Shown here: positions 1 to 64,000 of the stretch, one piece after another
Layout: the number at the start of each line of letters is the position of its first letter
How positions within the stretch are numbered: position 1 is the stretch's first letter
Assembly (NCBI GenBank): GCA_002844335.1
Contig: CP019156.1
Coordinates: 62,001 to 126,000, forward strand
Direction: 5' to 3'
DNA: 64,000 nt
DNA from: Haloarcula taiwanensis
Lineage (GTDB): Archaea; Halobacteriota; Halobacteria; Halobacteriales; Haloarculaceae
Program-made: the position numbers and the translations under genes
The notes under the pieces: model-generated
What the model saw: the letters and a program-made list of their open reading frames with translations, nothing else
What the model was told of the DNA's origin: nothing
Databases searched by the model: none

Positions 1-786
1 GCGATCCCCGACGGGAATCGGACAGTTCCCAGCTGAGTGGCACACTAATTTGCGACTACACTATGATGGGAAAACAAGGCACATTGTACCTATTGGGTTT
101 CAGACACAAAGCTCCGGACATGATGGTGTGCTCGCCGACCGGTGAGCGACAAGGTGTGCGCCACGAGGGGCCGAAGCGAGCGAGGGTCGGGCGTGGGTCT
201 GCCAGCACTGGCTCAACTCGAGTGTGGTCGTGATCGGCGTGGCCCTGGACGGCGGTGGCCGCCGACGTGCTTGGGCAGTGGACTCACATGATGTTCGGTG
301 AGGCTGGTTCGTCGTGTGCAGTCCTGATCGGACTCCAAGAGATGAGACAATACCTATCTGTTCTCCAATAGGTTTGAGTGCAGGTGGGCTGAACGGATTC
401 GTACCCCTGTTTGTGTTGGGTCTATCGACCCGCTCTCCCAATGTTAGGTTGCCTATGCATTTCTCGCAAAAATCGCTCTCAGAACGCCCCGCAAAGCACG
501 GCAAGTTAAAGGACCAATTATTCTGTGAATCACACCCGCCACGTATTGCGATTTTGTACGAATCAGTCACTTGGCTAATAGATTCAGATAGGAGCAAAAC
601 CGGTTCCGTCTGGCGATTTCACCCAGAATTAGTTAGCTGGAGAGATTTTACTGGATATCTGACAATGGCTCTATTGAGGGGCTACAGCCAGAGGACTCTA
701 TCAGTCAACAACCAAAGGGAGATCAAGAGATTATCCGCAAAAGTGTAGAATTTCTTAGATGCTATCGTTACTCTGTAGAGAAGCAG
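1..786. other. Stretch without a confident gene
   Basis: No reading frame here is convincing. A 165-codon frame on the minus strand (597 to 100) carries a CEKC pair and other cysteines. A 144-codon frame on the plus strand (314-748) overlaps it, so at most one is real. Bases 140-300 are GC-rich and read in one plus frame as a short protein-like segment with no start and a nearby stop, which may be a gene relic. The minus operon ends at 787, so part of this stretch is its downstream region. I see no clear terminator. Confidence 0.3.
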
Positions 787-2991
787 TCACATGAACCCAG
801 CCGGGTCGTGCCCCCTCTCTTCTGACTCTGTTTTGTCTTGCTCATCAGTCTCAGTAGCGTCTGATTCTGAGGCCGATTCAGCATCTCCTTTCTCAGCGGC
901 TTCCGTCTCATCAGTGGTGGGGTTCGGTGACTCGTCAGAGGAGAAGTCACCGCTGTTGTCGTCGGACTGCTGGTCGTGATCGCCACCGTCGTACTCACAT
1001 TCTTCATCTGATACATCTGGGTGGTCTGTATCCGGTGACGTGACGGCAGTGTTTGCTGTTGTCTGGTCGAGTGGGTCGCTCGACTCGTCGTCGCCCACCC
1101 CATCTGTCGCGTCGGCAGTCGGCTCGACTTCAGGGTCACGATCCGGGCCACTCTCTCTGGACTCATCATCTTCGGTCTCACCAAGTGACCCATAGAGCAC
1201 ATCATCGAGTCGGGCCCGAGTGAACGAGAACCAGCTGTCACTCTCTATGTCGGTGTCATCCTCAGAGGATTCCGGTTCTGAACTGCCCGGCGACTCCGCA
1301 CCCTGGGCTGGGAGACTGTCGCGAACATCAGCCAGTTCGTAGGACTGTCCATGAACCCACGTTGTCCGAGAGACGGCAACGCACTCACCGGGCTGGAAGT
1401 CTCGGAGCAGACCAGAGGTGACCGGCGTTTTGTCCTTCTCTTTGTACGTGTCCCGAGCCTGCGTCCGTGGGTTTTCGCCGCGCCCTTGATGGCTCATCGA
1501 CACCATCTCGGACCGGTCATACTGCCGGCTCTCGCCGAGTTCGTCGAGGATGAAGTCCGTCGACTCAGTGTCACCCGGACCGAAGTAAACGCCTTGCGGG
1601 CAGTTGCCGACAATCCCAGAGATCGTACTGTACGTGTTTTTGAGCTGGCCGATTGTTTGCACGCCGACTAGTGCCCGAGCCTTGTGCTTTCGGCCTCGGG
1701 CCGTCAGGTTCGTTACTTGAGTGAGCGCCGGCAGCGCATCAATCTCGTCGAGGATATGGACTGTCGGGTTCGAGGCGTTCATCGCGTAGCGGATCGACCA
1801 GTCTACGAGCAGTTGGTACATCGGCCCGAGCGTCTCCAGTTCCGTCGGATTGGAGTCGATAATTAGGACCCGGCCTTCCGGGTTCTCGATGTACTCTTGC
1901 AGGGAGAACTCCCCGTAGTCTCCGAAGTCACCAGTGAAGACGGGATCGACGTTCTCCTTGATCGTCTGGTAAACGTTCTGTGCGCCTTTCCCCTTGTCAG
2001 GGTCGATGTGACCCGAGTCCAGCCGGTCGAATTCGTCAAGGGCTTTCTTGAGCGCGATGTGGCCCTCGTTGAGCAGCGAGACGATATCGGCGTGACAGAG
2101 AGCATGGCGGCGATTGTTCTTTTGTGCGCTGAGATGGAGGTACATCAGCATCTCTGCGAAAGTCTGTTTGGCGGGCCGATGGAATGGGTCGTGGCCGTCG
2201 GCCTCGCCGAAGATCGCGCCGGCGACCTCACGGAAGTCCGACTCTGAATCGGCGTCCTTGAACAGATTCCAGACCACATCGCTGTCTTCGTGGCGGATGC
2301 GCTGAACCTCAAAGCCCAGCTCCGAATAGAACTCTTGGAAGTCCTCGCCAGTATCGTGAGCGATGACCGCAGTATCGCTGTAATACGGGAACTGGTAGGC
2401 CAGTAGTTTCATCATCGACGTCTTGCCCGACCCAGTCTCGCCCACGACGGCTGTAGAGACATCTTGGTCGAGCGTGAACGGCATCTCGGCCTCTTCGTGT
2501 TCGTGAGAGACTTCTTCGAGCGGGACGACAGACTCCCCGTCGTCGTGGTCCCACTGGTTCATCGCGAGTATTTCCGGCGATGTCCGGCGGAGTAGTTCCC
2601 CGGAGAACACGATACCGATTGAGATGGCATATAGGATCACCGTGGTCGAGTACGAGACCATCGGCAGCGATAGCCCGGGCACGGTGAAGTCAGCAAACAG
2701 TGTCCCGACTGAGACGGCAGCTAGAACGTGTGCGAACGGGAACAACAGCACTGCGCTGGGAGTCTGGACAAGCACGTCGTAGAAGAACGCCGTGCTGATG
2801 AGTCCAAAGCCGAGGTAAATGTAGCGCCACGCCCAGAACCGCTTCGGGAGAACCTTGTCGCTGTCGACGATCATCGGCGGGAACAACAGCATGAATCCGG
2901 CCCAGACGAACCCGACGACGTTGTCGTACTTGAGACTATTCGGAACCTCTCCGGAGCGTTGTCCTGGTGGCGCAGAGGAACTAGAACTCAC
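787..2991 (-). CDS. VirD4/TraD-type coupling ATPase
   Basis: Probable type IV coupling protein, which would dock the relaxase-DNA complex at the membrane and pump DNA. Four hydrophobic segments fill the first 135 residues. They are followed by a Walker A motif GETGSGKT near residue 185, a Walker B region HILDEID near 415 and a downstream VGVQTIGQL strand typical of VirD4/FtsK-like ATPases. The last 170 residues are an acidic, Ser/Thr-rich tail, likely disordered. I place the start at GTG 2991, which gives a GTGA overlap with the relaxase stop; GTG codons at 2997 and 3000 are alternatives. It is the last gene of the nine-gene minus operon, directly after the relaxase, as in many bacterial mobilisation regions. 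The ATPase assignment is firm; the coupling role rests on membrane topology and neighbours. Confidence 0.8.
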   Translation of the reverse strand: MSSSSSAPPGQRSGEVPNSLKYDNVVGFVWAGFMLLFPPMIVDSDKVLPKRFWAWRYIYLGFGLISTAFFYDVLVQTPSAVLLFPFAHVLAAVSVGTLFADFTVPGLSLPMVSYSTTVILYAISIGIVFSGELLRRTSPEILAMNQWDHDDGESVVPLEEVSHEHEEAEMPFTLDQDVSTAVVGETGSGKTSMMKLLAYQFPYYSDTAVIAHDTGEDFQEFYSELGFEVQRIRHEDSDVVWNLFKDADSESDFREVAGAIFGEADGHDPFHRPAKQTFAEMLMYLHLSAQKNNRRHALCHADIVSLLNEGHIALKKALDEFDRLDSGHIDPDKGKGAQNVYQTIKENVDPVFTGDFGDYGEFSLQEYIENPEGRVLIIDSNPTELETLGPMYQLLVDWSIRYAMNASNPTVHILDEIDALPALTQVTNLTARGRKHKARALVGVQTIGQLKNTYSTISGIVGNCPQGVYFGPGDTESTDFILDELGESRQYDRSEMVSMSHQGRGENPRTQARDTYKEKDKTPVTSGLLRDFQPGECVAVSRTTWVHGQSYELADVRDSLPAQGAESPGSSEPESSEDDTDIESDSWFSFTRARLDDVLYGSLGETEDDESRESGPDRDPEVEPTADATDGVGDDESSDPLDQTTANTAVTSPDTDHPDVSDEECEYDGGDHDQQSDDNSGDFSSDESPNPTTDETEAAEKGDAESASESDATETDEQDKTESEERGHDPAGFM

Positions 2992-3743
2992 TGCCACCAC
3001 CCAACTTCGCGCTCGGGTTCCTGCTCGCGTTCAAGATCAACTTCGGGTTCGCGTTCAGTTGCCGCCTGTTCTTCGGCCTTCTCTGCAGCACGTTCTGAGA
3101 GTGGCTCAGGTTGGCGCTCCTCGCTCGCTTTCTCAGCCGTGGGTTGTCCGACGTCTTTCTGCTGGCTCTTCTCAGTCGCCCGTTTGAGCGCTTTTTCCGC
3201 TTCGGGGTTCAGCGACAGCTCTGCTTCGTGGTACTGCGCCCGTGCTTCTTGATCCACGACCCGACCGGGATTCTCCGGGGCATCGCGAGGGGCAGCCGTT
3301 GGGTCTCTCGTTCGAGTGGGTTCCTCAAATACGGTCGCTGCTTGTTCGCGCATCTGTCGAATATCTTCCCGATCCATCTCCAACTCCGCACGCTCGCCAG
3401 TCGCCGCAACGTGTGCGTGTGGGAACTCCGTATTCTGGTGGACACCGTATACGTAGTCAGTTGTCGGCTGCCGGGCGAACTCGCGGTTCATAAGTTCCCG
3501 AGTGTTGGCATTCACCTCTTCTGGTGAGTATTCTCCAGTGGGATCTGGCGAGACGATCAGATGCCGCTGAAATCCGAATTCTCGGCTCTTGTCGACGAAC
3601 CGATTTACCTCTGGGTCGGACAGTTCTCGCCCGGCCGGATTCCGTAGGCCAACTGTCGCGCCGGCGTCCTGGTCCCGGTCGCGCCGGATGTAATCAACGA
3701 GATTCCCTGCTCCATTCCGCTGATAATCCGTTGGCAGTATCAT
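2988..3743 (-). CDS. Putative HUH relaxase (MobA/VirD2-like)
   Basis: Likely nicks the transfer origin and stays attached to the DNA through a tyrosine. Visible motifs are an early NLVDYIRRD segment (candidate Tyr 7 or 18), an RHLIVSPDP strand near residue 60, and near 100-115 the run VHQNTEFPHAHV. The last matches relaxase motif III (H-x-D-T-x-H-P-H-x-H) with the two-His HAH core kept, but Asp changed to Asn and one His changed to Phe. The C-terminal half is charged, rich in Glu, Arg, Ala and Gln, and probably helical. At 251 residues it is short for a relaxase. It overlaps the upstream RHH-like gene by ATGA and the coupling ATPase by four bases. Relaxases are rarely recognised in archaea, so the nicking function is inference from motif III and context. 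Confidence 0.65.
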   Translation of the reverse strand: MILPTDYQRNGAGNLVDYIRRDRDQDAGATVGLRNPAGRELSDPEVNRFVDKSREFGFQRHLIVSPDPTGEYSPEEVNANTRELMNREFARQPTTDYVYGVHQNTEFPHAHVAATGERAELEMDREDIRQMREQAATVFEEPTRTRDPTAAPRDAPENPGRVVDQEARAQYHEAELSLNPEAEKALKRATEKSQQKDVGQPTAEKASEERQPEPLSERAAEKAEEQAATEREPEVDLEREQEPEREVGWWQ

Positions 3744-4219
3744 GCACCGTCACCCCCAGCATTAGTCGCCACCGAGGACTCACGACCCTGCTCTCCTGAG
3801 TCTGTATCACTCCCGTTTGTTGTCTCTGTAGCTGGCTCCCGTCCAATGCGGTCGGTCGCAAATTTCATCGCTAATCTGAGGTGTGCATCATCGTGGTCCT
3901 CCTGCAGTAGTTTCCAGATAGCGATGGTGTATGCTGTCCGGACTTTCTGGACTGTCTTCAGTTCCTCCAGCGTCTCGGATTTGAACTCGTCCAGCTCAGC
4001 CGTGATATCACTCCGAATATTCTCCATGACGAGTTCGAGTTGTGTATCAGTCCCGTACCGCTCAAACTGGGTTTCACCAGTCTCGCGGTCAATATACTCT
4101 TCAACGAGACTATGGCCGATATCCGAGATCGTCTTGCCTTCTATTTCAGCCCGCTCTTTGATCCATTCCTTGTTTTCGCTGGTCGTGTATATCTGAAGAA
4201 CTTCATCTCGCTCTGTCAT
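3740..4219 (-). CDS. RHH-like relaxosome accessory protein
   Basis: A 159-residue acidic protein. Its first 50 residues look like a ribbon-helix-helix DNA-binding fold: a short strand (EVLQIYTT), then a helix with IKERAEIEGKTISDIGHSLV. A central coiled coil follows, then a segment TAYTIAIWKLLQED that recurs in the next upstream gene as a related sequence. Position immediately before the relaxase, with ATGA overlap, fits a MobC/TraY-like role in recognising the transfer origin or regulating the operon. The function is inference. Confidence 0.5.
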   Translation of the reverse strand: MTERDEVLQIYTTSENKEWIKERAEIEGKTISDIGHSLVEEYIDRETGETQFERYGTDTQLELVMENIRSDITAELDEFKSETLEELKTVQKVRTAYTIAIWKLLQEDHDDAHLRLAMKFATDRIGREPATETTNGSDTDSGEQGRESSVATNAGGDGA

Positions 4220-4590
4220 CAGTCATCACCTCCGCCAACTTTCTCTACCTGCTCCTGCAGTTTCTCTGGTGCTTCCTCCATTGCGGCAGCCCGAGTATCA
4301 GCATCATACTTACTCGAAATCAACTCCCACAATGCTACAGTGTGACACAGTTCTTGATCTGTGTCGATATCCGTTGCAGCGCTCACTTCGCCAGTGACAC
4401 TATCAGCAAGGTCTTGCAGTTCATCTGCAACCCCCAGTTCGTTAGCACGTTGCTCCTGCAGTTCACGAGATATACGCTGTTCTGCCGCCTTGAGCAAGAA
4501 CTGGGTGACCGTTTCGTCGTTCTTCTCAGCCTGTGTTACAATCTGTTTCTTTCTCTCTGCGCTCATCGAAAATGTGATACTTTCATTCAT
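4219..4590 (-). CDS. Second RHH-like small protein
   Basis: A 123-residue protein. Its N-terminus (SITFSMSAERKKQIVTQAEK) resembles a ribbon-helix-helix repressor or relaxosome protein: a strand of alternating residues followed by two helices. The C-terminal half, with CHTVALWELISSKYDA, aligns by eye with the equivalent part of the gene just downstream, so the two look like diverged paralogues. Stop and start overlap (TGATG) with that gene, and five bases separate it from virB4. It may act as a heteromeric partner in DNA recognition or autoregulation; no direct evidence. Confidence 0.5.
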   Translation of the reverse strand: MNESITFSMSAERKKQIVTQAEKNDETVTQFLLKAAEQRISRELQEQRANELGVADELQDLADSVTGEVSAATDIDTDQELCHTVALWELISSKYDADTRAAAMEEAPEKLQEQVEKVGGGDD

Positions 4591-4595
4591 GTGAA

Positions 4596-7500
4596 TCAGT
4601 CCATGTAGTCAACTGGTGTTGGGTCGCTCTGTTCCTCGATACTACCATCAGCGACAACTGCTTCTGGCTGTGTCTGGTCAAGAGCCACAGACACCACGTC
4701 CACCAACTCGTCTTCGCTGAGTCCGTTGAGGACGTGTTCAGCCTTCTCCGGGGACAATCCACGATTCGCTAGCTCTTGCTCGACTGCTTGTGAATGGACG
4801 AACTCTTCGAAGTCAGCAGCGCGAGAGTCCGCCCCGTGAGCAACAACGTCGAGCGTATCTTCCGCGTCAGCGTCGAGGTCAATGATCTGCTTCTCTTCCC
4901 ACGACGTCTTGATCGTCAGCGGGTAATCGCCATGTTCGTCGACGCGAACCAGCGCTTGCGAGTAGCCCTGTCCGTCGCCCAGTGACTCCTTGCCGGCTTC
5001 GGCGTGCTGGATGTAGGACTGCTGTTCATCCGTCAGTCCAGCGCTTGTTGCGGTTTCATCGCCCAGTTCCGGCTCGCGGTGATGCACCTTGATCGGGCAC
5101 ATTCCCGCGATTTCCTCGGCTGCGCCCTTGTCCTCGAACTCGGAGAGCGTCTGGGACAGCATCACTAGCCGCAGTCCGGCGTGGCGCTGGTGGCGAGCAA
5201 TCTGGTTCAGCGACTCCAGATTTGCGTCGTCGTTGAACAGGTAGTGAGCTTCGTCGATGATGATCTCGACCTTCTGCTGCATATTTTTGGCCTGCTGGTA
5301 CAGCGTCGACAACAGCAACTGCATAATGAACGACTGCTTGCCGAGGCCACTACCCGAGCCTTCGACCTGCTGGAGGTCCAGATAGACGGCCTTGCTGCTG
5401 TCGTCGATCAGCCGCAGGTCCGACTCTTTCGAGAGGTTGCCAAACGTACTCCCCGGCCGGAACGGATGCAGCGCAATCGAGAGTTCGTTTGCGTACTGCT
5501 GGATTTTCTGCTGGGAGGACTCTGTTGTCGCTCCCGGGAACATTTCCGGCTCTTCCTGGAGGCGGTCGACTACCTCCAAGAAGTCGCTCAGGTCCGGCGA
5601 GTTCTCCGGCGTGTGTGTCGACGGCTCCGCTGGGTCGATATCGGACTCGGAGAATATCTTGTCGATCAGGAACGTGATCAGGCCGCTGTGCATCTCCAGA
5701 TCGACATCCCGCGACTGCAGGAAGTTCTCGATGACCCCGTAGACTTCGTCTTTCTTCGCTGAGACCGGCTGCATATCCGGGGACTGTTCGAGGACATGCT
5801 GAGGCGTCGGATGCATCTCACACGGGTTCAGCGGCGTCTCGCCGCTGATCGTGATCGTCTTTGCATCCAACATCTTCGCGCTGCCGTGCATATCCCCGAC
5901 CGGGTCGATGTAGATCTGCTTGACGTCCGACCGTTTTTTCAGCATCCGCATCGCCCGAGCCTGCGTGCCGTGGGTCTTCCCGCCGCCGGGCATCCCGGTT
6001 ACAAGCTCCGAGTGGCCGGTTTCCAGCGCCCACGGGTCGATCAACAGCGAGGAGTCGTTGTGCCCGTGCAGTCCGTACTCGATGCCGTCCTCCATCCGGA
6101 GGTAGTTCGACGAGAACGGGAACAGCGACCCGAGTGCTTCCCCGGTCATCGAAGAAAGCCGGTTTTGCCCGAGTTCGTTGGCCCCGATGGGCGAGACAGT
6201 CACCAGTCCTGCTTCCTGCCGGCGGGTCGTTCGCTTGACGCCGCAGTTCGAGGGCGAGTCGCGCAGCAGCGTTTCGAGCCGATTCGTTTGCTTCCGGAGG
6301 TCTTCTTCGGTCTCCGCAGTGAGGCGGATGAACGCCCCGACACGGAACAGCGACGTGTGGTTCCGCCGAACCATCTGCCGGATGTACTTCGCTTGGTTGA
6401 CCTCCTGTTCGATATCCTCCGCTTCCAACTCTCCTTTGTCGTTTTGCAGCATCTTCAGCGAGGAGATCCACTCTTTCATGACCGACACTGCTGTATCAGC
6501 GTCGTATGGGTCGATGTGGATTGAGACGTCGACGGCAAGGTCCGTATCCAGCAGTAGTTGCTCTAGCATTCCACTGGTCGGATGCTCGGGATACGTCTCG
6601 ATCCAGAAGCACCGTGTGTACGTCTCTTGGTCGATGAGAGCGTGGTCGGCTTCCCATTCGATATCCGTCGGCGCGACCAGTGACCGATGGTTCTCTCCCG
6701 GTCTATGCAACTGGGAGACGAAGGCGGTCTCGTCGACCTCGTAGTCGGTCCCACCGACGTCGTCGGTGTCCATGCCCTCCGCAGCGTCGTGGGCTGCGGC
6801 ACCCTCGCCGTGCTTGATGAGTTCCCGTGCCGAATACGTCACCGGAGAGACGGAGGCCGCCTCTTCGTACTCCCGCTCGGTCCGGGTTTCACAGGCCCAG
6901 TAGTCCTCGGTCAAGTGCGCCAGCTCATGCGGGCTGACCGACCGACTACGGCACCGGAACATATTGTTGACTGCTCTGTCGACGGTTTCGAGCCGGTCGT
7001 GGAGCTTCTTGGCTTTGAACTCCTCTCGCTCGGCGTCAGTGAGCGTGTCACTGTCGAATCGAGTGAACAGCCGCCCAATGACCGGTATCCCGGTCAGGTA
7101 ATCCGCGATAGAGTCACTGTTCATTTGGAGATCATGGATATCATCGTCAGTCACCCAAACGACGATGTAGTACTTGCGCTGGAGTTCGGTCTCAGTTTCA
7201 ACGTTGCCGCTGTCGTCGGTGTAGCGGTTGACGAACTCCATGAGGACGCCCCGGAAGATCGAATGGCTCTCCGCGTCGGGGTCGTCGAGCCGGTCGACGT
7301 GTGCCTGAATGTGGGACTCGTTGTCGACCTCGGCCGTCGTGACGTGGAGTTTCGCCCGGCCAGTCAGCGATTCAGACAGGCGTGTGAGCGATGTGACGGC
7401 TTTCTCCCATTTCTCGTCGTCCTGCAGCGACATATTGGCGGGCTCGACCTCGACCGCGCCGACGTACGCTCCGTCGACGCGCTCAATGCCGTGAGGCATG

Positions 7501-7853
7501 ACCCGCTCTAGTCGCGTGACCTGCCGGGAATCCTGATTCCCCTGGCCGTGAGTGTACTGCTTCTTTTTGACGAGCCAGAACAGTTTGACCCGCAGCCACT
7601 CAGTGAGCCGATAGTGATCTGGCCGGACTTTGTGCAGGATGTAGAGGAAGACTTCCACGACCGCTGTGAGAGCCAACGTTGGGAAGAACAGCGCCGCTGG
7701 CACGAACGGCATCCCCATCGCGACGAGGAAGCCAAACGGCGGGATGAGGAACAGGATGAGTTCCCCCAGCGTGTAGTCGCCCCAGAAGTTGGTCGAGTCT
7801 CCGAGGGATTCGTGGATGATATTCGTGTCGTATTCTTCTTCTGAGTCAACCAT
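4596..7853 (-). CDS. virB4: VirB4-family conjugation ATPase with N-terminal membrane segment
   Basis: A 1085-residue motor ATPase of the VirB4/TrbE type, which energises assembly of the transfer channel. Two hydrophobic stretches lie at residues 31-75, like a fused VirB3/PrgI-type membrane anchor. A VirB4 N-terminal domain follows, then Walker A (TGMPGGGKT, near 620), Walker B (EIIIDEAHYLF, near 864) and a QTLSEF motif downstream. The length exceeds typical bacterial VirB4 (about 800), through the anchor and an acidic C-terminal tail. It starts within the stop of the VirB6-like gene (TAATG), so the two are translationally coupled. This is the best-supported gene of the transfer module. Confidence 0.85.
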   Translation of the reverse strand: MVDSEEEYDTNIIHESLGDSTNFWGDYTLGELILFLIPPFGFLVAMGMPFVPAALFFPTLALTAVVEVFLYILHKVRPDHYRLTEWLRVKLFWLVKKKQYTHGQGNQDSRQVTRLERVMPHGIERVDGAYVGAVEVEPANMSLQDDEKWEKAVTSLTRLSESLTGRAKLHVTTAEVDNESHIQAHVDRLDDPDAESHSIFRGVLMEFVNRYTDDSGNVETETELQRKYYIVVWVTDDDIHDLQMNSDSIADYLTGIPVIGRLFTRFDSDTLTDAEREEFKAKKLHDRLETVDRAVNNMFRCRSRSVSPHELAHLTEDYWACETRTEREYEEAASVSPVTYSARELIKHGEGAAAHDAAEGMDTDDVGGTDYEVDETAFVSQLHRPGENHRSLVAPTDIEWEADHALIDQETYTRCFWIETYPEHPTSGMLEQLLLDTDLAVDVSIHIDPYDADTAVSVMKEWISSLKMLQNDKGELEAEDIEQEVNQAKYIRQMVRRNHTSLFRVGAFIRLTAETEEDLRKQTNRLETLLRDSPSNCGVKRTTRRQEAGLVTVSPIGANELGQNRLSSMTGEALGSLFPFSSNYLRMEDGIEYGLHGHNDSSLLIDPWALETGHSELVTGMPGGGKTHGTQARAMRMLKKRSDVKQIYIDPVGDMHGSAKMLDAKTITISGETPLNPCEMHPTPQHVLEQSPDMQPVSAKKDEVYGVIENFLQSRDVDLEMHSGLITFLIDKIFSESDIDPAEPSTHTPENSPDLSDFLEVVDRLQEEPEMFPGATTESSQQKIQQYANELSIALHPFRPGSTFGNLSKESDLRLIDDSSKAVYLDLQQVEGSGSGLGKQSFIMQLLLSTLYQQAKNMQQKVEIIIDEAHYLFNDDANLESLNQIARHQRHAGLRLVMLSQTLSEFEDKGAAEEIAGMCPIKVHHREPELGDETATSAGLTDEQQSYIQHAEAGKESLGDGQGYSQALVRVDEHGDYPLTIKTSWEEKQIIDLDADAEDTLDVVAHGADSRAADFEEFVHSQAVEQELANRGLSPEKAEHVLNGLSEDELVDVVSVALDQTQPEAVVADGSIEEQSDPTPVDYMD

Positions 7854-9493
7854 TAGTCGCCATCCTCCTTATGCGGCAGGCCGTCGCGGTACACATCTGG
7901 TCCTAATACATCGTCATCAGTTGCAAACACGTCCTGCAGCGAGTCATACGACTCGGACCCACCAGAGTCGGTATCGGTCCCGTTTTCGTCGGGCTTCCCA
8001 TCCGAGAACGGCGGGTCTGAGTCAGACTCGAACACTCTGGTATCGCCGGAGTTGATCTTCGTCTGGCGTTCGCTAACCGGGTTGTCGTCGCTCTCAGAAT
8101 CGCCGGACGAACCGGACGAACCGGATGAACTACCGTTGGTGAATCGGCTGTTGAGGGGACTTCCACTGGACCCGCTCCCGCCGCCAGAGGGCGGTGAGCC
8201 ACCAGAGCCGTTGCTACCACTGCCGCCGCCAGAAGGCGGAGCGGAACCGCCTGAGCCACCGGAGCCACCGCCGCCGGAGCCACTGTTGCCGCCACCTCCG
8301 GAGCCGTTGGGACTACTGCCGCCACCGGAGCCGGTGGGGCCGCCGCTAGAACTCCTCTTCATGCCAGCGGGGTTAGCTGCCATCTGGCGGTGGACCATCT
8401 GGGCACCCGTGGCAGCACTGCCGACACGCCCTTTTGCAGCGCCTGAGGCAGCTCGAATCGTGCCACCCGTCGCCATTGCTGCCCCGGGGCCACCGACCGC
8501 GCCAGCGCCGGCTGTCGCCGCTGCACCACCAGCCGCCGCACCGATCTTGAGTGGCTTTTTGCCGCCGGCGAGCGCCTGCTCGCTGACTTGGATTGCCACG
8601 CGGCTACTCCGCTGGATGAGGACCTTCTGGGACTTTGCCGCCAAGTACAGCGTCACGAGGCTGATGAACAGGGACAGCTCAGAAGCCAGTCCCCAGTTTG
8701 TCGCTTCAAAGCTCATGCGTATCAGGATTGCAGGCGGGATACCCGCAGCGAGGACTCCGGGGTACGCGCCGGCGACCTGTTTCGCCAGTCCCGAGAAGCG
8801 GTTCAGCGGCCAGACTTCTACTGCCCAGAACGTCGCGACCAGTGGCATCGACAGCGTCAGCAGGAAGACCAGCAGCCATCTGGTGATGAAAATGAACGCC
8901 GCCTTGAGGTAGACATACAGTCCGACAACGATGAGGACGAGGAATATCCCCAGACTGAGATCCGCAATCTGCTGGGCTGAACTGATTAGTGCGGCTGCCT
9001 CCTTGGGGGTGTGTGATCCCTTGTATATTGTTCGGCCAATCGCATCGAAGAACTGCGTCCCCAGCGAGGCTACCGGGAGCCAGAAGAACAGCGAAAGGAA
9101 GGCAACTCCGAGTCGGCGAAGGAGCTTCTTCCGGATAACCGGGTTCATCGACCCGTATCTAAGCCCGATCATCGCCAGAACAGAAAACTGGATGCCGAGC
9201 GCTAACCCAACGATTCCATCGAAGTATATATTCGAGATTAACGCGTCCCACGGAGCATTACTCGCAGACTCAAATGCAATGTCGACAGGGGCTGCTGAAT
9301 TCGGCCCTTCCGGAGAAGGTGTGCCTACCATCGGGTCAATAAGCCACTCAAAGAACCCCTCAAAATACCCAATTATGTCTGTTCTGAGTTGATCAAGGAA
9401 GCCACTGATGCCAGCTGTAATTGCCGACGAGAGTTCTCCAACCACCCTCTCGACAACCTCCTTCACGATTTCCCCAGCAATTCCCGACTGCAT
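7853..9493 (-). CDS. VirB6/TrbL-like polytopic membrane protein
   Basis: A 546-residue protein with an amphipathic N-terminal 60 residues, then about six hydrophobic segments between residues 90 and 310 (for example LSLGIFLVLIVVGLYVYL). An Ala/Gly-rich stretch follows, then a very long Gly/Ser/Pro linker at roughly 375-465 and an acidic hydrophilic tail. Several transmembrane segments followed by a flexible soluble tail is the VirB6/TrbL pattern, and its place before virB4 supports this. It would form part of the inner channel. The Gly/Ser repeat is low complexity and may vary between strains. Confidence 0.65.
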   Translation of the reverse strand: MQSGIAGEIVKEVVERVVGELSSAITAGISGFLDQLRTDIIGYFEGFFEWLIDPMVGTPSPEGPNSAAPVDIAFESASNAPWDALISNIYFDGIVGLALGIQFSVLAMIGLRYGSMNPVIRKKLLRRLGVAFLSLFFWLPVASLGTQFFDAIGRTIYKGSHTPKEAAALISSAQQIADLSLGIFLVLIVVGLYVYLKAAFIFITRWLLVFLLTLSMPLVATFWAVEVWPLNRFSGLAKQVAGAYPGVLAAGIPPAILIRMSFEATNWGLASELSLFISLVTLYLAAKSQKVLIQRSSRVAIQVSEQALAGGKKPLKIGAAAGGAAATAGAGAVGGPGAAMATGGTIRAASGAAKGRVGSAATGAQMVHRQMAANPAGMKRSSSGGPTGSGGGSSPNGSGGGGNSGSGGGGSGGSGGSAPPSGGGSGSNGSGGSPPSGGGSGSSGSPLNSRFTNGSSSGSSGSSGDSESDDNPVSERQTKINSGDTRVFESDSDPPFSDGKPDENGTDTDSGGSESYDSLQDVFATDDDVLGPDVYRDGLPHKEDGD

Positions 9494-9495
9494 TG

Positions 9496-10344
9496 CTACG
9501 TCTCCGTCTCCGTCTCCGTCTTCGTCGGGGTTGTGGTGACTTCCTCTGGCTCACCAACTAGCGACTTTTTGCACCCATCAGTATTGTTATATTTGATAGT
9601 CTGAGCGACTGTAACTGTATCACTCCAGAGGAAGTTAACTGTCAGATGGTGGTTGATCTCAGCTATCTCACCAGCTTCATCAGCTCTTGCACATATTCCT
9701 GGGCCATCCTTGAGGAGAAAATCAAATTTAACGGCAGCAGATTCACCGGGCTCCACTGGTACAAAGCGCTCACTTCTCGTTTCACCATCTAGAAGCGTCT
9801 GTGATGCTGCGTCTGTGCGTTGGCCCACGTTCCGCACAACCATCGCCAAGCTACCATCGACGAAGTCTGGATGTTCAGTCCCAGGGATAACCTCCTCAAA
9901 CTCAAACGTGGTGCCCAGTTCGAGTGGGAGTTCAGTTTCGACGTCATCCCCACGGAGATAGAGCGTGTGCTGGCCCCGAGGCAGCGGTTCGTACGAGTCC
10001 TCTCCCTCTGTTAGCGAGAGGCGTGTCCGGGTCTCGCCAGGACTGAAGTAGTCACTGGAGAACTCCCGACCGGACTCTGTGATGATGCTAACCGATGACG
10101 GCTCGATCTCATCAGTCACAGCCACTTCCAGAGCCAATTGGCGGCCGTTCTCGACAATCTCAATCGACGTCTCTTCGATGTAGTCGGACTGTTCTTCTGG
10201 CGGGCCGCCGCCTCCGTCGCCTCCGTCACTGCTATCAGACAGCCCGCCACTGCATCCTGCAAGCGCGGCAAGACTCCCGCTAAGGAGTCCAAGCACTGTT
10301 CTGCGGTCGATACTGCTGTTTCGTGGTATATCTTGCTTTGTCAT
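9496..10344 (-). CDS. Tat-exported lipoprotein of the transfer operon
   Basis: A 282-residue secreted protein. The N-terminus has a twin-arginine signal with a lipobox (DRRTVLGLLSG, then LAALAGC near residue 31), followed by an acidic Gly/Ser spacer, typical of haloarchaeal lipoproteins. The rest is predicted beta-rich, with strands such as LALEVAVTDEIEPSSVSI. It ends in a Thr/Glu repeat tail. It overlaps the surface-glycoprotein gene by ATGA and is two bases from the VirB6-like gene, so it is probably an external part of the transfer apparatus. I do not recognise a family for the mature domain. Confidence 0.65.
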   Translation of the reverse strand: MTKQDIPRNSSIDRRTVLGLLSGSLAALAGCSGGLSDSSDGGDGGGGPPEEQSDYIEETSIEIVENGRQLALEVAVTDEIEPSSVSIITESGREFSSDYFSPGETRTRLSLTEGEDSYEPLPRGQHTLYLRGDDVETELPLELGTTFEFEEVIPGTEHPDFVDGSLAMVVRNVGQRTDAASQTLLDGETRSERFVPVEPGESAAVKFDFLLKDGPGICARADEAGEIAEINHHLTVNFLWSDTVTVAQTIKYNNTDGCKKSLVGEPEEVTTTPTKTETETET

Positions 10345-12413
10345 GGATTATACCAACCAACGAATTTGCCTCTCGTCCAGACGTCGTAGCCATACAGCGC
10401 CAGCACAGCCGGCAACACCGTCAGGAGCGTCACTACAGCGAGGTCGATGAACTCCGCAAGGTCTGGGAGATCGAGTTCATACGCGACCCGCTCTTGGGTG
10501 TCTCGTACCGGGACAGCACGCCCTTGCTCCCACCAGATCTGAGCCGGGCGATACGTGACTATCGCCGAGGAGACTTCGCCCTGGTCGACGGTGACCGTAA
10601 TCTCATCATCGCCAGCGAGTGACCGTTCGACCCGGGACTGCCCCGTTGCGACAGTGACGTTCCCTGCCACAATCGGGAAGCCAGCCGTCGGTTCGACCCG
10701 GACCAGCAGGTCCGTCGAGTTGTCAGTCGAGTTGACGACCTCGGAGGTGATATTGACCTCGCGAATTGGCGTCGGGTTCGTCGAGTCCGCTGGCTGTTCG
10801 ATGCTGTTCCCACGGACGAGTCCGTTGATCTCGAAGTTCTCCGTCCGGAGTTGTTCCGCACTCCGAATCGTGAACCGATCTGCCGTCGTGAACGTCTCCG
10901 AACGGTTGATCCGAATCTCCGGCGGGAGCGTCGTCTTGGTGGTCGCGTTCGCCGTCGTGTTCCCCGTCGTGTTCACAGTCGCATTTGTCGGATACGTCGC
11001 TTCGAGTGAGGGCACGAACCGCCAGCCGTCGGCACTCTCGTTTTGGACGCGGTTGACCGTGACTGCTGGGCCTTCCGTGGTTCGGACAGCGTGGGTTTCG
11101 AGCGGTCGTACTGGCGTCGTCGTGTTCTCCGACCAGTTTTCCCAGCCGGGCGGTGAGCGAGTGTAGAACCGCCACTTGCTCTGGACTTCGTATCCCCCAT
11201 CGAACTGGACGCTCTGCCAGCTGCCGGGGATTACAGTCCCGATGCGATAGTCGTCGGTCGTGGCCCCTCTGCCGTTGGGGACGACACCGGGTTCGACGAC
11301 CATCTCCCGCTCGGAGAGGTTTTGCACCTGGACCGTCCGCGAGTCCGTGACCGTCAGTTCGTACTCGTCAATCTCGTCATCGCCAATCTCCGAGAGATTC
11401 GTCGAGATTGTCGTGACCAACCGGAGTTCCGTGGTCCCGTTGATCTCCGTGTAGTTGAGGGTGGGCTGGGCGGCAGTGCTGTTGTCCATCGCAGTGCCGT
11501 TGGCGTACAGCGTCGTGTTCGTCGACGTGTTCACTACTCGGAAGTCGTCCTCGAAGAACTCCGAGATGTACACCCGGTAGTCGTGGATGGCACGAACGGT
11601 TCCGTTCGGACGGACCAGACGCTCCGTACCTCCCTCTCGATGGACGACCGTCGACGGCTCGACGCTGAAGAACGCGACGTAGGCGTCACGAATCCAGATG
11701 CCAGAGCGAGTATCCGTGACGTTCACTGGGTAGGAGGCGTCCTCGATTCCAGTCCGGAACGAGTCGTGTTCGGGCCGGTTCCACAGCGTTGTGTTCGATG
11801 GCTCGCGAGAAACCATATCTCCCGTGCAAGAGGGGAGGACGGCCAGCGTGCCGTTCTCAGCCCCGGCCCGGTCAGCTCGTGTGAGGTTCGGATGGTCAGG
11901 GTCGCCAGACCACAGCGCACGGAAGAACGTGTGGTTGTGGTTGTAGGACCGGTTCGGGGGCACAACGCCTGCTGTCGCGTTGTCCCCGACAGAGGCATTG
12001 GCCGGCGGGTCCGAGGCGTTCTCGTAGCACGAGACTTTCGCGCTGAGGTTCTGCCGTCTCGATCCCACCTCGGCGGATCTGTTTGCTTCTGTTTGGTTCG
12101 CTGCTGGCCCTCGATCAACGGACTCGTTGCCCTCGGTTCCGTTGGCTGCCGTCCCGTTGTCTGCTGGCCTTCGATCAATAGACTCGTTGTTGTCAGTGCG
12201 ATTCGTCTGTGTTCCCTCGCTGTTGGAGCCACTCGGCGCGGTGGCGTTCTGTTGGAGTATCCCCACGCCACCGTGGCTCGCGTCGGTGTAGGAGTGTGCC
12301 GTCCCCCGCTCAATCTGAGCTGGGTTGCCACCAGCGGACGCCGGCCCCGCAGCTGCGGCTGTCGAGAGCAGCGAGCAAAGGGCCGCGATCATCAGCAGTG
12401 AGCGGAGTCCCAT
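10341..12413 (-). CDS. Large secreted glycoprotein-like protein, C-terminal membrane anchor
   Basis: A 690-residue protein with a Sec-type signal (MGLRSLLMIAALCSLL, then an Ala run). Residues 50-200 are packed with NxS/T sequons, suggesting heavy N-glycosylation. An extended beta-rich ectodomain follows, then one C-terminal hydrophobic helix (VVTLLTVLPAVLALYGYDV) with a basic end. The topology is outside with a single anchor. Its place between the pilin-like and lipoprotein genes suggests a cell-surface adhesin or sheath of the transfer apparatus. The stretch around residues 75-120 repeats short DNGTAANGTE-like units. The family is not recognised. Confidence 0.65.
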   Translation of the reverse strand: MGLRSLLMIAALCSLLSTAAAAGPASAGGNPAQIERGTAHSYTDASHGGVGILQQNATAPSGSNSEGTQTNRTDNNESIDRRPADNGTAANGTEGNESVDRGPAANQTEANRSAEVGSRRQNLSAKVSCYENASDPPANASVGDNATAGVVPPNRSYNHNHTFFRALWSGDPDHPNLTRADRAGAENGTLAVLPSCTGDMVSREPSNTTLWNRPEHDSFRTGIEDASYPVNVTDTRSGIWIRDAYVAFFSVEPSTVVHREGGTERLVRPNGTVRAIHDYRVYISEFFEDDFRVVNTSTNTTLYANGTAMDNSTAAQPTLNYTEINGTTELRLVTTISTNLSEIGDDEIDEYELTVTDSRTVQVQNLSEREMVVEPGVVPNGRGATTDDYRIGTVIPGSWQSVQFDGGYEVQSKWRFYTRSPPGWENWSENTTTPVRPLETHAVRTTEGPAVTVNRVQNESADGWRFVPSLEATYPTNATVNTTGNTTANATTKTTLPPEIRINRSETFTTADRFTIRSAEQLRTENFEINGLVRGNSIEQPADSTNPTPIREVNITSEVVNSTDNSTDLLVRVEPTAGFPIVAGNVTVATGQSRVERSLAGDDEITVTVDQGEVSSAIVTYRPAQIWWEQGRAVPVRDTQERVAYELDLPDLAEFIDLAVVTLLTVLPAVLALYGYDVWTRGKFVGWYNP

Positions 12414-12420
12414 CGTGTGC

Positions 12421-12876
12421 TTAGAATGGGGTCACGCAGTCCGAGAAGCCGAAGCCGACGTTGTCCCCGAACTTCGTGATGAGTTCCGGAGCCACGATTG
12501 CCAGGACGACGACACCGAGGCCGACCAGCGAGAGGATAAGGTCCCGGCGGGCCTCGTTTTGCTGGTTCGGGTTGCCAGAGGCCCGCATATACGACAGGCC
12601 ACTGCGACCGACGAACACCATCGTTGCTGGCAGGCCAAGACCAGCCAGTGCGCCGAAGACGACGTCAACGCCGTCCTCGACAGCAGTGTCACAGTAGATG
12701 TTCCCGACGTCGGTCTGGCCCATCGCCGAGCCAGCAAATAGCGTGAGGATCAGCAGTAACTGCGTTGTCTGTCGCACGCCGGGCGTGAGCCACGCGTCAG
12801 CAAACCGCCGCTTCGCGTGGGTGTAGAGTGTTGGTTGTGTGTTCGATGCGTTCGATGCGTTGGTTTGAGTTGACAT
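12421..12876 (-). CDS. VirB2/TrbC-like small membrane protein (candidate pilin)
   Basis: A 151-residue protein. After a 35-residue hydrophilic start comes a hydrophobic segment ending in a signal-peptidase-like site (LFAGSAMGQT), then two further hydrophobic segments separated by a short polar hairpin. This is the layout of conjugative pilins of the VirB2/TrbC type. Two cysteines (YCDTA and SDCVTP) flank the mature part. I chose ATG 12876 over GTG 12921. It is the first gene of the operon, seven bases from the next. The assignment rests on topology and position, not sequence identity. Confidence 0.5.
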   Translation of the reverse strand: MSTQTNASNASNTQPTLYTHAKRRFADAWLTPGVRQTTQLLLILTLFAGSAMGQTDVGNIYCDTAVEDGVDVVFGALAGLGLPATMVFVGRSGLSYMRASGNPNQQNEARRDLILSLVGLGVVVLAIVAPELITKFGDNVGFGFSDCVTPF

Positions 12877-13046
12877 GGATGTCTCTGGTTCTGGTTTCTT
12901 GCTTGCCCACCGATGCCCCACCGGTAATCCGCTACCGATTCTGTGTTAGATTTCTAATACTATTGTTGAACCCTATCTTGGATTTGGCAGCAGATTATGA
13001 CATTGGAGTTAACTAAAAACTTGTGAGACAAACAAACTCTATCTCT

Positions 13047-13068
13047 ATATAATACTTTCGTATTATAT
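13047..13068. promoter_or_regulatory. Perfect 9-bp inverted repeat over operon promoter
   Basis: ATATAATAC and GTATTATAT are separated by TTTC. On the minus strand the right arm overlaps a TATA-like element (TATTATATAG), which would start transcription near 13020, upstream of the transfer operon. A repressor bound here would block the TATA box. The RHH-like operon proteins are candidate ligands. It could also be part of a transfer origin. Confidence 0.45.
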
Positions 13069-13240
13069 CGGGTGCCTCGTACCTTCGCTGTTGCTTGATT
13101 TTTAATGCATCCTCAGGATAGAATAAGGACGGCAAATCGGAGATAATATAGGATTTCTTATACCATACAAATCTAGACAATATAGTCTATATAGCTGGTA
13201 ACTAAATCGAAAGTAGTACCACTTTGCTTACATGATAAGA

Positions 13241-13249
13241 TATATAAGG
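13241..13249 (+). promoter_or_regulatory. TATA-like promoter element facing the origin
   Basis: TATATAAGG is a strong archaeal TATA-like sequence in AT-rich DNA. Initiation would be expected about 26 bases downstream, near 13267, giving a plus-strand transcript towards the first origin box. Confidence 0.4.
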
Positions 13250-13303
13250 TAGACCTAGATTTTGTCTTTGGAATAGGTGCAACAGCTCAACGGGGCCCTA
13301 CGA

Positions 13304-13323
13304 GACGGGGGCCTCTCCCCGTC
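13304..13323 (+). promoter_or_regulatory. GC hairpin in candidate leader or small RNA
   Basis: GACGGGG and CCCCGTC pair perfectly around the loop GCCTCT. The hairpin lies downstream of the TATA element at 13241 and upstream of a 42-codon frame at 13412. It may be part of a leader or of a small RNA beside the origin. Confidence 0.35.
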
Positions 13324-13411
13324 GACAGCTGGGGAGGGCAAAGCCCACGAAGCCGAAGTTGAATAGAATCCAGGTGGGAAGCTGACGAGCAGTCGAATGA
13401 CCTCACGGACA

Positions 13412-13540
13412 ATGTCTCGTCGAAAGCAACGATCACGAAGCAGATCAACGGCAGACGCTGCTACTGGGAACTGGGGGCAAGAAATGAAGTCGAAGTATGA
13501 TGTGCCGGCCAATCCGGAAAACTACTACCTGTCTGGATAG
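13412..13540 (+). CDS. Possible 42-residue small protein
   Basis: An ATG frame with a basic Arg/Ser start followed by TGNWGQEMKSKYDVPANPEN. The second half has protein-like composition and stops 24 bases before the first origin box. There is no clear ribosome binding site. It could be a small origin-linked protein or chance; nothing is recognised. Confidence 0.35.
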   Translation: MSRRKQRSRSRSTADAATGNWGQEMKSKYDVPANPENYYLSG

Positions 13541-13563
13541 AGTATTCAGTATTGGTCGGCCCG

Positions 13564-13584
13564 CCCCCGGGTGTTTCCGCGTAA
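13564..13584 (+). repeat. Origin recognition box 1
   Basis: CCCCCGGGTGTTTCCGCGTAA, preceded by CCG. It has the same orientation as boxes 2-4 and lies 108 bases past the end of orc1. Confidence 0.8.
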
Positions 13585-13666
13585 ATTGAAAGATGGGCAA
13601 ATAGGGCCGAATGTTGGGCGTTAATAGCGTAATTCGCCTTCCAGACTAACGACTCCGCAAACTACA

Positions 13667-13687
13667 CCCCCGGGTGTTTCCGCGTAG
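13667..13687 (+). repeat. Origin recognition box 2
   Basis: CCCCCGGGTGTTTCCGCGTA plus G, five bases past the orc1 stop codon. Binding here could also affect the 3' end of the orc1 transcript. Confidence 0.8.
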
Positions 13688-13692
13688 TCTTA

Positions 13693-14922
13693 TCAGTCAA
13701 GATATTCTTCGATTGACCGGTTCGTCGTGATGAGATCAATAGCGTCGCCAAGTCGAGAGTCTTCGGAGAGGATATCCAGTGTCATCCCGAGGTCGGAGCC
13801 AAGTTCGAAAACATAGTGAGGGCCACCACGATTGCCGGTTTGTTTCTTTGTCGCGTTGACAACCCCCATCAGATCAAGTTCAAGCAGGTGGTCGCGGACG
13901 CTCCGTTGGGTTCGAATGTCCGCCTTGATCTCCGTAGCGATATCCTTGTATCGAGCGTAGAGTTCGGTCGTCTTCGCTGGGTTCTGGCTCTCTACCTCTA
14001 GTGCGACGACAGCTGTTAGCGACAGTTGGTCCTGCATCGTCATCTCGCGAATTCCCTTTTCGATGTTTTTTCGATCAATGCGTTCCTGTGCCGTCCTCAC
14101 ATGCTCTTCGGTGACGACATCACTCCCGGTGTTCGACGCCAGTTCACCGGCTTTGTACAGGTATCGCAGTGCCTGCCTCGCCGAACCCTTATCTTGTGCT
14201 GCATGCGCGGCACAGAGCGGAATGACGTCACCCTCTAAAACACCCTCTTTGAATGCCTGATCGGCGCGCCGCTCTAAGATAGATCGCAGTTGATTCGCGT
14301 CATACGGTGCGAAGTGAATTTCCTCGTCAAACAGGGTATCCTTGACTTTTGGGGAGAGATTGTCACGGAATTTAAAATTATTCGAAATGCCGATAACACT
14401 CAGATGCATATCATCGGGGATATTACCGTTGGACTTAGCGCGAGGGATTGAGTACAATATTTCATCTGACGTCCCGATATTGTCGATTTCGTCCAATACG
14501 ATGATAACCGTTCCACCAATGTCAGTCACGGCATCGAAGAATGCATCGGTGATTTTACTCATTGGATGCCCGTTCAGATTCTCACCAGTGAGACGCTCAA
14601 CAAGATTGATCAATACATGGTATGAGGATGAGTCGCCGGCGCAGTTGTATTGACTTGTCGTGATATTTAGTCCTGCGTCATCGGCAGCTGCAACGAGATC
14701 CTCAAGTTTGTACTCAACACCTGCTGTTTTCCCTTGTCCCGTTTTTCCGAAGAGAAACATATTGTGTGGACCGACACCAGTATTGCGAATCGCAGGTGCG
14801 AGCGCATTATGGATCTGCCCTAATTCTTCATCACGCTCGGGCAGTTCCTCTGGATCCCAATCATCTGTGAGAGGACGTTCATCCTCGAATATCGGAGAAC
14901 CGCGCTCAAACGTCCGTGACAT
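13693..14922 (-). CDS. orc1/cdc6: Orc1/Cdc6 replication initiator
   Basis: A 409-residue AAA+ initiator that should bind the flanking origin boxes and load MCM. Visible features are Walker A (LFGKTGQGKT, near residue 58), Walker B (VIIVLDEIDNIG, near 140), a sensor 1 region (SVIGISNNFKF), the lid helices, and a C-terminal winged helix (DHLLELDLMGVVNATKK). The length is normal for haloarchaeal Orc paralogues. It starts at ATG 14922, about 90 bases from box 3, so autoregulation by origin binding is likely. As the only orc gene next to these boxes it is the best candidate initiator of this replicon. Confidence 0.92.
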   Translation of the reverse strand: MSRTFERGSPIFEDERPLTDDWDPEELPERDEELGQIHNALAPAIRNTGVGPHNMFLFGKTGQGKTAGVEYKLEDLVAAADDAGLNITTSQYNCAGDSSSYHVLINLVERLTGENLNGHPMSKITDAFFDAVTDIGGTVIIVLDEIDNIGTSDEILYSIPRAKSNGNIPDDMHLSVIGISNNFKFRDNLSPKVKDTLFDEEIHFAPYDANQLRSILERRADQAFKEGVLEGDVIPLCAAHAAQDKGSARQALRYLYKAGELASNTGSDVVTEEHVRTAQERIDRKNIEKGIREMTMQDQLSLTAVVALEVESQNPAKTTELYARYKDIATEIKADIRTQRSVRDHLLELDLMGVVNATKKQTGNRGGPHYVFELGSDLGMTLDILSEDSRLGDAIDLITTNRSIEEYLD

Positions 14923-15013
14923 ACGGTGCTTCTTTCACCCCAAGCACATAAGACTAAGTGTTCGGACGTATCGGCTGGTTCGCTTACTACGGTCGGTACG
15001 GGTATTTCTGCGA

Positions 15014-15034
15014 CCCCCGGGTGTTTCCGCGTAG
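15014..15034 (+). repeat. Origin recognition box 3
   Basis: CCCCCGGGTGTTTCCGCGTA plus G, upstream of orc1 and on the left side of the AT-rich opening region. Confidence 0.8.
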
Positions 15035-15079
15035 ATCTGAAGCAGATCAACCACGACTGGAATACGAAGGTAAAATATT

Positions 15080-15108
15080 CCCCCGGGGGCCCGGGTGTTT
15101 CCGCGTAA
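15080..15108 (+). repeat. Origin recognition box 4 with extra palindrome
   Basis: The box core CCCGGGTGTTTCCGCGTAA (15090-15108) is directly preceded by a perfect CCCCCGGGGG palindrome (15080-15089). This doubles the G-run that normally orients initiator binding. It is the box closest to the AT-rich element. Confidence 0.75.
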
Positions 15109-15435
15109 CTCTATAGATGGTGTGAGGTGTGGAAGAGCATAATGAGTCTCGATAAGGGGTCTTATTGGCGATACTGCGATTAAGAATGCCCCTAACGCGG
15201 ATTTTCCTATCGGCATAAACTGAATCAGTTCCTGTTTCTTACGTTTATCATATCTCTTTCTTTCTAGCTAGTTATTGCCTAGAGTAGAAGAAAGAGAGAA
15301 ATGGTCTGCTATCCGTTTCAAACCTCTGTATCAGCTATCTGCTCTCTCTAGAATTAAATATATCTTCTAGTATTTTCCTGCATTTATATGTGTATCTTGT
15401 TTATTCTCATTTAGCCTGTCTTGCCTATCTAGGGT
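15109..15435. other. AT-rich duplex-opening element
   Basis: A long A/T- and pyrimidine-rich stretch without a plausible gene, lying between box 4 and inverted box 5. Runs such as GAATTAAATATATCTTC near 15350 suggest easy unwinding. Confidence 0.6.
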
Positions 15436-15456
15436 TTACGCGGAAACACCCGGGGG
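15436..15456 (-). repeat. Origin recognition box 5 (inverted)
   Basis: TTACGCGGAAACACCCGGGGG, the reverse complement of box 1. Like box 1, it has extra G/C beyond the G-run. Facing box 4 across the AT-rich element, it gives the inverted pair usual at archaeal origins. Confidence 0.8.
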
Positions 15457-15609
15457 CGGGGGTCCCAAATCATAAGGATGGATTTGCTTGCCATTCGGCA
15501 GCGAGGACAGCGGGTCGCAGGCTACAACCCCACCCTGAGGTGGACACTGACGCCTACAGAACCCGCAGTTTACTGACGAGATAGCTGTTATCGCCGAAGT
15601 TCTCTATGG

Positions 15610-15870
15610 TTGGGTCACCGGGAAATCAACTACGGCGGTGAACTGACGCTGGCCGTGACAGGACACGGTGATCGGTTCGACGAGTGGCTGGAGTTGCATC
15701 CAGATGTCAGGCCGGTGCTGTCGCTGGTCGCTCACCTGCAGGGGACGACGCTCGAAAAACTGACTACTGGGACCGAATCAGTGCGTTACCAACCCCCCAA
15801 ATCGGTCGTGTTGGGGCTTGATCCCGACCCGATGACGACGCAGACTTCGCTCGTCAATTCTGCAAACTAG
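15610..15870 (+). CDS. Short hypothetical or gene fragment
   Basis: An 86-codon frame with haloarchaeal codon use (ELTLAVTGHGDRFDEWLEL and so on), not recognised. Just upstream, another frame reads EIAVIAEVLYGWVTGKSTT before stopping at the point where this frame becomes open. The pair may be one gene broken by a frameshift. The 150 bases between the last origin box and this frame hold no other convincing gene. Confidence 0.35.
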   Translation: MGHREINYGGELTLAVTGHGDRFDEWLELHPDVRPVLSLVAHLQGTTLEKLTTGTESVRYQPPKSVVLGLDPDPMTTQTSLVNSAN

Positions 15871-15906
15871 AGAGCAATCTGCCGATCTGGATGATTCCCT
15901 CTACGC

Positions 15907-15937
15907 GGTTGTGATTAGCGCGATAATCACGACCAAT
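15907..15937. promoter_or_regulatory. Dyad element, copy 1
   Basis: GTGATTA-GCGCGA-TAATCAC, followed by GACCAAT, with a nearly matching GGTT on the other side. The TAATCACGACCAA half recurs at 18262 and 25750. It lies between the 15610 frame and the 3' end of the HEAT gene. Confidence 0.45.
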
Positions 15938-16040
15938 TATTCTTCTTTATTAAGATATTCCTCCTCTAATTAGCCTGAGACACGAGCGCCGAGTGACGAC
16001 CGGGCGGCATCTGCGTCCGGTAATATTTGGCTCGCCAGTA

Positions 16041-17714
16041 TCAGTTCTCTCCGGGCCCCCACCCGGCTGATCGCACGTCAGGCAGGTCCAACGGATCAAC
16101 ATTAGGGTCGTCCAGGTCACCGGCTCGGGCGGCCCCGAGGAGCGCTTCGGTCCGGCCCGGGAGTCCGTCGTGATCGTGCTTGGCCAAAGTAACGAGCGTT
16201 TTGGCTGCCCAGTAGCGGGTTTTTTGCGTGTTCCTATAGTCGGTGTCTACACTCTCGACCAGCGCCGTGACATCAGCCGCGGAGAACTCGGCCCCGGCGT
16301 CAGCAGCCCGTGCCAACGCCCGTCCGAGGTAGTACCGGTGACAGGAGTGGACCGTCAGGTTCGGGACGATATCGGCGACCAGTTCTGGATGATCGGCCGC
16401 GAGGTCGTCGAGGACATGCTGAACGGTCCGAAGGTCAAGACCGCCGGTGAGCGCCGGTAGCGCCGGTTTGACTGCTCGCGGGTTGGCCGCCGCGACGTCG
16501 GCGACGAGGCCGTCGCCAAGTCGGTTGTTGTTCGGCAGTTCGTCGGCGGCCGCGAGTTCGAACAATTCCTGAAGCTGGTCGGCGACGAACCCGGGATGGT
16601 CAGCCGCCAGTACGACCAACGGGTCGGTATCGCGTTCCTCAAACGGTCGCTCGGCGGCCAGTTCAGCGACTTTCTCGACGACCGGATCAAAGGACCCGCT
16701 GCCATTACGTTCGAGGCGTGCCAGTGCGTCCGCGGCTGGGGTATACGTCGAGGCAGGCCGCGGCCCTGTCGCCGTACCGAGAGTCGACAGTAGCGTCTTG
16801 GCCGCCGACCCAGCTGTTGCCGGTCTCGACAGTGCCACATCGACCAGCAACCTCATCGACTGGTTGCCTGTCACCGGATACTGCCCGTCGTGGAGGGCAT
16901 CGACTACGTCGTCATCGATGTCATCGAGGCTGATCGCACCTGCCTCCAGCAGCGCAGCCAGCAGGTTGATCACTTGTTCCCGAAACCACCCTCTTTCGCG
17001 GTCGAACCCTCCAAGTATCGAATCGAGATGCTCGGTGACGAGATGTGGCCGGTCATCGACGAGTTGCGTCAACACTTCGATAGCGGCGGTTGCAGGACGC
17101 TGTGCGTGGCGTGCGTTGCCGATTACTGTCGCCGGATCGGCCAAGCCATCGGCAAGCTGCTCGACAGCATGCGGTGGGTCGGGGTGAGTCTTGACCAGTT
17201 CGACACCGACCGGATCTTCGATCTGTCGGTGGAGCAGTAGCCCCGCTACTCGTTTGCGGATGGCCGGTTCCGGATCGGTGAAGCGTTCAAGAAGGCGCTC
17301 AGCCAGCCATGGCGCTGGTCTGGCGGGCGAGCGCTCCTCGTTGCCAAACGAAGCAGCAATCTGTCCACCGAGATAATCGGGGTTGATGGCGGCCTGGCGG
17401 ACACACCAGTCCTTGTCGTCGATCCGGTCGAAGAGGTGCCGGTACAGTGTGTCCGAATCGACATCAGCCTCCATGTCCTCGGGGTAGGCGGCCGCGAACC
17501 GGACGACCATCGCGGCTGCGACTCTGACGCCAGGATCGGGGTCGTCGAGTAGCGCGACCATCCGGTCGATAACTGTGCCCGGCAGCGTGTGCCCCTCGAT
17601 GAGTCCTTCTTGATGCCGTTTGACGATTCGCGTTGCGAGGTCACGTCGGTCGGCGGGACTGTCTACAGCGTCGAGTTGGGCTGCGAGCGCTTCCAGCGAG
17701 TCCTCAGACGACAC
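16041..17714 (-). CDS. HEAT-repeat protein
   Basis: A 557-residue helical-repeat protein. Repeats such as ALLDDPDPGVRVAAAMVVRF and DRIDDKDWCVRQAAINPDYL occur across the length, typical of HEAT/PBS-lyase-like scaffolds that bind proteins. No catalytic motif is seen. I place the start at GTG 17714, which overlaps the stop of the upstream 123-residue gene by 11 bases; starts further upstream would lie inside that gene in another frame. Coupling to that small gene suggests the two products act together, perhaps as an effector with its immunity or adaptor protein. Function unknown. Confidence 0.7.
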   Translation of the reverse strand: MSSEDSLEALAAQLDAVDSPADRRDLATRIVKRHQEGLIEGHTLPGTVIDRMVALLDDPDPGVRVAAAMVVRFAAAYPEDMEADVDSDTLYRHLFDRIDDKDWCVRQAAINPDYLGGQIAASFGNEERSPARPAPWLAERLLERFTDPEPAIRKRVAGLLLHRQIEDPVGVELVKTHPDPPHAVEQLADGLADPATVIGNARHAQRPATAAIEVLTQLVDDRPHLVTEHLDSILGGFDRERGWFREQVINLLAALLEAGAISLDDIDDDVVDALHDGQYPVTGNQSMRLLVDVALSRPATAGSAAKTLLSTLGTATGPRPASTYTPAADALARLERNGSGSFDPVVEKVAELAAERPFEERDTDPLVVLAADHPGFVADQLQELFELAAADELPNNNRLGDGLVADVAAANPRAVKPALPALTGGLDLRTVQHVLDDLAADHPELVADIVPNLTVHSCHRYYLGRALARAADAGAEFSAADVTALVESVDTDYRNTQKTRYWAAKTLVTLAKHDHDGLPGRTEALLGAARAGDLDDPNVDPLDLPDVRSAGWGPGEN

Positions 17715-18075
17715 CGTGGATCCCGTACCTAGCCGCGAAGTAGTCGAAGTGCTCGGCCGGATCGTGGCGGAACTCGTGACGCAACTCTTCGATACGCCGG
17801 AGTTTGCCATCCTCGCGCTCGTAGTAGCGACCGACTGTCGAACCAATCCCGCCATCGTGTTCGACCACGAATACAGCCCGCTGGAGGTGGTCGCCGACCG
17901 ATTCGATCAGGCGTTCGATGTTCGACGCCGGTGGGCCGAACCCCGCGAACTGTAGCGTGCCGTCGGTCGTGTCGCGCCCGTCTATCGCTCCTTGCCACTC
18001 CGAGAACGTTTCGACGACAGTTGCTTGGTCGCCATCCACCGCGGGTTCAACCGCAATCCAGCTCTCGTGTCCCAT
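17704..18075 (-). CDS. Hypothetical 123-residue partner of the HEAT protein
   Basis: A small alpha/beta-looking protein from ATG 18075 (MGHESWIAVEP). It contains a strand-rich centre (RAVFVVEHDGGIGSTVGRYY) and a charged C-terminal helix. An in-frame ATG at 18126 exists, but the 18075 start has the more usual beginning. It overlaps the HEAT gene, so the two are co-translated. Not recognised. Confidence 0.55.
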   Translation of the reverse strand: MGHESWIAVEPAVDGDQATVVETFSEWQGAIDGRDTTDGTLQFAGFGPPASNIERLIESVGDHLQRAVFVVEHDGGIGSTVGRYYEREDGKLRRIEELRHEFRHDPAEHFDYFAARYGIHGVV

Positions 18076-18243
18076 TAGGTATCGTCTCGTCTCTGAGCCA
18101 AATATACTCTCCGGGAGTACGTTCATTTATCGGCTGATTCTGCTGAACACACCCTCCGTAATTCACACGGGGCGATCGATAAGGCCCTGACAGTCTGCTT
18201 CCCAGCAGATAGGTATGTCTCCTGTACTGGCCAATTTGGATGA

Positions 18244-18277
18244 ATTGGTTCGTCATAGGGCGATGATCACGACCAAT
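18244..18277. promoter_or_regulatory. Dyad element, copy 2
   Basis: ATTGGT and ACCAAT form the outer arms, and the inner ATGATCACGACCAA matches copies at 15924 and 25750. It lies between the divergent HEAT pair (minus) and the coiled-coil gene (plus), so it could regulate either. Confidence 0.45.
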
Positions 18278-18385
18278 ATTACAGTAGCAAATTGTGTACC
18301 CTGATCACGGACGGGAATCAGTATCGCCCACTCACCGGTTCAAATCCGAGAGGCGGCATACCCTTCTCGGTTTAGATGCCTAAAA

Positions 18386-18413
18386 GACAACCCCCCTTAG
18401 CGGGGGGTCTGTC
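18386..18413 (+). promoter_or_regulatory. Strong leader hairpin before the coiled-coil gene
   Basis: ACCCCCC and GGGGGGT pair around TTAGC. A lower GACA/TGTC stem with one bulge extends it. A GGAGGT ribosome binding site follows directly (18415), then GTG 18428. The hairpin could control access to that site. Confidence 0.45.
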
Positions 18414-18427
18414 AGGAGGTGGTCGGC

Positions 18428-18996
18428 GTGACCGATACGGACCCCGACAGCGAGGGTACTTTTCCCGACGCAAACCCTATCGATGAGAGCATCGAAACCA
18501 CCGTTCAAGCTCTAGGAGCACGGCTTGACGCCCTTTGACACAGGTCTCCAGGCTCCGGGAGGAACTCCACGACGAGCGCGACGAACGTGAAGAGTTAGAA
18601 GACAAGCTGGCTGCGCGTGATGAACGCATCGACGAACTGGAGGCAGAGGTTGCGCAGCTCGATGCGCGCACCGACATTCTGGAAGTCGTCGAGAACGCTG
18701 ACAAGATGTCTGGCAAGCAGCGCGCAGTCACGCTGGTCCAGCACCTACACCGCGCGGCGAAAGCGCGTGAACGGCGTGACGAGCCGCCTGCAGCGACTGT
18801 CGACCGAGACGAAGCCGAGGAAGCGCTGCACTATCCGAACATCGACCGGACGACGATCTACCGGGACATGGAGCGCGCGGCTCGGCTAATCGATGGTGAC
18901 GCGCTCCAGTACACGAACGGAGAGCTACGGCTCGATCTTGACGCCGGAAGTCTCCCCCGCAAGTACACGGCTGACCAGGAGGGCGAGAATCTGTGA
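18428..18996 (+). pseudogene. Coiled-coil DNA-binding-like gene with a frameshift
   Basis: A GTG start after a good GGAGGT site opens a frame of 36 codons that stops at TGA 18536. The frame shifted by minus one continues seamlessly from 18535 to 18996. Together they read as one acidic protein: a start rich in Asp, a long coiled coil (REELHDERDEREELEDKLA) and a C-terminal winged-helix-like part (YPNIDRTTIYRDMERAARLI). The break sits in a CCCTTTG run. It may be a lost base, a sequencing error or a programmed shift. A TTG restart at 18535 is possible. Being upstream of mcm, it may encode a plasmid replication or regulatory factor; this is inference. Confidence 0.55.
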
Positions 18997-19086
18997 AGTC
19001 CTCACAACAGATGCGATGGGGGAAGCCCCCTCCGGATTGGTCCACTCTGAGCGAAACCGTCTGAAACCTTAGAGTTTGCAGGGTAG

Positions 19087-19108
19087 GACGGTTGTGTAAA
19101 CAACTGTC
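19087..19108. promoter_or_regulatory. Dyad upstream of mcm
   Basis: GAC-G-GTTGT-GTAA-ACAAC-T-GTC pairs at 8 of 9 positions. It lies between the coiled-coil gene and mcm and is a candidate operator. Confidence 0.35.
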
Positions 19109-19163
19109 GATTAGCTGTCAGTACGCTCGCAAACCGCTCGCCCCGCTCGCAGTCAAGACGAAT

Positions 19164-19184
19164 CAACAGCCGTCGCGGCTGTTG
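19164..19184. promoter_or_regulatory. 9-bp hairpin before mcm
   Basis: CAACAGCCG and CGGCTGTTG are separated by TCG. The repeat abuts the palindrome at 19183, 24-44 bases upstream of the mcm ATG. It may be an RNA hairpin or operator. Confidence 0.4.
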
Positions 19185-19197
19185 TGAAGACTTCACA
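19183..19197. promoter_or_regulatory. Perfect palindrome before mcm
   Basis: TGTGAAG-A-CTTCACA ends ten bases before the ATG at 19208. A degraded relative (TGTGAAGTCCTCACA) lies across the stop of the preceding gene at about 18991. This suggests a dimeric repressor with two sites. Confidence 0.45.
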
Positions 19198-19207
19198 GAA
19201 ATCCACG

Positions 19208-21253
19208 ATGCCTGAAAATCACGAACTCCCCGAAGAACTGATACAATTCTTCCGGGACTACTACTCGGAAGAGATCGCACAGCTCGCACAACGTTACCCC
19301 CGAGAGCAGAAATCACTCCACGTCGACTACGGCGACCTGTACCGGTTCGACCCGGGTCTTGCCGACGACGTGCGGAACCATCCGAAGGAACTGCAGGAGC
19401 ACCTAGAGGAAGCACTCCGCCTGTACGACTTGCCGATAGCAGTCGAACTCAACGACGCCCATGTACGCATCTACAATCTCCCGGAGATACACGTCTTCGA
19501 CCCCTCTGGTGTGTCTCGCCACGAGAACATCGGGCAGTTGCTCGATATCCGCAGACAGGTCCAGAAGGTGTCCGACGTGAAGCCGCGCCTCACAGAAGCG
19601 GTGTGGGAATGCCAACGGTGTGGGATCCAGACCGAGATTCCACAGCACGGCGAGAGTCTACAGGAACCGCACGAGTGCCAAGGGTGCGAACGACAGGGGC
19701 CGTTCTCGCTCGATGTGAGCGCTAGTAGCTGGATAGATCACCAGTATGCCCGTATCCAGCAACCGCCCGAGAAAACGAACGGCGGGGAAGCACAGAGCGT
19801 CGACGCACACCTCGAAGATGACCTTATCGAAGGCTTCGACGCCGGTGACAGGGTGGTTCTCACCGGTATTCTCGACATTGAAGAGCCGGAAGCCGACCAG
19901 GGACTCGACTTCGACACGAACCTCGACGCTCGTTCCGTGGTGAAAGAGGAAAGCGACTACGACGATGTCAACGTCGACGATCACATCGACAAGATCGAAG
20001 CCATAGCCAGCGGGGAACACGGTGACCCGTACCAGCTACTCGTCGACTCAATCAACCCGAAGCACCGGGGCGATGAACACGTCAAGCTGGCCGTCGCGCT
20101 GCAGCTTTTCGGCGGCTGGGCACACGAGTACCCGGACGGCAGCCGCGACCGCGGCGACTGGCACATGCTCCTTCTCGGTGATCCCGGCTGTGGGAAGTCC
20201 ACGTTCCTCCGCTACGTTGACCAGATAGCCCCCCGGTCGACGTACGCCTCAGGGAAGGGCGCGACGGCGGCAGGCATGACTGCGGCGGCTGTCTCGGACG
20301 ATTTTGGAGATACCGAGTGGGGGCTGGAGGCTGGCGCACTGGTACTGGCCGACAGTGGTATCGCCTGTGTCGACGAGATCGATAAGATGCAGTCCGACGC
20401 GGTGTCCTCGATGCACGACGCTCTGGAGAGTCAGCAAGTCCACGTCAACAAGGCGGGTATCAACGCCACGCTGAACGCTCGGACTTCGCTGCTGGCGGCG
20501 GGGAATCCGAAGGAGGGGCGCTTCGACCGCTACCGTCCGAGAGGGGAGCAAATCGACATGGGCCCGACGCTTCTCTCTCGGTTTGACTTGATGTTCATGG
20601 TGTCCGACGAACCAGACCGAGAGGACGATGCGGATGTCGTCGAGCACATGGTCCAGAGCCGGCAGGCTGCAGGTCGTCACACCCGAGGAGAACAGCTGGG
20701 TGAAGAGGAACAGCAGCGGGTCGAGCCCGCGATAGACCGGTCGGTGATGCGGGCCTATGTCGCTCATGCCAAACAGACCTGTCGTCCGGTTATTGAGGAC
20801 GATGAAGTAGCGGAGCGATTGAAACAGTTCTTCGTTGAGTTCCGGGCTGGGGCTGGCGAGCAAGACGACGACTCACCGATTCCTCTGACGTTCCGGAAAG
20901 TCGAAGCGATACAGCGACTCGCGGAGTCAAGTGCCCGGGTTCGGCTGTCGGGTACTGTGGAGCTGGAGGATGTGGAACGGGCGATTAAACTGGTGACGAA
21001 GTCGATGAAGCAGGTCGGTTATGATCCTGAGAGTGAAGAGTTCGATGTAGATATTATCCAGACAGGGCAGTCGAAGAATCAGCGTGAACGCCGTAGTAAG
21101 ATTCTGACTTTGATCGGTGAGTCCAATGGGTCAACAGTACAAGATGTTGTTTGTAAGACAGAATTTGATACTGAATTGGTTAAATACGACATTGAGAGGC
21201 TAAGAGAGAGCGGAAGGGTATATTCAATAGACGGAGAATTCCGGAGGACATGA
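19208..21253 (+). CDS. mcm: MCM replicative helicase
   Basis: A 681-residue MCM that unwinds DNA as a hexamer. The N-terminal domain carries a C4 zinc site (CQRCG about residue 135, CQGC about 157) and an OB-type region. The AAA+ core has Walker A (GDPGCGKST), Walker B (IACVDEIDKM), a sensor NPKEGRFD and the arginine-finger motif LLSRFDLMF. A C-terminal winged helix follows. A GTG at 19184 gives eight extra codons, but it falls inside the palindrome, so ATG 19208 is preferred. As an element-borne copy in a window with its own orc1 and PCNA, it probably serves this replicon. The last 60 codons are more AT-rich than the rest, at the border with the accessory segment. Confidence 0.92.
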   Translation: MPENHELPEELIQFFRDYYSEEIAQLAQRYPREQKSLHVDYGDLYRFDPGLADDVRNHPKELQEHLEEALRLYDLPIAVELNDAHVRIYNLPEIHVFDPSGVSRHENIGQLLDIRRQVQKVSDVKPRLTEAVWECQRCGIQTEIPQHGESLQEPHECQGCERQGPFSLDVSASSWIDHQYARIQQPPEKTNGGEAQSVDAHLEDDLIEGFDAGDRVVLTGILDIEEPEADQGLDFDTNLDARSVVKEESDYDDVNVDDHIDKIEAIASGEHGDPYQLLVDSINPKHRGDEHVKLAVALQLFGGWAHEYPDGSRDRGDWHMLLLGDPGCGKSTFLRYVDQIAPRSTYASGKGATAAGMTAAAVSDDFGDTEWGLEAGALVLADSGIACVDEIDKMQSDAVSSMHDALESQQVHVNKAGINATLNARTSLLAAGNPKEGRFDRYRPRGEQIDMGPTLLSRFDLMFMVSDEPDREDDADVVEHMVQSRQAAGRHTRGEQLGEEEQQRVEPAIDRSVMRAYVAHAKQTCRPVIEDDEVAERLKQFFVEFRAGAGEQDDDSPIPLTFRKVEAIQRLAESSARVRLSGTVELEDVERAIKLVTKSMKQVGYDPESEEFDVDIIQTGQSKNQRERRSKILTLIGESNGSTVQDVVCKTEFDTELVKYDIERLRESGRVYSIDGEFRRT

Positions 21254-21320
21254 TGGACAATTTGGCCTCTGGTATCAGCTTAAGAACTTGGTCTCTTTCA
21301 GTTAAAATAAGATTCTAATC

Positions 21321-22193
21321 TTATAGAAATAACCTTCTCAAGATCCAATTATACTCCATAATTTCATTCTCAATAGATTCAGATAAATCGTCAAAATTGG
21401 TTTTTTCTCTTCTTTGTGTCTGATTTTCTAAGTTTTCAATCAGTTCATCAATTGTCTTATCCTCACTATATTCCCAGTATCTGCTCTGGTTTATTTCATA
21501 CTCGAATACTTTTTCTAGTAATGGCTGTCCTTTTGCGCATTTCAATTTCGAAATCGCCTCTTCCTGACCGAAAGCCTGACCGAAGATCGCAGCTATGTGG
21601 ATATCGTTAGAGAGCCGGTCTCCATCATTTGTCTCCTTCGCTATGATTGTATCCGCATGCTCTCTTGAACACATAATGAGTATGTCTGCCACGAGACCAG
21701 CATCGACTCCTTGTATGGCCTCTCCCCAGCCGATAGGTTCCTTGCTGATTTTTTCTCTCTCTCGTTCTCGAAGCGCCTGATTGTTTTTCTCTAACTCGCT
21801 ATAATGTAATTCGATTCTGTCAAATAAACCTGTGGGGAACTTGTCGGATATCCCGTGCGTACAGATATGCTTGTAAGCAGTGATTGAAAATTCATTTGAG
21901 GGCCATGTGTACCGGCTATCTTTATATGCACGAGACTGTAGGTCATGGCAGAGGTTTACAACTACATCCGTCGTCTTTTGTTTGTTATCAACAACCTCAT
22001 CTTGTAGGGAAGAGAGCGCTACGAGCTGATTTCTCTTACTGTTAAGAAAGTATCCTACCAGTGCAGAGAGGGTTGCGCCGGCAAATAATGAAAGAAGACT
22101 AGCCACAAGACTGGATGTCAGATATGACCACAACAGTTCAAGCAGATTTATAACCAGAGATAGAAACGACTCTATTTTATTAATATCAACCAT
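21321..22193 (-). CDS. Hypothetical membrane protein
   Basis: A 290-residue protein. From ATG 22193 (MVDINKIESFLSLV) it has two hydrophobic segments in the first 60 residues (LLELLWSYLTSS; LLSLFAGATLSALVGYFL), then a cytoplasmic, charged helical domain with ICTHGISDKF and CSREHADTI. An in-frame start 60 bases further up is less likely. Codon use is AT-rich, unlike the core genes, suggesting recent acquisition. It converges with mcm. Family not recognised. Confidence 0.55.
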   Translation of the reverse strand: MVDINKIESFLSLVINLLELLWSYLTSSLVASLLSLFAGATLSALVGYFLNSKRNQLVALSSLQDEVVDNKQKTTDVVVNLCHDLQSRAYKDSRYTWPSNEFSITAYKHICTHGISDKFPTGLFDRIELHYSELEKNNQALREREREKISKEPIGWGEAIQGVDAGLVADILIMCSREHADTIIAKETNDGDRLSNDIHIAAIFGQAFGQEEAISKLKCAKGQPLLEKVFEYEINQSRYWEYSEDKTIDELIENLENQTQRREKTNFDDLSESIENEIMEYNWILRRLFL

Positions 22194-22560
22194 ACAGAGT
22201 ATAATATAACGGGCAAAATATATTTTTGCCGGTGCGGACCTTACACGTGTCAATTCAGGCCAGAGATGTCAGGCAGTAGCTAGTACAATTGTATAGCTCA
22301 TCGAGAGTATTAACCAGACAAAGCACATGACTTCTTCGGATATTGCTTTTGTTTATAAGTAGACGATGTACTGTCTCTTGCAAAGATACCCTGAGAGAAG
22401 ATTAGCCTGATACAGACACCGGTGGCGATGCCTATCGGTATGTGGGATTATTTAAACCGTATAATAATGACGACTGATACACCTATTATCACCAGTGGTA
22501 TAACTAAGATTCAGTTCACCCGTATAAGTTGTTGAAGAATTCAGACCAACACCATCTTGT
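22194..22560. other. AT-rich gap, nothing recognised
   Basis: No plausible frame, repeat or strong hairpin was seen in this 367-base stretch. It lies upstream of the minus membrane-protein gene and presumably holds its promoter. Confidence 0.4.
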
Positions 22561-23424
22561 CTAATACTGATCGCGAGGAGCCTTCCTACAAGCAAGCCAG
22601 TGTGCCCCGAGGAGTTCTGATTCAGCTTGGCTTAGCTGGAATTTTTCTTCAAACTCCGGACGAGTGACGTAAGAAAAGTACAGGCCCTTATCACGGTTGC
22701 GCCGATGACGATTGAGCCGATCACTGAGGGTAACAGATTCTCCAATATATTCAAGCGGTGGAACGTTATCAGGGTTCCAGATCCGATACAGTCCACCATC
22801 TACAGGAACGCTGCCAGCGGACTCGCTCAGGGGCCTGGGTGATGACCAAGAGAGACCCATCCAATCCTGATCAGTGATCCCGGTAGGGTTGCTCCAGGGG
22901 AGTGGGTCAATACCTCGCAGAAAACTTCGAAGCGTATCGTCGTCACTGTGTCCCCCACGGACTCCTGAGCTACGCTTCTTCGATTTACTGTATCCCGGTG
23001 GCATCCGTCCGAAATTTCCGATGAGATTCGTTTCGGTTTCTCTCCGATGCAGCGCAATAAGAGCATCCTCAATTGCCTTTCGTTGCTGCTTGTCTTCAGC
23101 TTCTGGTGGCGTTGTTCCTGATACCTCGAACCCAGATCCATGGCGATCTGCAATAGCCCAGAGACTCGGTGATGCAGTGTGTGGATCGCTGAATGGCATC
23201 TCGTCATCAAACACACCGCGAATTAATGACCGGATGCGACCGCGCAGGCTTCTCCCTGTTTCTCCAATATAAATCAGTCCGCCATATGTCTCATGACGGA
23301 CTCGATAGAGCCCGGCATCGGTCGAGAGAGCTGCCAGTTCTTCACTGTCTGGATCAAGAGACAACCACGGAGACCAGTCGAAGCCCAACCAATCCAAGTT
23401 ATAGATAGCAGACTCGTTTACCAT
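22561..23424 (-). CDS. Tandem GIY-YIG-type nuclease-like protein
   Basis: A 287-residue protein with two GIY-YIG-like units. The first (residues 35-150) has GLYRV, LIYIGETGRSLRGR, a Glu-containing helix IEDALIALH and an Asn (NLIGNFGRMPPGYS) fitting the catalytic set. The second (residues 205-287) has GLYRI, LEYIGESVTLSDRLNRH and a helix with QAESELLGAHW. GIY-YIG domains nick DNA in repair, homing and restriction. The duplicated layout suggests an internal pseudo-dimer. I chose ATG 23424 (MVNESAIY); a start six codons up is possible. It lies in the AT-rich accessory segment beside an integrase relic. The biological role is open: defence or element mobility. Confidence 0.6.
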   Translation of the reverse strand: MVNESAIYNLDWLGFDWSPWLSLDPDSEELAALSTDAGLYRVRHETYGGLIYIGETGRSLRGRIRSLIRGVFDDEMPFSDPHTASPSLWAIADRHGSGFEVSGTTPPEAEDKQQRKAIEDALIALHRRETETNLIGNFGRMPPGYSKSKKRSSGVRGGHSDDDTLRSFLRGIDPLPWSNPTGITDQDWMGLSWSSPRPLSESAGSVPVDGGLYRIWNPDNVPPLEYIGESVTLSDRLNRHRRNRDKGLYFSYVTRPEFEEKFQLSQAESELLGAHWLACRKAPRDQY

Positions 23425-23582
23425 CTTATATTCAATACACAACGGTTCACCATATGTAGGTGATGTCTGAGTTGACCAAGAAATGCGACACGGAACCCAG
23501 TATATCGGGCTATAGCTGACTCATTCGTTCTAAACTGTGGTTATTATGATTGACTTATCATCGAGAACCATCTTTGCACATC

Positions 23583-23687
23583 AAGCGTAATGAGAACTAC
23601 CACTCGTATGACTGCTGGCTAACGCCGGACAAGTACAAGATGTTGAAGCAGAATGCACAGAGTTACGAGGATTCCTTCATCATATAG
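23583..23687 (+). pseudogene. Relic of a tyrosine-recombinase integrase
   Basis: A plus frame reads KRNENYHSYDCWLTPDKYK and then NAQSYEDSFII before TAG 23685. As I recall haloarchaeal phage-type integrases, a W-L-T-x-x-E/D-Y motif followed by S-Y-R-D-E-x-I-I opens the catalytic domain, and this fits. No catalytic Arg/His/Tyr region follows, so it is a fragment left by an integration or deletion event. Confidence 0.45.
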
Positions 23688-23735
23688 CTCGGTACCTCCT
23701 GTCAGTAAACCGCCCTTGCCAAAGCAGTCCAGCAA

Positions 23736-24713
23736 TTAAAATGGCCCGCGATCAGCAAACACACTTCTTGCTTTGAGCTGCCTTCTAATGCCGAGATCGA
23801 TCTTCTGATTCCGTTCTTCGCGGCTCATTCCTTCAGCACAACCAGCGGCCATATTGCCGGCAGCCCGCCGATACAGCCTAAATATCTGACTGTAGTTTCC
23901 CAGTGACAGCGAATATGACGTTACCCTGTAGTCCTTCAGAGAATCATCGATCTGCACACTTGCCTTATTGTTCGCCCGCTGGAAGCTGCGGCCCGCAGAG
24001 TCGAAAGACGAATGTTCGAAAGCGTCGATACCACTGTTAAGCGAAAAAATCACTTTCAGGAACAGCTCTTGCATATCAGCGTGTTTCTTATATACGGTTC
24101 TCTGTCTGCTCAGCCGCGAACTGACTCTATCACGATCAGGTAAGAGTTTTTGTGTCGAGGGCGGCTGCTCACTGGGAGTGTGTGTCGCTACCGTTTTGCT
24201 AAATTTAGAAATGGATGACTCCACATTAGGAAGGTGTCTCTCTTGGTTTGATTGACCGTTGAAGTACTCACCATTCAAAGTAGCAATCTCACGACTTTCA
24301 ATTTTCCCACTAAGAGACTCCCCCTCGTCCAAAGTTTGCTGCAGTTCTTGATAGTAGTCTAAAGCCTGGTTGATATTGCCAGCACCAACCGAAGGTGTCG
24401 AAGATGGAGTTTTTCCAGTCGGGTCTATCTCCTTCTCAGAGAGTGAGCTATTTACCGACTCTATCGTTGTAGCTATTGACGACTGCAGCATAGAGTTTTT
24501 CTGGGGATCTCTAAGATCAGTTGAGTCAATAGTCTGGGCCAAATTCTGTAGTTCAGACTCTTCACTGGAGAAATCGGGAGGCTCCTCATCGATCGTACTC
24601 ATGAGGGTGCCGAGGACGATAGTCCCACCTAACAATCGGAAAAGGTTACGACGAGAAAGAAGTATTTCGTCGGTATCTTCGTCACCAGACATTGCATTTA
24701 TTTTCACCGACAA
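23736..24713 (-). CDS. Tat-signal hypothetical protein
   Basis: A 325-residue protein with an N-terminal SRRNLFRLLGGTIVLG segment, a twin-arginine export signal without a clear lipobox Cys. The mature part is polar and helical (NQALDYYQELQQTLDEGESL; RAAGNMAAGCAEGMSREER) and should lie outside the membrane. Coding is AT-rich relative to core genes. ATG 24713 or an internal ATG (MSGDEDTDE) could be the start. It is transcribed away from the 24746 gene. Family and function unknown. Confidence 0.5.
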   Translation of the reverse strand: MSVKINAMSGDEDTDEILLSRRNLFRLLGGTIVLGTLMSTIDEEPPDFSSEESELQNLAQTIDSTDLRDPQKNSMLQSSIATTIESVNSSLSEKEIDPTGKTPSSTPSVGAGNINQALDYYQELQQTLDEGESLSGKIESREIATLNGEYFNGQSNQERHLPNVESSISKFSKTVATHTPSEQPPSTQKLLPDRDRVSSRLSRQRTVYKKHADMQELFLKVIFSLNSGIDAFEHSSFDSAGRSFQRANNKASVQIDDSLKDYRVTSYSLSLGNYSQIFRLYRRAAGNMAAGCAEGMSREERNQKIDLGIRRQLKARSVFADRGPF

Positions 24714-24745
24714 GTATTAAATACATTTCCACTATCTAGCAGACT

Positions 24746-25648
24746 GTGGGCGAATTGGATACTGACCGTGTTAATTTAGCGGCAAGCCATCTCGATGGCG
24801 GACTGTACCGCCATGCGAGAGTAGAAACGCGAAAACCAGCGCTTGATTTGGCCGGTGCCCTGTCTGAGGTACACGATAGCAGCTTGGAGTTAAGCCTCGC
24901 AGAAGGTGATCGTATATTAATTCGAGCAGAGCAAGAGATCGATACCACAACACTACGCCGGCTTCGGAAGCTCACTGAGGTACTTGAGGACGACCTTGGG
25001 ATTAATCTCGGGCATGGGAAGTTTGCCCGGATGGCGAGTACTGCGGCGACAGCCAGTTCGGTTGTAGCTGTGGCGATTGCTGGGTGGAATCTAGTGGAAG
25101 CTGCGGATACCTTGCGGGACGCTTCGAAGCGGGCAGAGTCACTACAAGCGGTGAAAGAGGACCGGTTCGGTACTTTCTACAGAGCAATCGGTCTATTCGT
25201 CGTAGAGTGTTTCTTGTTCACTACCCCACTCAATTACAAGACCGCTTGGAAAGGAACGCGGTATCTCAACAATCACTACCTCTATCGGTTGCGATCTACG
25301 TCGAAACTTCTCTATCGACTCACACTGAGCGAAGTACATTATGCGATTCGAGGATTCACCAAAGAAGCACTTCGTAACGCAGATCAGTTCGCTTCGTACC
25401 TTGCACAGGTAACCATCAAGAGTGTAAAGATCTTGCAGGAATATTCTGACGACGGAGTAGATGACCTCATTGAGACTGTACGACAAGAGGTAGAGGAGTT
25501 TCATGCGTTCGTCGAAAATAGCTATCAGCTTATTGTACCCGAAATTGAACTGCAATCCGTCGTTCAAGAAGTGGTCAAAGAACTTTCTACATTCATCGAC
25601 CTTTCAGAACTATCCTCGAAGCAAATCATGAGCGGGATTGATATATAA
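24746..25648 (+). CDS. Hypothetical 300-residue protein
   Basis: It opens at GTG 24746, 32 bases from the divergent Tat-protein gene, with which it may share a promoter. It has an alpha/beta N-terminal third, a hydrophobic stretch ASSVVAVAIAGWNLVEAA near residue 105, a second weaker one (GLFVVECFLFTTPL) and a helical C-terminal half. It is probably membrane-associated. Not recognised. The position next to the PLD-helicase island leaves a defence role possible, but nothing in the sequence shows it. Confidence 0.5.
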   Translation: MGELDTDRVNLAASHLDGGLYRHARVETRKPALDLAGALSEVHDSSLELSLAEGDRILIRAEQEIDTTTLRRLRKLTEVLEDDLGINLGHGKFARMASTAATASSVVAVAIAGWNLVEAADTLRDASKRAESLQAVKEDRFGTFYRAIGLFVVECFLFTTPLNYKTAWKGTRYLNNHYLYRLRSTSKLLYRLTLSEVHYAIRGFTKEALRNADQFASYLAQVTIKSVKILQEYSDDGVDDLIETVRQEVEEFHAFVENSYQLIVPEIELQSVVQEVVKELSTFIDLSELSSKQIMSGIDI

Positions 25649-26049
25649 TAGGGAGCAATCAAGTAATTGTTCTACTCACTTTTTCACGAGCTAGCTGAAA
25701 TTTCATCGAAGTTTCTGTTCCCTTCTATAGACAGCTTTGATTACAGAGATAATCACGACCAACAGTTGTTCCAGTTTGTGTTTCCCAACAAGCGAGTAGC
25801 GTGTCATAAAATGTGTCCCACGCCCTCTGCTTGGCGATTGTACAGCCCTCAATTCGCGCTGAAGCTCGTAACTTTGCCACTCATTAATTCTGTTCAGGAC
25901 AGGTTGCATGAATTATATCTGTTGAGAACTATTGCATGACAGGTTCCAACAAAATGGAAGTTGGGGCTAGTCTTTCGGGACAATTCTTATCCTGAGTGGT
26001 GAGATGGGGAAAGTATGAATATGCCATAATCAGTGTAGTTTTATATCTG
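25649..26049. other. Gap upstream of the helicase, holds dyad copy 3
   Basis: AT-rich, with short open frames on both strands that lack protein-like composition. The only notable structure is the dyad at 25738. Confidence 0.4.
25738..25762. promoter_or_regulatory. Dyad element, copy 3
   Basis: TGATTA-CAGAGA-TAATCA is followed by CGACCAA, identical over TAATCACGACCAA to the copy at 15924 and with the same six-base spacer. It lies about 290 bases upstream of the helicase start. Confidence 0.45.
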
Positions 26050-29000
26050 ATGTTACCCTCGCTTGACGCGCTTGTAGATAACTCGAACAACACTCTCGAA
26101 GACGTTTACAAGACCGTCGTTCCTGAATGCGAAGAAATTCGCATTGCAACCGGCTACTTCTATTTATCTGGCTTTAACCTCTTCAAAGAAGATCTTGAGA
26201 ACCTCCGCGGCCCGGAGGAACTCGAACACGCCCCTTTTCGCATCCTAATGGGGCGAAAGACCGACCAACGTACCGTAGACGAAGTCAGTGAAGGCCAAAC
26301 GCTACGTGAGCAGTTCGAGCAGGAGGTTAAGGAAGATGTTGAGGAACTGAACAACGCACAGATTGAACGTCTTGACCGACTGCGCGATTTCATTGCAGAG
26401 GGACTCGTTGATGTTAGGGTTCGAAATCCCGATTCAGGGTATTTTCATGCGAAAGGCGCCTGCTTTCGCGGTGCGACGGACAACCCGAGTCTACGGAATG
26501 GTGACCGCGATCAGCGAGGTGCGGTCACTATCGTTGGATCCTCGAATTTCTCACAGTCAGGGCACCGTCACAACGTTGAACTGAACCTGACCAGTCAGAA
26601 CGGAAGTGACGCAGAAGCGTTTGAAGAATGGTACGACAACCAATGGGCCAACGGCGAGAAGTTCTCTGAGGAAATCATCAACATCATCGAGGAGACCGAT
26701 CGCTACAAGCAGTGGAAGGAACAGCAGGACGAGGACGATGATGAAGTCGAAGATGAGGCAGATATTGGAACATATCTCGAACCGTTCGAGATGTATAAAC
26801 TGCTGGCGTATGATGAGCTGAACGGCAACGTCAGTGTTCGTGATAGCCCTCTGTACTATTTCCAGACACTCGGCTACGAGAGTGCAAAGACGAAGCTGTC
26901 ACAATATGATGGCTGCATAATCTCCGATTCGGTCGGTCTAGGCAAGTCGTTCATTGGAAGCGAACTCCTCTACGACTACCGAGAACAAGGTGACCGTTGT
27001 CTCCTCATCGTCCCAGCCAACCTAACCGACCAGTGGCGTGATCTCCTCCAAAACGCGACAGACGAAGACGGAGACCCGTTCTTCGGCCTCGAGGTTGATG
27101 GAAAACACTTGCAGGTCATGAGCATCAGCAAATTCCAGAACCTCACATACGAGGAGGTGAACGCTCTGGACGACCAATTTGATGTGGTGCTCATCGACGA
27201 GGCGCACCGATTCCGAAATCACGGGAAGTGGAATCCAAATCCGGTTGACGACGACGATTACACGGGGACTCGTCGACATGCGAACGCTCGCCTCCTCCGG
27301 AACAACACGATGATCATGCTGACTGCGACGCCAATCAATAACTCAGCTACCGATCTCAAGAACCTCATCGGGTTGTTCACCGACGAAAACGAACTGATGA
27401 ACAAGGCATCCTTGAAATTCAGCGCCTTCGACGAGTACATCGACCTCGCAGCGGAGCGTAAGCGAATTGCTGCCGGTAAAGACAAAGCCTCTGAGAAGGA
27501 GCAGCGCCAGATGACAGAGCAGCTCAAGCGCCACTCGGACGAGATCTCCGAGATACTAAACGAGGTGATGGTGCTCCGGACTCGAAAGCACGTCAAAGAG
27601 ACGCTAACCGATCAAGACGACTTCGATATGAGTTTCAAGCCTCCCGAACTCAACAAGGAGCAGTATTCCCTCCCCCCCGCCTACCAGCCCATTTATCGTA
27701 TGCTCCCGGACGTGATGGATGCGCTCCACCTCCCACATATCACCATCAAGAATCCACAGGCAGGGGGAACACTGAAAGCACTCTACAAACTAAACCTGCT
27801 GAAACGTCTCGAGTCCTCCACATATGCCTTTGTCCAGTCAGTTCAGACGCTACACGAGAGTGAGCGGTCACTTCTTGGATTCCTTGATGGACTCCCCGAG
27901 GACGAAGATATTGATGTACTGCGTACAGTGGGTGATGATGCAGCAGAAACGACATTAGAGGATTTCGTTGAGGGAGCGGACGCAGCTGAAGATCTTGAGC
28001 AAACGCTCGAAGAGTTCGGATTCGACAGTGGTGCCCTTCAAGCAGATGGGGGCGATTCGGACGACGAACTAGCCGATGCCACGGTTGGAGAGGTGAAAAC
28101 GTACATCCGCGAAGACCTGACGCTCCTTGCCTACTTCCTCTCCCGGTTCATCGGTCGTGTAGCTCGAGACTCCGGTTCTATCGCGGACATGGAAGTTGAA
28201 CTGGAACAGTGGCTCGCTGACCACGGTGCAGCAGTTCTTCCAGACGTACCGGAAGATGACCCGAGTCCTATCCTCTACCCTCAGCACGACTTAAGCGAAG
28301 CCGACACTGCTACGCTGGACTTCTACGAAGCCGTATTCGCGCTCCGCGAGTTCCGTGATCCCAAGATTGACCGGCTGGCCGAAGTTCTGAACGGGTACGA
28401 CCAGAAAGTACTCATCTTCACTCAGTACCGCGCGACCGCAGACTACGTCCACCGGACACTCGTCGACAACGAGTCGTCACCCATGACGATGGAGAACAGT
28501 GCGGTCGTAAAGGGTGGAGACGAGAACAAACAAGACATCATCAAACGGTTCGCCCCAGAGGCGTCAGGGTACCAGCAGACACTGGCCGAAAGTGACGAGA
28601 CAGAGTTGCAGTACGTGGTCGCGACAGACACTCTTAGTGAAGGGGTTAACCTTCAGGACATTTCAGTGGTCGTAAATTACGACTTGCCTTGGAATCCAAT
28701 GCGTATCGTCCAGCGGGTTGGTCGTATTGACCGAATTGGTTCGACGGCGGACAAGTACGTACATAATTTCTACCCTGACGGCGACATAGAGGCTGCAATC
28801 AAACTCCTAGAGCGCTTGCAGGCAAAAATCAACGACATCGCACTCATCGTCGGCAAGGAGAATAACATCCTCGATCCAAACGAAGATGCGGTACTGGAGA
28901 GAGCGGGAGTCGAGACGGAGAAGACTATCGGGGAATTGGAGATTGAGGAGATTGAGTCGTCGATTCGAGAGTCCCGTGATGTGACCGACTATAACGAGCT

Positions 29001-29859
29001 GGACGACACCTCGAAGAATCCACTGCTACGGAACGCTGGAAGTGACGAGAACGCGGCATTCGAGCGCGTGCTCCTCAAGGAGGAGCTGAACGAAGACTAT
29101 GGACTCTGTTCGGAGGACTTCGAGTTCGCAGAGGACTATTTCGAGGAACCCACCGACGAACGAGAGTACCTCTATACGAACGCTATTGGCCACGATACCG
29201 GCCCGCGTCCGGGTGTGTTTGGTCTTGTCCATCTCTGGTTCGAGAACGATGAGACCGGAGAACCCGAGGATGCACCGCTTGGGCGTGTACGGCGAGCCTT
29301 GTACTACAAACCGTTCAGTGGCGATCTGAAAGAGCGACCCGTTGGTTCACTCGCCATCGCACCGGAAACGCAGGGTGAACAACTTTCCGGGAACACTGAC
29401 AGGGTAATCGCGAACAGGGAGTCGATCGAGGAGCATCTCTCCGAGCGGTTAGAGGAGATACGTGAAGGCCAGGTTGAGGAGGTGTTCAGTGGCGGTGGAC
29501 AGTCGGCCACGCAGGAGATGCTACTCGACATGATGCAGATGCGTATCCTCCCACAGTACGGTGACCAGCCCGCACCTGTAGACGGACATGACACGGTCGT
29601 GGAGTGGACGAATGCCTTGTTCGATCGACTGGATCAGGTGAAGCTCAAACACACAGATGAAGACCGAGTGTTGCGAGAAACCTTCCGGGAACATCCGGAC
29701 TACACCTCGCTCGGCGACTGGCCGGTCAAGGAGTTCCTCGTCGAACTAGAGGCATTCCTCGAGGACAATATCGAAGCATCTGCGGAGTATCAGACTACTC
29801 TTGTAGGTGAGAGCGCCGTTCAGGCTCGGCTCATCTGCTGGGGTGTGATTGGCTCATAA
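26050..29859 (+). CDS. PLD-nuclease/SNF2-type helicase fusion
   Basis: A 1269-residue defence-type ATPase. The N-terminal 200 residues form a phospholipase-D-like domain with a single HKD-like signature (FHAKGACF, then VGSSNFSQSG). The superfamily 2 helicase core follows: motif I SVGLGKSF, motif II DEAH, motif III LTATPINN, and in the second lobe TQYRATADYVH and QRVGRIDRIGS. A Glu/Asp-rich insert separates the lobes near residues 600-700. I prefer ATG 26050, because GTG 25996 adds a hydrophobic stretch unlike the family start. Such fusions usually accompany methylases in restriction islands; here an Eco57I-type methylase and a RAMA-nuclease lie downstream on the opposite strand. Confidence 0.82.
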   Translation: MLPSLDALVDNSNNTLEDVYKTVVPECEEIRIATGYFYLSGFNLFKEDLENLRGPEELEHAPFRILMGRKTDQRTVDEVSEGQTLREQFEQEVKEDVEELNNAQIERLDRLRDFIAEGLVDVRVRNPDSGYFHAKGACFRGATDNPSLRNGDRDQRGAVTIVGSSNFSQSGHRHNVELNLTSQNGSDAEAFEEWYDNQWANGEKFSEEIINIIEETDRYKQWKEQQDEDDDEVEDEADIGTYLEPFEMYKLLAYDELNGNVSVRDSPLYYFQTLGYESAKTKLSQYDGCIISDSVGLGKSFIGSELLYDYREQGDRCLLIVPANLTDQWRDLLQNATDEDGDPFFGLEVDGKHLQVMSISKFQNLTYEEVNALDDQFDVVLIDEAHRFRNHGKWNPNPVDDDDYTGTRRHANARLLRNNTMIMLTATPINNSATDLKNLIGLFTDENELMNKASLKFSAFDEYIDLAAERKRIAAGKDKASEKEQRQMTEQLKRHSDEISEILNEVMVLRTRKHVKETLTDQDDFDMSFKPPELNKEQYSLPPAYQPIYRMLPDVMDALHLPHITIKNPQAGGTLKALYKLNLLKRLESSTYAFVQSVQTLHESERSLLGFLDGLPEDEDIDVLRTVGDDAAETTLEDFVEGADAAEDLEQTLEEFGFDSGALQADGGDSDDELADATVGEVKTYIREDLTLLAYFLSRFIGRVARDSGSIADMEVELEQWLADHGAAVLPDVPEDDPSPILYPQHDLSEADTATLDFYEAVFALREFRDPKIDRLAEVLNGYDQKVLIFTQYRATADYVHRTLVDNESSPMTMENSAVVKGGDENKQDIIKRFAPEASGYQQTLAESDETELQYVVATDTLSEGVNLQDISVVVNYDLPWNPMRIVQRVGRIDRIGSTADKYVHNFYPDGDIEAAIKLLERLQAKINDIALIVGKENNILDPNEDAVLERAGVETEKTIGELEIEEIESSIRESRDVTDYNELDDTSKNPLLRNAGSDENAAFERVLLKEELNEDYGLCSEDFEFAEDYFEEPTDEREYLYTNAIGHDTGPRPGVFGLVHLWFENDETGEPEDAPLGRVRRALYYKPFSGDLKERPVGSLAIAPETQGEQLSGNTDRVIANRESIEEHLSERLEEIREGQVEEVFSGGGQSATQEMLLDMMQMRILPQYGDQPAPVDGHDTVVEWTNALFDRLDQVKLKHTDEDRVLRETFREHPDYTSLGDWPVKEFLVELEAFLEDNIEASAEYQTTLVGESAVQARLICWGVIGS

Positions 29860-29934
29860 CGCTTCAGTTGAATATCTGCTTATTAATCCGTAGAGACATT
29901 AGTTTATTAATCCTCTAATATTGAATCATATATA

Positions 29935-31125
29935 ATGTCCTCTGTACTAACTGCCTTTGTCAATCACACGGACAGCGCTTCATTCCACAAATCTGTGACC
30001 CGCTATCTCTACCACAACGATTTAGCAGCGATTCACTATAACGACACTCCAATCTCGGCACACCCAGACGAAATCAAGAAACTAAATAAGCTAAAGGATT
30101 ACCTCACACAGGGAGCTATTTTGGGTGTTCGATATCATAAAGCTCCGGAGCTAAAAGGTGGCTTGAAAGTCGGCCATGTGGGGCCTGCTGTTGAGGATGC
30201 GGACGCGCTTGACGCAACTATTCATATTATCATTTGTCGTGGAAAAGGATCTGAAATACATCCTGAAGATATAGACCCGGAGAACCGAGTTGTCGGTCAT
30301 ATTGAAGCAGAATTGGGAGAGCGGGAGGCAGATATCCAGTCTCGATGTGAAGGTCATCTGTTGGAAGAATTCAAAACATTGGCCAGCGGTGGTGAGGGGA
30401 GCGACGGTCTAAAAGCTCTGAAAGCAATCCAAATCAAGAATCCTCAGTGGGTCTGGTACCGTCACTACCCGATGTTCGGATCTATCCGTCATCAACAAGC
30501 CACAGCCCGTTGGAAAGATGGGAACCAACAACTTATCGCAGCATATCTAGGGGTAACGAATCTCGGTGATGTTCGTTCTTATCCAGAGTTCACGGAACGG
30601 CTGTGGGACAACGCAAAAAACAAAATAGAGAATGCAGAAGAAATTGAGTTATTGTCGGATGGTCAATTAGAGATTCTGTGCGATGAATACCTCCGAAACG
30701 GTCTTGATAAACACATTGATCAAGAGGACGCAAAAGAATCTGCGTATCAAGATTACTTTCATCTCCAACCGATGGGCGGATCACAAATCGCGGTTGATAT
30801 TATTGCACGTGATGCTGGAACAGAGACGCCGATACTATCTCAAATTACTTTCCGGAACGGGTCAACATCCAAAGTTGATGATCTCCGCACATATGCTGAA
30901 GAGAGTAATCGAGATGGCTTCGATCTCTGGTATTTCGGATCTCATGCACGTACCGACGAAGAACTTCAAACTTCCAATGAGCGGCCGACAGTCAGACGAC
31001 GATCAATCGAAGAAACCTATCAGTTAATGAGTCAATATCGACCCTCCGTCATCAACGAGCTGCTGTCAGTTCCCGACCCTTCGGAGACTGGCGAACCACA
31101 ACTCAAGGCAGAAACTACCCTCTGA
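29935..31125 (+). CDS. Unknown protein of the restriction island
   Basis: A 396-residue protein 75 bases after the helicase gene, same strand, with more AT-rich codon use. Near residue 280 it reads IAVDIIARD, then TPILSQITFRNG. This acidic residue on one strand and Gln on the next resemble Mrr-type PD-(D/E)xK variants (D, then QxK), but the Lys is not present. The N-terminal part is alpha/beta without known motifs. The context supports a nuclease or specificity role; this is inference. Confidence 0.5.
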   Translation: MSSVLTAFVNHTDSASFHKSVTRYLYHNDLAAIHYNDTPISAHPDEIKKLNKLKDYLTQGAILGVRYHKAPELKGGLKVGHVGPAVEDADALDATIHIIICRGKGSEIHPEDIDPENRVVGHIEAELGEREADIQSRCEGHLLEEFKTLASGGEGSDGLKALKAIQIKNPQWVWYRHYPMFGSIRHQQATARWKDGNQQLIAAYLGVTNLGDVRSYPEFTERLWDNAKNKIENAEEIELLSDGQLEILCDEYLRNGLDKHIDQEDAKESAYQDYFHLQPMGGSQIAVDIIARDAGTETPILSQITFRNGSTSKVDDLRTYAEESNRDGFDLWYFGSHARTDEELQTSNERPTVRRRSIEETYQLMSQYRPSVINELLSVPDPSETGEPQLKAETTL

Positions 31126-31178
31126 GCAGGAAGGCGATTAGAGCTAATCTTCTAGATCAACAATCTGAATACCAAAAT

Positions 31179-32210
31179 TTACCAGTCAATATCGCCAACT
31201 TTCGATCGCCGGAGCTCGGAAAGGCTTATGTCGTGTTCTGGGTGTAGCCAGTACGGGTATCCATTGACGTTGAACTCACGACCGGTCGCTTGTTCGAGTA
31301 CCTCCTGAGCCAGAGCAGTGAACGAGTACTCTGCGCCGTTTTCCAGCCACTCCACGTTGTCACTCCGTCCCGTCTTCCCAGTAATCCGACCTCGCCAGAA
31401 GTCGTCCTCTGGGTCGTACTCACGCTCAGCATCGTCTGGTAGGCTTTCCTCGTCGAACAGGACGATGTCCCCCTCTTTGACGAGCCCTGCCTCAAGTAGA
31501 ACAGTGATCGCCCTTTCAGCGCGACTCGACGACCGACTCTGCTGACGTTCCTTCTGCCGTCGCTTGGCCATGTACTCCTCGGCCTCCGGGATGGGGAGAA
31601 CTTGCCGAGCACTCACGAACACCTCCTTGTCACGTTGGTGGACGTCCAGTTCGATGCAGGTGATATCCATCCCGTACTCACGTTCGAGCCATACGACTGG
31701 GGTTGTGATCTCTGGGCCGAAACTGCCCGCGGCGAGCAAAATCCGTGGCCGGTCATCCAGAACGAAATCTGCGTACCCGTCCTCTGTAGTGGCGATGTCC
31801 TCGCCAAGGAACTCAGCGAACCGACCGCCCACCTCTTCAGGCGTGAGAAGGTTATCTTCGTCACGGCGCTTGTTCCAAAATGCTCGGTAATCCTGCTGAA
31901 GCTCTTCGGCACTGATGGTTGAGCAGTAGCTCGCGTATTTGATTGCCTGGAGATCTGTCGTCTTGTCCGCGCTGTCTCGCTTCAGTTCGATTATCACGAG
32001 CTTCCCGTCGGGATCGAGTGCCAACACGTCGGGACGTTCAGCTGTTCGGTCGAACTTAGCGTACTGTGACGCGACTACGAGTAGGTCTTCGCCGAGTATC
32101 GAAGGTGTATCGATAATCCACTCCTCAATGTCTGACTCGGTTAGATCGAGAGCATCAAAACTGGTGGGATTGAGTGCGGTGATACCCTTGCCGTTAACAT
32201 GGTAGACCAT
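31179..32210 (-). CDS. NucS/DUF91-like nuclease with C-terminal RAMA-like domain
   Basis: A 343-residue protein. The N-terminal domain has the PD-(D/E)xK core RPDVLALDPDG then LVIIELKRD and QAIKYASY, as in NucS/DUF91-type nucleases. The last 90 residues (GRITGKTGRSDNVEW to EFNVNGYPYW) look like a RAMA domain, thought to read modified adenines or target DNA in restriction enzymes. It lies 26 bases downstream of the methylase gene on the same strand, so the two are likely co-transcribed. It is a good candidate for the cleaving subunit of the methylase system. Confidence 0.68.
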   Translation of the reverse strand: MVYHVNGKGITALNPTSFDALDLTESDIEEWIIDTPSILGEDLLVVASQYAKFDRTAERPDVLALDPDGKLVIIELKRDSADKTTDLQAIKYASYCSTISAEELQQDYRAFWNKRRDEDNLLTPEEVGGRFAEFLGEDIATTEDGYADFVLDDRPRILLAAGSFGPEITTPVVWLEREYGMDITCIELDVHQRDKEVFVSARQVLPIPEAEEYMAKRRQKERQQSRSSSRAERAITVLLEAGLVKEGDIVLFDEESLPDDAEREYDPEDDFWRGRITGKTGRSDNVEWLENGAEYSFTALAQEVLEQATGREFNVNGYPYWLHPEHDISLSELRRSKVGDIDW

Positions 32211-32236
32211 AGGTTGTCGATCGGTTGCTACCAGTC

Positions 32237-35200
32237 TTACTTGAAGGGGCCTTCCTCCGCTAATAGGTCAAACTTCTCAAAGACCATATCAAAGTACTCC
32301 TCGGTCATGATTCGGGGACTCGACACTCTGTGGAAGTTCTCAAGAACGAATTCTACATCTCGCCTTTCGAAACCGTAAGCGTGGAAAGCAGCAGCATCAA
32401 TTTCTGCTTGAATTTCATCTCGAGCGCTCTCTTGAGTTGCTGGGTCAATATCTCCCATCTCTTTTCTAACATCGGCAAACTCGTCGCCATATGCATTCAG
32501 TCTAGCCGACCGTTCTGCTATGTAATTGAACCAGTTATCCTCCTCGGACAATCGAGGGGCTTGGGACTCTTCAATTGCATTGACACTCATGGTCGTATCC
32601 AGCTTTGTCCGAACAATGTAGTCAAATGGAATGCTATTCAGAAGTCCCAGCACAGCAAAGAGTTCCTGATCTGTGAACTTCCGGACATACATATCATGTA
32701 GGTTTTCTTCGGACAGATGCTCTTCTTCTGGGTCTATCTTGTATGGACGGATAGTAGGTGCTTTGTTGTGGCAAACAGCTCCCCTTGGAAGGATTGCGGC
32801 GACCATGCTCCTCTCGTTGGTGTTGTTAGAAACGTCTCGGAACGCTATTCGATGAGCAGTACAGTCTAGGAGGACATCATCTTCTTTAAGTCCCTCACCC
32901 CTGTGTCGCTCCAGTAAATCATTTACAAACCCAATCTGGGAACCAGTTCCATCGAAGGCCTCATAGATAGCTTTCTTAAGCCGCTTTTCGTTCTTTCCTC
33001 GAACTCTGGATTTAGCACTAGGTGTGTCGTTTCGTGTCTCATCAACCCCCCAGTATTCGATGTCTGATAGATCGTCTAAGAATGTATTGTCATATTCGAA
33101 TAGCCAAAAATTCCCACCGCCATAAACTGGGTAGTCGCCTTCCTCAGGAGATTCTACAAAGTATTCCGAGTCACGCGTTCTATGGAGTTCCTCACCATAT
33201 ATGTCAATGTCCCACCTGTTAGATATTTCTTGACTGATAGGAGGATGGTTTACAAGTGTATTCATGACCGATAGTTCACGGCTACTCGAGATCTGGGGGA
33301 AAATCGTCGCTCGGGGAGAGTAGTTTCTCAGAACTTCTGCTGGGATACTCAACAGGCTATCTGTATCTTCAAGAACGGACAAGTCTCGTTGTAGGAACTT
33401 TGCTCGCAGTTGGTCTGTAGTGCCCGAGTTCTTGAATGAGACAATACCGAACTTGTACCTATCGTCTATGTCAAAGATGCCTTTATTTTCGAACCCTATA
33501 ATATAATCCAGCCGTGTTTCTGACAGCAAGTGCTCTCGAATGTCTCCAGAGGACATTCCAGTAAATAGCTTCCCAGGGAGTACAAACGTGGTATAGCCTT
33601 CGTCAGAGTTCAATTGGAATGCCCTCTCCAAAAAGAGCATTGAGAGATCTGTAGTCCCTTGTCCTCCAACTTCCGGACTTTGGAGTACATAATCCTGATT
33701 TTCACTGTAGTAAGCTCTGAGACGGTCGATATCTTCCTCATGTTCCTGCCATCCCTGAGCAATCTCCTCATCCTCGCACAGCTCTTCTATCCGGGTTTCT
33801 TTTTCATTTGCAGGGAGTGTCCGGAATCCTGGATCAAACTGGGTGAAGTATCGATTCCGGTCTGGTGTTAAAGCTCGCCATGGCGGATTTCCAATAAGAA
33901 TGTCAAATCCTCCAGACTCATACACAACCGCAAATTCAAGTACCCAATGGAATGGCTTGAATTGTTCCAGATTGTCCAAGTTTATCTCACTAATATCTGC
34001 GTCCTGAAACCTATCGAGGATTTTCTCGTTCAGCTTTTGCTTATGTTCTTCTATAAGCTTCTCTGCCCGTCTCCGGGCATTTGCTGCTTCACTGGATGAA
34101 GACGCACGACGATGGGCGTTCACAGCCTCAATAACATCTTCATACATATCCCGGACGCCTTCACCAGCGCCACCACCCCAGTTGGAGAGGGAAGCGTCTC
34201 CATCATCATTGATTTCTACGAGGTCGGTGAATCCCATCAAAGTGTTACCTTCTCGAATATTGAAGTCAATATTTGGTAGGGGTTCGACCTCATTAGGCTC
34301 ATCTTCTATGTCTGCCACCATCGACAACCACAGCCGAAGTTTGCAGATTTCAACAGCCCCTTCGTCGATATCCACTCCGTACAGGTTATTCAATATGATT
34401 GATTGCTTAGCGTACAGCGAGGTATTTCCTTGACCTCCTTCAATTCGTTCTAGTTCCTCTATCGTACGTTCCTCCAGTTCCCAAGCTTTGCCTTCGTCTC
34501 TGAGTTGTTGGAAGAACTCAATGCACTGCATATAGATGTCCAAAAGTACTTCCTGAGCGGCGAGGAGGAAGGCCCCACTCCCAACCGCTGGATCGAGGAC
34601 TCGAGCTTCTTTTAGGAAATCATGATATAGCGCCTCCACGTGCCGTGTCTCGACGTTTTCGGTCGGAACCTGCGTCGTGACCGCTCCTCCATCGGCTAGT
34701 GCCTCCACGCCGCTATCAGCATCCAAAGCTGGGAACCCAAAGATATCGTCAATTTTCTCGTACCCGGCACCAACTTCCTCGTTGAGCTGGTCAAGGAGGT
34801 ACGGATGAATCGTCCGCCGAGACATGAACCCGGTCATCTCCTCGGGAGTGTAGTACGCCCCCATCTCCTTCTGGTTGACTGTCTGCTCGAAAATGTGGCC
34901 GAGGATGGCTGGCGAAAGGTTCTTTGGATCGACGATGTCGAGCCGCTCGTCGACGTTCCAGTTCCAATCCGAGAGGAAGTCAAGGATATCACCGAACAGT
35001 TCGTTAGTGCGCTTGGTCGTATCCCCGAGACGAGCGTCCTCAAACTCCTCCTCAATTGGGTTCTTCGAGAACAAACCGCCGTTGAGGTACGGAAGTGCGC
35101 CGAACTCAGTGCTTTTCTTGTTCTCGGCGAGGTAGTCGAAGAATAGCGGCTCGTAGAACTCCTCGTAGACGTTTTCGCCCTCGTCTACGCGTTGTTTGTG

Positions 35201-35839
35201 GTGGTCGTGGAGGTAGTTCGGGTCGCGGTCAAGCAGGCGTTTCTCTTGGATGAAATAAAGGAAGATCATTCGGTCAAGCGTGACTTGCACGTAGCGCTGC
35301 TTGGCATCCCCGCGGTCGTCGGGGATACCGGCGACTTCCTGCACGAGATCGGTTCGAAGGGTCTCGAACTGCTGGTAGAACTCTTTGACGACTTGCTTAG
35401 TGTCGTAGAGGTCGTCGTAGATCGCTGCTGCCGAGCCGAACTCAAGGCTGTTGAGTTTCTGGAGGATGGTATTCTTCTCACCAGTCTCGCTGGTCATCTG
35501 CTCCTTCGTGAACGAGAGCTTCTGGTGCTTGATACGCCCGTGTTGTTGTCCATCGAGCGCCCGAATTCGGGTGAGGAAGGTGAACTCCTCGTAATCGTTG
35601 GTGGCGACGAGGTTAGTTCGTCGTCGTCGGTCATCAGGTTTGAAATCGGAGGCCGATTCTCCTGGGCCAGCTTCGACAAGGACGATGAACTCACGGTCGG
35701 TGAGCTGGAGGACGAGCTCGTTGTCGTCTCCAAAGTTGTCACGGACTTTCAAACCCCGCTTTTCGAAGGTAGAAGCGACATCAGATAGTGAATCCCAGCC
35801 AGCGATGTCCTTCGCTGTAATCTGCTGGAGTGTATCCAT
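32237..35839 (-). CDS. Eco57I-type adenine methyltransferase / type IIG-like RM protein
   Basis: A 1200-residue protein. A helical N-terminal 350 residues leads to the methylase core: SAM-binding motif DPAVGSGAF (near 420) and catalytic NPPW (FDILIGNPPW, near 650), for N6-adenine methylation. A target-recognition region of about 400 residues follows (YYSENQDYVLQSPE onward). Size and order match Eco57I/PglX-like enzymes. No clear PD-(D/E)xK is seen in the N-terminus, so cleavage may depend on the neighbouring nuclease and helicase. The 3' half is more AT-rich than the 5' half, which may mark replacement of the specificity region. It is transcribed from 35839 with the RAMA-nuclease after it. 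Confidence 0.82.
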   Translation of the reverse strand: MDTLQQITAKDIAGWDSLSDVASTFEKRGLKVRDNFGDDNELVLQLTDREFIVLVEAGPGESASDFKPDDRRRRTNLVATNDYEEFTFLTRIRALDGQQHGRIKHQKLSFTKEQMTSETGEKNTILQKLNSLEFGSAAAIYDDLYDTKQVVKEFYQQFETLRTDLVQEVAGIPDDRGDAKQRYVQVTLDRMIFLYFIQEKRLLDRDPNYLHDHHKQRVDEGENVYEEFYEPLFFDYLAENKKSTEFGALPYLNGGLFSKNPIEEEFEDARLGDTTKRTNELFGDILDFLSDWNWNVDERLDIVDPKNLSPAILGHIFEQTVNQKEMGAYYTPEEMTGFMSRRTIHPYLLDQLNEEVGAGYEKIDDIFGFPALDADSGVEALADGGAVTTQVPTENVETRHVEALYHDFLKEARVLDPAVGSGAFLLAAQEVLLDIYMQCIEFFQQLRDEGKAWELEERTIEELERIEGGQGNTSLYAKQSIILNNLYGVDIDEGAVEICKLRLWLSMVADIEDEPNEVEPLPNIDFNIREGNTLMGFTDLVEINDDGDASLSNWGGGAGEGVRDMYEDVIEAVNAHRRASSSSEAANARRRAEKLIEEHKQKLNEKILDRFQDADISEINLDNLEQFKPFHWVLEFAVVYESGGFDILIGNPPWRALTPDRNRYFTQFDPGFRTLPANEKETRIEELCEDEEIAQGWQEHEEDIDRLRAYYSENQDYVLQSPEVGGQGTTDLSMLFLERAFQLNSDEGYTTFVLPGKLFTGMSSGDIREHLLSETRLDYIIGFENKGIFDIDDRYKFGIVSFKNSGTTDQLRAKFLQRDLSVLEDTDSLLSIPAEVLRNYSPRATIFPQISSSRELSVMNTLVNHPPISQEISNRWDIDIYGEELHRTRDSEYFVESPEEGDYPVYGGGNFWLFEYDNTFLDDLSDIEYWGVDETRNDTPSAKSRVRGKNEKRLKKAIYEAFDGTGSQIGFVNDLLERHRGEGLKEDDVLLDCTAHRIAFRDVSNNTNERSMVAAILPRGAVCHNKAPTIRPYKIDPEEEHLSEENLHDMYVRKFTDQELFAVLGLLNSIPFDYIVRTKLDTTMSVNAIEESQAPRLSEEDNWFNYIAERSARLNAYGDEFADVRKEMGDIDPATQESARDEIQAEIDAAAFHAYGFERRDVEFVLENFHRVSSPRIMTEEYFDMVFEKFDLLAEEGPFK

Positions 35840-36104
35840 GGGATTATCTTTTACTAGGGCCTCATAAAACTACACACGATTGGAGAGTATATGTAAAATG
35901 AGAGCCATTAGTGGGCAGCCGCGTTCTGTGTCGAGGAAGCCTTGTAGTCGTTTGTGTGGTCGTCTCAACTGTATCTTGTAAACTCTCAGGCCAGAAAATA
36001 AAAAAGCAGAAAGGTAGTGCTTTCTACGGTCCCGCAAAAAGATTGGTCGTTTATATACTTGACCGGCGCCACACAAAGTCTCGACTGTGGTATTTTGACC
36101 CTTT
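35840..36104. other. Divergent promoter gap
   Basis: Separates the minus methylase gene from the plus toxin-antitoxin pair. No gene is recognised; AT-rich stretches (AAAATAAAAAAGCAG near 35995) probably hold promoters for both sides. Confidence 0.4.
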
Positions 36105-36139
36105 TATGGAGTTATCTCCATAGGCTTATGTCTATGGAG
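36105..36139. promoter_or_regulatory. Triple half-site operator of the toxin-antitoxin pair
   Basis: TATGGAG-TTAT-CTCCATAG-GCTTATGT-CTATGGAG: three copies of one 7-8-base half-site in alternating orientation, ending 20 bases before the toxin start. This pattern suits cooperative binding by the winged-helix antitoxin and so autoregulation. Confidence 0.55.
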
Positions 36140-36159
36140 GCAATAACATAGGATAGCGG

Positions 36160-36465
36160 ATGGCGTCCTACACTACCATCGAAGACTGGCGGGATGTCAA
36201 AGATGGCTACGTCGTTGCTGTGACCATCCGACAGACGGACGATGAAAAGTACCCGTGTGGTTGGGATTACAGTCTCCATCTTGGGGAGGTCGGCGGAGAC
36301 ACGATCCTCCGATACGACAATGCCCACGAACGGACGAAAGGGCACGAGCGCCACATTCACGGCGATGTTGAATACATCGAGTTTCCGGGGATGCTGACGC
36401 TTTACGACCGCTTCAAGGAGGAGGCTACCGAACTATCGCCCGTCTCGTGGAACTGGTCACCGTAG
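36160..36465 (+). CDS. tumE: TumE-like toxin (DUF6516)
   Basis: A 101-residue protein with the conserved-looking core YDNAHERTKGHERHIHGD and a C-terminal helix LYDRFKEEATEL, matching my recollection of the DUF6516/TumE toxin family. The His/Arg-rich KGHERHIH motif is the likely functional centre. It is the first gene of a two-gene unit with a putative antitoxin 21 bases downstream, toxin first, as in tumE-tumA. Family recall could not be checked here. Confidence 0.7.
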   Translation: MASYTTIEDWRDVKDGYVVAVTIRQTDDEKYPCGWDYSLHLGEVGGDTILRYDNAHERTKGHERHIHGDVEYIEFPGMLTLYDRFKEEATELSPVSWNWSP

Positions 36466-36486
36466 GACGCCGCCGGGAGGAACACA

Positions 36487-36891
36487 ATGCCCACACTCAA
36501 AGTCACCGTCGGAAATAGCGACCATCTCGACCAGCGCACGCGTAGTCGAATCAAGGCCGCCCAGGAGGGCGAAGATCTTGACGACGCCCAACCGACACTG
36601 AACTTCGACTCGTACGCCGAACTCAGTCGTCTCCTCAGTCCGAAGAATCTGGAACTGTTGGAGGCGATCTCCGAACATGAACCGGCGAGCATCCGCGAGG
36701 CTGCTGAACTGGTTGACCGAGACTACAAGCAGGTACACCGGAACCTCTCTGAACTTGCAGATATCGACGTTATCGAATTTCAGGGCGGTGGACCGGGCGA
36801 AGCAAAGAAGCCGATGTTGGCCTACGACGGTCTCGAAATCGACATTCCATTCACAGGGTCGAACGGGAACACTGGTACTGTTGCACCGTAG
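36487..36891 (+). CDS. tumA: TumA-like winged-helix antitoxin
   Basis: A 134-residue protein. After a polar start it has a clear winged helix: LLSPKNLELLEAISEH, SIREAAELVDRDYKQVHRNL, ADIDVIEFQGGG. This matches the HVO_A0114-type regulators paired with TumE. It should neutralise the upstream toxin and repress the pair through the half-sites at 36105-36139. A GGGAGG site precedes ATG 36487. Confidence 0.72.
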   Translation: MPTLKVTVGNSDHLDQRTRSRIKAAQEGEDLDDAQPTLNFDSYAELSRLLSPKNLELLEAISEHEPASIREAAELVDRDYKQVHRNLSELADIDVIEFQGGGPGEAKKPMLAYDGLEIDIPFTGSNGNTGTVAP

Positions 36892-37140
36892 TCTATTGCT
36901 GTAGTTCCGCTTCGGATAGAGTTCGGCCTCGGTGAACACCTTGCTTGTGGCCTCCTCACCGGATGGGTTCAGGTAGGAGTGTATGGAGGGAAAGCCCCCT
37001 GTACATTCCAAGATGTCTATCCTCTTGCTGAAAACGAAGGCGACCATACATCAAAACCGCAACGGAGGTTACGAACACTTCTACGACACGTTGGAGTATC
37101 AGCTGGATTTCCCTCTGTATTGACCGTGAGCCAGTCCAAA
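36892..37140. other. Gap without a confident gene
   Basis: Minus-strand codons between 37047 and 36895 look weakly protein-like (YLNPSGEEATSKVF) but the frame then runs antisense into tumA. It may be a relic; nothing is recognised. Confidence 0.3.
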
Positions 37141-37168
37141 ATTTTGTGTTCCTCTGGCGGGTGAGAGG
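37141..37168 (+). promoter_or_regulatory. Plasmid leader element (class 1)
   Basis: Box ATTTTGTG, then CCTCT-GGCGGGTG-AGAGG, with the ATG directly after the stem. Reference form of the leader family. Confidence 0.65.
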
Positions 37169-38203
37169 ATGACAGACCTCACACTCGGTACGTTCGGAGA
37201 CGGAGACAGCGCCGACAACGACCTCGGTCCCGATGCTGCAAGCATCGCCCGATGCGCGACGACGTGTCGCGCTCCTGACCGCGACGACAGCAGTTGGGCA
37301 GCTCTGGACGAGGACTGGGGGCTGACAACGCAGCGGCCAGAGTCGTCGATCAACACGTCGGCTGGTCGAGCAACCAAACAGCAAACGCGCTGGGTCATGG
37401 ACGGAGATGTCGGGGCATATGTTGAGCAGTACGCGACTGGTGTCCTACAAATTCCAGCTACGTACGGCGAGTTCAGTTCAGTCGACACCCGGGTCACATT
37501 CATCGACGGACTCGCTGACAGCTACGGGTACGGCATTGACGCCCAGGCTCTCGAAAAGGCATTGCGGGTCCTCACTGGCGGCGGACGATATAATGCGTCG
37601 AGATACACGGCGATTCCGTGTGGGAAACAGCCGTGGATTCTGACGGGACCAGAAGGGACGCTCCTGTGCAGCTGTATGCCCGTCGAACGACCGGAGAACC
37701 CATACACGAGGGAGCTTCGGACGCCAGAGACGACCCTGCAGATCGAGGAGCAAAACCAAACAGTTCGTACGGGAGCCGCTGAGTTTGCCCACCTGCTATC
37801 CGACGCTCTCGGTGTCGATATCGAGAGAGTAGAGTACACAACAGTGCGAGGGAAAACACATCACTCGTTCGTCGGGGCAGAAGATGAATTCAAAATCGCG
37901 GCGAGCGACTTGGCACAACTGCATGGGTTGACGAATGATCCATCCGTCATCCAGGGGACAGTCAGCCGTGGAGTCCAACCCCCCAACGGTGGCGATCCAA
38001 TCTCGGTTGAGTGGGACGGGCCGGATCATCCGGTTGGATATCTCGACGAGGGTGATGTAGTCGCCGGCTACGAGTTTACGTGGGAACAGCACGAGGAGTC
38101 GCTGGAAGACGTTGCGGTGGTACGAGAGTATCGGATAACACAGAGCTACTCGCGGTGGACAGTTGACTACCACACCCATCGCCTCGCGTCGGTCGTCCCC
38201 TAA
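37169..38203 (+). CDS. Hypothetical plasmid protein sharing a domain with the 47957 gene
   Basis: A 344-residue acidic protein starting at the ATG that abuts the leader hairpin. The segment ALEKALRVLTGGGRYNASRY, then QPWILTGPEGTLLC (near residues 130-170), aligns by eye with the end of the 47957 product (AIATLAKHPAYQPERF, then EPVYIEGPDAGIVI). The C-terminal half is beta-rich. A YTTVRGKTHHSFVG segment has paired His. No catalytic motif is recognised. It is the first gene in the window with the leader element and stands alone. Confidence 0.55.
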   Translation: MTDLTLGTFGDGDSADNDLGPDAASIARCATTCRAPDRDDSSWAALDEDWGLTTQRPESSINTSAGRATKQQTRWVMDGDVGAYVEQYATGVLQIPATYGEFSSVDTRVTFIDGLADSYGYGIDAQALEKALRVLTGGGRYNASRYTAIPCGKQPWILTGPEGTLLCSCMPVERPENPYTRELRTPETTLQIEEQNQTVRTGAAEFAHLLSDALGVDIERVEYTTVRGKTHHSFVGAEDEFKIAASDLAQLHGLTNDPSVIQGTVSRGVQPPNGGDPISVEWDGPDHPVGYLDEGDVVAGYEFTWEQHEESLEDVAVVREYRITQSYSRWTVDYHTHRLASVVP

Positions 38204-38297
38204 CCGGTTGTTGTGAATACCCCGAATCCATTCATCAGGGCAGTGGTCAGTACAGTACGTATAGTCAGCACCCCAGACTGTCGATCAGGATGAACGC

Positions 38298-38504
38298 TCA
38301 AGAGAGACTAATTCTTGCTTTCTTGTCATTGAAGTTAAGCCCTTTCTTGATAGTCTCTTCTTCGCTATCTACTCTCACTAACCCTGCTTCTTCTAAAGCT
38401 CCGAGAGAGCGGTGGGATAGCTCAAGTCGAAGTTTCGCCACATCTTCGTTGGCAGAAGGAAAATCTGCTCTGACAGATACTGCTGGTGTGGGACTCTTTC
38501 GCAT
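38298..38504 (-). CDS. Short winged-helix-like fragment
   Basis: A 68-codon frame. LRLELSHRSLGALEEAGLVR and DSEEETI look like the recognition helix and wing of haloarchaeal DUF7344-type regulators, but the N-terminal part of such a domain is missing. A TATATAAAGG promoter-like element sits only about 10 bases upstream of the ATG, which argues for a different start or a truncated gene. Confidence 0.4.
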   Translation of the reverse strand: MRKSPTPAVSVRADFPSANEDVAKLRLELSHRSLGALEEAGLVRVDSEEETIKKGLNFNDKKARISLS

Positions 38505-38932
38505 TATCCTTTATATACTCCCACGACCTCAATAAACGTGCATAGTTTTCACTGAGAAGGGTAACCTCAATTATTCATCATTTATGTACTACATACACTC
38601 AGTAAGCACGCCCACTGAACGGGTGTTTCACTCCAAATCCGCTAATGTGACCTCGCTGTGGTGAGTAACTTCGGTCAGTACAGAGGAACATTATGTCGCG
38701 CTGACCACCTTTCTATCCGATTTCTGTTACAATCGGTGTGCAAGCTTAGAGGGTGAGTTCAGCACGGCGGGGATTCCAGTCGCATTGTTTTTATATAGAC
38801 CGCAGGGAACGCCCGCACAGAGGTGCTCATATAGGCCCTGTCCAACGTTGTTGTGTGAATACAGGGTTCGTCGGCTAGTCCATGATGTGCGAGGACGACA
38901 TCAACGACACGCTGACACTTCACCTGCAAGAA
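38505..38932. other. Gap without a confident gene
   Basis: It contains a TATA-like run (TTTTTATATAG near 38790) and a GGCCCTGTCCAACG segment reminiscent of insertion-sequence ends, with no matching inverted end found. No protein-coding frame is convincing. Confidence 0.3.
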
Positions 38933-39151
38933 TTAATACCCGCGACCGTCCTCGAAACACCGACCACATTTATTCGCGTCTAACTCTCCGATGGCCCGCT
39001 TGATTTGGATCATCCGGAGTTGTCCGTGCTCGAGGTGGTACGTCAGCCCACACAACGTTTGGAAGTCCTCTGCTCCCATCTCGTGTTTATGAATCGTCAT
39101 TCTCGTCTCGTTCAAGATTCCGTTTACTTCTTCTTGCCGGGTATTGCTCAT
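38933..39151 (-). CDS. Small zinc-binding hypothetical protein
   Basis: A 72-residue protein. LCGLTYHLEHGQLRMIQIKR is followed by a terminal NKCGRCFEDGRGY, so three Cys and nearby His could bind zinc. This layout, with an early Cys-Gly and a terminal CxxC, is common among haloarchaeal small zinc proteins. It is transcribed from an AT-rich upstream region (39152-39400). Function unknown. Confidence 0.5.
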   Translation of the reverse strand: MSNTRQEEVNGILNETRMTIHKHEMGAEDFQTLCGLTYHLEHGQLRMIQIKRAIGELDANKCGRCFEDGRGY

Positions 39152-39441
39152 AATCCATGAGCAATTTTTGATTAGAATCTTTTTTAATGATAGACATTTT
39201 CACACAGAATTTATTTTTGAGTATCTGAGAGACATATCAATAAATGGTGTGTATATGATGGGGTTTTGATAAAAGAACTATAATGGCCGATTGTGCTATC
39301 TCTACCTACCCGAACGAGTGTGTTAAATATGCGCGCTGTTTGCAGTATTTGTACAGAGTGAAATGTTACTCAGATAATCAATTTTTCAATTAGTATTAAA
39401 ACCCCTACATATTAGATATCCTGAATTATTAGGGATAACTA

Positions 39442-39723
39442 ATGATCCGACAAGTGCAATCTTCTGAATCTGTGAGTGAAGCGGTTGTGAAGGCTGTAAG
39501 TACAGTTGAAGGCTGTCCTTCAACCTCGCTTCCACCGTTGTATAACGCGGTTAATCCTGAAGCCCTTGAGAGGGTGTTCACGGTTACTAAGAGGGACGCA
39601 CCCGACCGTAGTGGGCGAATCACATTCCAATATAGCGAGTCCGTTGTCACTATCGACAAGAATGGATACCTCGAAGTTCAGGAGTCACTGAAAATATTAG
39701 ATGACAAGAAAACTTACAGATAA
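39442..39723 (+). CDS. HalOD1 output-domain protein
   Basis: A 93-residue protein that is almost entirely a halobacterial output domain 1: SVSEAVVKAVSTVEGC, TSLPPLYNAVNPEALERVF, GRITFQYSESVVTIDKNGYL. HalOD1 proteins are thought to relay signals in haloarchaeal regulation. It converges on the histidine kinase gene 61 bases away, a plausible functional link. The upstream region is AT-rich and should contain the promoter. Confidence 0.75.
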   Translation: MIRQVQSSESVSEAVVKAVSTVEGCPSTSLPPLYNAVNPEALERVFTVTKRDAPDRSGRITFQYSESVVTIDKNGYLEVQESLKILDDKKTYR

Positions 39724-39784
39724 CCTCTCTACCGCATCGAGAGCCTTTCATTAGTAGTTTCAGGAGGTAGATATATTCGGGCTA

Positions 39785-40834
39785 TCAGTCTAGAAACTCT
39801 ACCCCAGTGATTTCGAAGCGTGCACCACCGGTGTTGCTGTCAGTGACAATGATATCCCAGCCGTGTGCTCCAGCGATGGTCCGAACAACTGAAAGTCCGT
39901 AGCCACTTCCATCCTCATTCGTGGTGAACCCGTGGTCAAACACTTCGTCCTGAATGTCAGATGGGATTCCAGGACCATCGTCTTCAACGTAGAAGCCGTG
40001 CTCCAGCGGACCGACTCGAACGATAACGGCACCATCGCTATGTCTGATAGCGTTCTGGAACAGGTTCTCGAATAGTTGGATGAGGCGGTCACTGTCAGAA
40101 CTCACCGACCCGACGTGTTCGTACTGAAGCACTGCCCGGTCAACAGTCTCGCCTGTTCCTTTCCAAGCAGTGTCAACAACTGTTTCCACATCGGTCGTTT
40201 CCGGGTCAGTGACGACGTTTCCTTGCTTGGCAACCGAGAGCAGGTCGTCAACAAGCCGGGCCATTCTATCGGTGGTCTCTTCCATCGCGTCGAGATGCTC
40301 TTCGTCACCAGTCTCACGGGCCAGATGTACTCGCGAGGAGATGACGCTGAGCGGACTCCGCAGGTCGTGAGCAAGGATATCAGTGAACTCCTTGAGCCGA
40401 TCGTTCTGGCGTTCCAGCATCTTCTCGTACTGGTGTTTCTCGGTCGTGTTCTGACAGACCGCAACGAACCCGTTCAATTCCCCATTCCGGAGTGGTGAAA
40501 TCGACAGCGTGGCCCAAAATACTGAGTCATCGGCTTTTCGATGCCAGTGCTGTGTTTCAACAGATCCGTTCGCTGCTTCCGCCAGTAAAGAGTCGATGGT
40601 CGTCTCCATCTCTTCGGGGTCGGCAAATAACGTATCGACACTGCTTCCGAGTATCTCATCAGCTTCGTAGCCGTACATCGACTGGGCCGGATCGGGCCAC
40701 GTCGTGATGTTTCCCTCAGTATTGAGCATGAAGACTGCATGCGAGGAAAGCCCCTCAATCAGTCGCTCCGAGACTGTATTGTCGTCACTCTCCGAGTGCT
40801 GTTGTGACCCCCTATCCGGCAGTGAGTTGTCCAT
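39785..40834 (-). CDS. PAS-domain sensor histidine kinase
   Basis: A 349-residue kinase without membrane segments, hence cytoplasmic sensing. A PAS domain spans residues 25-135 (AVFMLNTEGNITTWPDPAQS; WATLSISPLRNGELNGFVAV). The H-box ILAHDLRSPLSVI (near 155) carries the phosphorylated His. The ATPase domain shows the N-box LFQNAIRHS, G1 VEDDGPGIP and G2 GSGYGLSVVRTIA. No response regulator is adjacent, as is common in haloarchaea; the neighbouring HalOD1 protein is a possible partner. Confidence 0.88.
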   Translation of the reverse strand: MDNSLPDRGSQQHSESDDNTVSERLIEGLSSHAVFMLNTEGNITTWPDPAQSMYGYEADEILGSSVDTLFADPEEMETTIDSLLAEAANGSVETQHWHRKADDSVFWATLSISPLRNGELNGFVAVCQNTTEKHQYEKMLERQNDRLKEFTDILAHDLRSPLSVISSRVHLARETGDEEHLDAMEETTDRMARLVDDLLSVAKQGNVVTDPETTDVETVVDTAWKGTGETVDRAVLQYEHVGSVSSDSDRLIQLFENLFQNAIRHSDGAVIVRVGPLEHGFYVEDDGPGIPSDIQDEVFDHGFTTNEDGSGYGLSVVRTIAGAHGWDIIVTDSNTGGARFEITGVEFLD

Positions 40835-41041
40835 CAGCCGCCCCTATACGTAGGACAACGGGGATGATTTAGACAATGATGACTCGCCGAATCTACAGTA
40901 ATAAATGGCATACGAGTATCAAAAACCTCTCCTGTGGTACGTGTTCTGATTTTAACTATAATCTGAATTTTGATAAAGTGGGTTACGAATATAGTATCTG
41001 TATTGACCGGCCCAATCTGATTGAATCGGGGGGATAATTCT

Positions 41042-41070
41042 GTGCAAGATATGTGCCCTCCATCTTGCAC
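41042..41070. promoter_or_regulatory. 9-bp inverted repeat between kinase and PCNA genes
   Basis: GTGCAAGAT and ATCTTGCAC are separated by 11 bases in the 400-base divergent gap. It could be an operator for either gene; the rest of the gap shows no gene. Confidence 0.4.
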
Positions 41071-41201
41071 GGTGCTTAGAGAACCTATTGAAATTGTCAA
41101 GACTACTGATGGTTAACAAGCAAACTTACAGAGCAGTGTTTCATCCTCCCCAATAGATACAAAAACCGTATTCACAGCAAATGTGACATCGATGCTGCCC
41201 C

Positions 41202-41238
41202 ATTTTATGCGCCCTCCGGGAAGCGGAGGGAAATCAGG
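41202..41238 (+). promoter_or_regulatory. Plasmid leader element of PCNA (class 1)
   Basis: Box ATTTTATG, then CCCTCCG-GGAAG-CGGAGGG, a perfect 7-bp stem with a shortened loop, then eight bases to the ATG. The arms differ from other copies yet still pair. Confidence 0.55.
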
Positions 41239-42117
41239 ATGTCACAGTCTACAACGGCCAGTAGCAACGAGACAGCAACCACAGACGCTGAGGAGAACGC
41301 GTCAGAGACACCGATGGATGGGGAGACACCAACGGAAGCTGACACTGCAGACTTGCTAACGCTTGGTGCTCCACAGTATCTCCGAATCAGCGGCGAGGTC
41401 CAGTTGTTTGAGCGGATCTTCTCGGCGGCTGGCACGGTCACAGACAAGACACGACTCGGGATTGCAGAGTCAGGAATCGCCATCAGGGCAGCCGATCAGC
41501 AGGGACACGCGATGGTCGACTTGCGTGTCTCTGGGAGTTCTTTCAGCACCTTCGATGCAGGGAGGGGAACGTTGGGAGTGGACGTCGGACGAGTTCGAGA
41601 TGCACTCTCGATCGGCGATGCAGGCGACCTTGCACAGTTCAAAGTTGATGCAGCGAATAGCACACTAGAAGTCAATATCGACGGTATAACGCGCACCATC
41701 GAGCTTGACCCGCTTGAATCGCTCCGCTACCCTGTCGAAATGCCGGATATCGACATCCCGGCAACCGTCCATCTGAGTCCAGACGACATCTCGCTCGGTC
41801 TCGACGCAGCAGATATGCTTTCCGACCGGTTTGACCTTACCGTTGACTCCGATGCCGGAGAAATGCAGTTCGCCGCAGACGGTGACACTGACAGTATGGT
41901 TTATACGTGGGAAGACACTGATCTCATCGCCTTCGAGCCTGCAGATATCGAAGTAAAACTTGACTCGTCGCTCGTCAAATCGGCGAATGCTGGCCTTCCA
42001 GACGGCACGAGTCGGGTTCTCCATATCGGAGACTCAGTACCGCTCGTGCTGAAATCCGAGTTCCCTGACGCCAATGGAGCGATGCAATTCGTGATCGCAC
42101 CGAAGCTCCCGAACTGA
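41239..42117 (+). CDS. pcn: PCNA sliding clamp paralogue
   Basis: A 292-residue clamp that should form a trimeric ring and tether polymerase and other factors. The core is clear: LRISGEVQLFERIFSAAGTV, then LGIAESGIAIRAADQQGHAM, VDLRVSGSSFSTFD, ESLRYPVEMPDI, and the C-terminal strand QFVIAPKLPN. It differs from the chromosomal type by an acidic, Thr/Glu-rich extension of about 45 residues at the N-terminus. With orc1 and mcm in the same window, this suggests the element carries part of its own replication machinery. It bears the shared plasmid leader. Confidence 0.85.
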   Translation: MSQSTTASSNETATTDAEENASETPMDGETPTEADTADLLTLGAPQYLRISGEVQLFERIFSAAGTVTDKTRLGIAESGIAIRAADQQGHAMVDLRVSGSSFSTFDAGRGTLGVDVGRVRDALSIGDAGDLAQFKVDAANSTLEVNIDGITRTIELDPLESLRYPVEMPDIDIPATVHLSPDDISLGLDAADMLSDRFDLTVDSDAGEMQFAADGDTDSMVYTWEDTDLIAFEPADIEVKLDSSLVKSANAGLPDGTSRVLHIGDSVPLVLKSEFPDANGAMQFVIAPKLPN

Positions 42118-42156
42118 CTCGGATCCCCGTGGTTTTGCGGAAACGGTGGTGTGTCT

Positions 42157-42195
42157 TAACCAACAGCGACCGCCATACTTCGCAGTTGTTGGTTA
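42157..42195. repeat. TAACCAACA inverted repeat, copy A
   Basis: TAACCAACA and TGTTGGTTA surround 21 bases. It lies after the PCNA stop and directly before the next leader. The same stem recurs at 42513 and 47881. Confidence 0.6.
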
Positions 42196-42201
42196 GCGCT
42201 A

Positions 42202-42237
42202 ATTTTGTGTCTCCCGGTCAGGTGAGGTATTTCCTCT
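42202..42237 (+). promoter_or_regulatory. Plasmid leader element, weak copy
   Basis: The box AATTTTGTG is intact and the loop-like GGTCAGGTGAGG is close to the family, but only a CTC/GAG stem forms. A separate GAGG/CCTC hairpin sits just before the ATG. Confidence 0.45.
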
Positions 42238-42501
42238 ATGGACCCGACTGAAACAGTTCCAGACTACGAGCGCTTCGAGCGTGAACAGATCGCCCAGGAC
42301 CGTGACCGGCAGCGTCCCGATACCGTCGAGATCGACGAGCCACGAGGCCGTGAGGTGGTCACCAGTCTACTCAATGAGGGTGTAGTTGAACCGATTCCAG
42401 AACAAAACGTCTTGCAGCACGTTCCGTCCGGGCAGTGTTTTGACTCCGACATGGCGCTGGTGTACTTCTACAAAGGCTGGGAGGCTAGAGGCGAGGAGTA
42501 G
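42238..42501 (+). CDS. Hypothetical 87-residue protein
   Basis: A small acidic protein (EVVTSLLNEGVVEPIPEQNV, HVPSGQCFDSDMALVYFYKG) with its own leader and flanked by the TAACCAACA repeats on both sides, so it stands as a self-contained unit. No known domain. Confidence 0.55.
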   Translation: MDPTETVPDYERFEREQIAQDRDRQRPDTVEIDEPRGREVVTSLLNEGVVEPIPEQNVLQHVPSGQCFDSDMALVYFYKGWEARGEE

Positions 42502-42512
42502 CCAGCTCACAG

Positions 42513-42556
42513 GCTAACCAACACAGTGCCCTATATTCCACTCAGTGTTGGTTAGC
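42513..42556. repeat. TAACCAACA inverted repeat, copy B
   Basis: A perfect 12-bp stem, GCTAACCAACAC and GTGTTGGTTAGC, around 20 bases. It starts 11 bases after the stop of the 87-residue gene. Confidence 0.65.
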
Positions 42557-42631
42557 GGCAACGATCCTGCTCTGACGCGGCGTATGGGCGCGTCCCGAGA
42601 GTTGATACCCCATCGGAATTTTCCCAAGCGT

Positions 42632-43180
42632 ATGGACCGCACTGACTGGCCCACACCCGGCTCGAACGAGCCTGTCCCGGCATGGGACGAGTACCGGCAG
42701 CTGCGCGAGGCCGTCCACGATTATCTTGACCACGACCCGGACGACCCAAGATGGGATGACATCTGGCGAGCGCTCGCAGCAATCATGGGGGAATACCAGC
42801 GCGATGCGTTTGCCCAAGCCTTCGACCTCGATGAGCCTGCTGAGACAGCCTGCATACGGCGTCTCATTACGGGCGACGACGAGTGCCCACACTCACCGCT
42901 TGACGCCGACAGCGACCCGAAGGGGCCGCCTCACGGCCCGCCAGCAGACGACCACTCGACGCTCTGGCTTGATGATGGCGAGCCGGCGTTGTACTCGATG
43001 CATGTCTATCCGGGAAATATCGAGCGATTGGATTCTACAGAGCCGCCCCACAATCTCTGGTTCGACGTCTTCGAGTTCGCTGCCGAGTGGGGACTAGAGG
43101 TCTCAATTCTCCCAAAGTCGTGGTATAACCTTGGCTCGGCTATCCACGTCATCTTCTACCCGCCGGAGCGATACAGATAG
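42632..43180 (+). CDS. Hypothetical 182-residue protein
   Basis: From ATG 42632 (MDRTDWPTPG). The N-terminal half is helical and Asp-rich (DDIWRALAAIMGEYQRDAFA). A Pro-rich HSPLDADSDPKGPPHGPPAD hinge leads to a beta-rich C-terminal part (LWFDVFEFAAEWGLEVSILP). The frame is open further upstream to 42545, but that part overlaps the inverted repeat. Unlike its neighbours it lacks a clear leader element. Not recognised. Confidence 0.5.
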   Translation: MDRTDWPTPGSNEPVPAWDEYRQLREAVHDYLDHDPDDPRWDDIWRALAAIMGEYQRDAFAQAFDLDEPAETACIRRLITGDDECPHSPLDADSDPKGPPHGPPADDHSTLWLDDGEPALYSMHVYPGNIERLDSTEPPHNLWFDVFEFAAEWGLEVSILPKSWYNLGSAIHVIFYPPERYR

Positions 43181-43214
43181 CCAGCTCACTTCGCTCTTGC
43201 TCAGCCAGCAAGTC

Positions 43215-43277
43215 GATTTTCTGTCCCCCAGTGGAGGTGCGGGGGCGTGCCCGGGAGCGCGTCCCGAAGATAGACCA
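43215..43277 (+). promoter_or_regulatory. Plasmid leader element (class 2, two hairpins)
   Basis: Box GATTTTCTG; hairpin 1 CCCCC/GGGGG (43225-43245); hairpin 2 CGTGC-CCGGGA-GCGCG (43246-43261); then 16 bases to the ATG. Hairpin 2 pairs by different bases than in other copies. Confidence 0.65.
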
Positions 43278-44240
43278 ATGTCAACGATACAGTCAGAGAC
43301 TCCAGAGCAGTCGTCCAGCCAGCAGACCACTTGCACCTTCGACGATTCGGACTCCCGGGACGAGGAGATGCGCGACCAACTCGATGCGTGGGTCGAGGAC
43401 CTTGCCGACCTCACCGATGAAGCGCAGGCCAGTGAGAGGTTCCAGCAGTGGCTCGATGTGCAGAGCAAGTTCCACGATTACTCGGCTCGGAACACACTAC
43501 TCATCAAGCTCCAGTGTCCCGAGGCAACGCGAGTCGCCGGCTACAATACGTGGCAAGACGAGTTCGACCGTTACGTCCAGAAAGGCGAAGACGCTATCTG
43601 GATCTGGGCTCCCATCATCACGAAGAAGTGCCCCGAATGCGGCAACTCACCGTCGTATCACGAGAACACAGACTGTGAGTACGATGAAACGGACCCCGAA
43701 CAATGGCGTCGAGGGCTAGTCGGGTTCCGGCCAACATCGGTGTTCGATATCTCCCAGACTGAGGGCGAGCCGCTTCCAGAGTTAGAGACAGAAGCTCACG
43801 GTGATCCGGATGGACTTGTCGAGGACCTGATTGACGCGACCGACGAAATCGGCGTCGATGCGCGAATCGTCGCCTCGGAGGAATGGGAGCATGGGTCTGC
43901 ACGGGGCGTCTGCCAGCGCCGAAGTGTAACGACCACGAATCCGATGGTCGAAGCGGTTGACCGGGAGAATCGGGCCGCCCTCGCGAGTACACTTATTCAC
44001 GAGTTTGCCCATGCGGATCTTCACTTCGATGTTGAGGATGAGACAGAGCGCTCGAAACGCGAGGTCGAAGCCGAGGCAGTTGCTTACGTGGTCAGTCGTC
44101 ACTTCGGGCTGGACCCCGACAACTCGGCGTTCTATCTCGCGGCGTGGGACGGCGACGCACCAGAGACGTTACGGGACCGGCTGGACCGAATCTCGAAGAC
44201 GGCTGCGGATTTGATCGACGCCGTCGAAGGCGACAGCTGA
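43278..44240 (+). CDS. ardC: ArdC-like antirestriction protein
   Basis: A 320-residue protein. The N-terminal ssDNA-binding domain shows the ArdC signature: FHDYSARNTLLIKLQCPEAT, VAGYNTWQDEFDRYVQKGED. It is interrupted by a zinc-finger-like insert (CPECGNSP to CEYDE). The C-terminal half is a zincin-type metallopeptidase-like domain with HEFAH at about 245 and a downstream EAEAVAYVVSRHFGL carrying the likely third ligand. ArdC proteins protect incoming plasmid DNA from restriction, which suits an element with a transfer operon. The start follows the two-hairpin leader. Confidence 0.72.
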   Translation: MSTIQSETPEQSSSQQTTCTFDDSDSRDEEMRDQLDAWVEDLADLTDEAQASERFQQWLDVQSKFHDYSARNTLLIKLQCPEATRVAGYNTWQDEFDRYVQKGEDAIWIWAPIITKKCPECGNSPSYHENTDCEYDETDPEQWRRGLVGFRPTSVFDISQTEGEPLPELETEAHGDPDGLVEDLIDATDEIGVDARIVASEEWEHGSARGVCQRRSVTTTNPMVEAVDRENRAALASTLIHEFAHADLHFDVEDETERSKREVEAEAVAYVVSRHFGLDPDNSAFYLAAWDGDAPETLRDRLDRISKTAADLIDAVEGDS

Positions 44241-44280
44241 GCAGTCAGTCGTGCTTTTCCAGCCGTGCTTGAGAGCAGTG

Positions 44281-44315
44281 TTTTGTGACTCCCCTGGTGG
44301 TCGAGGGAGTCGAAT
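44281..44315 (+). promoter_or_regulatory. Plasmid leader element (class 1)
   Basis: Box TTTTGTG; arms CTCCCCT and AGGGAG (one bulged C) around GGTGGTCG, extending to GACTCCC/GGGAGTC. The ATG follows at 44316. Confidence 0.6.
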
Positions 44316-45068
44316 ATGCGTTCCACAGCAGCGTCAGGTGGTAGTCCTGTCGGACAGTTCTTGAGTGTCTTAGGAGATTTGCGTGACCAGATCGGAGGGC
44401 CGTACTACCTCGGGGATGTCAACGGCCGGTTGGACTGGCCCGACCGAGGAGTGTACTTTTTCTTCTCGCCAGCAAGCGACCTTCGGGCAACGACAGCGGT
44501 CGACTGGCGACTCTCGCGGATCGGCACCGTCGGCATCAGTACCGGTTCGTCGAACACGCTCTGGAACCGACTCCGGCAGCACCGAGGCAATGTTCGAGGG
44601 AAGTACGCCGGCGGTGGCAACCATCGTGGCTCAATCTTCCGTCTCCACGTCGGACGGGCACTGATCGAGAAGCACGGCTGGCACGACGAGTTTCCCCACT
44701 GGGGCGAACCGAATCCCGACGCTGAGACGACCGCTGTTCGCGAGCAGGAACATGAACTCGAACAGCGCGTGTCGGAGTACATCCGGGATCTGCCGTTTCT
44801 GTGGGTTGACGTTCCGGGCGACCCCGGACCCGAGTGTGACAGAGCCGAGATTGAGTCAAATACCATCGCAATGGTGTCGAGGTATCGTCGATCCGCAGGG
44901 CCATCGGACCTCGATTGGCTTGGATACCACTCGCCGAAGTCTGAGGTGTATCAGTCTGGACTGTGGAACGTGCGACACGTCTCCGACTCGTTCGATCCGT
45001 CGGTCGTGGACCAGTTATCAGAGTATATTTCGTCAACGGAAGCGCTGGACCACCAGTCGCGGATCTGA
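44316..45068 (+). CDS. GIY-YIG-like hypothetical protein
   Basis: A 250-residue protein. RGVYFFFSP, then RIGTVGISTGSSNTLWNRLR and GGGNHRGSIFRLHVGRAL resemble a divergent GIY-YIG fold: strand GVY, second strand with a VGI in place of YIG, helix with Arg. A later EIESNTIAMVSRYR helix could supply the Glu and Asn. The nuclease fold is likely; activity is uncertain. It overlaps the convergent 45033 gene by 36 bases, so their transcripts are antisense at the 3' ends. Confidence 0.55.
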   Translation: MRSTAASGGSPVGQFLSVLGDLRDQIGGPYYLGDVNGRLDWPDRGVYFFFSPASDLRATTAVDWRLSRIGTVGISTGSSNTLWNRLRQHRGNVRGKYAGGGNHRGSIFRLHVGRALIEKHGWHDEFPHWGEPNPDAETTAVREQEHELEQRVSEYIRDLPFLWVDVPGDPGPECDRAEIESNTIAMVSRYRRSAGPSDLDWLGYHSPKSEVYQSGLWNVRHVSDSFDPSVVDQLSEYISSTEALDHQSRI

Positions 45069-45932
45069 GGGCAGGTGGTTCCGCAGCGAGAACTCAGTAC
45101 GCTCGGCTAGGAGTCCGTAGGCAATCCCAGCCAGCGGCGCAACCACGGGAATCCACGCCAGTACTGAGATGAACGGCTCCACCGAGGAGGCCTGCCAGAT
45201 TCCAGCGTACATCAAAATCATGTAAACGGATGCAGCAGCTGTCGACAGTCGCCATCGGACTCCCGCCACGAGCCCGGCCAGTGGGAGGCCATAGAACGCT
45301 ACATCACCCGCAAGCGAGGGCAAGGGAATGGCGACAGCAATCGCACAGAGATATGTCAGGAACATCGCTGTGCCTCCTATGGACGCGACGAATAGCCGTC
45401 GCCATCCAGCACGCTCGTCGGTGTCGTCCTGGACGGACTGCTCGTCGCTTTCCTCGGTCGTCGTGGTGACTGCAAGAGGGCTCCTCGACTGTGTCTCGAC
45501 GTGGCTGGCTTCCAGCCGGGAGACACCACGAGACTGCCCGTTGCCCTCCGTTTCGCCCTCGACTTCCTCGGTGATCGGGACCTCGCTCTGCAATGCAAGC
45601 ACTCTGTGGGAGTCCGTTTCGGGACTGCTTGCTGGCTCTTGTTTCGCTGACTCTGGCAGGTTCAGGCGTCCCGTCTGCGTGATGTCTTCTTCGCAGGCCG
45701 AACACACTGTCAGGAGATTCGTGGTTTTATTTGTCCCGCCGTTCTCGGCGGGGATTCGTCGCACGACTTCCAAATCCTCCGCAGGGAACCGCGTCCCGCA
45801 GTTGGTGCAAGTGTTGTTGTCCAACTGCTTCCGGAAGACGATCCGGTACGCCCAGTCTGGTGGGTAGTCGCCCCGGTAGCTGTCAGGGTCGTCGTACTGC
45901 GATTCGATACCTTCCTTCATTCTGCTCGACAC
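45033..45932 (-). CDS. HNH-like zinc domain fused to a membrane domain
   Basis: A 299-residue protein. Residues 35-85 form an HNH-type zinc module with CTNCGTRF and VCSACEE and the family-like centre RRIPAENGGTNKTTNLLTVC. The first catalytic His expected before the Pro-Gly-rich loop is replaced (VVRRIP), so it may bind rather than cut. A polar linker of 90 residues leads to four hydrophobic segments (FVASIGGTAMFLTYLCAIAV onward). It is the only minus-strand gene in this part of the array and lacks the leader. A membrane-tethered nucleic-acid-binding protein is an unusual combination. Confidence 0.6.
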   Translation of the reverse strand: MSSRMKEGIESQYDDPDSYRGDYPPDWAYRIVFRKQLDNNTCTNCGTRFPAEDLEVVRRIPAENGGTNKTTNLLTVCSACEEDITQTGRLNLPESAKQEPASSPETDSHRVLALQSEVPITEEVEGETEGNGQSRGVSRLEASHVETQSRSPLAVTTTTEESDEQSVQDDTDERAGWRRLFVASIGGTAMFLTYLCAIAVAIPLPSLAGDVAFYGLPLAGLVAGVRWRLSTAAASVYMILMYAGIWQASSVEPFISVLAWIPVVAPLAGIAYGLLAERTEFSLRNHLPSDPRLVVQRFR

Positions 45933-45965
45933 TTCTTCCCGTCTCCGTATTTAAGCCGCCGGGTC

Positions 45966-46020
45966 GTTTTGTGCCGCGCCTGCCAGCTGGGCACGCCGGT
46001 CGGTGCGCTCGGTGTTATTC
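45966..46020 (+). promoter_or_regulatory. Plasmid leader element, divergent copy
   Basis: Box GTTTTGTG, then GTGCC/GGCAC as a long-loop hairpin and a CGCCG/CGGTG repeat downstream. The ATG at 46021 is at class 2 distance. The structure is less regular than other copies. Confidence 0.4.
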
Positions 46021-46962
46021 ATGTCTTCTGAGGCGCGACACTCTTGGTCAGCGGCGGCTGTCGGCGATGCACAGCAGGCTGAGTACATCGGGTTCCTTCA
46101 CCGAGAACCGTTCGTAATCGATGCTTACCGGCTTGGATTCGCCGTCGGCGTTCGCGAGGACTACTCGTATCAATCCAAACTGCGGAACGTCGACGTCCCG
46201 ATTGAGATTCTAGACAACGACTTTCGGAATCCAGATTTGGACCGGTACATTGAGCGCTTCGAGCAGTACGAGCCATCGGTCGGGATGCTTGGCGACGCAT
46301 ACGACCGACAGGAGGCGCGTCGGTACAACCAAGCCGCACGGGAGCTGAAACGGAAGTTTCCGGGCATGGAGGCTATCATCGTCCCGAAGTGCCGCGACGC
46401 GATCGACGTGATCGACGACGACATCATCTTGGGCTATCCGATGGGCTACTCCGACCAGACCGCCGACGAGTACACGAATATTGTGGACTGGCGGGGACGG
46501 CGAGTGCATCTGCTGGGGGCAAGTCCGACGAAGCAGTATCCGGTGATCGAGGAGCTAACACAGCCGCGTGTGACCGGTGAAGAACCAGCCGATATCGTTG
46601 GTGTCGACTGGAACGGGGTTCATCTGGCGGCGCTTCACGGCGAGTATTTCTCACCACACGGCTACGGGAGTGCGGACCACCTCTCGATCCGGGAGACGGT
46701 TCGAGAGAGCTTGCGACACATCCGGTCATACTGGAAATCGCGGGGGGTGTGGCCCACCGTGGAGAAAGACCGGTCCCCGCTAACAGCGGAACCGATGGAC
46801 CCTGTCTGGGCTGCTGACGGGTCGAGAGCGACTGTGAGTGGCCTTGAGGATGCGATTGTCGTCGAGTACGAGAACGGACAGACGCTCGCGTACCGGAGCC
46901 AACACGAGCGAGACAGAGTGGAATACCGGGCAGGACTCACTCCCAGTGAGGTCTACGGCTAG
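46021..46962 (+). CDS. TGT-like (DUF6610-type) protein, possible DNA base exchange
   Basis: A 313-residue protein. Segments SVGMLGDAYDRQEARRYNQA, AIIVPKCRDAIDVIDDDI, ILGYPMGYSDQTADEY and RRVHLLGASPTKQYPVIEEL resemble the TIM-barrel of the tRNA-guanine transglycosylase superfamily, as in DpdA-type enzymes that put 7-deazaguanines into DNA. The C-terminal VGVDWNGVHLAAL to HIRSYWKSRG is family-like. My recollection is that related haloarchaeal proteins are named DUF6610. The next gene is a DUF6884-like protein, which supports a base-modification pathway. Catalytic Asp residues cannot be assigned with certainty by eye. Confidence 0.5.
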   Translation: MSSEARHSWSAAAVGDAQQAEYIGFLHREPFVIDAYRLGFAVGVREDYSYQSKLRNVDVPIEILDNDFRNPDLDRYIERFEQYEPSVGMLGDAYDRQEARRYNQAARELKRKFPGMEAIIVPKCRDAIDVIDDDIILGYPMGYSDQTADEYTNIVDWRGRRVHLLGASPTKQYPVIEELTQPRVTGEEPADIVGVDWNGVHLAALHGEYFSPHGYGSADHLSIRETVRESLRHIRSYWKSRGVWPTVEKDRSPLTAEPMDPVWAADGSRATVSGLEDAIVVEYENGQTLAYRSQHERDRVEYRAGLTPSEVYG

Positions 46963-46986
46963 AGCCGAACGTGTCGTCACAGAGAG

Positions 46987-47021
46987 TTTTGTGACTCCCT
47001 TTCTGGGTGAGGGAGATACAG
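46987..47021 (+). promoter_or_regulatory. Plasmid leader element (class 1)
   Basis: Box GTTTTGTG; CTCCCT-TTCTGGGTG-AGGGAG, a perfect 6-bp stem; six bases to the ATG. Confidence 0.6.
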
Positions 47022-47855
47022 ATGACGACCACACAGACTGAGCGGACTCGTGGCCGCTTCGTACTGATTGGATGCGGCGATGCGAAAACCGACCAGCCAG
47101 TTGCAGTTCGCGACCTCTACACTTCGTCGTACTTCGCGGTCAAGCGATCATATGCTGAGGCGGCTGTCCAGTGGGCTCGAACCGCTGACCGACGAGCGAA
47201 CACCTGGGCGGTTCTCTCTGCAGAACACGGGATCTTGATGCCCCGGCAGACGGTCGCTCCGTACGATACGCCCATTGAGGACCTGCGCGGCGAACCCATC
47301 GAGGGAGAAGCCAATTATCGGCTGCCGTCAGGGGAACAGGTCGAAACCCGCCTTGACCGCTGGGCGCTCCGTGTCCACTCGTCTCTCGGTGATTGGCTCC
47401 GGCGGCCTTATGCTGCCGATCAGCAGGAGTCCCCCTGCCGGGAGTTGGTCGTTCTGGCCGGCAGCGACTACGTCGACGCGCTGCGTGAGCGCGACATCTT
47501 CGACGGCCGACCAACTGCGATTCGGACTGGGCGAGAGACCTACACTGCTCTTCCCCCGAAAGCGACAGTTCGCTTCCCCTTCCAGGAGCGGGACTTCGAC
47601 GGGATGTTCGACCAGATGGGCTGGCTTTCAGACCGGGCCGAAGAACTCTCGTCAGCAGCGGCTCCAGCCCGACGATCAGAACTCTCGGCCTTTGACGGGG
47701 GCCTCGAGCGCGACTCTGCTACGTGGCAAACAGGCCACAGTGGCGTCGACGTCGAGGGGACTGAGCAGGTTGGGCTGGATGCATTCGAGAACGTCCCCGA
47801 ACGGTTCCTTGCCACGAGACAAACGAGTCTTGCGACCGACGGCGGGGTTGAGTAG
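47022..47855 (+). CDS. DUF6884-like protein, partner of the TGT-like gene
   Basis: A 277-residue protein from ATG 47022. The core FVLIGCGDAKTDQPVAVRDL, YTSSYFAVKRSYAE, WAVLSAEHGILMP and a downstream APYD are the hallmarks of DUF6884-like proteins, which I recall near queuosine/archaeosine-type and DNA-modification genes. The Cys in IGCGDAK and the SAEHG His are candidate functional residues. The C-terminal third is polar and less conserved-looking. It follows the TGT-like gene by 59 bases but has its own leader. Confidence 0.58.
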   Translation: MTTTQTERTRGRFVLIGCGDAKTDQPVAVRDLYTSSYFAVKRSYAEAAVQWARTADRRANTWAVLSAEHGILMPRQTVAPYDTPIEDLRGEPIEGEANYRLPSGEQVETRLDRWALRVHSSLGDWLRRPYAADQQESPCRELVVLAGSDYVDALRERDIFDGRPTAIRTGRETYTALPPKATVRFPFQERDFDGMFDQMGWLSDRAEELSSAAAPARRSELSAFDGGLERDSATWQTGHSGVDVEGTEQVGLDAFENVPERFLATRQTSLATDGGVE

Positions 47856-47880
47856 CACGCAAACACACGATATCGACCTT

Positions 47881-47913
47881 GTTAACCAACACTCATCGCT
47901 TTTGTTGGTTAAC
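47881..47913. repeat. TAACCAACA inverted repeat, copy C
   Basis: GTTAACCAACA and TGTTGGTTAAC, 11-bp perfect arms around 11 bases. It lies between a stop codon and the next leader, as do copies A and B. Confidence 0.65.
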
Positions 47914-47928
47914 ACGCTGAGCCTGACG

Positions 47929-47956
47929 ATTTTCTGTTCCTCTGGCGGGTGCGAGG
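47929..47956 (+). promoter_or_regulatory. Plasmid leader element (class 1)
   Basis: Box ATTTTCTG; CCTC/GAGG stem around TGGCGGGTGC (the fifth pair is lost: T versus C). The ATG is directly after the stem. Confidence 0.6.
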
Positions 47957-48421
47957 ATGACAGAACCAACCTCCAAAGCCCGTGATGGATCAGCCACGAA
48001 CAGCAGCGAATTGCCCGTCGACGAGCAACCAATTCCAGTCGCCAAGCCACCATCGCCATTTGTCTGGCAAGATGAAGTGGTCCCCGCGCTCGATGGGTCT
48101 CTCACTGTGTGTCCAGAGTCTGCCCGGTATCCGATAGCTGCAAAGGTCGTCGACGGTGCGGAGTATCTTGTCGCAACAGCCCGAGAAACGTTCACTCCCC
48201 CAGCTGACTATCAGTTCCAGTCGTGGGACGTACTCCAGTCTGGTCGTCTTGCCCTCCGGTCAGGCGACCCACAGTTCCCACCAGCCGACGTGAGCCGTGC
48301 AATCGCAACGCTTGCGAAGCATCCTGCGTACCAGCCTGAGCGGTTCACGATCTTCTACCGAGGGTGCGAACCAGTGTATATCGAAGGTCCAGACGCCGGC
48401 ATTGTGATCACCCCCTGGTAA
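47957..48421 (+). CDS. Hypothetical protein related to the 37169 product
   Basis: A 154-residue protein. After a Pro-rich disordered start it has a beta-rich domain (VVPALDGSLTVCPESARYPI) ending in YQPERFTIFYRGCEPVYIEG, which matches a segment of the 37169 product. It is much shorter than that protein, so this may be the minimal domain. It lies between two modification-type genes. No function assigned. Confidence 0.5.
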   Translation: MTEPTSKARDGSATNSSELPVDEQPIPVAKPPSPFVWQDEVVPALDGSLTVCPESARYPIAAKVVDGAEYLVATARETFTPPADYQFQSWDVLQSGRLALRSGDPQFPPADVSRAIATLAKHPAYQPERFTIFYRGCEPVYIEGPDAGIVITPW

Positions 48422-48431
48422 CTCGATAGCA

Positions 48432-48459
48432 GTTTTGTGGTCCTCTGGCGGGTGAGAGG
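48432..48459 (+). promoter_or_regulatory. Plasmid leader element (class 1)
   Basis: Box GTTTTGTG; CCTCT-GGCGGGTG-AGAGG; the ATG is directly after. Stem and loop are identical to the 37141 copy. Confidence 0.65.
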
Positions 48460-49227
48460 ATGTCCACACACTCAGTGTCGACGCAAGCACAGTCGTTCCA
48501 GCATCGCCCGCCAGCAGACACAGGGGAGTGTTCCTGTCCGATTCACGCCAACGGTGACCCGTTCACGGCACCCCTCGGGATTCGATTTGCCGATCATGTC
48601 GCCGTCGAGCCAATCGACAGAGAGACCGCAGCCGCTGTCTACGAGGCGCATCACTCATACATGGAGTCGCTGCCGTCGGTCAATCTCGCTCATCACGGGC
48701 TGTACTTTCAGGACTCGCTAGTCGGGGCCATCACGTACCGCTACCCGCTCATCTCAAAGAAGCGAATCCGGTACGGCGTCGACGGCCAGCTCTGTCCCGA
48801 GCCCGTCGAGATCGACAGTCTTCCAGCGGAGATTCGGGCGACTGCCCGGCAGGTGCTTCCGTTGACGGACACACCAGTCGTTGACAGCGAAGTGGTATCC
48901 GGCGATTCGCTCGTCGAGGCCGCGCGGATTTGCATGGGCGTTCGAATGCCAAACCTCGCGTCGGCAGCGCTAGCCCGCTCACAAGAGCACTTCTTGCAGG
49001 CTGACGACCGTGACACTCGCTTCTTGTTGACGTGGGTGCGCTCGGACTACGACGGCGCGATGGTTCGGGCGCTGCAAGACAAGGGCTGGACCTGTACGGG
49101 CTACCGAGAACCGGGACAGGCAAGCAACCGCGAGGACAAGCCGATTCGTGAGCGCTACAAGTGGCGCTTTCTCTGTCCTGTCGAAACTGCTCGCGAGCAG
49201 TCAACACTTGCACGGTGGTCTCAGTGA
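48460..49227 (+). CDS. Mom-like/GNAT acyltransferase, possible adenine hypermodification
   Basis: A 255-residue protein. AAAVYEAHHSYMESLPSVNL, LYFQDSLVGAITYRYPL and, later, ARICMGVRMPNLASAALARS, FLLTWVRSDYDGAMVRALQD, KGWTCTGYREPGQ fit a GNAT-fold family that I recall annotated as Mom-like, after the phage Mu protein that modifies adenine to resist restriction. A Cys-containing CSCPIHANG segment opens the protein. It overlaps the following zinc-finger gene by GTGA, so they are made together. The specific substrate is inference. Confidence 0.55.
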   Translation: MSTHSVSTQAQSFQHRPPADTGECSCPIHANGDPFTAPLGIRFADHVAVEPIDRETAAAVYEAHHSYMESLPSVNLAHHGLYFQDSLVGAITYRYPLISKKRIRYGVDGQLCPEPVEIDSLPAEIRATARQVLPLTDTPVVDSEVVSGDSLVEAARICMGVRMPNLASAALARSQEHFLQADDRDTRFLLTWVRSDYDGAMVRALQDKGWTCTGYREPGQASNREDKPIRERYKWRFLCPVETAREQSTLARWSQ

Positions 49228-49751
49228 CCGACGTCCAGCCCGAGGCAACGGCTGAGTGCTGTCGGTTCTGTGGAGACAAGGCTGATATCTCCGGCGAAGC
49301 GTACACCTATGTCCGGTGGCCCGACGAGGTCGACCGAGAAGACGGCGTGTTCCGGTTCACCATTTGTCGGGAGTGTGCGCTTCAGGGCCGCGACAACGTC
49401 GAGCAGGCCGCTTCGCTCTTCCACGAGGCAGATCGAGACCATCTGCTTACCTGCGATGTCTGCGGGGCTGTTGGCTGCCGGTCTGCCAGTTCTCGTCGTC
49501 CAGCAGCGGAGACGTATCGACTCGCGAGCGTTATCTCCTGGTCAGTGAGTATCAACGGCTTCGACGGGGCAACGCACTCTTGCAGTGAGTGCAGTCCTAT
49601 CCTGCCGGTCGACTGTGTGAAACGCCTTGACCGGAGATACGACGATGAAGTGCCGCGTCTCGTCGAGCCCCCGTTTGACTCAGTTGCGAAGACAGCAGGC
49701 GATGCTCCGGCAGACAGTACACAGGTCGAGATCGGCGGGTGGATTGGGTAG
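49224..49751 (+). CDS. Multi-zinc-finger protein coupled to the Mom-like gene
   Basis: A 175-residue protein. GTG 49224 is the start: it shares GTGA with the preceding stop, and the codons before it belong to another frame. Cys pairs CCRFCGD, CRECALQG, CDVCGAVGC and CSECSP could form two zinc sites. The C-terminal tail is polar. Likely a DNA- or protein-binding accessory to the acyltransferase; family not recognised. Confidence 0.55.
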   Translation: MTDVQPEATAECCRFCGDKADISGEAYTYVRWPDEVDREDGVFRFTICRECALQGRDNVEQAASLFHEADRDHLLTCDVCGAVGCRSASSRRPAAETYRLASVISWSVSINGFDGATHSCSECSPILPVDCVKRLDRRYDDEVPRLVEPPFDSVAKTAGDAPADSTQVEIGGWIG

Positions 49752-49883
49752 CTGACGACAGTCCCCCGAAATCGGTGAATCTGTTTATCTGCTAATGAGC
49801 AGTACAGGTGAACTACTATGCAATAGGTTTCCGATATTTTGGCAATACTTTAGTATGGTCCGAATTGATTCAGACTACAGATT

Positions 49884-50939
49884 ATGTCTTCACCCCTGCC
49901 GATCGTGTATCTATACACGTCTGAATCGGGGGGTATCAGCGGTTCAATAAGATTCCAGAAATTGGTTTTCCTTGGTCAGCAAGAATCAGGTCTCCCAGAG
50001 AAATATCAATTCGTTCCCTACAAATTTGGCCCATATTCATATCAGTTGGAGCGGGATATTGAAAATTGGATTAATAAGGGCCGTATCCGCAGAAGTAGAA
50101 CAATAAATAGGGTAGGAAATTACAGAATCGATTATTCACTTACGCCAGACGGAATCAAACTTGCAAAAGCCCTTCTAAACAAAGAGGGTTTTAATAGGGT
50201 ATTCGAAGAAGCAGATGAAATCACCTCGGAACACGGAGACAAATCACTTTCAGATCTAATTAGATACGTATATGGGAATTATCCAGAGTATACGGACGAA
50301 TCCACTCTGGATATAGAACGGATATTTGACGAATCCACCACTTCACAATTTGCTGAACCGAATGAATCCCAAGTAGGCCCCTTCGATCAGATTAAGAAGA
50401 TAAGTGAAGAGGAGGGCAAAGTAGCAGGAATTGAGAAGGATTTTACTAGACAGTCATTAGAGATTGGATCAAAATTTCGTGCGGTCCTTGAGAGAATTAG
50501 TGGTGAGTCTCTATCTATATACTGGAGGTCGTCAGCGCCTTCATTCGACTCATTCAAAGAGGTTGTGCAGAGCGATACAGCAGTTCCAGAAGATGCATTG
50601 AGTGAAATGCGAACCCGTGAATCGGATGAGTGGATTCGGGGAAAGTGTAGTGAATTACTGGAAATAGCCAACTCTGATACGTGCCTGTTCTTCAGAACGG
50701 AAGCCAATAATAGCCAATATACCGTCACTTGGGAGGCTGGTAGTGGGGACAGGGGTGATGAGATCACAATATATATGACTGAAAGTCAAGCTGATTATGG
50801 ACAGCTTCGGGCAGCCTTGGTTCAGTATGCTACCGCAACCGCATTAGATGTGGACATAGACCCGATAAGCAGAATAGACACTACCGATGATCTGATAAGC
50901 GAATCGTTCCGCCAAACCGCGAAGCTCGCAATAAGCTAA
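49884..50939 (+). CDS. SocA/DUF4065-like N-terminal domain protein
   Basis: A 351-residue protein in an AT-rich segment unlike its neighbours. The N-terminus (SIRFQKLVFLGQQESG, KYQFVPYKFGPYSYQLERDI) matches the pattern of YwgA/DUF4065-type (Panacea-like) domains found in toxin-antitoxin and defence genes. A charged central part and a C-terminal alpha/beta domain (YTVTWEAGSGDRGDEITIYM) follow, the latter unknown. It stands first of three genes with small spacing. No leader element precedes it. A defence role is plausible. Confidence 0.5.
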   Translation: MSSPLPIVYLYTSESGGISGSIRFQKLVFLGQQESGLPEKYQFVPYKFGPYSYQLERDIENWINKGRIRRSRTINRVGNYRIDYSLTPDGIKLAKALLNKEGFNRVFEEADEITSEHGDKSLSDLIRYVYGNYPEYTDESTLDIERIFDESTTSQFAEPNESQVGPFDQIKKISEEEGKVAGIEKDFTRQSLEIGSKFRAVLERISGESLSIYWRSSAPSFDSFKEVVQSDTAVPEDALSEMRTRESDEWIRGKCSELLEIANSDTCLFFRTEANNSQYTVTWEAGSGDRGDEITIYMTESQADYGQLRAALVQYATATALDVDIDPISRIDTTDDLISESFRQTAKLAIS

Positions 50940-50952
50940 ATTCATCAAAGTA

Positions 50953-51402
50953 ATGCAAATACAGGAATTAGAGGGGAACTCTTGTTACGAATGTGACAAG
51001 GGCAAATATGGTATGATCGAAGTGAGGACATGTATGGGCGAAACGGAGCAAGTTTGTTGTCTTTCGAAGGGAGAAACAGGCACTCAACGAACGGGGATAA
51101 TAAATTGGCGGAGCCATGTATCTACTGTCGAAGTGCGGATTCGTAGTCTGAATGAGAACATTACTCTAATATCTAAGAACGAGGGCGACGGCGAATCCTA
51201 CGAATATGTCGAAAAAGCACATGTTGCCCCGTCAAAGGGGAACAACATAACCGAGTATCAGTTTCAGGTTCCTGCTAAGAGAGAGGCAGGTGGCTCCTCA
51301 ACAATGGGGCTTATTCAGTTGTCGATGACCGTTGATACGGAACAGGCAGCTGAAGATAGTAGGAAGGGACCAACATTGCACTCTGAAATCAAATTTATAT
51401 GA
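50953..51402 (+). CDS. Hypothetical 149-residue protein
   Basis: Starts 13 bases after the previous stop. It has Cys residues early (CYECDKGK, CMGETEQVCC) and then a beta-rich domain (HVSTVEVRIRSLNENITLIS; TEYQFQVPAKREAGGSSTMG). Stop and start overlap ATGA with the next gene. AT-rich codon use links it to its two neighbours. Unknown. Confidence 0.5.
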   Translation: MQIQELEGNSCYECDKGKYGMIEVRTCMGETEQVCCLSKGETGTQRTGIINWRSHVSTVEVRIRSLNENITLISKNEGDGESYEYVEKAHVAPSKGNNITEYQFQVPAKREAGGSSTMGLIQLSMTVDTEQAAEDSRKGPTLHSEIKFI

Positions 51403-51896
51403 ATTTCCCAAGTCCCGGCCTAATTCTTGAAATAACACCATTCGTGTCTACTATTGTGGTTGAGATGGCTACCGCTGGTGGAGAAGGAAAGTTCGAAGGA
51501 GAATTCCAGAAACAACCAGAATTCGACGTGATTGGCGATTCACCTGCTAGTGCTGAGAATATCAAGTATACGGCGCTACTAAGCTATCATTATGAACAAT
51601 CGATGAGATACTTCGATATTGCTACAATCGCAGCGTTTGTTATCTTCCTTACCAAACTTTACACAGCAGAAGAAATAACTGGGTTGGTTGTCTCTGCAGG
51701 TGTCGTTTCGATCTGTTCTATCGTCGTTCTCCGCGTTTGGATGCGCAGATACTTCGAGTCAAAAACTCCGACAGAATACGCACGGAAGGACTTGTTATTC
51801 ACCTTCCAAGGACTTACCATTCGAAAGGGTGATTTAGCTATCATCACCGCAAATTTTGTTCCGGTTGTCTGTTTGGTTATTCTAGATAATCTTTAA
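51399..51896 (+). CDS. Hypothetical membrane protein
   Basis: A 165-residue protein with a soluble first half and three hydrophobic segments in the second half (FDIATIAAFVIFLTKL; GLVVSAGVVSICSIVVLRVW; LAIITANFVPVVCLVIL). Coupled to the preceding gene. A membrane effector beside a DUF4065-like sensor protein would fit a small defence or toxin unit, but this is inference. Confidence 0.5.
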   Translation: MNFPSPGLILEITPFVSTIVVEMATAGGEGKFEGEFQKQPEFDVIGDSPASAENIKYTALLSYHYEQSMRYFDIATIAAFVIFLTKLYTAEEITGLVVSAGVVSICSIVVLRVWMRRYFESKTPTEYARKDLLFTFQGLTIRKGDLAIITANFVPVVCLVILDNL

Positions 51897-52021
51897 TTCA
51901 AAATTAAACCAAGTGTCATCCGAAGGAATTGGACGCCAGCACTATGTATGCAGTCTTATTGAGCAGGTATTTCAGCCAGCACAGTAAATAAAAACTTCAC
52001 TCACAGCGGCAGCGAGCCCTC

Positions 52022-52049
52022 ATTTTGTGTGCCTCTGGCGGGTGAGAGG
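52022..52049 (+). promoter_or_regulatory. Plasmid leader element (class 1)
   Basis: Box ATTTTGTG; CCTCT-GGCGGGTG-AGAGG; ATG directly after. An AGTAAATAAAAAC run lies about 35 bases upstream as a possible TATA region. Confidence 0.65.
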
Positions 52050-52352
52050 ATGTCTCGAAATATGTCCTACCGTCGTTCGGAAGACCTGTCGCAGCGAACC
52101 GTCCCAAAGTTCGTCGAGTCCATCGCGACGACTGTTCGGGGGCAGCCCGACAGCGCTGATGTTGAAGCGGTTGTCCTCCGTATGGTGGCCCGGCGATCAG
52201 ACAGTATCGACCTCCCGGACGTACTCGAACTTCGCTCGCTCCTGGACGTCGACGGCGAGCAGGCAGATACGCTAGAGGAACAGGTCACAACCATCATCAG
52301 CGCCATCGAAGTCGACCTCGCCGGTTGGGACCGCCGGGAGGTCGCTGCATGA
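52050..52352 (+). CDS. Hypothetical 100-residue protein, first of a coupled set
   Basis: From ATG 52050 (MSRNMSYRRSEDL). Helical and acidic (SADVEAVVLRMVARRSDSID). Its first six codons are the same as those of the TFB gene at 55769, together with the leader. ATGA overlap with the next gene. Unknown. Confidence 0.5.
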   Translation: MSRNMSYRRSEDLSQRTVPKFVESIATTVRGQPDSADVEAVVLRMVARRSDSIDLPDVLELRSLLDVDGEQADTLEEQVTTIISAIEVDLAGWDRREVAA

Positions 52353-52663
52353 ACGTAGTAGGAACGGCCACGTTGGGCGATTTCGGCGCTGGTGGCCCAC
52401 GCTCGGATGTGCTGATTGACACGCAGAGCGCGGCACAGGAGGCCGCTGTGGGTGAGTGGGAATTTCTCGCCGCTGGCAACGACACGATCGGGTGGCACAT
52501 TCCCGACACCGGAGCGACAGTCCTGCTGAAACGAAGCGATGCTGGCTGGACGCTCGAACGGGCGACCAAACTGGTCGGGACGGGCCGGTCACTCGACGCC
52601 GGGCTGGAGCTTGCCAGCTCGTACATGGCGGATCGACCGGAGGGAGCGTCGGCATGGCGATGA
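52349..52663 (+). CDS. Hypothetical 104-residue protein
   Basis: Starts inside the previous stop (ATGA). A small alpha/beta-looking protein (VGEWEFLAAGNDTIGWHIPD; TVLLKRSDAGWTLERATKLV). Translationally coupled on both sides. Not recognised. Confidence 0.45.
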   Translation: MNVVGTATLGDFGAGGPRSDVLIDTQSAAQEAAVGEWEFLAAGNDTIGWHIPDTGATVLLKRSDAGWTLERATKLVGTGRSLDAGLELASSYMADRPEGASAWR

Positions 52664-52860
52664 TCGAGCGCGAGCAGTGGCGTCGCGAGGAACGCCAGCG
52701 AGTTACAGCAGCACTGGCACGCGCCCGGTTCTGGCAGTCAGTTGCGCCGCATAAAATCGGCTTCTGGGACGCCGTCGACGAGACGCTTCTGGCTCACTAC
52801 CCCGACTGTCGGTACAAACGCAGGACGACACTTGACGATTTTCGGGGAGGGGACACATGA
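52660..52860 (+). CDS. Hypothetical 66-residue protein
   Basis: ATG 52660 overlaps the previous stop by ATGA; ATG 52654 is possible. A basic helical start (MIEREQWRREERQRVTAALA) is followed by a compact C-terminus with HKIGFWDAVDETLLAHYPDC. Unknown. Confidence 0.45.
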   Translation: MIEREQWRREERQRVTAALARARFWQSVAPHKIGFWDAVDETLLAHYPDCRYKRRTTLDDFRGGDT

Positions 52861-53096
52861 GCGACTCTCGTGACCCAATTCTTGATATACTCCCTCCCGA
52901 GCGGCTGTTGGACGCCGACCACCTCCAGCCAATCGTCGCTGGGATCAACTGTATGCACTCAATCGAGACGATCCAGCAGTATCTCGCCTACGAAAACCAG
53001 CACCAGAACCGGACGCCAGTGCAGTCTCGCCTTCGAGAGCGGGCACGCGAGATCCGTCGCGATGAATCGGATACCGAGGAGCAAGCCATCGTGTGA
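52857..53096 (+). CDS. Hypothetical 79-residue protein
   Basis: Fourth gene of the ATGA-coupled chain. LDILPPERLLDADHLQPIVA and a terminal basic helix QSRLRERAREIRRDESD. Its last codons have a degenerate second copy at about 53655. Its stop overlaps the next leader's box, leaving no room for a separate promoter upstream. Unknown. Confidence 0.45.
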   Translation: MSDSRDPILDILPPERLLDADHLQPIVAGINCMHSIETIQQYLAYENQHQNRTPVQSRLRERAREIRRDESDTEEQAIV

Positions 53097-53190
53097 TTTC
53101 TGTGCCCCAGCGGGACGAGGGGCGTCCCACAGAGGGCGTGCCGCATACCGATCATGAGTAAGAACAAGACGGACGAGACGGCTGTACAGC
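53045..53190 (+). repeat. Duplicated gene-end/leader/gene-start segment, copy 1
   Basis: Includes the end of the 79-residue gene, the class 2 leader and the first codons of the 53154 gene. It matches 53645-53790 over nearly its full length, with scattered differences. Confidence 0.6.
53095..53153 (+). promoter_or_regulatory. Plasmid leader element (class 2)
   Basis: Box GATTTCTG (overlaps the previous stop); hairpin 1 CCCC/GGGG (53105-53122); hairpin 2 CGTCC-CACAGA-GGGCG (53123-53138); 15 bases to the ATG. Confidence 0.65.
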
Positions 53191-53519
53191 AGTGCGACGA
53201 CCTCGATATCGACCCTGATGCCGTGGATATCGGTGATGGACTGAAAACGACCGAGGACACGTCTGCACTCGCCGTCGTCGGTGTTGACGCTGAAAAGGAG
53301 CGCGTGAAGGTGTATTCCCCGTCCGGTGAGCTGACGGTCAATCGCTGGGTGAGCATGGACCTGTTCAGCGTCCACTCCCCGAACGAGGACATCCAGACCG
53401 ACGCCGACCGGGAAGCGTGGCTGAACGAGACGCTGCCCAAGAAGGCCACGCATATCGACGGGAACGTGTACCCACTCAGGTATGCCATCGACGAGGACGG
53501 GAACGTAATCGCGGAATAA
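53154..53519 (+). CDS. Hypothetical 121-residue protein
   Basis: An acidic protein with a shared start (MSKNKTDETAVQQ, compare 53753) and a unique beta-rich body (VKVYSPSGELTVNRWVSMDL; TLPKKATHIDGNVYPLRYAI). Class 2 leader upstream, GC hairpin downstream. Unknown. Confidence 0.5.
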   Translation: MSKNKTDETAVQQCDDLDIDPDAVDIGDGLKTTEDTSALAVVGVDAEKERVKVYSPSGELTVNRWVSMDLFSVHSPNEDIQTDADREAWLNETLPKKATHIDGNVYPLRYAIDEDGNVIAE

Positions 53520-53568
53520 TCGAGGAGCCGTACCAGCCACTCTTTCACTCACTCTCACGCTCACGGTT

Positions 53569-53588
53569 CCCGAGCGCAAGCGCTCGGG
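53569..53588 (+). terminator. GC hairpin after the 53154 gene
   Basis: CCCGAGCG-CAAG-CGCTCGGG, a perfect 8-bp stem 50 bases past the stop. There is no long T-run after it, so termination is only a guess. A CCGGCAGGCCGG repeat follows. Confidence 0.35.
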
Positions 53589-53644
53589 GGACACGCTCCA
53601 CCTTGGACCGGCAGGCCGGTCCGGCGGTCCCGCTTCAGGAGGTA

Positions 53645-53790
53645 GGTGAGGCTCATCGCGATGAATCGGATGGCAGGGAACGAGCCGCCGTGTATTTTCT
53701 GTGCCCCAGCGGGGTGAGGGGCGTCCCACTGAGGGCGCTCTGCTGACCGATCATGAGTAAGAACAAGACGGACAAGACGGCTGCACAGCA
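53645..53790 (+). repeat. Duplicated gene-end/leader/gene-start segment, copy 2
   Basis: A second copy of 53045-53190. The gene-end part is no longer in an intact gene, while the leader and the first codons (MSKNKTD) are kept and now drive an unrelated product. Confidence 0.6.
53694..53752 (+). promoter_or_regulatory. Plasmid leader element (class 2)
   Basis: Box ATTTTCTG; hairpin 1 CCCC/GGGG (53704-53721); hairpin 2 CGTCC-CACTGA-GGGCG (53722-53737); 15 bases to the ATG. Confidence 0.65.
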
Positions 53791-53956
53791 GTACGACAAC
53801 TACCCCGATCCCGACGCCATCGTTCACTTTGGCGATGTCTCGGAGGAACTGGTCGAGTTGATCGAGGAAACGCTAGAAACGTCCAAGTTCCTGTCGACCT
53901 CTCGGGACGACCTGCCCGAAACGACGCTGCTCGTCGAGGCGGTCGAAAATGAGTGA
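53753..53956 (+). CDS. Hypothetical 67-residue protein
   Basis: Begins MSKNKTDKTAAQQYD like the 53154 product but then differs entirely (DVSEELVELIEETLETSKFL). Acidic and helical. Overlaps the next gene by eight bases. Unknown. Confidence 0.45.
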   Translation: MSKNKTDKTAAQQYDNYPDPDAIVHFGDVSEELVELIEETLETSKFLSTSRDDLPETTLLVEAVENE

Positions 53957-54164
53957 CGACCACCTGTTCATCGTCGTGGAGGGTGTCGGGCCAGCAGACT
54001 TTCCTGAGAACGAGGCGAGTCCCAACAAGCAAGACGAGGCCGTTGCTCTCGCGAACGACATACACGACCTAATTCGTGAGGAGTACGGCAAGGAAGAGGT
54101 CGAGGGCGTCATCCCGGTGGTCAATCCCGACGCACACGAGCAGATGCAGGCGACCGAACTCTGA
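53949..54164 (+). CDS. Hypothetical 71-residue protein
   Basis: An acidic small protein (HLFIVVEGVGPADFPE; AVALANDIHDLIREEYGKEE) coupled to the preceding gene by an 8-base overlap. Probably alpha/beta. Unknown. Confidence 0.45.
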   Translation: MSDDHLFIVVEGVGPADFPENEASPNKQDEAVALANDIHDLIREEYGKEEVEGVIPVVNPDAHEQMQATEL

Positions 54165-54218
54165 CAGGCGGCGAAACGGCAGTTTCTTTAGCCATGATGC
54201 TGGCTGCAACGCCTGCTC

Positions 54219-54234
54219 AGTAAGCGTGCTTACT
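54219..54234. terminator. Palindrome between convergent genes
   Basis: AGTAAGC-GT-GCTTACT, perfect 7-bp arms, 55 bases after the 53949 gene and before the end of the minus 54344 gene. It may be a shared terminator or a binding site. Confidence 0.35.
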
Positions 54235-54343
54235 CCTCGCTCAAATTCATAACAATAATTGAATATTTGGGAGAAACTGTCCAGAAGAGGACACGCCAGT
54301 AATTTAGTAAGATTTGAAACAAAACGTTCTGGCTACTGGCAAT

Positions 54344-54733
54344 TCAGGAGTTCTGTTTTTCTTTCGCCCACTCAAGTGCGGGCTCAAACTCTTTGAATCC
54401 CTTCGTAAGTACATTATCAGCTTCATTTTTCTGGCTGATCGAGAGTCGTGCAATCCCATCAGCAACATAAGCTGTGAAGTCGACATCCGACTGTTCAGCT
54501 ACATCGGTCCAATTGTCTTCGACATGGTCCAACACCTTGGAATCCATCTCTTCTACGCCACCGATGGTGACGACAACGCTCTCCATTTCTGGGTCACTGG
54601 CTGTCTCAACGTAGTGCTGCTCTGCCTTTTCCATATCGCCTGCTTCGATAGCTGCGGGCAGATCCTCAATCTTCCAGATTCCAACACCGTCGTCTTCTTC
54701 GTAATCAACGTATTCGGATACTGAAGTTGCCAT
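54344..54733 (-). CDS. SpoIIAA/STAS-like protein
   Basis: A 129-residue protein from ATG 54733 (MATSVSEYVDYEED). KIEDLPAAIEAGDMEKAEQH, MESVVVTIGGVEEM, VAEQSDVDFTAYVADGIAR and a terminal amphipathic helix fit a SpoIIAA-like/STAS-related small alpha/beta fold that I recall in haloarchaea. An ATG at 54754 is an alternative. It lacks the leader element and runs against the array. Function unknown. Confidence 0.5.
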   Translation of the reverse strand: MATSVSEYVDYEEDDGVGIWKIEDLPAAIEAGDMEKAEQHYVETASDPEMESVVVTIGGVEEMDSKVLDHVEDNWTDVAEQSDVDFTAYVADGIARLSISQKNEADNVLTKGFKEFEPALEWAKEKQNS

Positions 54734-54977
54734 CAAATTAATAATCTCTGGCATCGCATAAGAATCAATCCCACAGGTTCTCAAGAACGATACTGAGAGT
54801 AGCAGTCCCTCCTGAGCCCGTTTTAATATCGTGGTCAGCATAGTACAAACCTCCTGCATTGTGTCTCATTTTTCGGAGAGTTACAATAGACGGTTGGCAT
54901 TTTCGACCATTCCTACAGCCTGTGCTTCCCGTTTTAAGTCGAGAATAGCCGTCCATTTCAACAACTCTAGTCGCCGA

Positions 54978-55036
54978 ATTTTCTGTGCCCCAGCGGGGTG
55001 AGGGGCGTCCCACAGAGGGCGTGCCGCCTGTCATTC
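54978..55036 (+). promoter_or_regulatory. Plasmid leader element (class 2)
   Basis: Box AATTTTCTG; hairpin 1 CCCC/GGGG (54988-55005); hairpin 2 CGTCC-CACAGA-GGGCG (55006-55021); 15 bases to the ATG. It nearly matches the 53694 copy though the genes differ. Confidence 0.65.
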
Positions 55037-55723
55037 ATGGCTACCACAGAATCCCGTAGCGACGCCAGCAGTATCGACGAGAGCGAACTGGAGGAGGCTG
55101 ACCCGAACAACCGGACCGTTCGGGCACTGACCGAAGTCATGACCGTGTTGGACTCGATTGGTCGGGCACGAAACGCCGACGACCTCTTCTTGGTCAACTC
55201 TGGCTCCGGCTCAGAGTACCTTGTTGACACCCGAACAGGGGGTTGTGAGTGCAAGTGGAAGCAGTACAACCCCGACAAGGAGTGCAAGCACCAGAAACGA
55301 GTCGCCTTCGCGACCGGCAAGAGACCGATCCCGCAGTGGGTGGACGACGACGCCCTAGACGACCAGTTCGGGCTGCACGTCGACGGCGAACCACGAAAAG
55401 CAGTCGCTGACGGTGGAGTCATGCAGGTTCGGTTCGACGACGGCGGCGTCACGGACGCCAACGAGGACCCCTTGGCTGTCACCTCCGAGGACGAACCACG
55501 CACGAAACGAGCGAAGCAGGAAGATATCGACGTTTCCTTCCTCGCAAAGCCCGGCCGCTACGAGGTTCATTCGGCGTCGGATAGCCGGTACGAGGTGGAT
55601 GTGCTTGAGGAGACGTGCAGTTGTCCCGATGAGGCCGAGCGATGCAAACACCGTCGCCGGGTCGAGATCGAGATCGACGCCCAGCGAGTCCCCCGCCCGG
55701 ATGGAAAACTGCCAGACGCCTAA
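55037..55723 (+). CDS. Double SWIM zinc-finger protein
   Basis: A 228-residue protein with two SWIM modules (CxCx(n)CxH): CECKWKQYNPDKECKH near 68-83 and CSCPDEAERCKH near 198-209. Each follows a strand that reads EYLVDTRTGG or RYEVDVLEET. SWIM fingers bind DNA or proteins. The two copies probably arose by internal duplication. ATG 55037 follows the leader; an in-frame upstream start lies inside it. Role on the element unknown. Confidence 0.65.
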   Translation: MATTESRSDASSIDESELEEADPNNRTVRALTEVMTVLDSIGRARNADDLFLVNSGSGSEYLVDTRTGGCECKWKQYNPDKECKHQKRVAFATGKRPIPQWVDDDALDDQFGLHVDGEPRKAVADGGVMQVRFDDGGVTDANEDPLAVTSEDEPRTKRAKQEDIDVSFLAKPGRYEVHSASDSRYEVDVLEETCSCPDEAERCKHRRRVEIEIDAQRVPRPDGKLPDA

Positions 55724-55740
55724 CCGGGCGCCACAGCGTG

Positions 55741-55768
55741 TTTTCTGCCCCTCGGGTCAGGTGAGAGG
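55741..55768 (+). promoter_or_regulatory. Plasmid leader element (class 1)
   Basis: Box TTTTCTG; CCTC/GAGG (55750-55753/55765-55768) around GGGTCAGGTGA; ATG directly after. The leader end and first six codons match the 52022-52067 segment. Confidence 0.6.
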
Positions 55769-56680
55769 ATGTCTCGAAATATGTCTTCACAAACTGTCCA
55801 GACGGCGTTGTCTGCAGCTATGCCGGGCTGTCCCGAGTGTGGCGGCACGCTCGACAGCAGCGGCCGAGAAACGCACTGTATAGATTGTGGCCTAGTGACC
55901 GATCAAGACCAGATCGACCGCAGGCCAGCATGGCGGACGTACGACAAGGAGGAACAGCAGCGCACGGGCGCACCCCGGACGGCCACTCGGCATGATCGAG
56001 GCCTGTCGACGAACATCGGGAGCGTCGATAGTGCAGATATCTCTCCGAGACGGCGTCGACGGCTTGCTCGCCAGCGGCGGCTCCATGGCCGGTCGAAGTT
56101 CACCAGCAAGCGCGACCGGAATCTCGCTCACGGGCTTGGCGAAATCCGACGCATCGCGAGTGCGCTGTCTGAGAGCAAGGCGGTGAAAGAGCAGGCATCT
56201 ACGTTCTTCCGGGAAGCCCAGAACAAGGACCTCCTAATCGGGCGGTCGATTGAGGGCGGTGCAGCGGCCGCTGTGTACGCTGCCTGCCGATGCAATGGCC
56301 TCGTGACGATGGAGACGGTAGCCGACGTTGCACGGTGTTCCGACTCACATATCTGGAACTGCTACCGGACGTTCCTGACAGAACTTGACCTCCCGATTCC
56401 GGTGTCGCTCCCGGTGGACTGGGTGGCGCGGATTTGTTCGGACCTTCCATTCAACGTTGCGCCGGATATTCGTCAGCGGGCACTCGAACTCGCAGAACAG
56501 GCAACCGAGTCAACAGCGGTCAACGGACGACCAGACGGTGTCGCAGCCGGCGCTCTGTACCTCGCCGGGAAAGAGTCAGACATCCGGCTCACGCAAGCGA
56601 CGATCTGCGAGCCGCTGGATGTGCATATTACGACGGCCCGGCAGTGGTTCCAAGAGATCGAGGAGCATATCGTTGAATGA
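55769..56680 (+). CDS. tfb: Transcription initiation factor TFB
   Basis: A 303-residue archaeal TFIIB. An N-terminal zinc ribbon (CPECGGTLDSSGRETHCIDCG), a B-finger/linker with WRTYDKEE, then two cyclin repeats (AVYAACRCNGLVTMETVADV; ALYLAGKESDIRLTQATICE) ending in a DNA-recognition helix. Haloarchaea carry several TFBs, and an element-borne copy could redirect host polymerase to the element's promoters, including those in this array. Start chosen at the leader-coupled ATG 55769; ATG 55781 is possible. Confidence 0.88.
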   Translation: MSRNMSSQTVQTALSAAMPGCPECGGTLDSSGRETHCIDCGLVTDQDQIDRRPAWRTYDKEEQQRTGAPRTATRHDRGLSTNIGSVDSADISPRRRRRLARQRRLHGRSKFTSKRDRNLAHGLGEIRRIASALSESKAVKEQASTFFREAQNKDLLIGRSIEGGAAAAVYAACRCNGLVTMETVADVARCSDSHIWNCYRTFLTELDLPIPVSLPVDWVARICSDLPFNVAPDIRQRALELAEQATESTAVNGRPDGVAAGALYLAGKESDIRLTQATICEPLDVHITTARQWFQEIEEHIVE

Positions 56681-56695
56681 ATTCTCGCGACCGTT

Positions 56696-56755
56696 GTTTT
56701 GCGTGCCCCGGCGAGGGTGCAGGGCGAGCCAGCAAGCACGTCCTGAGAGAGACAT
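56696..56755 (+). promoter_or_regulatory. Plasmid leader element (class 2)
   Basis: Box GTTTTGCG; hairpin 1 GCCC/GGGC; hairpin 2 CGAGC-CAGCAA-GCACG (56725-56740) with one A-A mismatch; 15 bases to the ATG. Confidence 0.55.
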
Positions 56756-57142
56756 ATGTCAGTTACTGATACTCCAAAATCGGCGGCACAGCACGACTCT
56801 TCGAGTGTTTTTGCGTCGGTCCCAGCGCCACGGTCGCCAACGAAAGTCGCATCGTTTGTCGAACGAGTCCTTGTCGAACTTCGCCACGAAGCGGTGGCTG
56901 CTCGGTACGTGACCGAGCTAGACCAAGCCGGAGCGAAGACAATCTGGTGCCGGGTTGAGCACACCCCGCTGGACGTTGACGCAGAGTACGTTCAGATTCG
57001 AGACGACCAACGATTAGGTGTTGATGTCGAGCCGTGTTCGCAGGCAACGGTTCGAGAACGACTGTGCCAGTGTCTTGACCACGATCGGACTGGGCGCGTC
57101 GACGTCCGACTGCTGGCCGGCGTCTCGATGAGCGACGACTGA
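56756..57142 (+). CDS. Hypothetical 128-residue protein
   Basis: After a polar start it reads VASFVERVLVELRHEAVAAR and then a beta-rich part (TIWCRVEHTPLDVDAEYVQI). Probably a small globular protein. It is convergent with the minus SWIM gene 13 bases away. Unknown. Confidence 0.5.
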   Translation: MSVTDTPKSAAQHDSSSVFASVPAPRSPTKVASFVERVLVELRHEAVAARYVTELDQAGAKTIWCRVEHTPLDVDAEYVQIRDDQRLGVDVEPCSQATVRERLCQCLDHDRTGRVDVRLLAGVSMSDD

Positions 57143-57155
57143 GTTGCCTCTACTG

Positions 57156-57518
57156 CTAGTCCCGCATCGGCAGGTCGAGATCACCGAGGGCAGCGTGCTG
57201 GCGGAGAACACAGAGATGTGGGCAGACGGTCGTCGCCTGGAAGACTTCGCAGCTGCACCAGCCGGCGTGGGTCCCGTTGGGATGCTCAGCCAGCGAGCAA
57301 TTAACCGGACAGTCGTCGTCGACGGAGACGAGAAACAGGTCCGGACGACCACCCTCCGTTACATCGACACTGGCATCGAGGGCAGCGTTCCACGTTGCTG
57401 ACCGACGCTGTCGGATCTGCTGGAAGTCAAGATCACGGGTCCCGCTGGGCTGGCGGGATATCCACTGATCTGGGGGCGAACACTCGCTAGTCGTAGTGGG
57501 GGACTCGGCTGTTTTCAT
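57156..57518 (-). CDS. SWIM zinc-finger protein, minus strand
   Basis: A 120-residue protein from ATG 57518 (MKTAESPTTT). A beta segment DLFLVSVDDDCPVNCSL precedes the finger WCSCEVFQATTVCPHLC near 95-110, matching CxCx(n)CxH. An in-frame ATG lies 33 bases up, but the shorter form has the usual polar start. It is the third SWIM-type finger within 2.5 kb. No leader. Confidence 0.5.
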   Translation of the reverse strand: MKTAESPTTTSECSPPDQWISRQPSGTRDLDFQQIRQRRSATWNAALDASVDVTEGGRPDLFLVSVDDDCPVNCSLAEHPNGTHAGWCSCEVFQATTVCPHLCVLRQHAALGDLDLPMRD

Positions 57519-57589
57519 GATGAGTCCGCGTACTAATACATATATTCTCAAACAGCAAAAAAGTTGCTATAGAGGCGATACAGAGCGGA

Positions 57590-57624
57590 TTTTGTGTTTC
57601 TCTAGTGACTGAGAGAATCCAACA
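57590..57624 (+). promoter_or_regulatory. Plasmid leader element (class 1)
   Basis: Box ATTTTGTG; TTCTCT-AGTGACTG-AGAGAA, a perfect 6-bp stem using different bases from the main form; seven bases to the ATG. Confidence 0.65.
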
Positions 57625-58065
57625 ATGAGTAGTGGATACCGACGAGGGAACACGGGGCCGAAAAAGTTGAAGTGGCGCTGGAAAGATGAGACTGACAATC
57701 GGTCGCTACCCCAATCGTGGGCCGACAACGGTCGCACAGAATCTCCCGAGGAGAACGAAGTGCAACTGTATGCAATCCAGTGTCGGGCTGGGCTCTTACT
57801 TGAGTGGCTGGTCAATACACGAACGGGGAAGCTACTCAGGGGCCCGTTGAGCGAGAAGCCGGGAATTCGCGTCCTGTACGTTACCGCCGACGGTGAGTAT
57901 GCGGTCATGAGGCAGTTGGAGGCCCGCGAAATTGATGACAGTTGGAAGCCGCCCAAGCAGTTCACCAGCATCATCGCGAAGCATCTGGAGGAGGCTGATC
58001 CAGTTCCAGACTCCAGCCAGGACTACTACCGACGGGGGGTTGAGGACCTGTACGACGTGGAGTGA
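57625..58065 (+). CDS. Hypothetical 146-residue protein
   Basis: A basic start (SGYRRGNTGPKKLKWRWKDE) is followed by an alpha/beta-looking domain (QLYAIQCRAGLLLEWLVNTR; IRVLYVTADGEYAVMRQLEA). The basic N-terminus stands out among acidic neighbours and may bind nucleic acid. Unknown. Confidence 0.5.
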   Translation: MSSGYRRGNTGPKKLKWRWKDETDNRSLPQSWADNGRTESPEENEVQLYAIQCRAGLLLEWLVNTRTGKLLRGPLSEKPGIRVLYVTADGEYAVMRQLEAREIDDSWKPPKQFTSIIAKHLEEADPVPDSSQDYYRRGVEDLYDVE

Positions 58066-58118
58066 AAACGGCGCTCTCATACCAATATGCTCATATATGT
58101 AATATTGTAACCGCGAAT

Positions 58119-58391
58119 ATGCACGACCTGACAGCATTTCAACGAGACTTATTGTTCGTAGTTGCTGGGAAATCCAAACCCGCTGGTGTCGCAATCAAAG
58201 ACGAAATTGAAGAATATTACGAGAAGAAGATTCATTACGGCCGACTTTATCCAAATCTGGATACGCTCATCGACAAAGGTCTCGTCGAGAAAGGGAAGAA
58301 AGACGGACGGACGAATGGCTACATAATCACCAATCGTGGGCGTCGAGAGATTCAAGCCCGGTGCGACTGGGAGAATAAGTACTACAACTGA
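58119..58391 (+). CDS. PadR-family regulator
   Basis: A 90-residue winged-helix protein from ATG 58119 (MHDLTAFQRDLLFVVAG). The rest, AGVAIKDEIEEYYEKKIHYG, RLYPNLDTLIDKGLVEKGKK and YIITNRGRREIQARCDWEN, is a typical haloarchaeal PadR-like repressor. The frame is open to 58062 but those codons overlap the previous gene's end. It may regulate nearby genes. Confidence 0.8.
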   Translation: MHDLTAFQRDLLFVVAGKSKPAGVAIKDEIEEYYEKKIHYGRLYPNLDTLIDKGLVEKGKKDGRTNGYIITNRGRREIQARCDWENKYYN

Positions 58392-58418
58392 CCAGATTCA
58401 CGACTGTCGGCAGGCCAG

Positions 58419-58448
58419 ATTTTGTGACTCTCTGGTGGCTGAGAGAGC
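58419..58448 (+). promoter_or_regulatory. Plasmid leader element (class 1)
   Basis: Box ATTTTGTG; CTCTCT-GGTGGCTG-AGAGAG, a perfect 6-bp stem; one base to the ATG. Confidence 0.65.
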
Positions 58449-59273
58449 ATGGCTTCGCCACAGATCGACGTCGACGAGATTGTTGCAACGCTTGAGCAAA
58501 TTCGCCAGCGCGGGCACAGCGCGCACACGGTCTTTCGAGACTGGGTCAACCTCATGCTGTTCGCGCTACAGGACCGAGACGACCCGTATCTGGAGATCGT
58601 TGACGACTATCGCGAGCGCGGCGACATGGATCACCCACGCGGGCAGCGCTCGGTCGACCTCTTCGCCAAGGCGTTCGGCCAGCTCCAAGAACGGATGGCG
58701 GCTACCGACGCTGACGTTCTGGGTGCTGTCTACGAGGAATACGGGATGTCCAGCGATGCGTTCGGACAGCACTTCATACCCCACTCTGTTTGCGAGACAA
58801 TGGTCGAGATCGCCGGCGTCGGAGACGAGAGCAATACCGAGGACCGGCAGACGGTTTGTGACCCAGCCTGTGGGAGCGGTCGAACACTGCTGGTCGCCGG
58901 TCGAAAGCAGCCAGACGCGCTGTTTGTCGGGCAAGACAAGGACCCACTGTGTGCCCGAATGACGGTGCTGAACTGCTGTTTCCTGAATCTGGACGCCTAC
59001 GTTATTCAGGGCGACTCACTGACTGTCGAGTTCCAGCGAGCGTGGCAGACCTCGTACTCTTCGCTGGGTGGGAGTGTTCGCGAACTCGACGACGAGGAAG
59101 TTGAGGAGCTTCACGAGTGGGTGACCGACGCCTTCGAGAATACGGTCGAGGCGGAGAACGAGTCCAGCCCAACTCAGGGGACAGACACGGGCTCTGAAGA
59201 GCGAACACCACCGGCTACGGTGTCTGTTCCGAGTGAGCAGGCTAGTCTGGGTGCGTTCGAGGGCAGCGATTGA
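58449..59273 (+). CDS. N6-methylase-like protein lacking the catalytic NPPY
   Basis: A 274-residue protein resembling the HsdM core. A helical start (DVDEIVATLEQIRQRGHSAH) is followed by QHFIPHSVCETMVEIAG, SAM motif VCDPACGSGRTLLVAG and acidic motif GQDKDPLCARMTVLNCCF. Where the NPP(F/Y) catalytic motif should follow GDSL, the sequence runs into VEFQRAWQTSYSSLGG. So it may bind SAM without methylating, or act with a partner. Preceded by a leader with a perfect stem. Confidence 0.65.
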   Translation: MASPQIDVDEIVATLEQIRQRGHSAHTVFRDWVNLMLFALQDRDDPYLEIVDDYRERGDMDHPRGQRSVDLFAKAFGQLQERMAATDADVLGAVYEEYGMSSDAFGQHFIPHSVCETMVEIAGVGDESNTEDRQTVCDPACGSGRTLLVAGRKQPDALFVGQDKDPLCARMTVLNCCFLNLDAYVIQGDSLTVEFQRAWQTSYSSLGGSVRELDDEEVEELHEWVTDAFENTVEAENESSPTQGTDTGSEERTPPATVSVPSEQASLGAFEGSD

Positions 59274-59279
59274 CGGCTG

Positions 59280-59336
59280 TTTTGTGTGCCCCAGTCGGGT
59301 GCGGGGCGTTCCAGTGAGAGCGTCCCGAGAAGAACC
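59280..59336 (+). promoter_or_regulatory. Plasmid leader element (class 2)
   Basis: Box TTTTGTG; hairpin 1 CCCC/GGGG (59289-59306); hairpin 2 CGTTC-CAGTGA-GAGCG (59307-59322), a C-G pair replaced by U-A relative to the 53123 copy; 14 bases to the ATG. Confidence 0.65.
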
Positions 59337-59600
59337 ATGTCAGAAGAATCAGACACAGAGCCAGACTCAGTCGAAAAGGTCGAACGAACGGACTTTGGGT
59401 GCAGTATGGAGGCCCGGATGAAACGAGGAACCGGGACGCGAGACGAAGACAGTATGACGATCAAGTCGAAGGGTGAGACCGCTGCGGAGACGATTGCGGA
59501 GTTCTACAAGCTCCTAGAAGAGTACGAGCAGGAAATCGGTGGTCGGCTTCGGGGTGTTCAGCCCGAGGAGGACGAGGCAGGCAAGGAAGACGACGAGTAA
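59337..59600 (+). CDS. Hypothetical 87-residue protein
   Basis: A charged protein with FGCSMEARMKRGTGTRDED and a coiled-coil-like helix TIAEFYKLLEEYEQEIGG. The first third aligns with small haloarchaeal plasmid proteins only in composition. Unknown. Confidence 0.5.
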   Translation: MSEESDTEPDSVEKVERTDFGCSMEARMKRGTGTRDEDSMTIKSKGETAAETIAEFYKLLEEYEQEIGGRLRGVQPEEDEAGKEDDE

Positions 59601-59691
59601 GGCCCTCTATTATACTGCCCAGCGGTTGGGTGGGGTGACCGCGACTGCAGGGCACACGTTCCTGTTGATTGGCGCGAGGCAGTGGCTAAAC

Positions 59692-59761
59692 GCTTATATC
59701 CGAGGATAGGCAATTTTTGCGTGGAAGGAACACTGTCACACGCTCCTTCCGTCCCCTTTCC
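59692..59761 (+). promoter_or_regulatory. Promoter and leader of the zinc-ribbon gene
   Basis: A CTTATATCC TATA-like element at about 59692-59700 predicts initiation near 59722, at the foot of a GGAAGGA/TCCTTCC hairpin with a 14-base loop. A box-like CAATTTTTGCG precedes the hairpin. It resembles the leader family but with a purine left arm. Confidence 0.4.
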
Positions 59762-59914
59762 ATGCCTGATGACACGCAGCGTCTCGGCCGGTGCCCAGAC
59801 TGTGGCGAGCGTATCACAACTCCGTGGCTGCTGGTTGAATACGAGAAAGATGACGGCACGGAGGGTATCTGGGCCGAGTGTCCGACATGTGAAGATGTCG
59901 TTGCACCAGAGTAG
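59762..59914 (+). CDS. 50-residue zinc-ribbon protein
   Basis: From ATG 59762. RCPDCGERITTPWLLVEYEK and ECPTCEDVV give two CPxC knuckles of a small zinc ribbon, a very common class of haloarchaeal micro-protein. Probably a regulatory or adaptor protein. Confidence 0.6.
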   Translation: MPDDTQRLGRCPDCGERITTPWLLVEYEKDDGTEGIWAECPTCEDVVAPE

Positions 59915-60117
59915 CAGATAACATCGTCGAGGAGCGGCGCGGATCCTATGTACGATTCGTGCTGAACATTTGCATCGTATCGGCCTCTAAGTTGATGTGC
60001 CGCCACCGCAAGCCATTTTTCCTCATCTCTCTGTCCATCCTCTTTCTCTTGCTCGCCTCCTGAATTGTCTTGGTGCTGATAGGGCTGGTTATCGGTCTCG
60101 ATATGGAGGCATCGACG

Positions 60118-60651
60118 CTAGAACGCAGTATCGTTGACGGACATGCCGTCAAAGCGGTCGATCTGTTCTTGGAACGACTGTCGGCAGTCCTCGATATATT
60201 CTGGGTCTGGATCGGGCTTGGTCTGTGTCTGCTGGAGATATTCGAGTTCGATGGTCAGGTACTCGTATTCGGAGGCGTCGTGGCCGTCCCACCACGAGGA
60301 AAAATGGAGGTGTCTGACTAGGAGCAGTCCGTTATCGTCCCGACCTCTAATTTTGATATGCTTGTCGCGATCAAGTATTTCAACAGGGAGTTCGGCGGTG
60401 GAAACAGTATCGCCGATTTCATTTGGTGTGTCAGTTGGCTCTGCACTCAGCCTGAGCCGAATCGAATACAGAGCGCTATGATGGCGTCCCTCCATCGGTA
60501 ACAGTGTGTAGTGAACGTCACAAAATTCGTATGGAGCAACATCCTCGCTCTTTTTCTCACTCATCTCTGGGTGATAGAAATTTGCTCGGTACCCATCAGA
60601 AATCTCCTCGAACGTCTCCAGACATGATTTTTCGTCCAGAAGTTCGCGCAT
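60118..60651 (-). CDS. Hypothetical 177-residue protein
   Basis: A mixed alpha/beta protein (YRANFYHPEMSE; CDVHYTLLPMEGRHHSALYS; HLHFSSWWDGHDASEYEYLT). The ALYSIRLRLSAE and EYLTIELEYLQQ strands suggest a beta-sandwich. ATG 60651 follows an AT-rich stretch that should hold the promoter. Not recognised. It is transcribed against the array. Confidence 0.5.
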   Translation of the reverse strand: MRELLDEKSCLETFEEISDGYRANFYHPEMSEKKSEDVAPYEFCDVHYTLLPMEGRHHSALYSIRLRLSAEPTDTPNEIGDTVSTAELPVEILDRDKHIKIRGRDDNGLLLVRHLHFSSWWDGHDASEYEYLTIELEYLQQTQTKPDPDPEYIEDCRQSFQEQIDRFDGMSVNDTAF

Positions 60652-60741
60652 ATTTCATTAATCAACGGGAGCGATATTAAATAGTCTGGCTAAATACTAC
60701 GTTAGACAGTATTCTGGCAATGACGATACCGAGAGTGTTCC

Positions 60742-60939
60742 CTATGGCGTTACGCGAGCTGAGTGGGCGGGCGTGATTCTGCTCTGTTCTGAACTGTCTG
60801 GTGACCAGTGGGAGGGGTCCGTCGGTGCATCCTGTTTCGCCTCGACCTCGATATCGCCGTCTTTGACGGTGAAAGATACGCCTCCGTGTTCGTCAGAGAT
60901 GTAGAGGTGTTCCACCAATCCCCAATTGCGGTTGATCAT
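60742..60939 (-). CDS. Hypothetical 65-residue protein
   Basis: A small protein (WGLVEHLYISDEHGGVSFTV, then DGDIEVEAKQ) with a beta-hairpin-like centre and a polar tail. Plausible coding but short; unknown. Confidence 0.4.
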   Translation of the reverse strand: MINRNWGLVEHLYISDEHGGVSFTVKDGDIEVEAKQDAPTDPSHWSPDSSEQSRITPAHSARVTP

Positions 60940-61062
60940 GGTTATACTACTCGGAGAGATAGCAGGAGGGGATGAGGACTTTCATGATATCGTGGCTTTA
61001 GCCACCAGATAGAGCTATTCTGTACGTTCAGATTCTATTGATCCAGCAGAGCCCCTGATAGA

Positions 61063-61830
61063 CTATAAATGGAAGCTTGCGGCACTCGCTTCGACGAGAT
61101 TCATTGGGATAAATTCTGAGGAGATGGCTGGTGAATATCCCTTCGCTCGTCCTAAGATCGCCAATGCGGTCGCCTCCACGGACATGATTTGCTTAACGAC
61201 GTTGTCTGCGTCCATGTCCTGTTCGTGGAACGTGACCATCGACTCGATACCCGACTGGATAGCTGCCGGTTCGTCGTCGCGGATACCACGTGCGGTCGAT
61301 AGCACTGCCTGCCCGTAGTGTGCGTGCGCTCCGGGTTTCTCGTCGTTGACAGTCTCCAATCCCGCCAGTGCAGCATCGTTGACAGTACCCAACACTGCGC
61401 CGGAGAGACACCAACCGAGGAAATAGCGGTCAGCCCATTGGTCATTCGGATCACAATCTTCCTCAGCAGCAAGCGCTTGCATCGATTCGGCGAGATTAAT
61501 GAGAGCTGCTTCTTCGCCAGCCAGCAATGCGGTGTACATTCCTTGCATTCGTTGGCGGGCGCTATGGACCGGCAAAGAGTCTTCAGCCGCACTCCGTTCA
61601 TAATACGTCGTGGCGTCGGCAAAAGCCTCCTTTGCGGCATCTCTGTCACCGACTGCGAGTTCCAATATACCGATATTGCGTGCACTACCGGCAATACCGC
61701 TGAAGAAACTTGATAACTCGCGCTCTACCCCTCCTTCTTCGAAATTTGACTTCCGAAGCCTCAATCGGCGGCGCTTCTTATTCAGGAGATTTTCAGCCTG
61801 ATTCTTTTGATCTGAATTTAAATTAGTCAT
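61063..61830 (-). CDS. Hypothetical helical-repeat protein
   Basis: A 255-residue protein, almost wholly helical and Ala-rich (NIGILELAVGDRDAAKEAFA; ALLAGEEAALINLAESMQAL), with TPR-like spacing. ATG 61830 overlaps the preceding nuclease-like frame by eight bases (ATGACTAA), so they form a pair: a PD-(D/E)xK protein followed by a helical protein, perhaps toxin and immunity. A longer in-frame start lies inside the upstream gene. Confidence 0.55.
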   Translation of the reverse strand: MTNLNSDQKNQAENLLNKKRRRLRLRKSNFEEGGVERELSSFFSGIAGSARNIGILELAVGDRDAAKEAFADATTYYERSAAEDSLPVHSARQRMQGMYTALLAGEEAALINLAESMQALAAEEDCDPNDQWADRYFLGWCLSGAVLGTVNDAALAGLETVNDEKPGAHAHYGQAVLSTARGIRDDEPAAIQSGIESMVTFHEQDMDADNVVKQIMSVEATALAILGRAKGYSPAISSEFIPMNLVEASAASFHL

Positions 61831-62475
61831 TGCTATCCCCTTCAGCTTTGAGGTCAATGACTGTTACTGCGTCAACTCCAATCACTGACTTATTACTAAT
61901 GTCTGATGAGTCGCTACGCGGATTTGCTAGTGTTCGCGTGCTTGATCCTTCAACATCCCGGACGAATACCACCTCTTGACGTATATTCCCATTGTCAAGC
62001 GCTAAGATGAGCTCGTCAACCGTAGAGCTGTCCAACTGACCTTGGTTCTCAAGTTTTTCTATACTATTCTCGATCCACTCCTCCGAAAGCTGTGGGTCGC
62101 CATCGTACGCATCAGTGTTGAACAACGAGATGCCAACTGCATCAGTGCTACCAGTTGTCTTGGCCTCGACAATAACGTATTCTCCGGTATTTTCGTCGTA
62201 AGCAATGACGTCTGGACCGATCTCTGAGGTGTCTCCTTCGTCGAACCCACCTTCAGGCCAGACGATCTCGTATCCCCGTTCTTCCATCAGCTCTACAGAG
62301 ACTCGTTCACCAGCACTACCATCAGTCAGGTCGGTGGGGTTATCGGCGTAGGTCCGGACGAACGCATCCCGGTCGTGGACGCAGTAGTAATCCGTCGCAA
62401 CGGCACTATCTAGTTGAGCGAGTTTGAGAAGCGAGGAGGTCGTAGCGAGAAGTGTCCATGCAACTCGCAGACCTC
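61823..62475 (-). pseudogene. 5'-truncated PD-(D/E)xK nuclease-like gene
   Basis: The frame carries GPDVIAYDENTG then YVIVEAKTTG, a clear D...ExK nuclease core. The first ATG (62287) leaves a 154-residue product. Upstream the frame stays open and protein-like back to about 62475 (SSLLKLAQLDSAVATDYYCV; VSVELMEERGYEIV) and ends at a stop with no ATG, GTG or TTG. So at least 60 N-terminal residues are orphaned and the gene looks cut at its 5' end, perhaps from a larger toxin-type protein. The short form could still be expressed. Confidence 0.5.
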
Positions 62476-62644
62476 CTCAGAGAAGCGTTAGATGAGGACA
62501 GCCAACGGGTTCGTACGGACGTTGAACCTCGCTGGAGCACCGCTGCACGGCCTTCTTGACTGCTTCGTCATCAATGTGTTTCGCTGAGTTATGCAAGAGC
62601 CTTTCGGTTCATTCTTTACGCTAATCCGTATGCAGGGGAACATT
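62476..62644. other. Junction next to the truncated gene
   Basis: A 33-codon plus frame (62458-62559, MQLADLLREALDEDSQRV) crosses the truncation point. It may be the start of a lost mobile-element gene; not recognised. Confidence 0.25.
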
Positions 62645-63508
62645 TTAGATGACTGATCCGGTTTCAGCGTCCAGTTCTACGTATGATTGAGCGGCGGTTC
62701 TCGCCAGAAGCCGGTCGTCGTACCGCCAGAGGTTGCGATAGTGAGTTTGTTCACCATCGTTAGCTTTGCTCGGTTGGGCTCTCCATTTAATATTACCGCC
62801 TGAGTCAAAGTATAAGATATTTCTGGAAGGTTTACACTCTACATTTGGATCACTAACGCCCTCAGTCCCCCTCCGGAGCAAGACAAGTAACCGATCGTCA
62901 ATCGGATATGCATATTTGATATCCATTGGGAGCCGATGATTCCAGCCTTCTCCCTTAATTTGGCCCCTGTAATCGACAGTAATTCCAGTCTCCGAAAGCT
63001 CTGTTCGGCACCCGATCTCTGGGTCTGCTTCCCTCACCACTTCCGGGCATGATGTTCGATTCAATGTCTTGCCGGGGTCGTACTCGATCTCAAGTGTAAT
63101 TTGGCACTCGTCTGGTATGCGCTCTATGTCGTTGCCCTCCGTCCACGAGAGCATAAAAGGCTCAAGATTAAGATATCCGCGAACGTTTTCACTAGCAGGA
63201 TCAGAGTAGAGGTAGATTTTATTATTCTGTTTCCAAACATCACCCCAGAGTCGTAGGACGGCAATTTGAGGGCCAATGGTTGATTCGATGTTTTTTTCGG
63301 CTGAATAAGTCTTGATCGAAATCGAGATCCGGTACCATGCTCGGAGGTACCGAGCTCTGCTTGGTAAGAACTCTTTTGAGATTTGAACTGGCGTCACAGC
63401 TGTCGTTGAGAGATCGAATCTCCCTTCGACTTCTTCTTTCTCTGCCGTCGCGAAATCCTCCATCCATATCATATTTATAGCCTTATATTTTCTACCTTCA
63501 AAACTCAC
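62645..63508 (-). CDS. Hypothetical protein coupled to a ComEC-like gene
   Basis: A 287-residue beta-rich protein. The C-terminal part (NILYFDSGGNIKWRAQ; YRNLWRYDDRLLARTAA; VELDAETGSVI) reads like propeller-type repeats, and the centre has strands such as IAVLRLWGDVW. It overlaps the upstream gene by ATGA, so the two products are likely partners. Not recognised. The coding is AT-rich. Confidence 0.5.
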   Translation of the reverse strand: MSFEGRKYKAINMIWMEDFATAEKEEVEGRFDLSTTAVTPVQISKEFLPSRARYLRAWYRISISIKTYSAEKNIESTIGPQIAVLRLWGDVWKQNNKIYLYSDPASENVRGYLNLEPFMLSWTEGNDIERIPDECQITLEIEYDPGKTLNRTSCPEVVREADPEIGCRTELSETGITVDYRGQIKGEGWNHRLPMDIKYAYPIDDRLLVLLRRGTEGVSDPNVECKPSRNILYFDSGGNIKWRAQPSKANDGEQTHYRNLWRYDDRLLARTAAQSYVELDAETGSVI

Positions 63509-64000
63509 CCGCTACAGTATGTGATCTTGTTCTGCAGGACGGCAGGGTCATTGGTACCAATGTTTTTGTCTGTTCTCACAACTTGGTCCCCACTGTAGGT
63601 TATATCCCCATGGATTGCCGTCCAATATGTATTAGTGTTGAAATTAGTCATTCGAGTAAGAGGACCACAGTCTGGTGCGAACTCACTGCTCTCGTCTGGC
63701 GTATCTTCGTTTTTATTTGATATTATCACACTCTTCGGATTCGTTGCTTCAAGCAGTGGTTTTGTGACCACCTGTCCGCTATTCCCGCTTGTCGCGTGAT
63801 GGCTGGCCGACAGATAATCGATCGACTCAAGTTCATTGCCATATCTATCCACAATCTTTCTTTCTGTGCTTCCTTTGATATCTCCCGTTGTTAGAGCTTC
63901 AGTATTTTTGTATTGTACGTGCAAGACGATCGAATTCTGGTTGGGATTTCCATTTTCTGTCACTTTGGGATTGAGTACGTCTGCAGTCGCATCCCCCAGC
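63505..64000 (-). CDS. ComEC-like metallo-beta-lactamase-fold protein, C-terminal part
   Basis: The gene runs off the window end; the frame is open to base 64000, so the internal GTG at 63963 is probably not the true start. NPNQNSIVLHVQY, LTTGDI, LSASHHATSGNSGQ, PKSVIISNKNEDTPD and TYWTAIHGDI correspond to the end of the ComEC/Rec2 metallo-beta-lactamase domain (strand, TGD, HHG-like motif, S-x-G-like strand, P). The HHG Gly is Ala here (SHHATSG). In haloarchaea such proteins may be secreted hydrolases or DNA-uptake nucleases, and here may be part of a defence pair with the downstream gene. Confidence 0.6.
   Translation of the reverse strand, partial: LGDATADVLNPKVTENGNPNQNSIVLHVQYKNTEALTTGDIKGSTERKIVDRYGNELESIDYLSASHHATSGNSGQVVTKPLLEATNPKSVIISNKNEDTPDESSEFAPDCGPLTRMTNFNTNTYWTAIHGDITYSGDQVVRTDKNIGTNDPAVLQNKITYCSG

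Follow-up and report, generated by a model that had tools for sequence, protein, structure and literature searches.

A relaxase operon and a predicted transfer origin point to bacterial-type conjugation in haloarchaeal plasmids

Do haloarchaeal plasmids move between cells as bacterial ones do, as a single strand led by a relaxase? For archaea, a different transfer mechanism has been proposed. According to papers from 2023 and late 2025, archaeal conjugative plasmids lack any recognisable relaxase (PMC9905601, PMC12857230). The preliminary description of the present locus, which held that archaeal transfer systems have usually been described in this way, must be qualified: a rare archaeal relaxase has been mentioned (PMC6333295), NCBI names some members of the relaxase family studied here 'relaxase', and the closely related Haloarcula plasmid pNG500 was listed among conjugative plasmids in a survey of 2011 (PMC3158045). 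Priority is therefore partial.

The window, a stretch of 64,000 nucleotides from a plasmid-sized contig of Haloarcula taiwanensis, contains nine open reading frames packed closely on the minus strand from 12921 to 787:

12421..12921, minus: VirB2-like pilin, the operon's first gene; likely start ATG 12876, 151 aa
10341..12413, minus: putative exported surface protein with signal-like N-terminal and membrane C-terminal segments
9496..10344, minus: putative lipoprotein (start RR...LAGC)
7853..9493, minus: VirB6-like polytopic membrane protein, by topology and position
4596..7853, minus: VirB4 ATPase
4219..4590, minus: RHH accessory protein A (relaxosome)
3740..4219, minus: RHH accessory protein B (relaxosome), adjoining the relaxase
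2988..3743, minus: HUH relaxase
787..3000, minus: VirD4/TrwB-type coupling protein (T4CP), longest frame

From the pilin gene down to the coupling-protein gene the spacings are 7, -4, 2, -1, 5, -1, -4 and -13 bases, so the earlier statement that all nine genes overlap or lie within eight bases holds. Homologues favor the pilin start at 12876, in agreement with the preliminary description, over the longest frame from 12921.

Both ATPases named at the outset are borne out by family profiles. The VirD4-type product matches PF10412 (E 7e-30) and PF12696 (E 7.8e-11) and has three hydrophobic segments. The VirB4 product matches NF045971 (CD1110 VirB4-like) at E 1.8e-41, short of the cut-off set for this model, as well as NF045975 (E 3.1e-32) and TIGR00929 (E 9.1e-13). 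The pilin candidate agrees with the VirB2-like protein first proposed: it has two hydrophobic segments, matches NF045849 at E 3.7e-6 and, likewise without reaching the cut-off, PF18895 at E 3.1e-5, and is 98.7% identical to a pHH126 protein annotated as pilin. For the 7853-9493 product, family profile scans gave no match, so its VirB6-like label comes from six hydrophobic segments and a position kept in relatives. Nor did such scans match the 10341-12413 and 9496-10344 products, which from sequence alone resemble an anchored surface protein (hydrophobic segments at residues 5-23 and 649-667; position conserved in pHH126) and a lipoprotein. Relaxase, T4CP, VirB4 and mating-pair formation (MPF) genes, the component set of a conjugative element, all lie in one element, the MPF components besides VirB4 and the pilin being assigned via topology and position.

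Four lines of evidence identify the 2988-3743 product as a relaxase: Pfam, profile-profile comparison, fold and invariant residues. It has a nuclease domain (residues 1-147), a charged tail (148-251) and the active-site residues Tyr18, His102, His109 and His111, and it carries the motif VHQNTEFPHAHV, earlier read as relaxase motif III. PF03432 (MobA/VirD2-like relaxase) scores 27.3 bits against a curated cut-off of 24.6, a modest match for the protein itself, and is also matched by 15 of 16 homologues (E <= 0.1). Aligned by hhalign with bacterial MobP1 relaxases, the entire domain is covered (98.3%, E 1.6e-14); the MobP1 subfamily model NF041450 gives 22.1 bits against a cut-off of 200. A domain-only structure model of medium confidence (pLDDT 70; the full-length model is poor, at 43.5) has relaxases as all eight of its best structural matches (Z 7.6-8.5, 130-137 residues aligned, rmsd 3.6-4.6), with a Foldseek E of 0.045. 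Searches of PDB sequences with phmmer and profiles found no relaxase; only fold comparison gave one. Across 28 nonredundant homologues Tyr18 and His102 are invariant (28/28 each), and His109 and His111 are retained in 23 and 26. Both checks suggested beforehand, a MOB profile search and a test for the HUH fold, therefore favor a relaxase. A PF03432 search of 194 Halobacteria genomes revealed no second relaxase family.

Before the relaxase gene stand two ribbon-helix-helix (RHH; NikA/MobC-like) genes, at 4219-4590 and 3740-4219, whose RHH nature was absent from the preliminary description. Protein A matches NF041264 (plasmid mobilization protein MobA) at E 9e-4, and its counterparts in related operons match the profile of protein B. 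Protein B's own match is weak (E 0.05); in its family, A2, 14 of 16 members match NikA-like (best E 4.2e-6) and four match RHH_1. Both proteins have diverged strongly between the window and pHH126, with identities of 56% and 48%.

A predicted oriT lies 277 bp beyond the coupling-protein gene, at 619-500 on the minus strand, and holds two AAATCGC repeats and TTTAACTTG|CC:

606..619, minus: oriT repeat 1, AAATCGCCAGACGG
541..554, minus: oriT repeat 2, AAATCGCAATACGT; starts 44 bp before the nic motif
500..510, minus: predicted nic site TTTAACTTG|CC, core TTTAACTTGCC; cleavage expected between 502 and 501

The cleavage point is placed by comparison with the nic consensus of bacterial MOBP systems, ATCCTG|C, with nick core (C/T)ATCCTG(C/T) (PMC3772185), to which the predicted site is close. 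The window's core, AACTTG|C, is two bases off ATCCTG, and those of relatives, ATCTTG|C or AACCTG|C, are one change from the consensus. TTTWWCYTGCC has a single exact match in the window, the predicted nic, at a position kept in relatives; the bipartite oriT pattern also occurs there once, versus none in 100 shuffles. The repeat-to-nic spacing of 44/45 bp is seen again in distant loci. Of 33 loci, 27 have their best sense-strand match to the motif where it is expected, and the motif is missing from that position in 5 of 23 held-out loci. Across 292 genomes the pattern has 15 matches, 14 of which have a relaxase or T4CP gene alongside, versus 0 for the reversed pattern, and the motif recurs next to relaxase cassettes across haloarchaea. 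Its strand is constant, and it precedes the operon in one class and follows it in the other. Once VirB4 is taken into account, the distances of the RHH proteins and of the relaxase domain covary with that of oriT, and that of the relaxase tail does not; T4CP distance covaries with oriT distance too, so part of this covariation may reflect linkage. A conserved site with accessory-protein repeats, linked to relaxase genes, is one of the features expected of an oriT of the MOBP type, and this is what we observe. The preliminary description had no such site.

Inverted repeats and neighboring genes were also considered. A hairpin at nic is rejected as a general feature (22 loci, mean stem 5.05 versus 4.33 in shuffles): directly 5' of the window's nic the stem is 4, not above shuffles, and clear hairpins occur in some subtypes (8 bp in locus L016, 11 bp in L068). 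Since a Pfam scan of the genes found at C3:52067-61732 of the window plasmid showed no SSB genes of a single-strand leading region, we make no leading-region claim. The corresponding stretch beside the oriT of pHH126 carries an OB-fold (SOSS-B) gene.

The conserved DNA could instead be a promoter or operator for RHH autoregulation, with the true oriT elsewhere, given that RHH proteins frequently act as regulators, that the site stands directly before the RHH gene in stand-alone cassettes and that the window's nic lacks an adjoining hairpin. In conjugative plasmids, however, the motif lies on the same strand ∼300 bp past the last gene and so cannot be the operon's promoter. Moreover, in stand-alone cassettes it lies anywhere from ∼50 to 210 bp away from the start codon, unlike a TATA box, and its invariant core is similar to the MOBP nick sequence (PMC3772185). 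We reject regulation as an unlikely account of the site and retain the predicted oriT.

The RHH–relaxase–T4CP triad is nearly constant (RHH in 33 of 33 loci, T4CP in 32), is often alone on plasmids and is found on many haloarchaeal plasmids. The conjugative loci from Haloarcula are closely related to one another and so are not independent. Viral contigs, scanned with two alignments, yielded no relatives; an alignment spanning every subtype proved too divergent to use in the collection scan. A mobilization-only cassette is 91–96% identical among three genera in which rpoB is 85–86% identical, which fits recent spread. This identity also speaks against decay or repurposing of the system, for instance for secretion, with loss of DNA transfer. 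In the literature searched we found no paper showing haloarchaeal plasmid transfer via such a T4SS, and MOB-suite types most relatives as non-mobilizable, as that account would have it; but the relaxase keeps its catalytic residues, and none of the nine reading frames is broken, each evolving under purifying selection (dN/dS 0.03–0.26 against pHH126), which makes loss of transfer quite improbable.

Although HUH nucleases are known both as relaxases and as Reps, and two homologues match the Rep family PF23343 (best E 4.8e-4), we reject as very improbable a rolling-circle replication initiator with AAATCGC/TTTATCTTGCC as its double-strand origin and transfer genes nearby by coincidence: the invariant Tyr stands N-terminal of the HUH motif, as in relaxases and unlike Reps, with no Tyr column after residue 111 in the alignment of 28 homologues, the eight top structural matches are relaxases whereas the matched Rep is a circularly permuted construct, a T4CP gene almost always follows the relaxase, and the window carries an Orc1/Cdc6 gene of its own (13693-14922).

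The operon very probably serves a conjugative haloarchaeal plasmid as its transfer region, working like bacterial conjugation. From relaxase homology, fold, catalytic-residue conservation, gene constancy and the conserved DNA site accompanying the cassette, all computed here, we infer nicking, strand transfer, a pilus and mating. The two RHH proteins would bind the oriT repeats and load the small HUH relaxase, which would nick TTTAACTTG|CC via Tyr18 and a histidine-held metal ion and attach to the 5' end. The VirD4-type protein would then pass the single strand, with the relaxase bound to it, to a T4SS in which VirB4 acts together with the VirB6-like protein, the VirB2-like pilin and the two exported proteins. 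Smaller plasmids that have the cassette plus oriT, with no VirB4 alongside, would thereby be mobilizable. The relaxase-based single-stranded-DNA route first suggested is supported by the profile match and HUH fold, transfer itself being predicted, and is strengthened by the candidate conserved oriT and the constant cassette. More broadly, haloarchaea probably have a complete bacterial-type relaxosome with an oriT family of its own, through which a large plasmid class, mostly typed non-mobilizable, spreads between genera single-stranded with a T4SS borrowed from conjugative plasmids.

Because relaxase, accessory proteins, T4CP, T4SS and predicted oriT are combined in one archaeal class, single-strand conjugation in archaea is directly testable in Haloarcula. 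The predicted oriT offers a short sequence for plasmid typing and perhaps for mobilizable haloarchaeal vectors; our findings suggest that plasmid typing tools overlook archaeal mobility.

Among known systems, the closest are H. marismortui pNG500, with a relaxase 87% identical, and Har. hispanica pHH126, with the nine genes in the same order. Their relaxases are named hypothetical among the database records listed, and the literature found on them describes neither oriT nor accessory proteins. The Sulfolobus pNOB8-type, Thermococcus pT33-3 and Ced/Ted systems, reported without a recognisable relaxase (PMC9905601, PMC12857230), have archaeal DNA transfer in common with the window, and the two plasmid types share its VirB4 and VirD4-type ATPases. 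In Bacillus subtilis pLS20, with a MOBL relaxosome, two RHH auxiliary proteins essential for conjugation are encoded before the relaxase, as in the window (PMC5675868); its oriT lies upstream of these two genes, whereas ours is predicted beyond the coupling-protein gene, and the MobL profile matches just 6 of 16 archaeal homologues (best E 8.1e-5). Compared with the bacterial MOBP relaxases of Proteobacteria plasmids (MobP1/TaxC/Ddp2), the archaeal domain, at ∼147 aa and followed by a charged tail, is short, but the nuclease domains are colinear and share the Tyr of motif I and the HUH of motif III, and in both an accessory gene directly precedes the relaxase gene.

That the nine minus-strand genes at window 12921-787 encode a relaxase is well supported. 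The preliminary description had proposed this for the 2988-3743 product, and the case is stronger than was stated there. The protein matches the relaxase profile PF03432 at 27.3 bits (cut-off 24.6), and 15 of 16 haloarchaeal homologues also match this family (best E 2.2e-10). When a profile of 18 archaeal domains was matched to six bacterial MobP1-like relaxases, 118 columns aligned at a probability of 98.3% (E 1.6e-14; unrelated control, 0.1%), with both the N-terminal tyrosine (NLVDYIRRD / KNTLDYISHD) and motif III (HQNTEFPHAHV / HDNTEKPHVHA) in register. Among 28 non-redundant homologues Tyr18 and His102 are invariant, His109 is replaced by Asp in five and His111 by Gln in two, and the HUH motif has no tyrosine column after it. 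Strong purifying selection acts on the domain (dN/dS 0.07-0.11). A plain sequence search of solved structures, too insensitive a method, returned no relaxase match.

The HUH relaxase fold is likewise recovered. The domain model (pLDDT 70.1, pTM 0.65) found MobA of R1162 as its top Foldseek match (E 0.045, probability 0.96). After realignment the first eight rows were all relaxases from three families (MobA, MobM and F TraI), at Z 8.5 to 7.6, where by the aligner's own caution values under about 8 may reflect a common arrangement; the weight therefore rests on all relaxase tests jointly. Below these rows came a circularly permuted Rep (Z 5.9) and then unrelated chains from 5.5.

Gene order and packing are as first described, and family searches name the VirB4, the VirD4/TrwB-type coupling protein (T4CP) and the VirB2-like pilin; the VirB6-like protein is assigned by six hydrophobic segments and position. 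The preliminary description missed that two small genes ahead of the relaxase encode ribbon-helix-helix (RHH) proteins of the NikA/MobA accessory type (the first at E 9e-4; for the second, 14 of 16 homologues match NikA-like). The operon lies on a 129,893-bp contig of a 3.72-Mb, four-contig genome, and this contig's nearest relatives are Haloarcula plasmids. It also carries, in the window:

13693-14922, Orc1/Cdc6 gene
16041-17855, 604-aa HEAT-repeat protein
19184-21253, MCM helicase gene (PF00493, E 2.6e-78)
25996-35839, defence-like cluster, comprising:
25996-29859, PLD/SNF2 helicase
31179-32210, candidate defence gene PDC-S11
32237-35839, Eco57I type IIG restriction-methylase

The 33 haloarchaeal loci compared all have an RHH gene ahead of the relaxase, and 32 of them have a coupling-protein gene behind it. 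In Haloarcula conjugative plasmids this cassette is extended by a second RHH gene and by T4SS genes. The triad stands alone in most annotated loci of Halalkalicoccus, Halomarina, Haladaptatus, Halorussus, Halobacterium and some Haloarcula plasmids, and some of these loci are on plasmids of 16.7 and 21 kb; in one case, a Halalkalicoccus plasmid, a gene for a transfer complex is close by. Close relatives also occur in Haloferax, Haloarchaeobius and Halobellus. The relaxase family was present in 23 of 292 genomes and 8 of 77 genera in a sample of one class, and a phylum-wide sample of 393 genomes gave four matches, all within the window's own order. A PF03432 search of 194 genomes returned nothing beyond this family. 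Relaxase-T4CP DNA is 91-96% identical across three genera whose rpoB genes are 85-86% identical, which fits recent horizontal spread, with the caveat that rpoB is itself conserved.

Several loci are unusual. The 16.7-kb plasmid of Halomarina sp. BND7 (NZ_CP100460.1) carries an annotated terminase large subunit and a phage minor head protein beside the triad, and is possibly a mobilizable phage-plasmid. In a 55-kb Halomarina plasmid record (NZ_CP119995.1) a 16.35-kb unit that includes the triad is repeated in tandem about three times; the record may be an assembly concatemer. In Haladaptatus halobius (NZ_CP085343.1, 21 kb) the RHH and relaxase genes occur in two identical copies about 10.7 kb apart, just one followed by a full-length T4CP gene. 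One 690-aa frame (L074:3054-5123, G072:C33) matches both relaxase and coupling-protein profiles, an apparent fusion.

DNA ahead of stand-alone cassettes shares the motif TTTWWCYTGCC, which has a single exact match in the window, 277 bp past the coupling-protein gene. The predicted oriT comprises:

619-606, minus strand, first copy of AAATCGCMAGACGG
554-541, minus strand, second copy of AAATCGCMAGACGG
510-500, minus strand, TTTWWCYTGCC

In Haloarcula conjugative plasmids the motif lies about 280-350 bp past T4CP (757 in one), its orientation unchanged. A position weight matrix trained on 12 sites had its best sense-strand match where expected in 27 of 33 loci; 23 of the loci had played no part in motif discovery, and 18 of those agreed (L067, one of the 18, closely duplicates a training locus). 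The matrix scored 15-22 at these positions, against 4-12 in most cases for the runner-up on the sense strand. AAATCGCMAGACGG starts 44 or 45 bp upstream of the motif in otherwise divergent loci and 55 bp in one Haloarcula subgroup, and a few subtypes have a different block instead. The window has one copy of the two-element pattern, and none of 100 shuffles has any. Across 292 genomes the strict pattern occurs at 15 places and its reverse at none; 14 adjoin a relaxase or coupling-protein gene. The fifteenth (L122:1201-1255, G229:C15) lies on an incomplete 11-kb contig without mobilization genes, whose genes resemble a transposase fragment, a helicase and a large methyltransferase; it possibly marks an element mobilised in trans. 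Three Halobacterium-type loci (L007, L065, L068) have another subtype, in which a GTGCCAGCAGG block comes before TTTTARCCTGCC, 1.2-1.9 kb past T4CP. L068 has a perfect 11-bp inverted repeat; across loci, an inverted repeat beside nic is not a general feature. An Mrr-type restriction endonuclease gene (G000:C3:60368-61732; PF04471, E 5e-27) lies just outside the window start, <1 kb from the predicted oriT, on the flank predicted to lead into the recipient.

Window 619-500 is probably an oriT. The site stands ahead of the operon in one class and behind it in the other, which an origin explains better than a promoter or terminator. Across 18 Haloarcula operons, the partial correlation of oriT distance, given VirB4, is 0.72 and 0.76 with the distances of the two RHH proteins and 0.64 with that of the relaxase nuclease domain; the link with VirB4 itself is weak (0.21). 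oriT distance also correlates with T4CP (0.81) and with stretches flanking oriT, so physical linkage accounts for part of the covariation. Linkage would, however, leave the contrast within the relaxase unexplained: its tail does not track oriT (0.13) although it is physically closer. The RHH proteins of the window share 56% and 48% identity with those of pHH126 (Haloarcula hispanica), against 97% for VirB4 and 99% for the pilin, as relaxosome specificity would predict.

A 2011 survey found one conjugative archaeal plasmid, pNG500 of Haloarcula marismortui, and very few archaeal relaxases (PMC3158045); a paper of 2019 refers to an archaeal relaxase as something rare (PMC6333295), and papers of 2023 and December 2025 nevertheless state that archaeal conjugative plasmids have no known relaxase (PMC9905601, PMC12857230). 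Our literature search, covering few subscription papers and no preprints, found no account of a cassette joining RHH, relaxase and T4CP genes, of an archaeal oriT, or of haloarchaeal mobilizable cassettes standing alone. The best explanation is that the plasmid would conjugate as single-stranded DNA. The pNG500 relaxase is 87% identical to the window's. The relaxase is a distant PF03432 member outside the curated MobP1 family and would operate in the manner of a MOBP system. The bacterial MOBP nick sequence is (C/T)ATCCTG(C/T) (PMC3772185); the relatives' core is one base off (ATCTTG↓C, AACCTG↓C) and the window's two (AACTTG↓C). The stand-alone triad has the same look as bacterial mobilizable plasmids, which likewise place accessory and relaxase genes side by side.

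Follow-up and report, generated by a model that had tools for sequence, protein, structure and literature searches.

A conserved block on a Haloarcula conjugative plasmid encodes a predicted DNA-guanine transglycosylase, a Mom relative and an ArdC-like protein

Introduction

Do the conjugative plasmids of haloarchaea chemically disguise their own DNA? The question is raised by a 6.5-kb region of Haloarcula taiwanensis, studied here within a window of 64,000 nucleotides (the whole stretch of DNA that was analysed; contig CP019156.1, positions 62,001 to 126,000). A sequence-only reading of this DNA had proposed that an ArdC-like antirestriction protein, a tRNA-guanine transglycosylase (TGT)-like protein of the DUF6610 type, a DUF6884-like protein and a Mom-like acyltransferase coupled to a zinc-finger protein form a modification and antirestriction cluster on an element with a transfer operon. 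All five genes lie at this site on the + strand. The features, in window coordinates, are as follows.

43278 to 44240, + strand: ArdC-like antirestriction protein with ArdC-N ssDNA-binding and HExxH zincin domains (PF08401, phrog_7245, HEFAH)
44316 to 45068, + strand: GIY-YIG-like protein, PADLOC candidate PDC-M57B (PADLOC 3.5e-64; weak Pfam GIY-YIG match, 0.26)
45033 to 45932, - strand: HNH-type protein, between the GIY-YIG-like and DUF6610 genes (PF14279 1.9e-5; many HNH phrogs)
46021 to 46962, + strand: DUF6610, TGT-fold, predicted DNA-guanine transglycosylase (PF20314 1e-61)
46995 to 47021, + strand: hairpin-forming leader CTCCCTTTCTGGGTGAGGGAG, directly 5' of the DUF6884 ATG (RNA fold)
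47022 to 47855, + strand: DUF6884, YaaA-like, PADLOC candidate PDC-M57A (PF21818 1.6e-18; PADLOC 4.7e-13)
47957 to 48421, + strand: conserved gene, function unassigned (dN/dS 0.12-0.29; no family match)
48432 to 48462, + strand: conserved 30-bp leader TTTTGTGGTCCTCTGGCGGGTGAGAGGATG, ending in the mom start codon (motif count, conservation)
48460 to 49227, + strand: predicted Mom-like DNA modification protein (PF25680; hhalign to phage Moms)
about 49224 to 49751, + strand: zinc-finger protein (CxxC motifs, GTGA junction with mom)

Results and discussion

The host element is a 130-kb Haloarcula-type conjugative plasmid, and the conjugation apparatus that it encodes bears out the proposed transfer operon. 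Gene order in the block is kept in approximately 18 related elements, and most of its genes evolve under purifying selection (dN/dS 0.05-0.15); the co-occurrence of the five genes is therefore not a matter of chance. Two further genes in the interval had been overlooked, the GIY-YIG-like gene on the + strand and the HNH gene on the - strand, the latter with apparent membrane segments as read from its sequence. A GTG at 46003 offers an alternative start for DUF6610. The leader before DUF6884 folds as RNA at -13.1 kcal/mol, a stability equalled by 7 of 200 shuffles. The gene at 47957 to 48421 drew no match in family searches and occurs as a duplicated, paralogous pair in relatives.

DUF6610 as a predicted transglycosylase

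Pfam agrees with the family names given to DUF6610 (PF20314) and DUF6884 (PF21818), at the values listed above. The AF2 model of DUF6610 (pLDDT 79) was searched with VIA, and all of the top 50 matches are tRNA-guanine transglycosylases (Z 12.9-13.4), superposing on the predicted model at approximately 3.5 A over some 218 residues; the fold prediction thus falls inside the TGT family, as had been anticipated. Thirteen residues are invariant across the plasmid, halovirus and mycobacteriophage members, D65 and D196 among them. By DSSP of the model, D65 follows barrel strand 3 and D196 falls at strand 8, the positions of the TGT catalytic aspartates, to which these two residues would be equivalent.

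Profile comparison of DUF6610 with 16 TGTs of the archaeal phylum was not significant, nor did the Pfam TGT model show significant similarity to it. A sequence-level proof of its TGT identity was therefore rejected. Likewise, DUF6610 is not filed as DpdA1, since its hhalign comparison with phage 9g-type DpdA was not significant and shuffles scored equally high. The assignment as a predicted DNA-guanine transglycosylase draws on predicted structure, active-site positions and a halovirus operon, not on sequence similarity. Sequence searches of solved structures returned nothing credible for DUF6610, the Mom-like protein or DUF6884, and IMG/VR scans yielded zero relatives of DUF6610 or the Mom-like protein. 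Broken copies of DUF6610 occur in some relatives.

Relatives in haloviruses and a mycobacteriophage

Gene 69 of halovirus HVTV-1 is a DUF6610 homologue (28% identity, tblastn E 1e-9; profile-profile Prob 99.7, E 1e-25), and the top structural match in BFVD is HCTV-1 gene 64. The gene 69 family probably corresponds to DpdA4 of archaeal viruses (Cui et al. 2023). The gene starts 3 bp past folE in a queF-queC-queD-queE-folE preQ0/preQ1 operon, and its homologues in HCTV-5 and HCTV-1 likewise lie 3' of folE. In mycobacteriophage Knocker, gene 1 encodes a domain homologous to DUF6610 and adjoins folE and a DpdA-type gene. The modified base dPreQ1 accounts for approximately 30% of G in HVTV-1 DNA, and the 2019 study that reported it identified no transglycosylase or DpdA in this virus (PMC6884629); a transglycosylase role for DUF6610 would make the family a candidate for the step missed there. 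We also considered whether DUF6610, a small-protein gene and a metalloprotease gene (ArdC in plasmids, SprT-like in haloviruses) stand in the same order in both kinds of element; ArdC and the SprT-like proteins match only around HExxH, and a shared gene order is therefore not claimed.

Alternatively, DUF6610 could be a TIM-barrel enzyme acting on another substrate, such as RNA or a small molecule, rather than a DNA transglycosylase. Sequence profiles fail to reach TGT or DpdA, and in Foldseek alone an aldolase ties with TGT and other TIM barrels score close. The VIA top 50, however, comprise TGT alone, the TGT-type aspartates are invariant, and the viral relatives sit in a preQ0 operon (HVTV-1) or beside folE and a DpdA-type gene (Knocker). 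Moreover, the host genome encodes TgtA and an ArcS paralogue, by which tRNA is already served, together with QueC. We consider another substrate quite improbable.

ArdC and the genomic company of DUF6610

The identification of an ArdC-like antirestriction protein holds: it matches PF08401 above the Pfam cut-off (E 9.3e-6) and phrog_7245 (4.1e-13), and carries a zincin motif, HEFAH, at residues 241-245. Plasmid records with DUF6610, a family without an assigned function, number 96, and those listed are all haloarchaeal. ArdC adjoins it in 73 of 80 loci, and Mom is present in 10; its constant neighbour is ArdC, not Mom, and most DUF6610 loci have the former and lack the latter. Our literature search found no report of ArdC paired with a TGT-like gene.

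The Mom-like protein, its leader and the zinc-finger gene

The Mom-like protein matches PF25680 at 1.7e-4, under the Pfam cut-off, and the same model matches all nine members of its family (best 3.4e-5). Aligned with hhalign to ten phage Moms, its profile reaches Prob 95 and E 4e-8 over 131 columns; of 100 column-shuffled profiles none came near (maximum score 20.0, against 61.8 for the real one). By profile comparison, then, the protein is a genuine Mom relative, as the sequence-only reading had it. It retains HxY (H65, Y67) and ExxR (E153, R156); its AF2 model failed (pLDDT 44).

The core motif of the mom leader occurs four times in the 64 kb, where 0.02 copies are expected, and the leader is kept 5' of mom in 15 distinct plasmid sequences. 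Downstream, the zinc-finger gene is probably translationally coupled to mom, judging from the GTGA overlap, and encodes approximately 175 aa with several CxxC motifs; family searches gave no match. The coupling proposed earlier thus gains support from the overlap, but the gene is not a Com homologue and its position departs from the Com-Mom arrangement.

Of 39 Mom-like sites, 25 have DUF6610 no more than 12 kb away, and these span two separate DUF6610 subfamilies. This association, together with the gene order kept in the related elements, argues against the view that unrelated modules have piled up in a variable plasmid region, with ArdC and DUF6610, PDC-M57, and Mom with its zinc-finger gene each acting alone and conferring no joint protection. 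That view does explain why every pair is also found apart: Mom and DUF6884 occur without DUF6610 (loci L217-L220), Mom occurs without either (L221-L226), and ArdC with DUF6610 occurs without Mom. It is also consistent with the foreign genes that interrupt the block in relatives (Orc1, GAF and FIST proteins, another GNAT). We hold it to be an appreciable possibility, though clearly short of an even chance.

DUF6884 and a candidate defence pair

The DUF6884 protein carries the motifs CGDAK and LSAEHG, which conform to the CxxxK and LSAxxG motifs of DUF6884/YaaA-like proteins (PMC11701544). PADLOC recognises both components of PDC-M57, with DUF6884 as PDC-M57A and the GIY-YIG-like protein as PDC-M57B, and on several haloarchaeal chromosomes the two genes adjoin without DUF6610. 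This match and this repeated adjacency cast doubt on the supposed modification role of DUF6884, which may belong to a nuclease or defence module. Our literature search found no paper mentioning PDC-M57. Kinship of DUF6884 with the ArcS core domain (CSxxKPY, TSPLG and YD against CGDAK, LSAEHG and PYD) was also considered; the two are co-linear over approximately 109 columns, with a score matched by 1 of 100 shuffles, but a TGT control reached the same level, and the kinship is therefore not claimed.

These observations raise the alternative that the region is a restriction-type defence island, in which the GIY-YIG-like protein and DUF6884 form an active pair, DUF6610 and/or the Mom-like protein supply the self-protecting modification, and the outcome is restriction of competitors rather than hiding of the plasmid from its host. 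In addition to the PADLOC labels and the chromosomal pairs, the same plasmid encodes an Eco57I-type restriction-modification protein and a helicase-PLD protein. PDC-M57 is itself a prediction, however, and the GIY-YIG-like gene and DUF6884 are each present in only 7 of the 80 DUF6610 loci. Given these counts and the occurrence of the chromosomal pair without DUF6610, nuclease and modification are not tied to one another, and we judge a defence island unlikely.

Proposed function

We lean, with somewhat better than even confidence, towards a plasmid DNA-masking region that combines transglycosylation by DUF6610, a Mom-type mark and protection of single-stranded DNA by ArdC. DUF6610 would replace guanines in plasmid DNA with a 7-deazaguanine, in the manner of the HVTV-1-type transglycosylase, and the base, most likely preQ0, would be supplied by the archaeosine pathway of the host. 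Following the example of Mu Mom, which acts on adenine, the Mom-like protein may introduce a second base modification, while ArdC would coat and shield the single strand that enters in conjugation. This proposal is built on the predicted TGT fold and conserved active-site positions of DUF6610, its relationship to the HVTV-1 operon protein, the kinship of the Mom-like protein with Mom, the presence of ArdC and of host QueC, synteny and purifying selection; the action of the enzymes on plasmid DNA, the identity of the base and the block to restriction are inferred. The modification and antirestriction reading thus gains partial support, from DUF6610, Mom and ArdC, and is in doubt for DUF6884.

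More tentatively, and with rather less than even confidence, haloarchaeal conjugative plasmids may have hypermodified DNA of their own: DUF6610 would be the plasmid branch of the halovirus transglycosylase working on host preQ0, and in Haloarcula the Mom-like protein would further modify adenine or the inserted deazaguanine to give a doubly marked genome. The family resides on some hundred haloarchaeal plasmids that have been sequenced, and a transglycosylase role predicts that DUF6610-bearing plasmids should contain 7-deazaguanines. If so, conjugative plasmids would share base hypermodification with viruses as a strategy, which would be relevant to the barriers that halophilic archaea pose to transformation and transfer. 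The locus suggests that plasmids, and not viruses alone, may chemically disguise their own DNA.

Comparison with known systems

A close parallel for the Mom-like and zinc-finger genes is Com-Mom of phage Mu. Both Moms share the HxY and ExxR signature, within 131 aligned columns, and in both systems a zinc-finger gene overlaps mom and a hairpin-capable leader precedes its start. The Haloarcula protein differs in lacking the SFAD aspartate and YQA tyrosine of Mu-type Moms, in an insert of approximately 45 residues and in its archaeal plasmid setting; and whereas the gene for Com, a small CCCC zinc finger, precedes mom and overlaps it, the gene here is downstream and larger. ArdC of plasmid pSa likewise joins ArdC-N and zincin domains on a conjugative element; the version here is archaeal and constantly paired with a TGT-like gene. 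Both protein components of PADLOC PDC-M57, a computational candidate, are recognised, but the HNH and DUF6610 genes separate them.

Phage 9g DpdA and the bacterial Dpd system share with DUF6610 a TGT fold (here predicted) and a proposed exchange of DNA bases. The motif order LDSG, LGG, VHGFG, CDSSSW runs parallel to LDND, LGY, VHLLG, VDWNG, although sequence similarity is undetectable. Among the ten block genes PADLOC found none of the partners dpdB-dpdK, except for a marginal DpdF match (0.0037) on the HNH gene.

Finally, the HVTV-1 gene 69 family differs from plasmid DUF6610 in its C-terminal region and in its company: the viral gene lies within a full preQ0/preQ1 operon, whereas the plasmid gene lies beside ArdC in a block that has no preQ0 genes and would depend on host preQ0. 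Both are carried by elements of Haloarcula, and both encode a homologous TGT-like barrel with the same 13 invariant residues.

The plasmid and its gene block

The window corresponds to C3:62001-126000 in a genome of 3.72 Mb in four contigs. C3 (contig CP019156.1) measures 129,893 bp, and its closest relatives are Haloarcula plasmids, one of which is typed with an MPF_T mating apparatus. The left part of the window carries genes for a VirD4-type coupling protein, a relaxase-like protein, a VirB4-like ATPase and a T4SS pilin. Features of the block and its surroundings are as follows.

25996-35839, further defence-like genes of this plasmid, separate from the block: a helicase with a PLD domain, a NucS-like protein and an Eco57I-type restriction-modification protein
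41239-42117, diverged, plasmid-encoded PCNA-like sliding clamp, belonging to the conserved block
43278-49751, in order: ArdC-like, GIY-YIG-like, HNH (opposite strand), DUF6610 (46021-46962, +), DUF6884, orphan, Mom-like and zinc-finger genes
49884-50939, match to PADLOC PDC-M19A immediately downstream of the block; low-GC stretch
61063-61857, weak match to the Imm49 immunity protein, under the Pfam cut-off

All five genes named by the sequence-only reading (ArdC-like, TGT-like DUF6610, DUF6884-like, Mom-like and zinc-finger) are real; the GIY-YIG-like and HNH genes had been overlooked. Synteny was sampled in 20 relatives, mostly of this plasmid's DUF6610 subtype. About 18 elements share, apart from gaps and insertions, one arrangement: U37169, PCNA-like, ArdC, GIY-YIG-like, HNH, DUF6610, DUF6884, orphan(s), Mom, zinc finger, then additional backbone genes. 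Between relatives, dN/dS is 0.05-0.15 for most block genes and 0.17-0.36 for the zinc-finger gene.

DUF6610 and its viral homologues

DUF6610 is TGT-like in its predicted model (built from 48 sequences; pLDDT 79). With VIA-align, all of the best 50 rows are tRNA-guanine transglycosylase entries (Z 12.9-13.4, about 218 residues), so that the margin over the next barrel lies outside those rows; Foldseek by itself places aldolases and TGT roughly level. Thirteen residues are invariant across plasmid, halovirus, Hafunaviridae and mycobacteriophage Knocker members, including D65 (after strand 3), P122, G138, H163, L165, G166 and D196 (at strand 8), which we take to be the sites of the TGT catalytic aspartates and base-binding loops, with presumed residue equivalence.

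Sequence searches match DUF6610 to HVTV-1 gene 69, HCTV-5 gene 68 and HCTV-1 gene 64, the last also being its best viral structure match, and profile comparison with the halovirus proteins is unambiguous (Prob 99.7). HVTV-1 gene 69 begins 3 bp past folE in the operon queF, queC, queD, queE, folE, and the homologue follows folE in HCTV-5 and HCTV-1 too. In HVTV-1 DNA, dPreQ1 replaces about 30% of guanines; the authors detected no DpdA and proposed that the enzyme either had escaped detection or came from the host (PMC6884629). Homologues also occur in Hafunaviridae, and Knocker gene 1 (locus L234, 1-1317; annotated ParB-like) fuses a DUF6610-like TGT domain to a ParB-like part. Downstream of it come folE and a DpdA-type (second TGT-type) gene, which suggests that this phage has a pair of transglycosylase-like proteins. 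A 2023 study by Cui et al. (NAR) reportedly gave the name DpdA4 to an archaeal-virus subfamily; if HVTV-1 gene 69 is DpdA4, the novelty lies in the plasmid branch.

Neighbourhood and rival readings

Within the family, 53 of 146 genomes have DUF6610, and it stands in 96 plasmid records; sampled more widely, across 294 genomes of the phylum, it occurs only within the same taxonomic order. Several relatives (genomes G007, G021 and G031) carry split or interrupted copies; the gene can therefore be lost.

Neighbours were counted at 80 named haloarchaeal loci, each centred on DUF6610. ArdC adjoins it in 73 and a Mom-like gene is near in 10; conversely, 25 of 39 Mom-like sites in the 146 related genomes lie within 12 kb of DUF6610, and these fall in two DUF6610 subfamilies. 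On these counts, ArdC and DUF6610 form the constant pair, to which Mom is often but not obligatorily added. One main rival, independent modules that share one region, is partly compatible with our best reading, the joint scheme proposed below.

The other main rival is a restriction-type island centred on GIY-YIG and DUF6884. PADLOC assigns these two proteins to a candidate defence pair, PDC-M57, and their genes adjoin at several chromosomal places without DUF6610; each occurs in 7/80 of the DUF6610 loci. The DUF6884 protein has the CxxxK and LSAxxG motifs described by Pfam's authors, who connect the family with YaaA and with the binding of DNA lesions (PMC11701544). Because of the PADLOC assignment and the chromosomal pairing, we do not count DUF6884 as a modification gene. 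A link between DUF6884 and the ArcS core was also checked, with insufficient support.

The Mom-like protein and its leader

Pfam Mom weakly matches 9/9 members of the Mom-like family. A profile of ten members aligns with ten phage Moms over 131 columns (Prob 95, E 4e-8), a score that none of 100 shuffles comes close to, and common positions include H65, Y67, G89, E153, R156, G199, A204 and G214. A tailed haloarchaeal virus also has a Mom homologue (HRTV-4 gene 19; locus L166, 2456-2998; annotated hypothetical).

A 30-bp leader, TTTTSTGTTCCTCTGGCGGGTGAGAGGATG, lies directly before, and ends in, the start codons of four plasmid genes, mom among them (4 matches against 0.02 expected).

37140-37171, leader
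47929-47959, leader
48432-48462, leader
52022-52052, leader

It is kept before the same genes, including mom, in other plasmids, and the DNA upstream diverges. The leader may be a translational hairpin or, since the plasmid has its own TFB, a promoter/operator; its folding energy does not stand out from that of shuffled sequences. The plasmid transcription factor B (55769-56680; TFIIB repeats) is kept in relatives, and it might drive a plasmid-specific promoter, because its start in the relative locus L041 bears a leader variant.

Proposed scheme and comparison with known systems

As the most likely reading, we propose that DUF6610 would swap guanine in plasmid DNA for host preQ0, the Mom-like protein would add a second mark, and ArdC would shield the incoming strand; in this scheme we infer that DNA is the substrate, which bases are formed and that protection results. 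Host preQ0 should be available, since genes for TgtA, an ArcS-like paralogue and QueC lie on the main contig. The putative role of ArdC is modelled on that proposed for ArdC of bacterial plasmids, protection of the incoming strand (PMC5512222). If the leader before mom is a translational hairpin, it would resemble Mu Com-Mom, the precedent for such control (PMC6483171). Unlike Mu-type Moms, the plasmid protein does not keep the SFAD aspartate and YQA tyrosine, and its chemistry may therefore differ from theirs.
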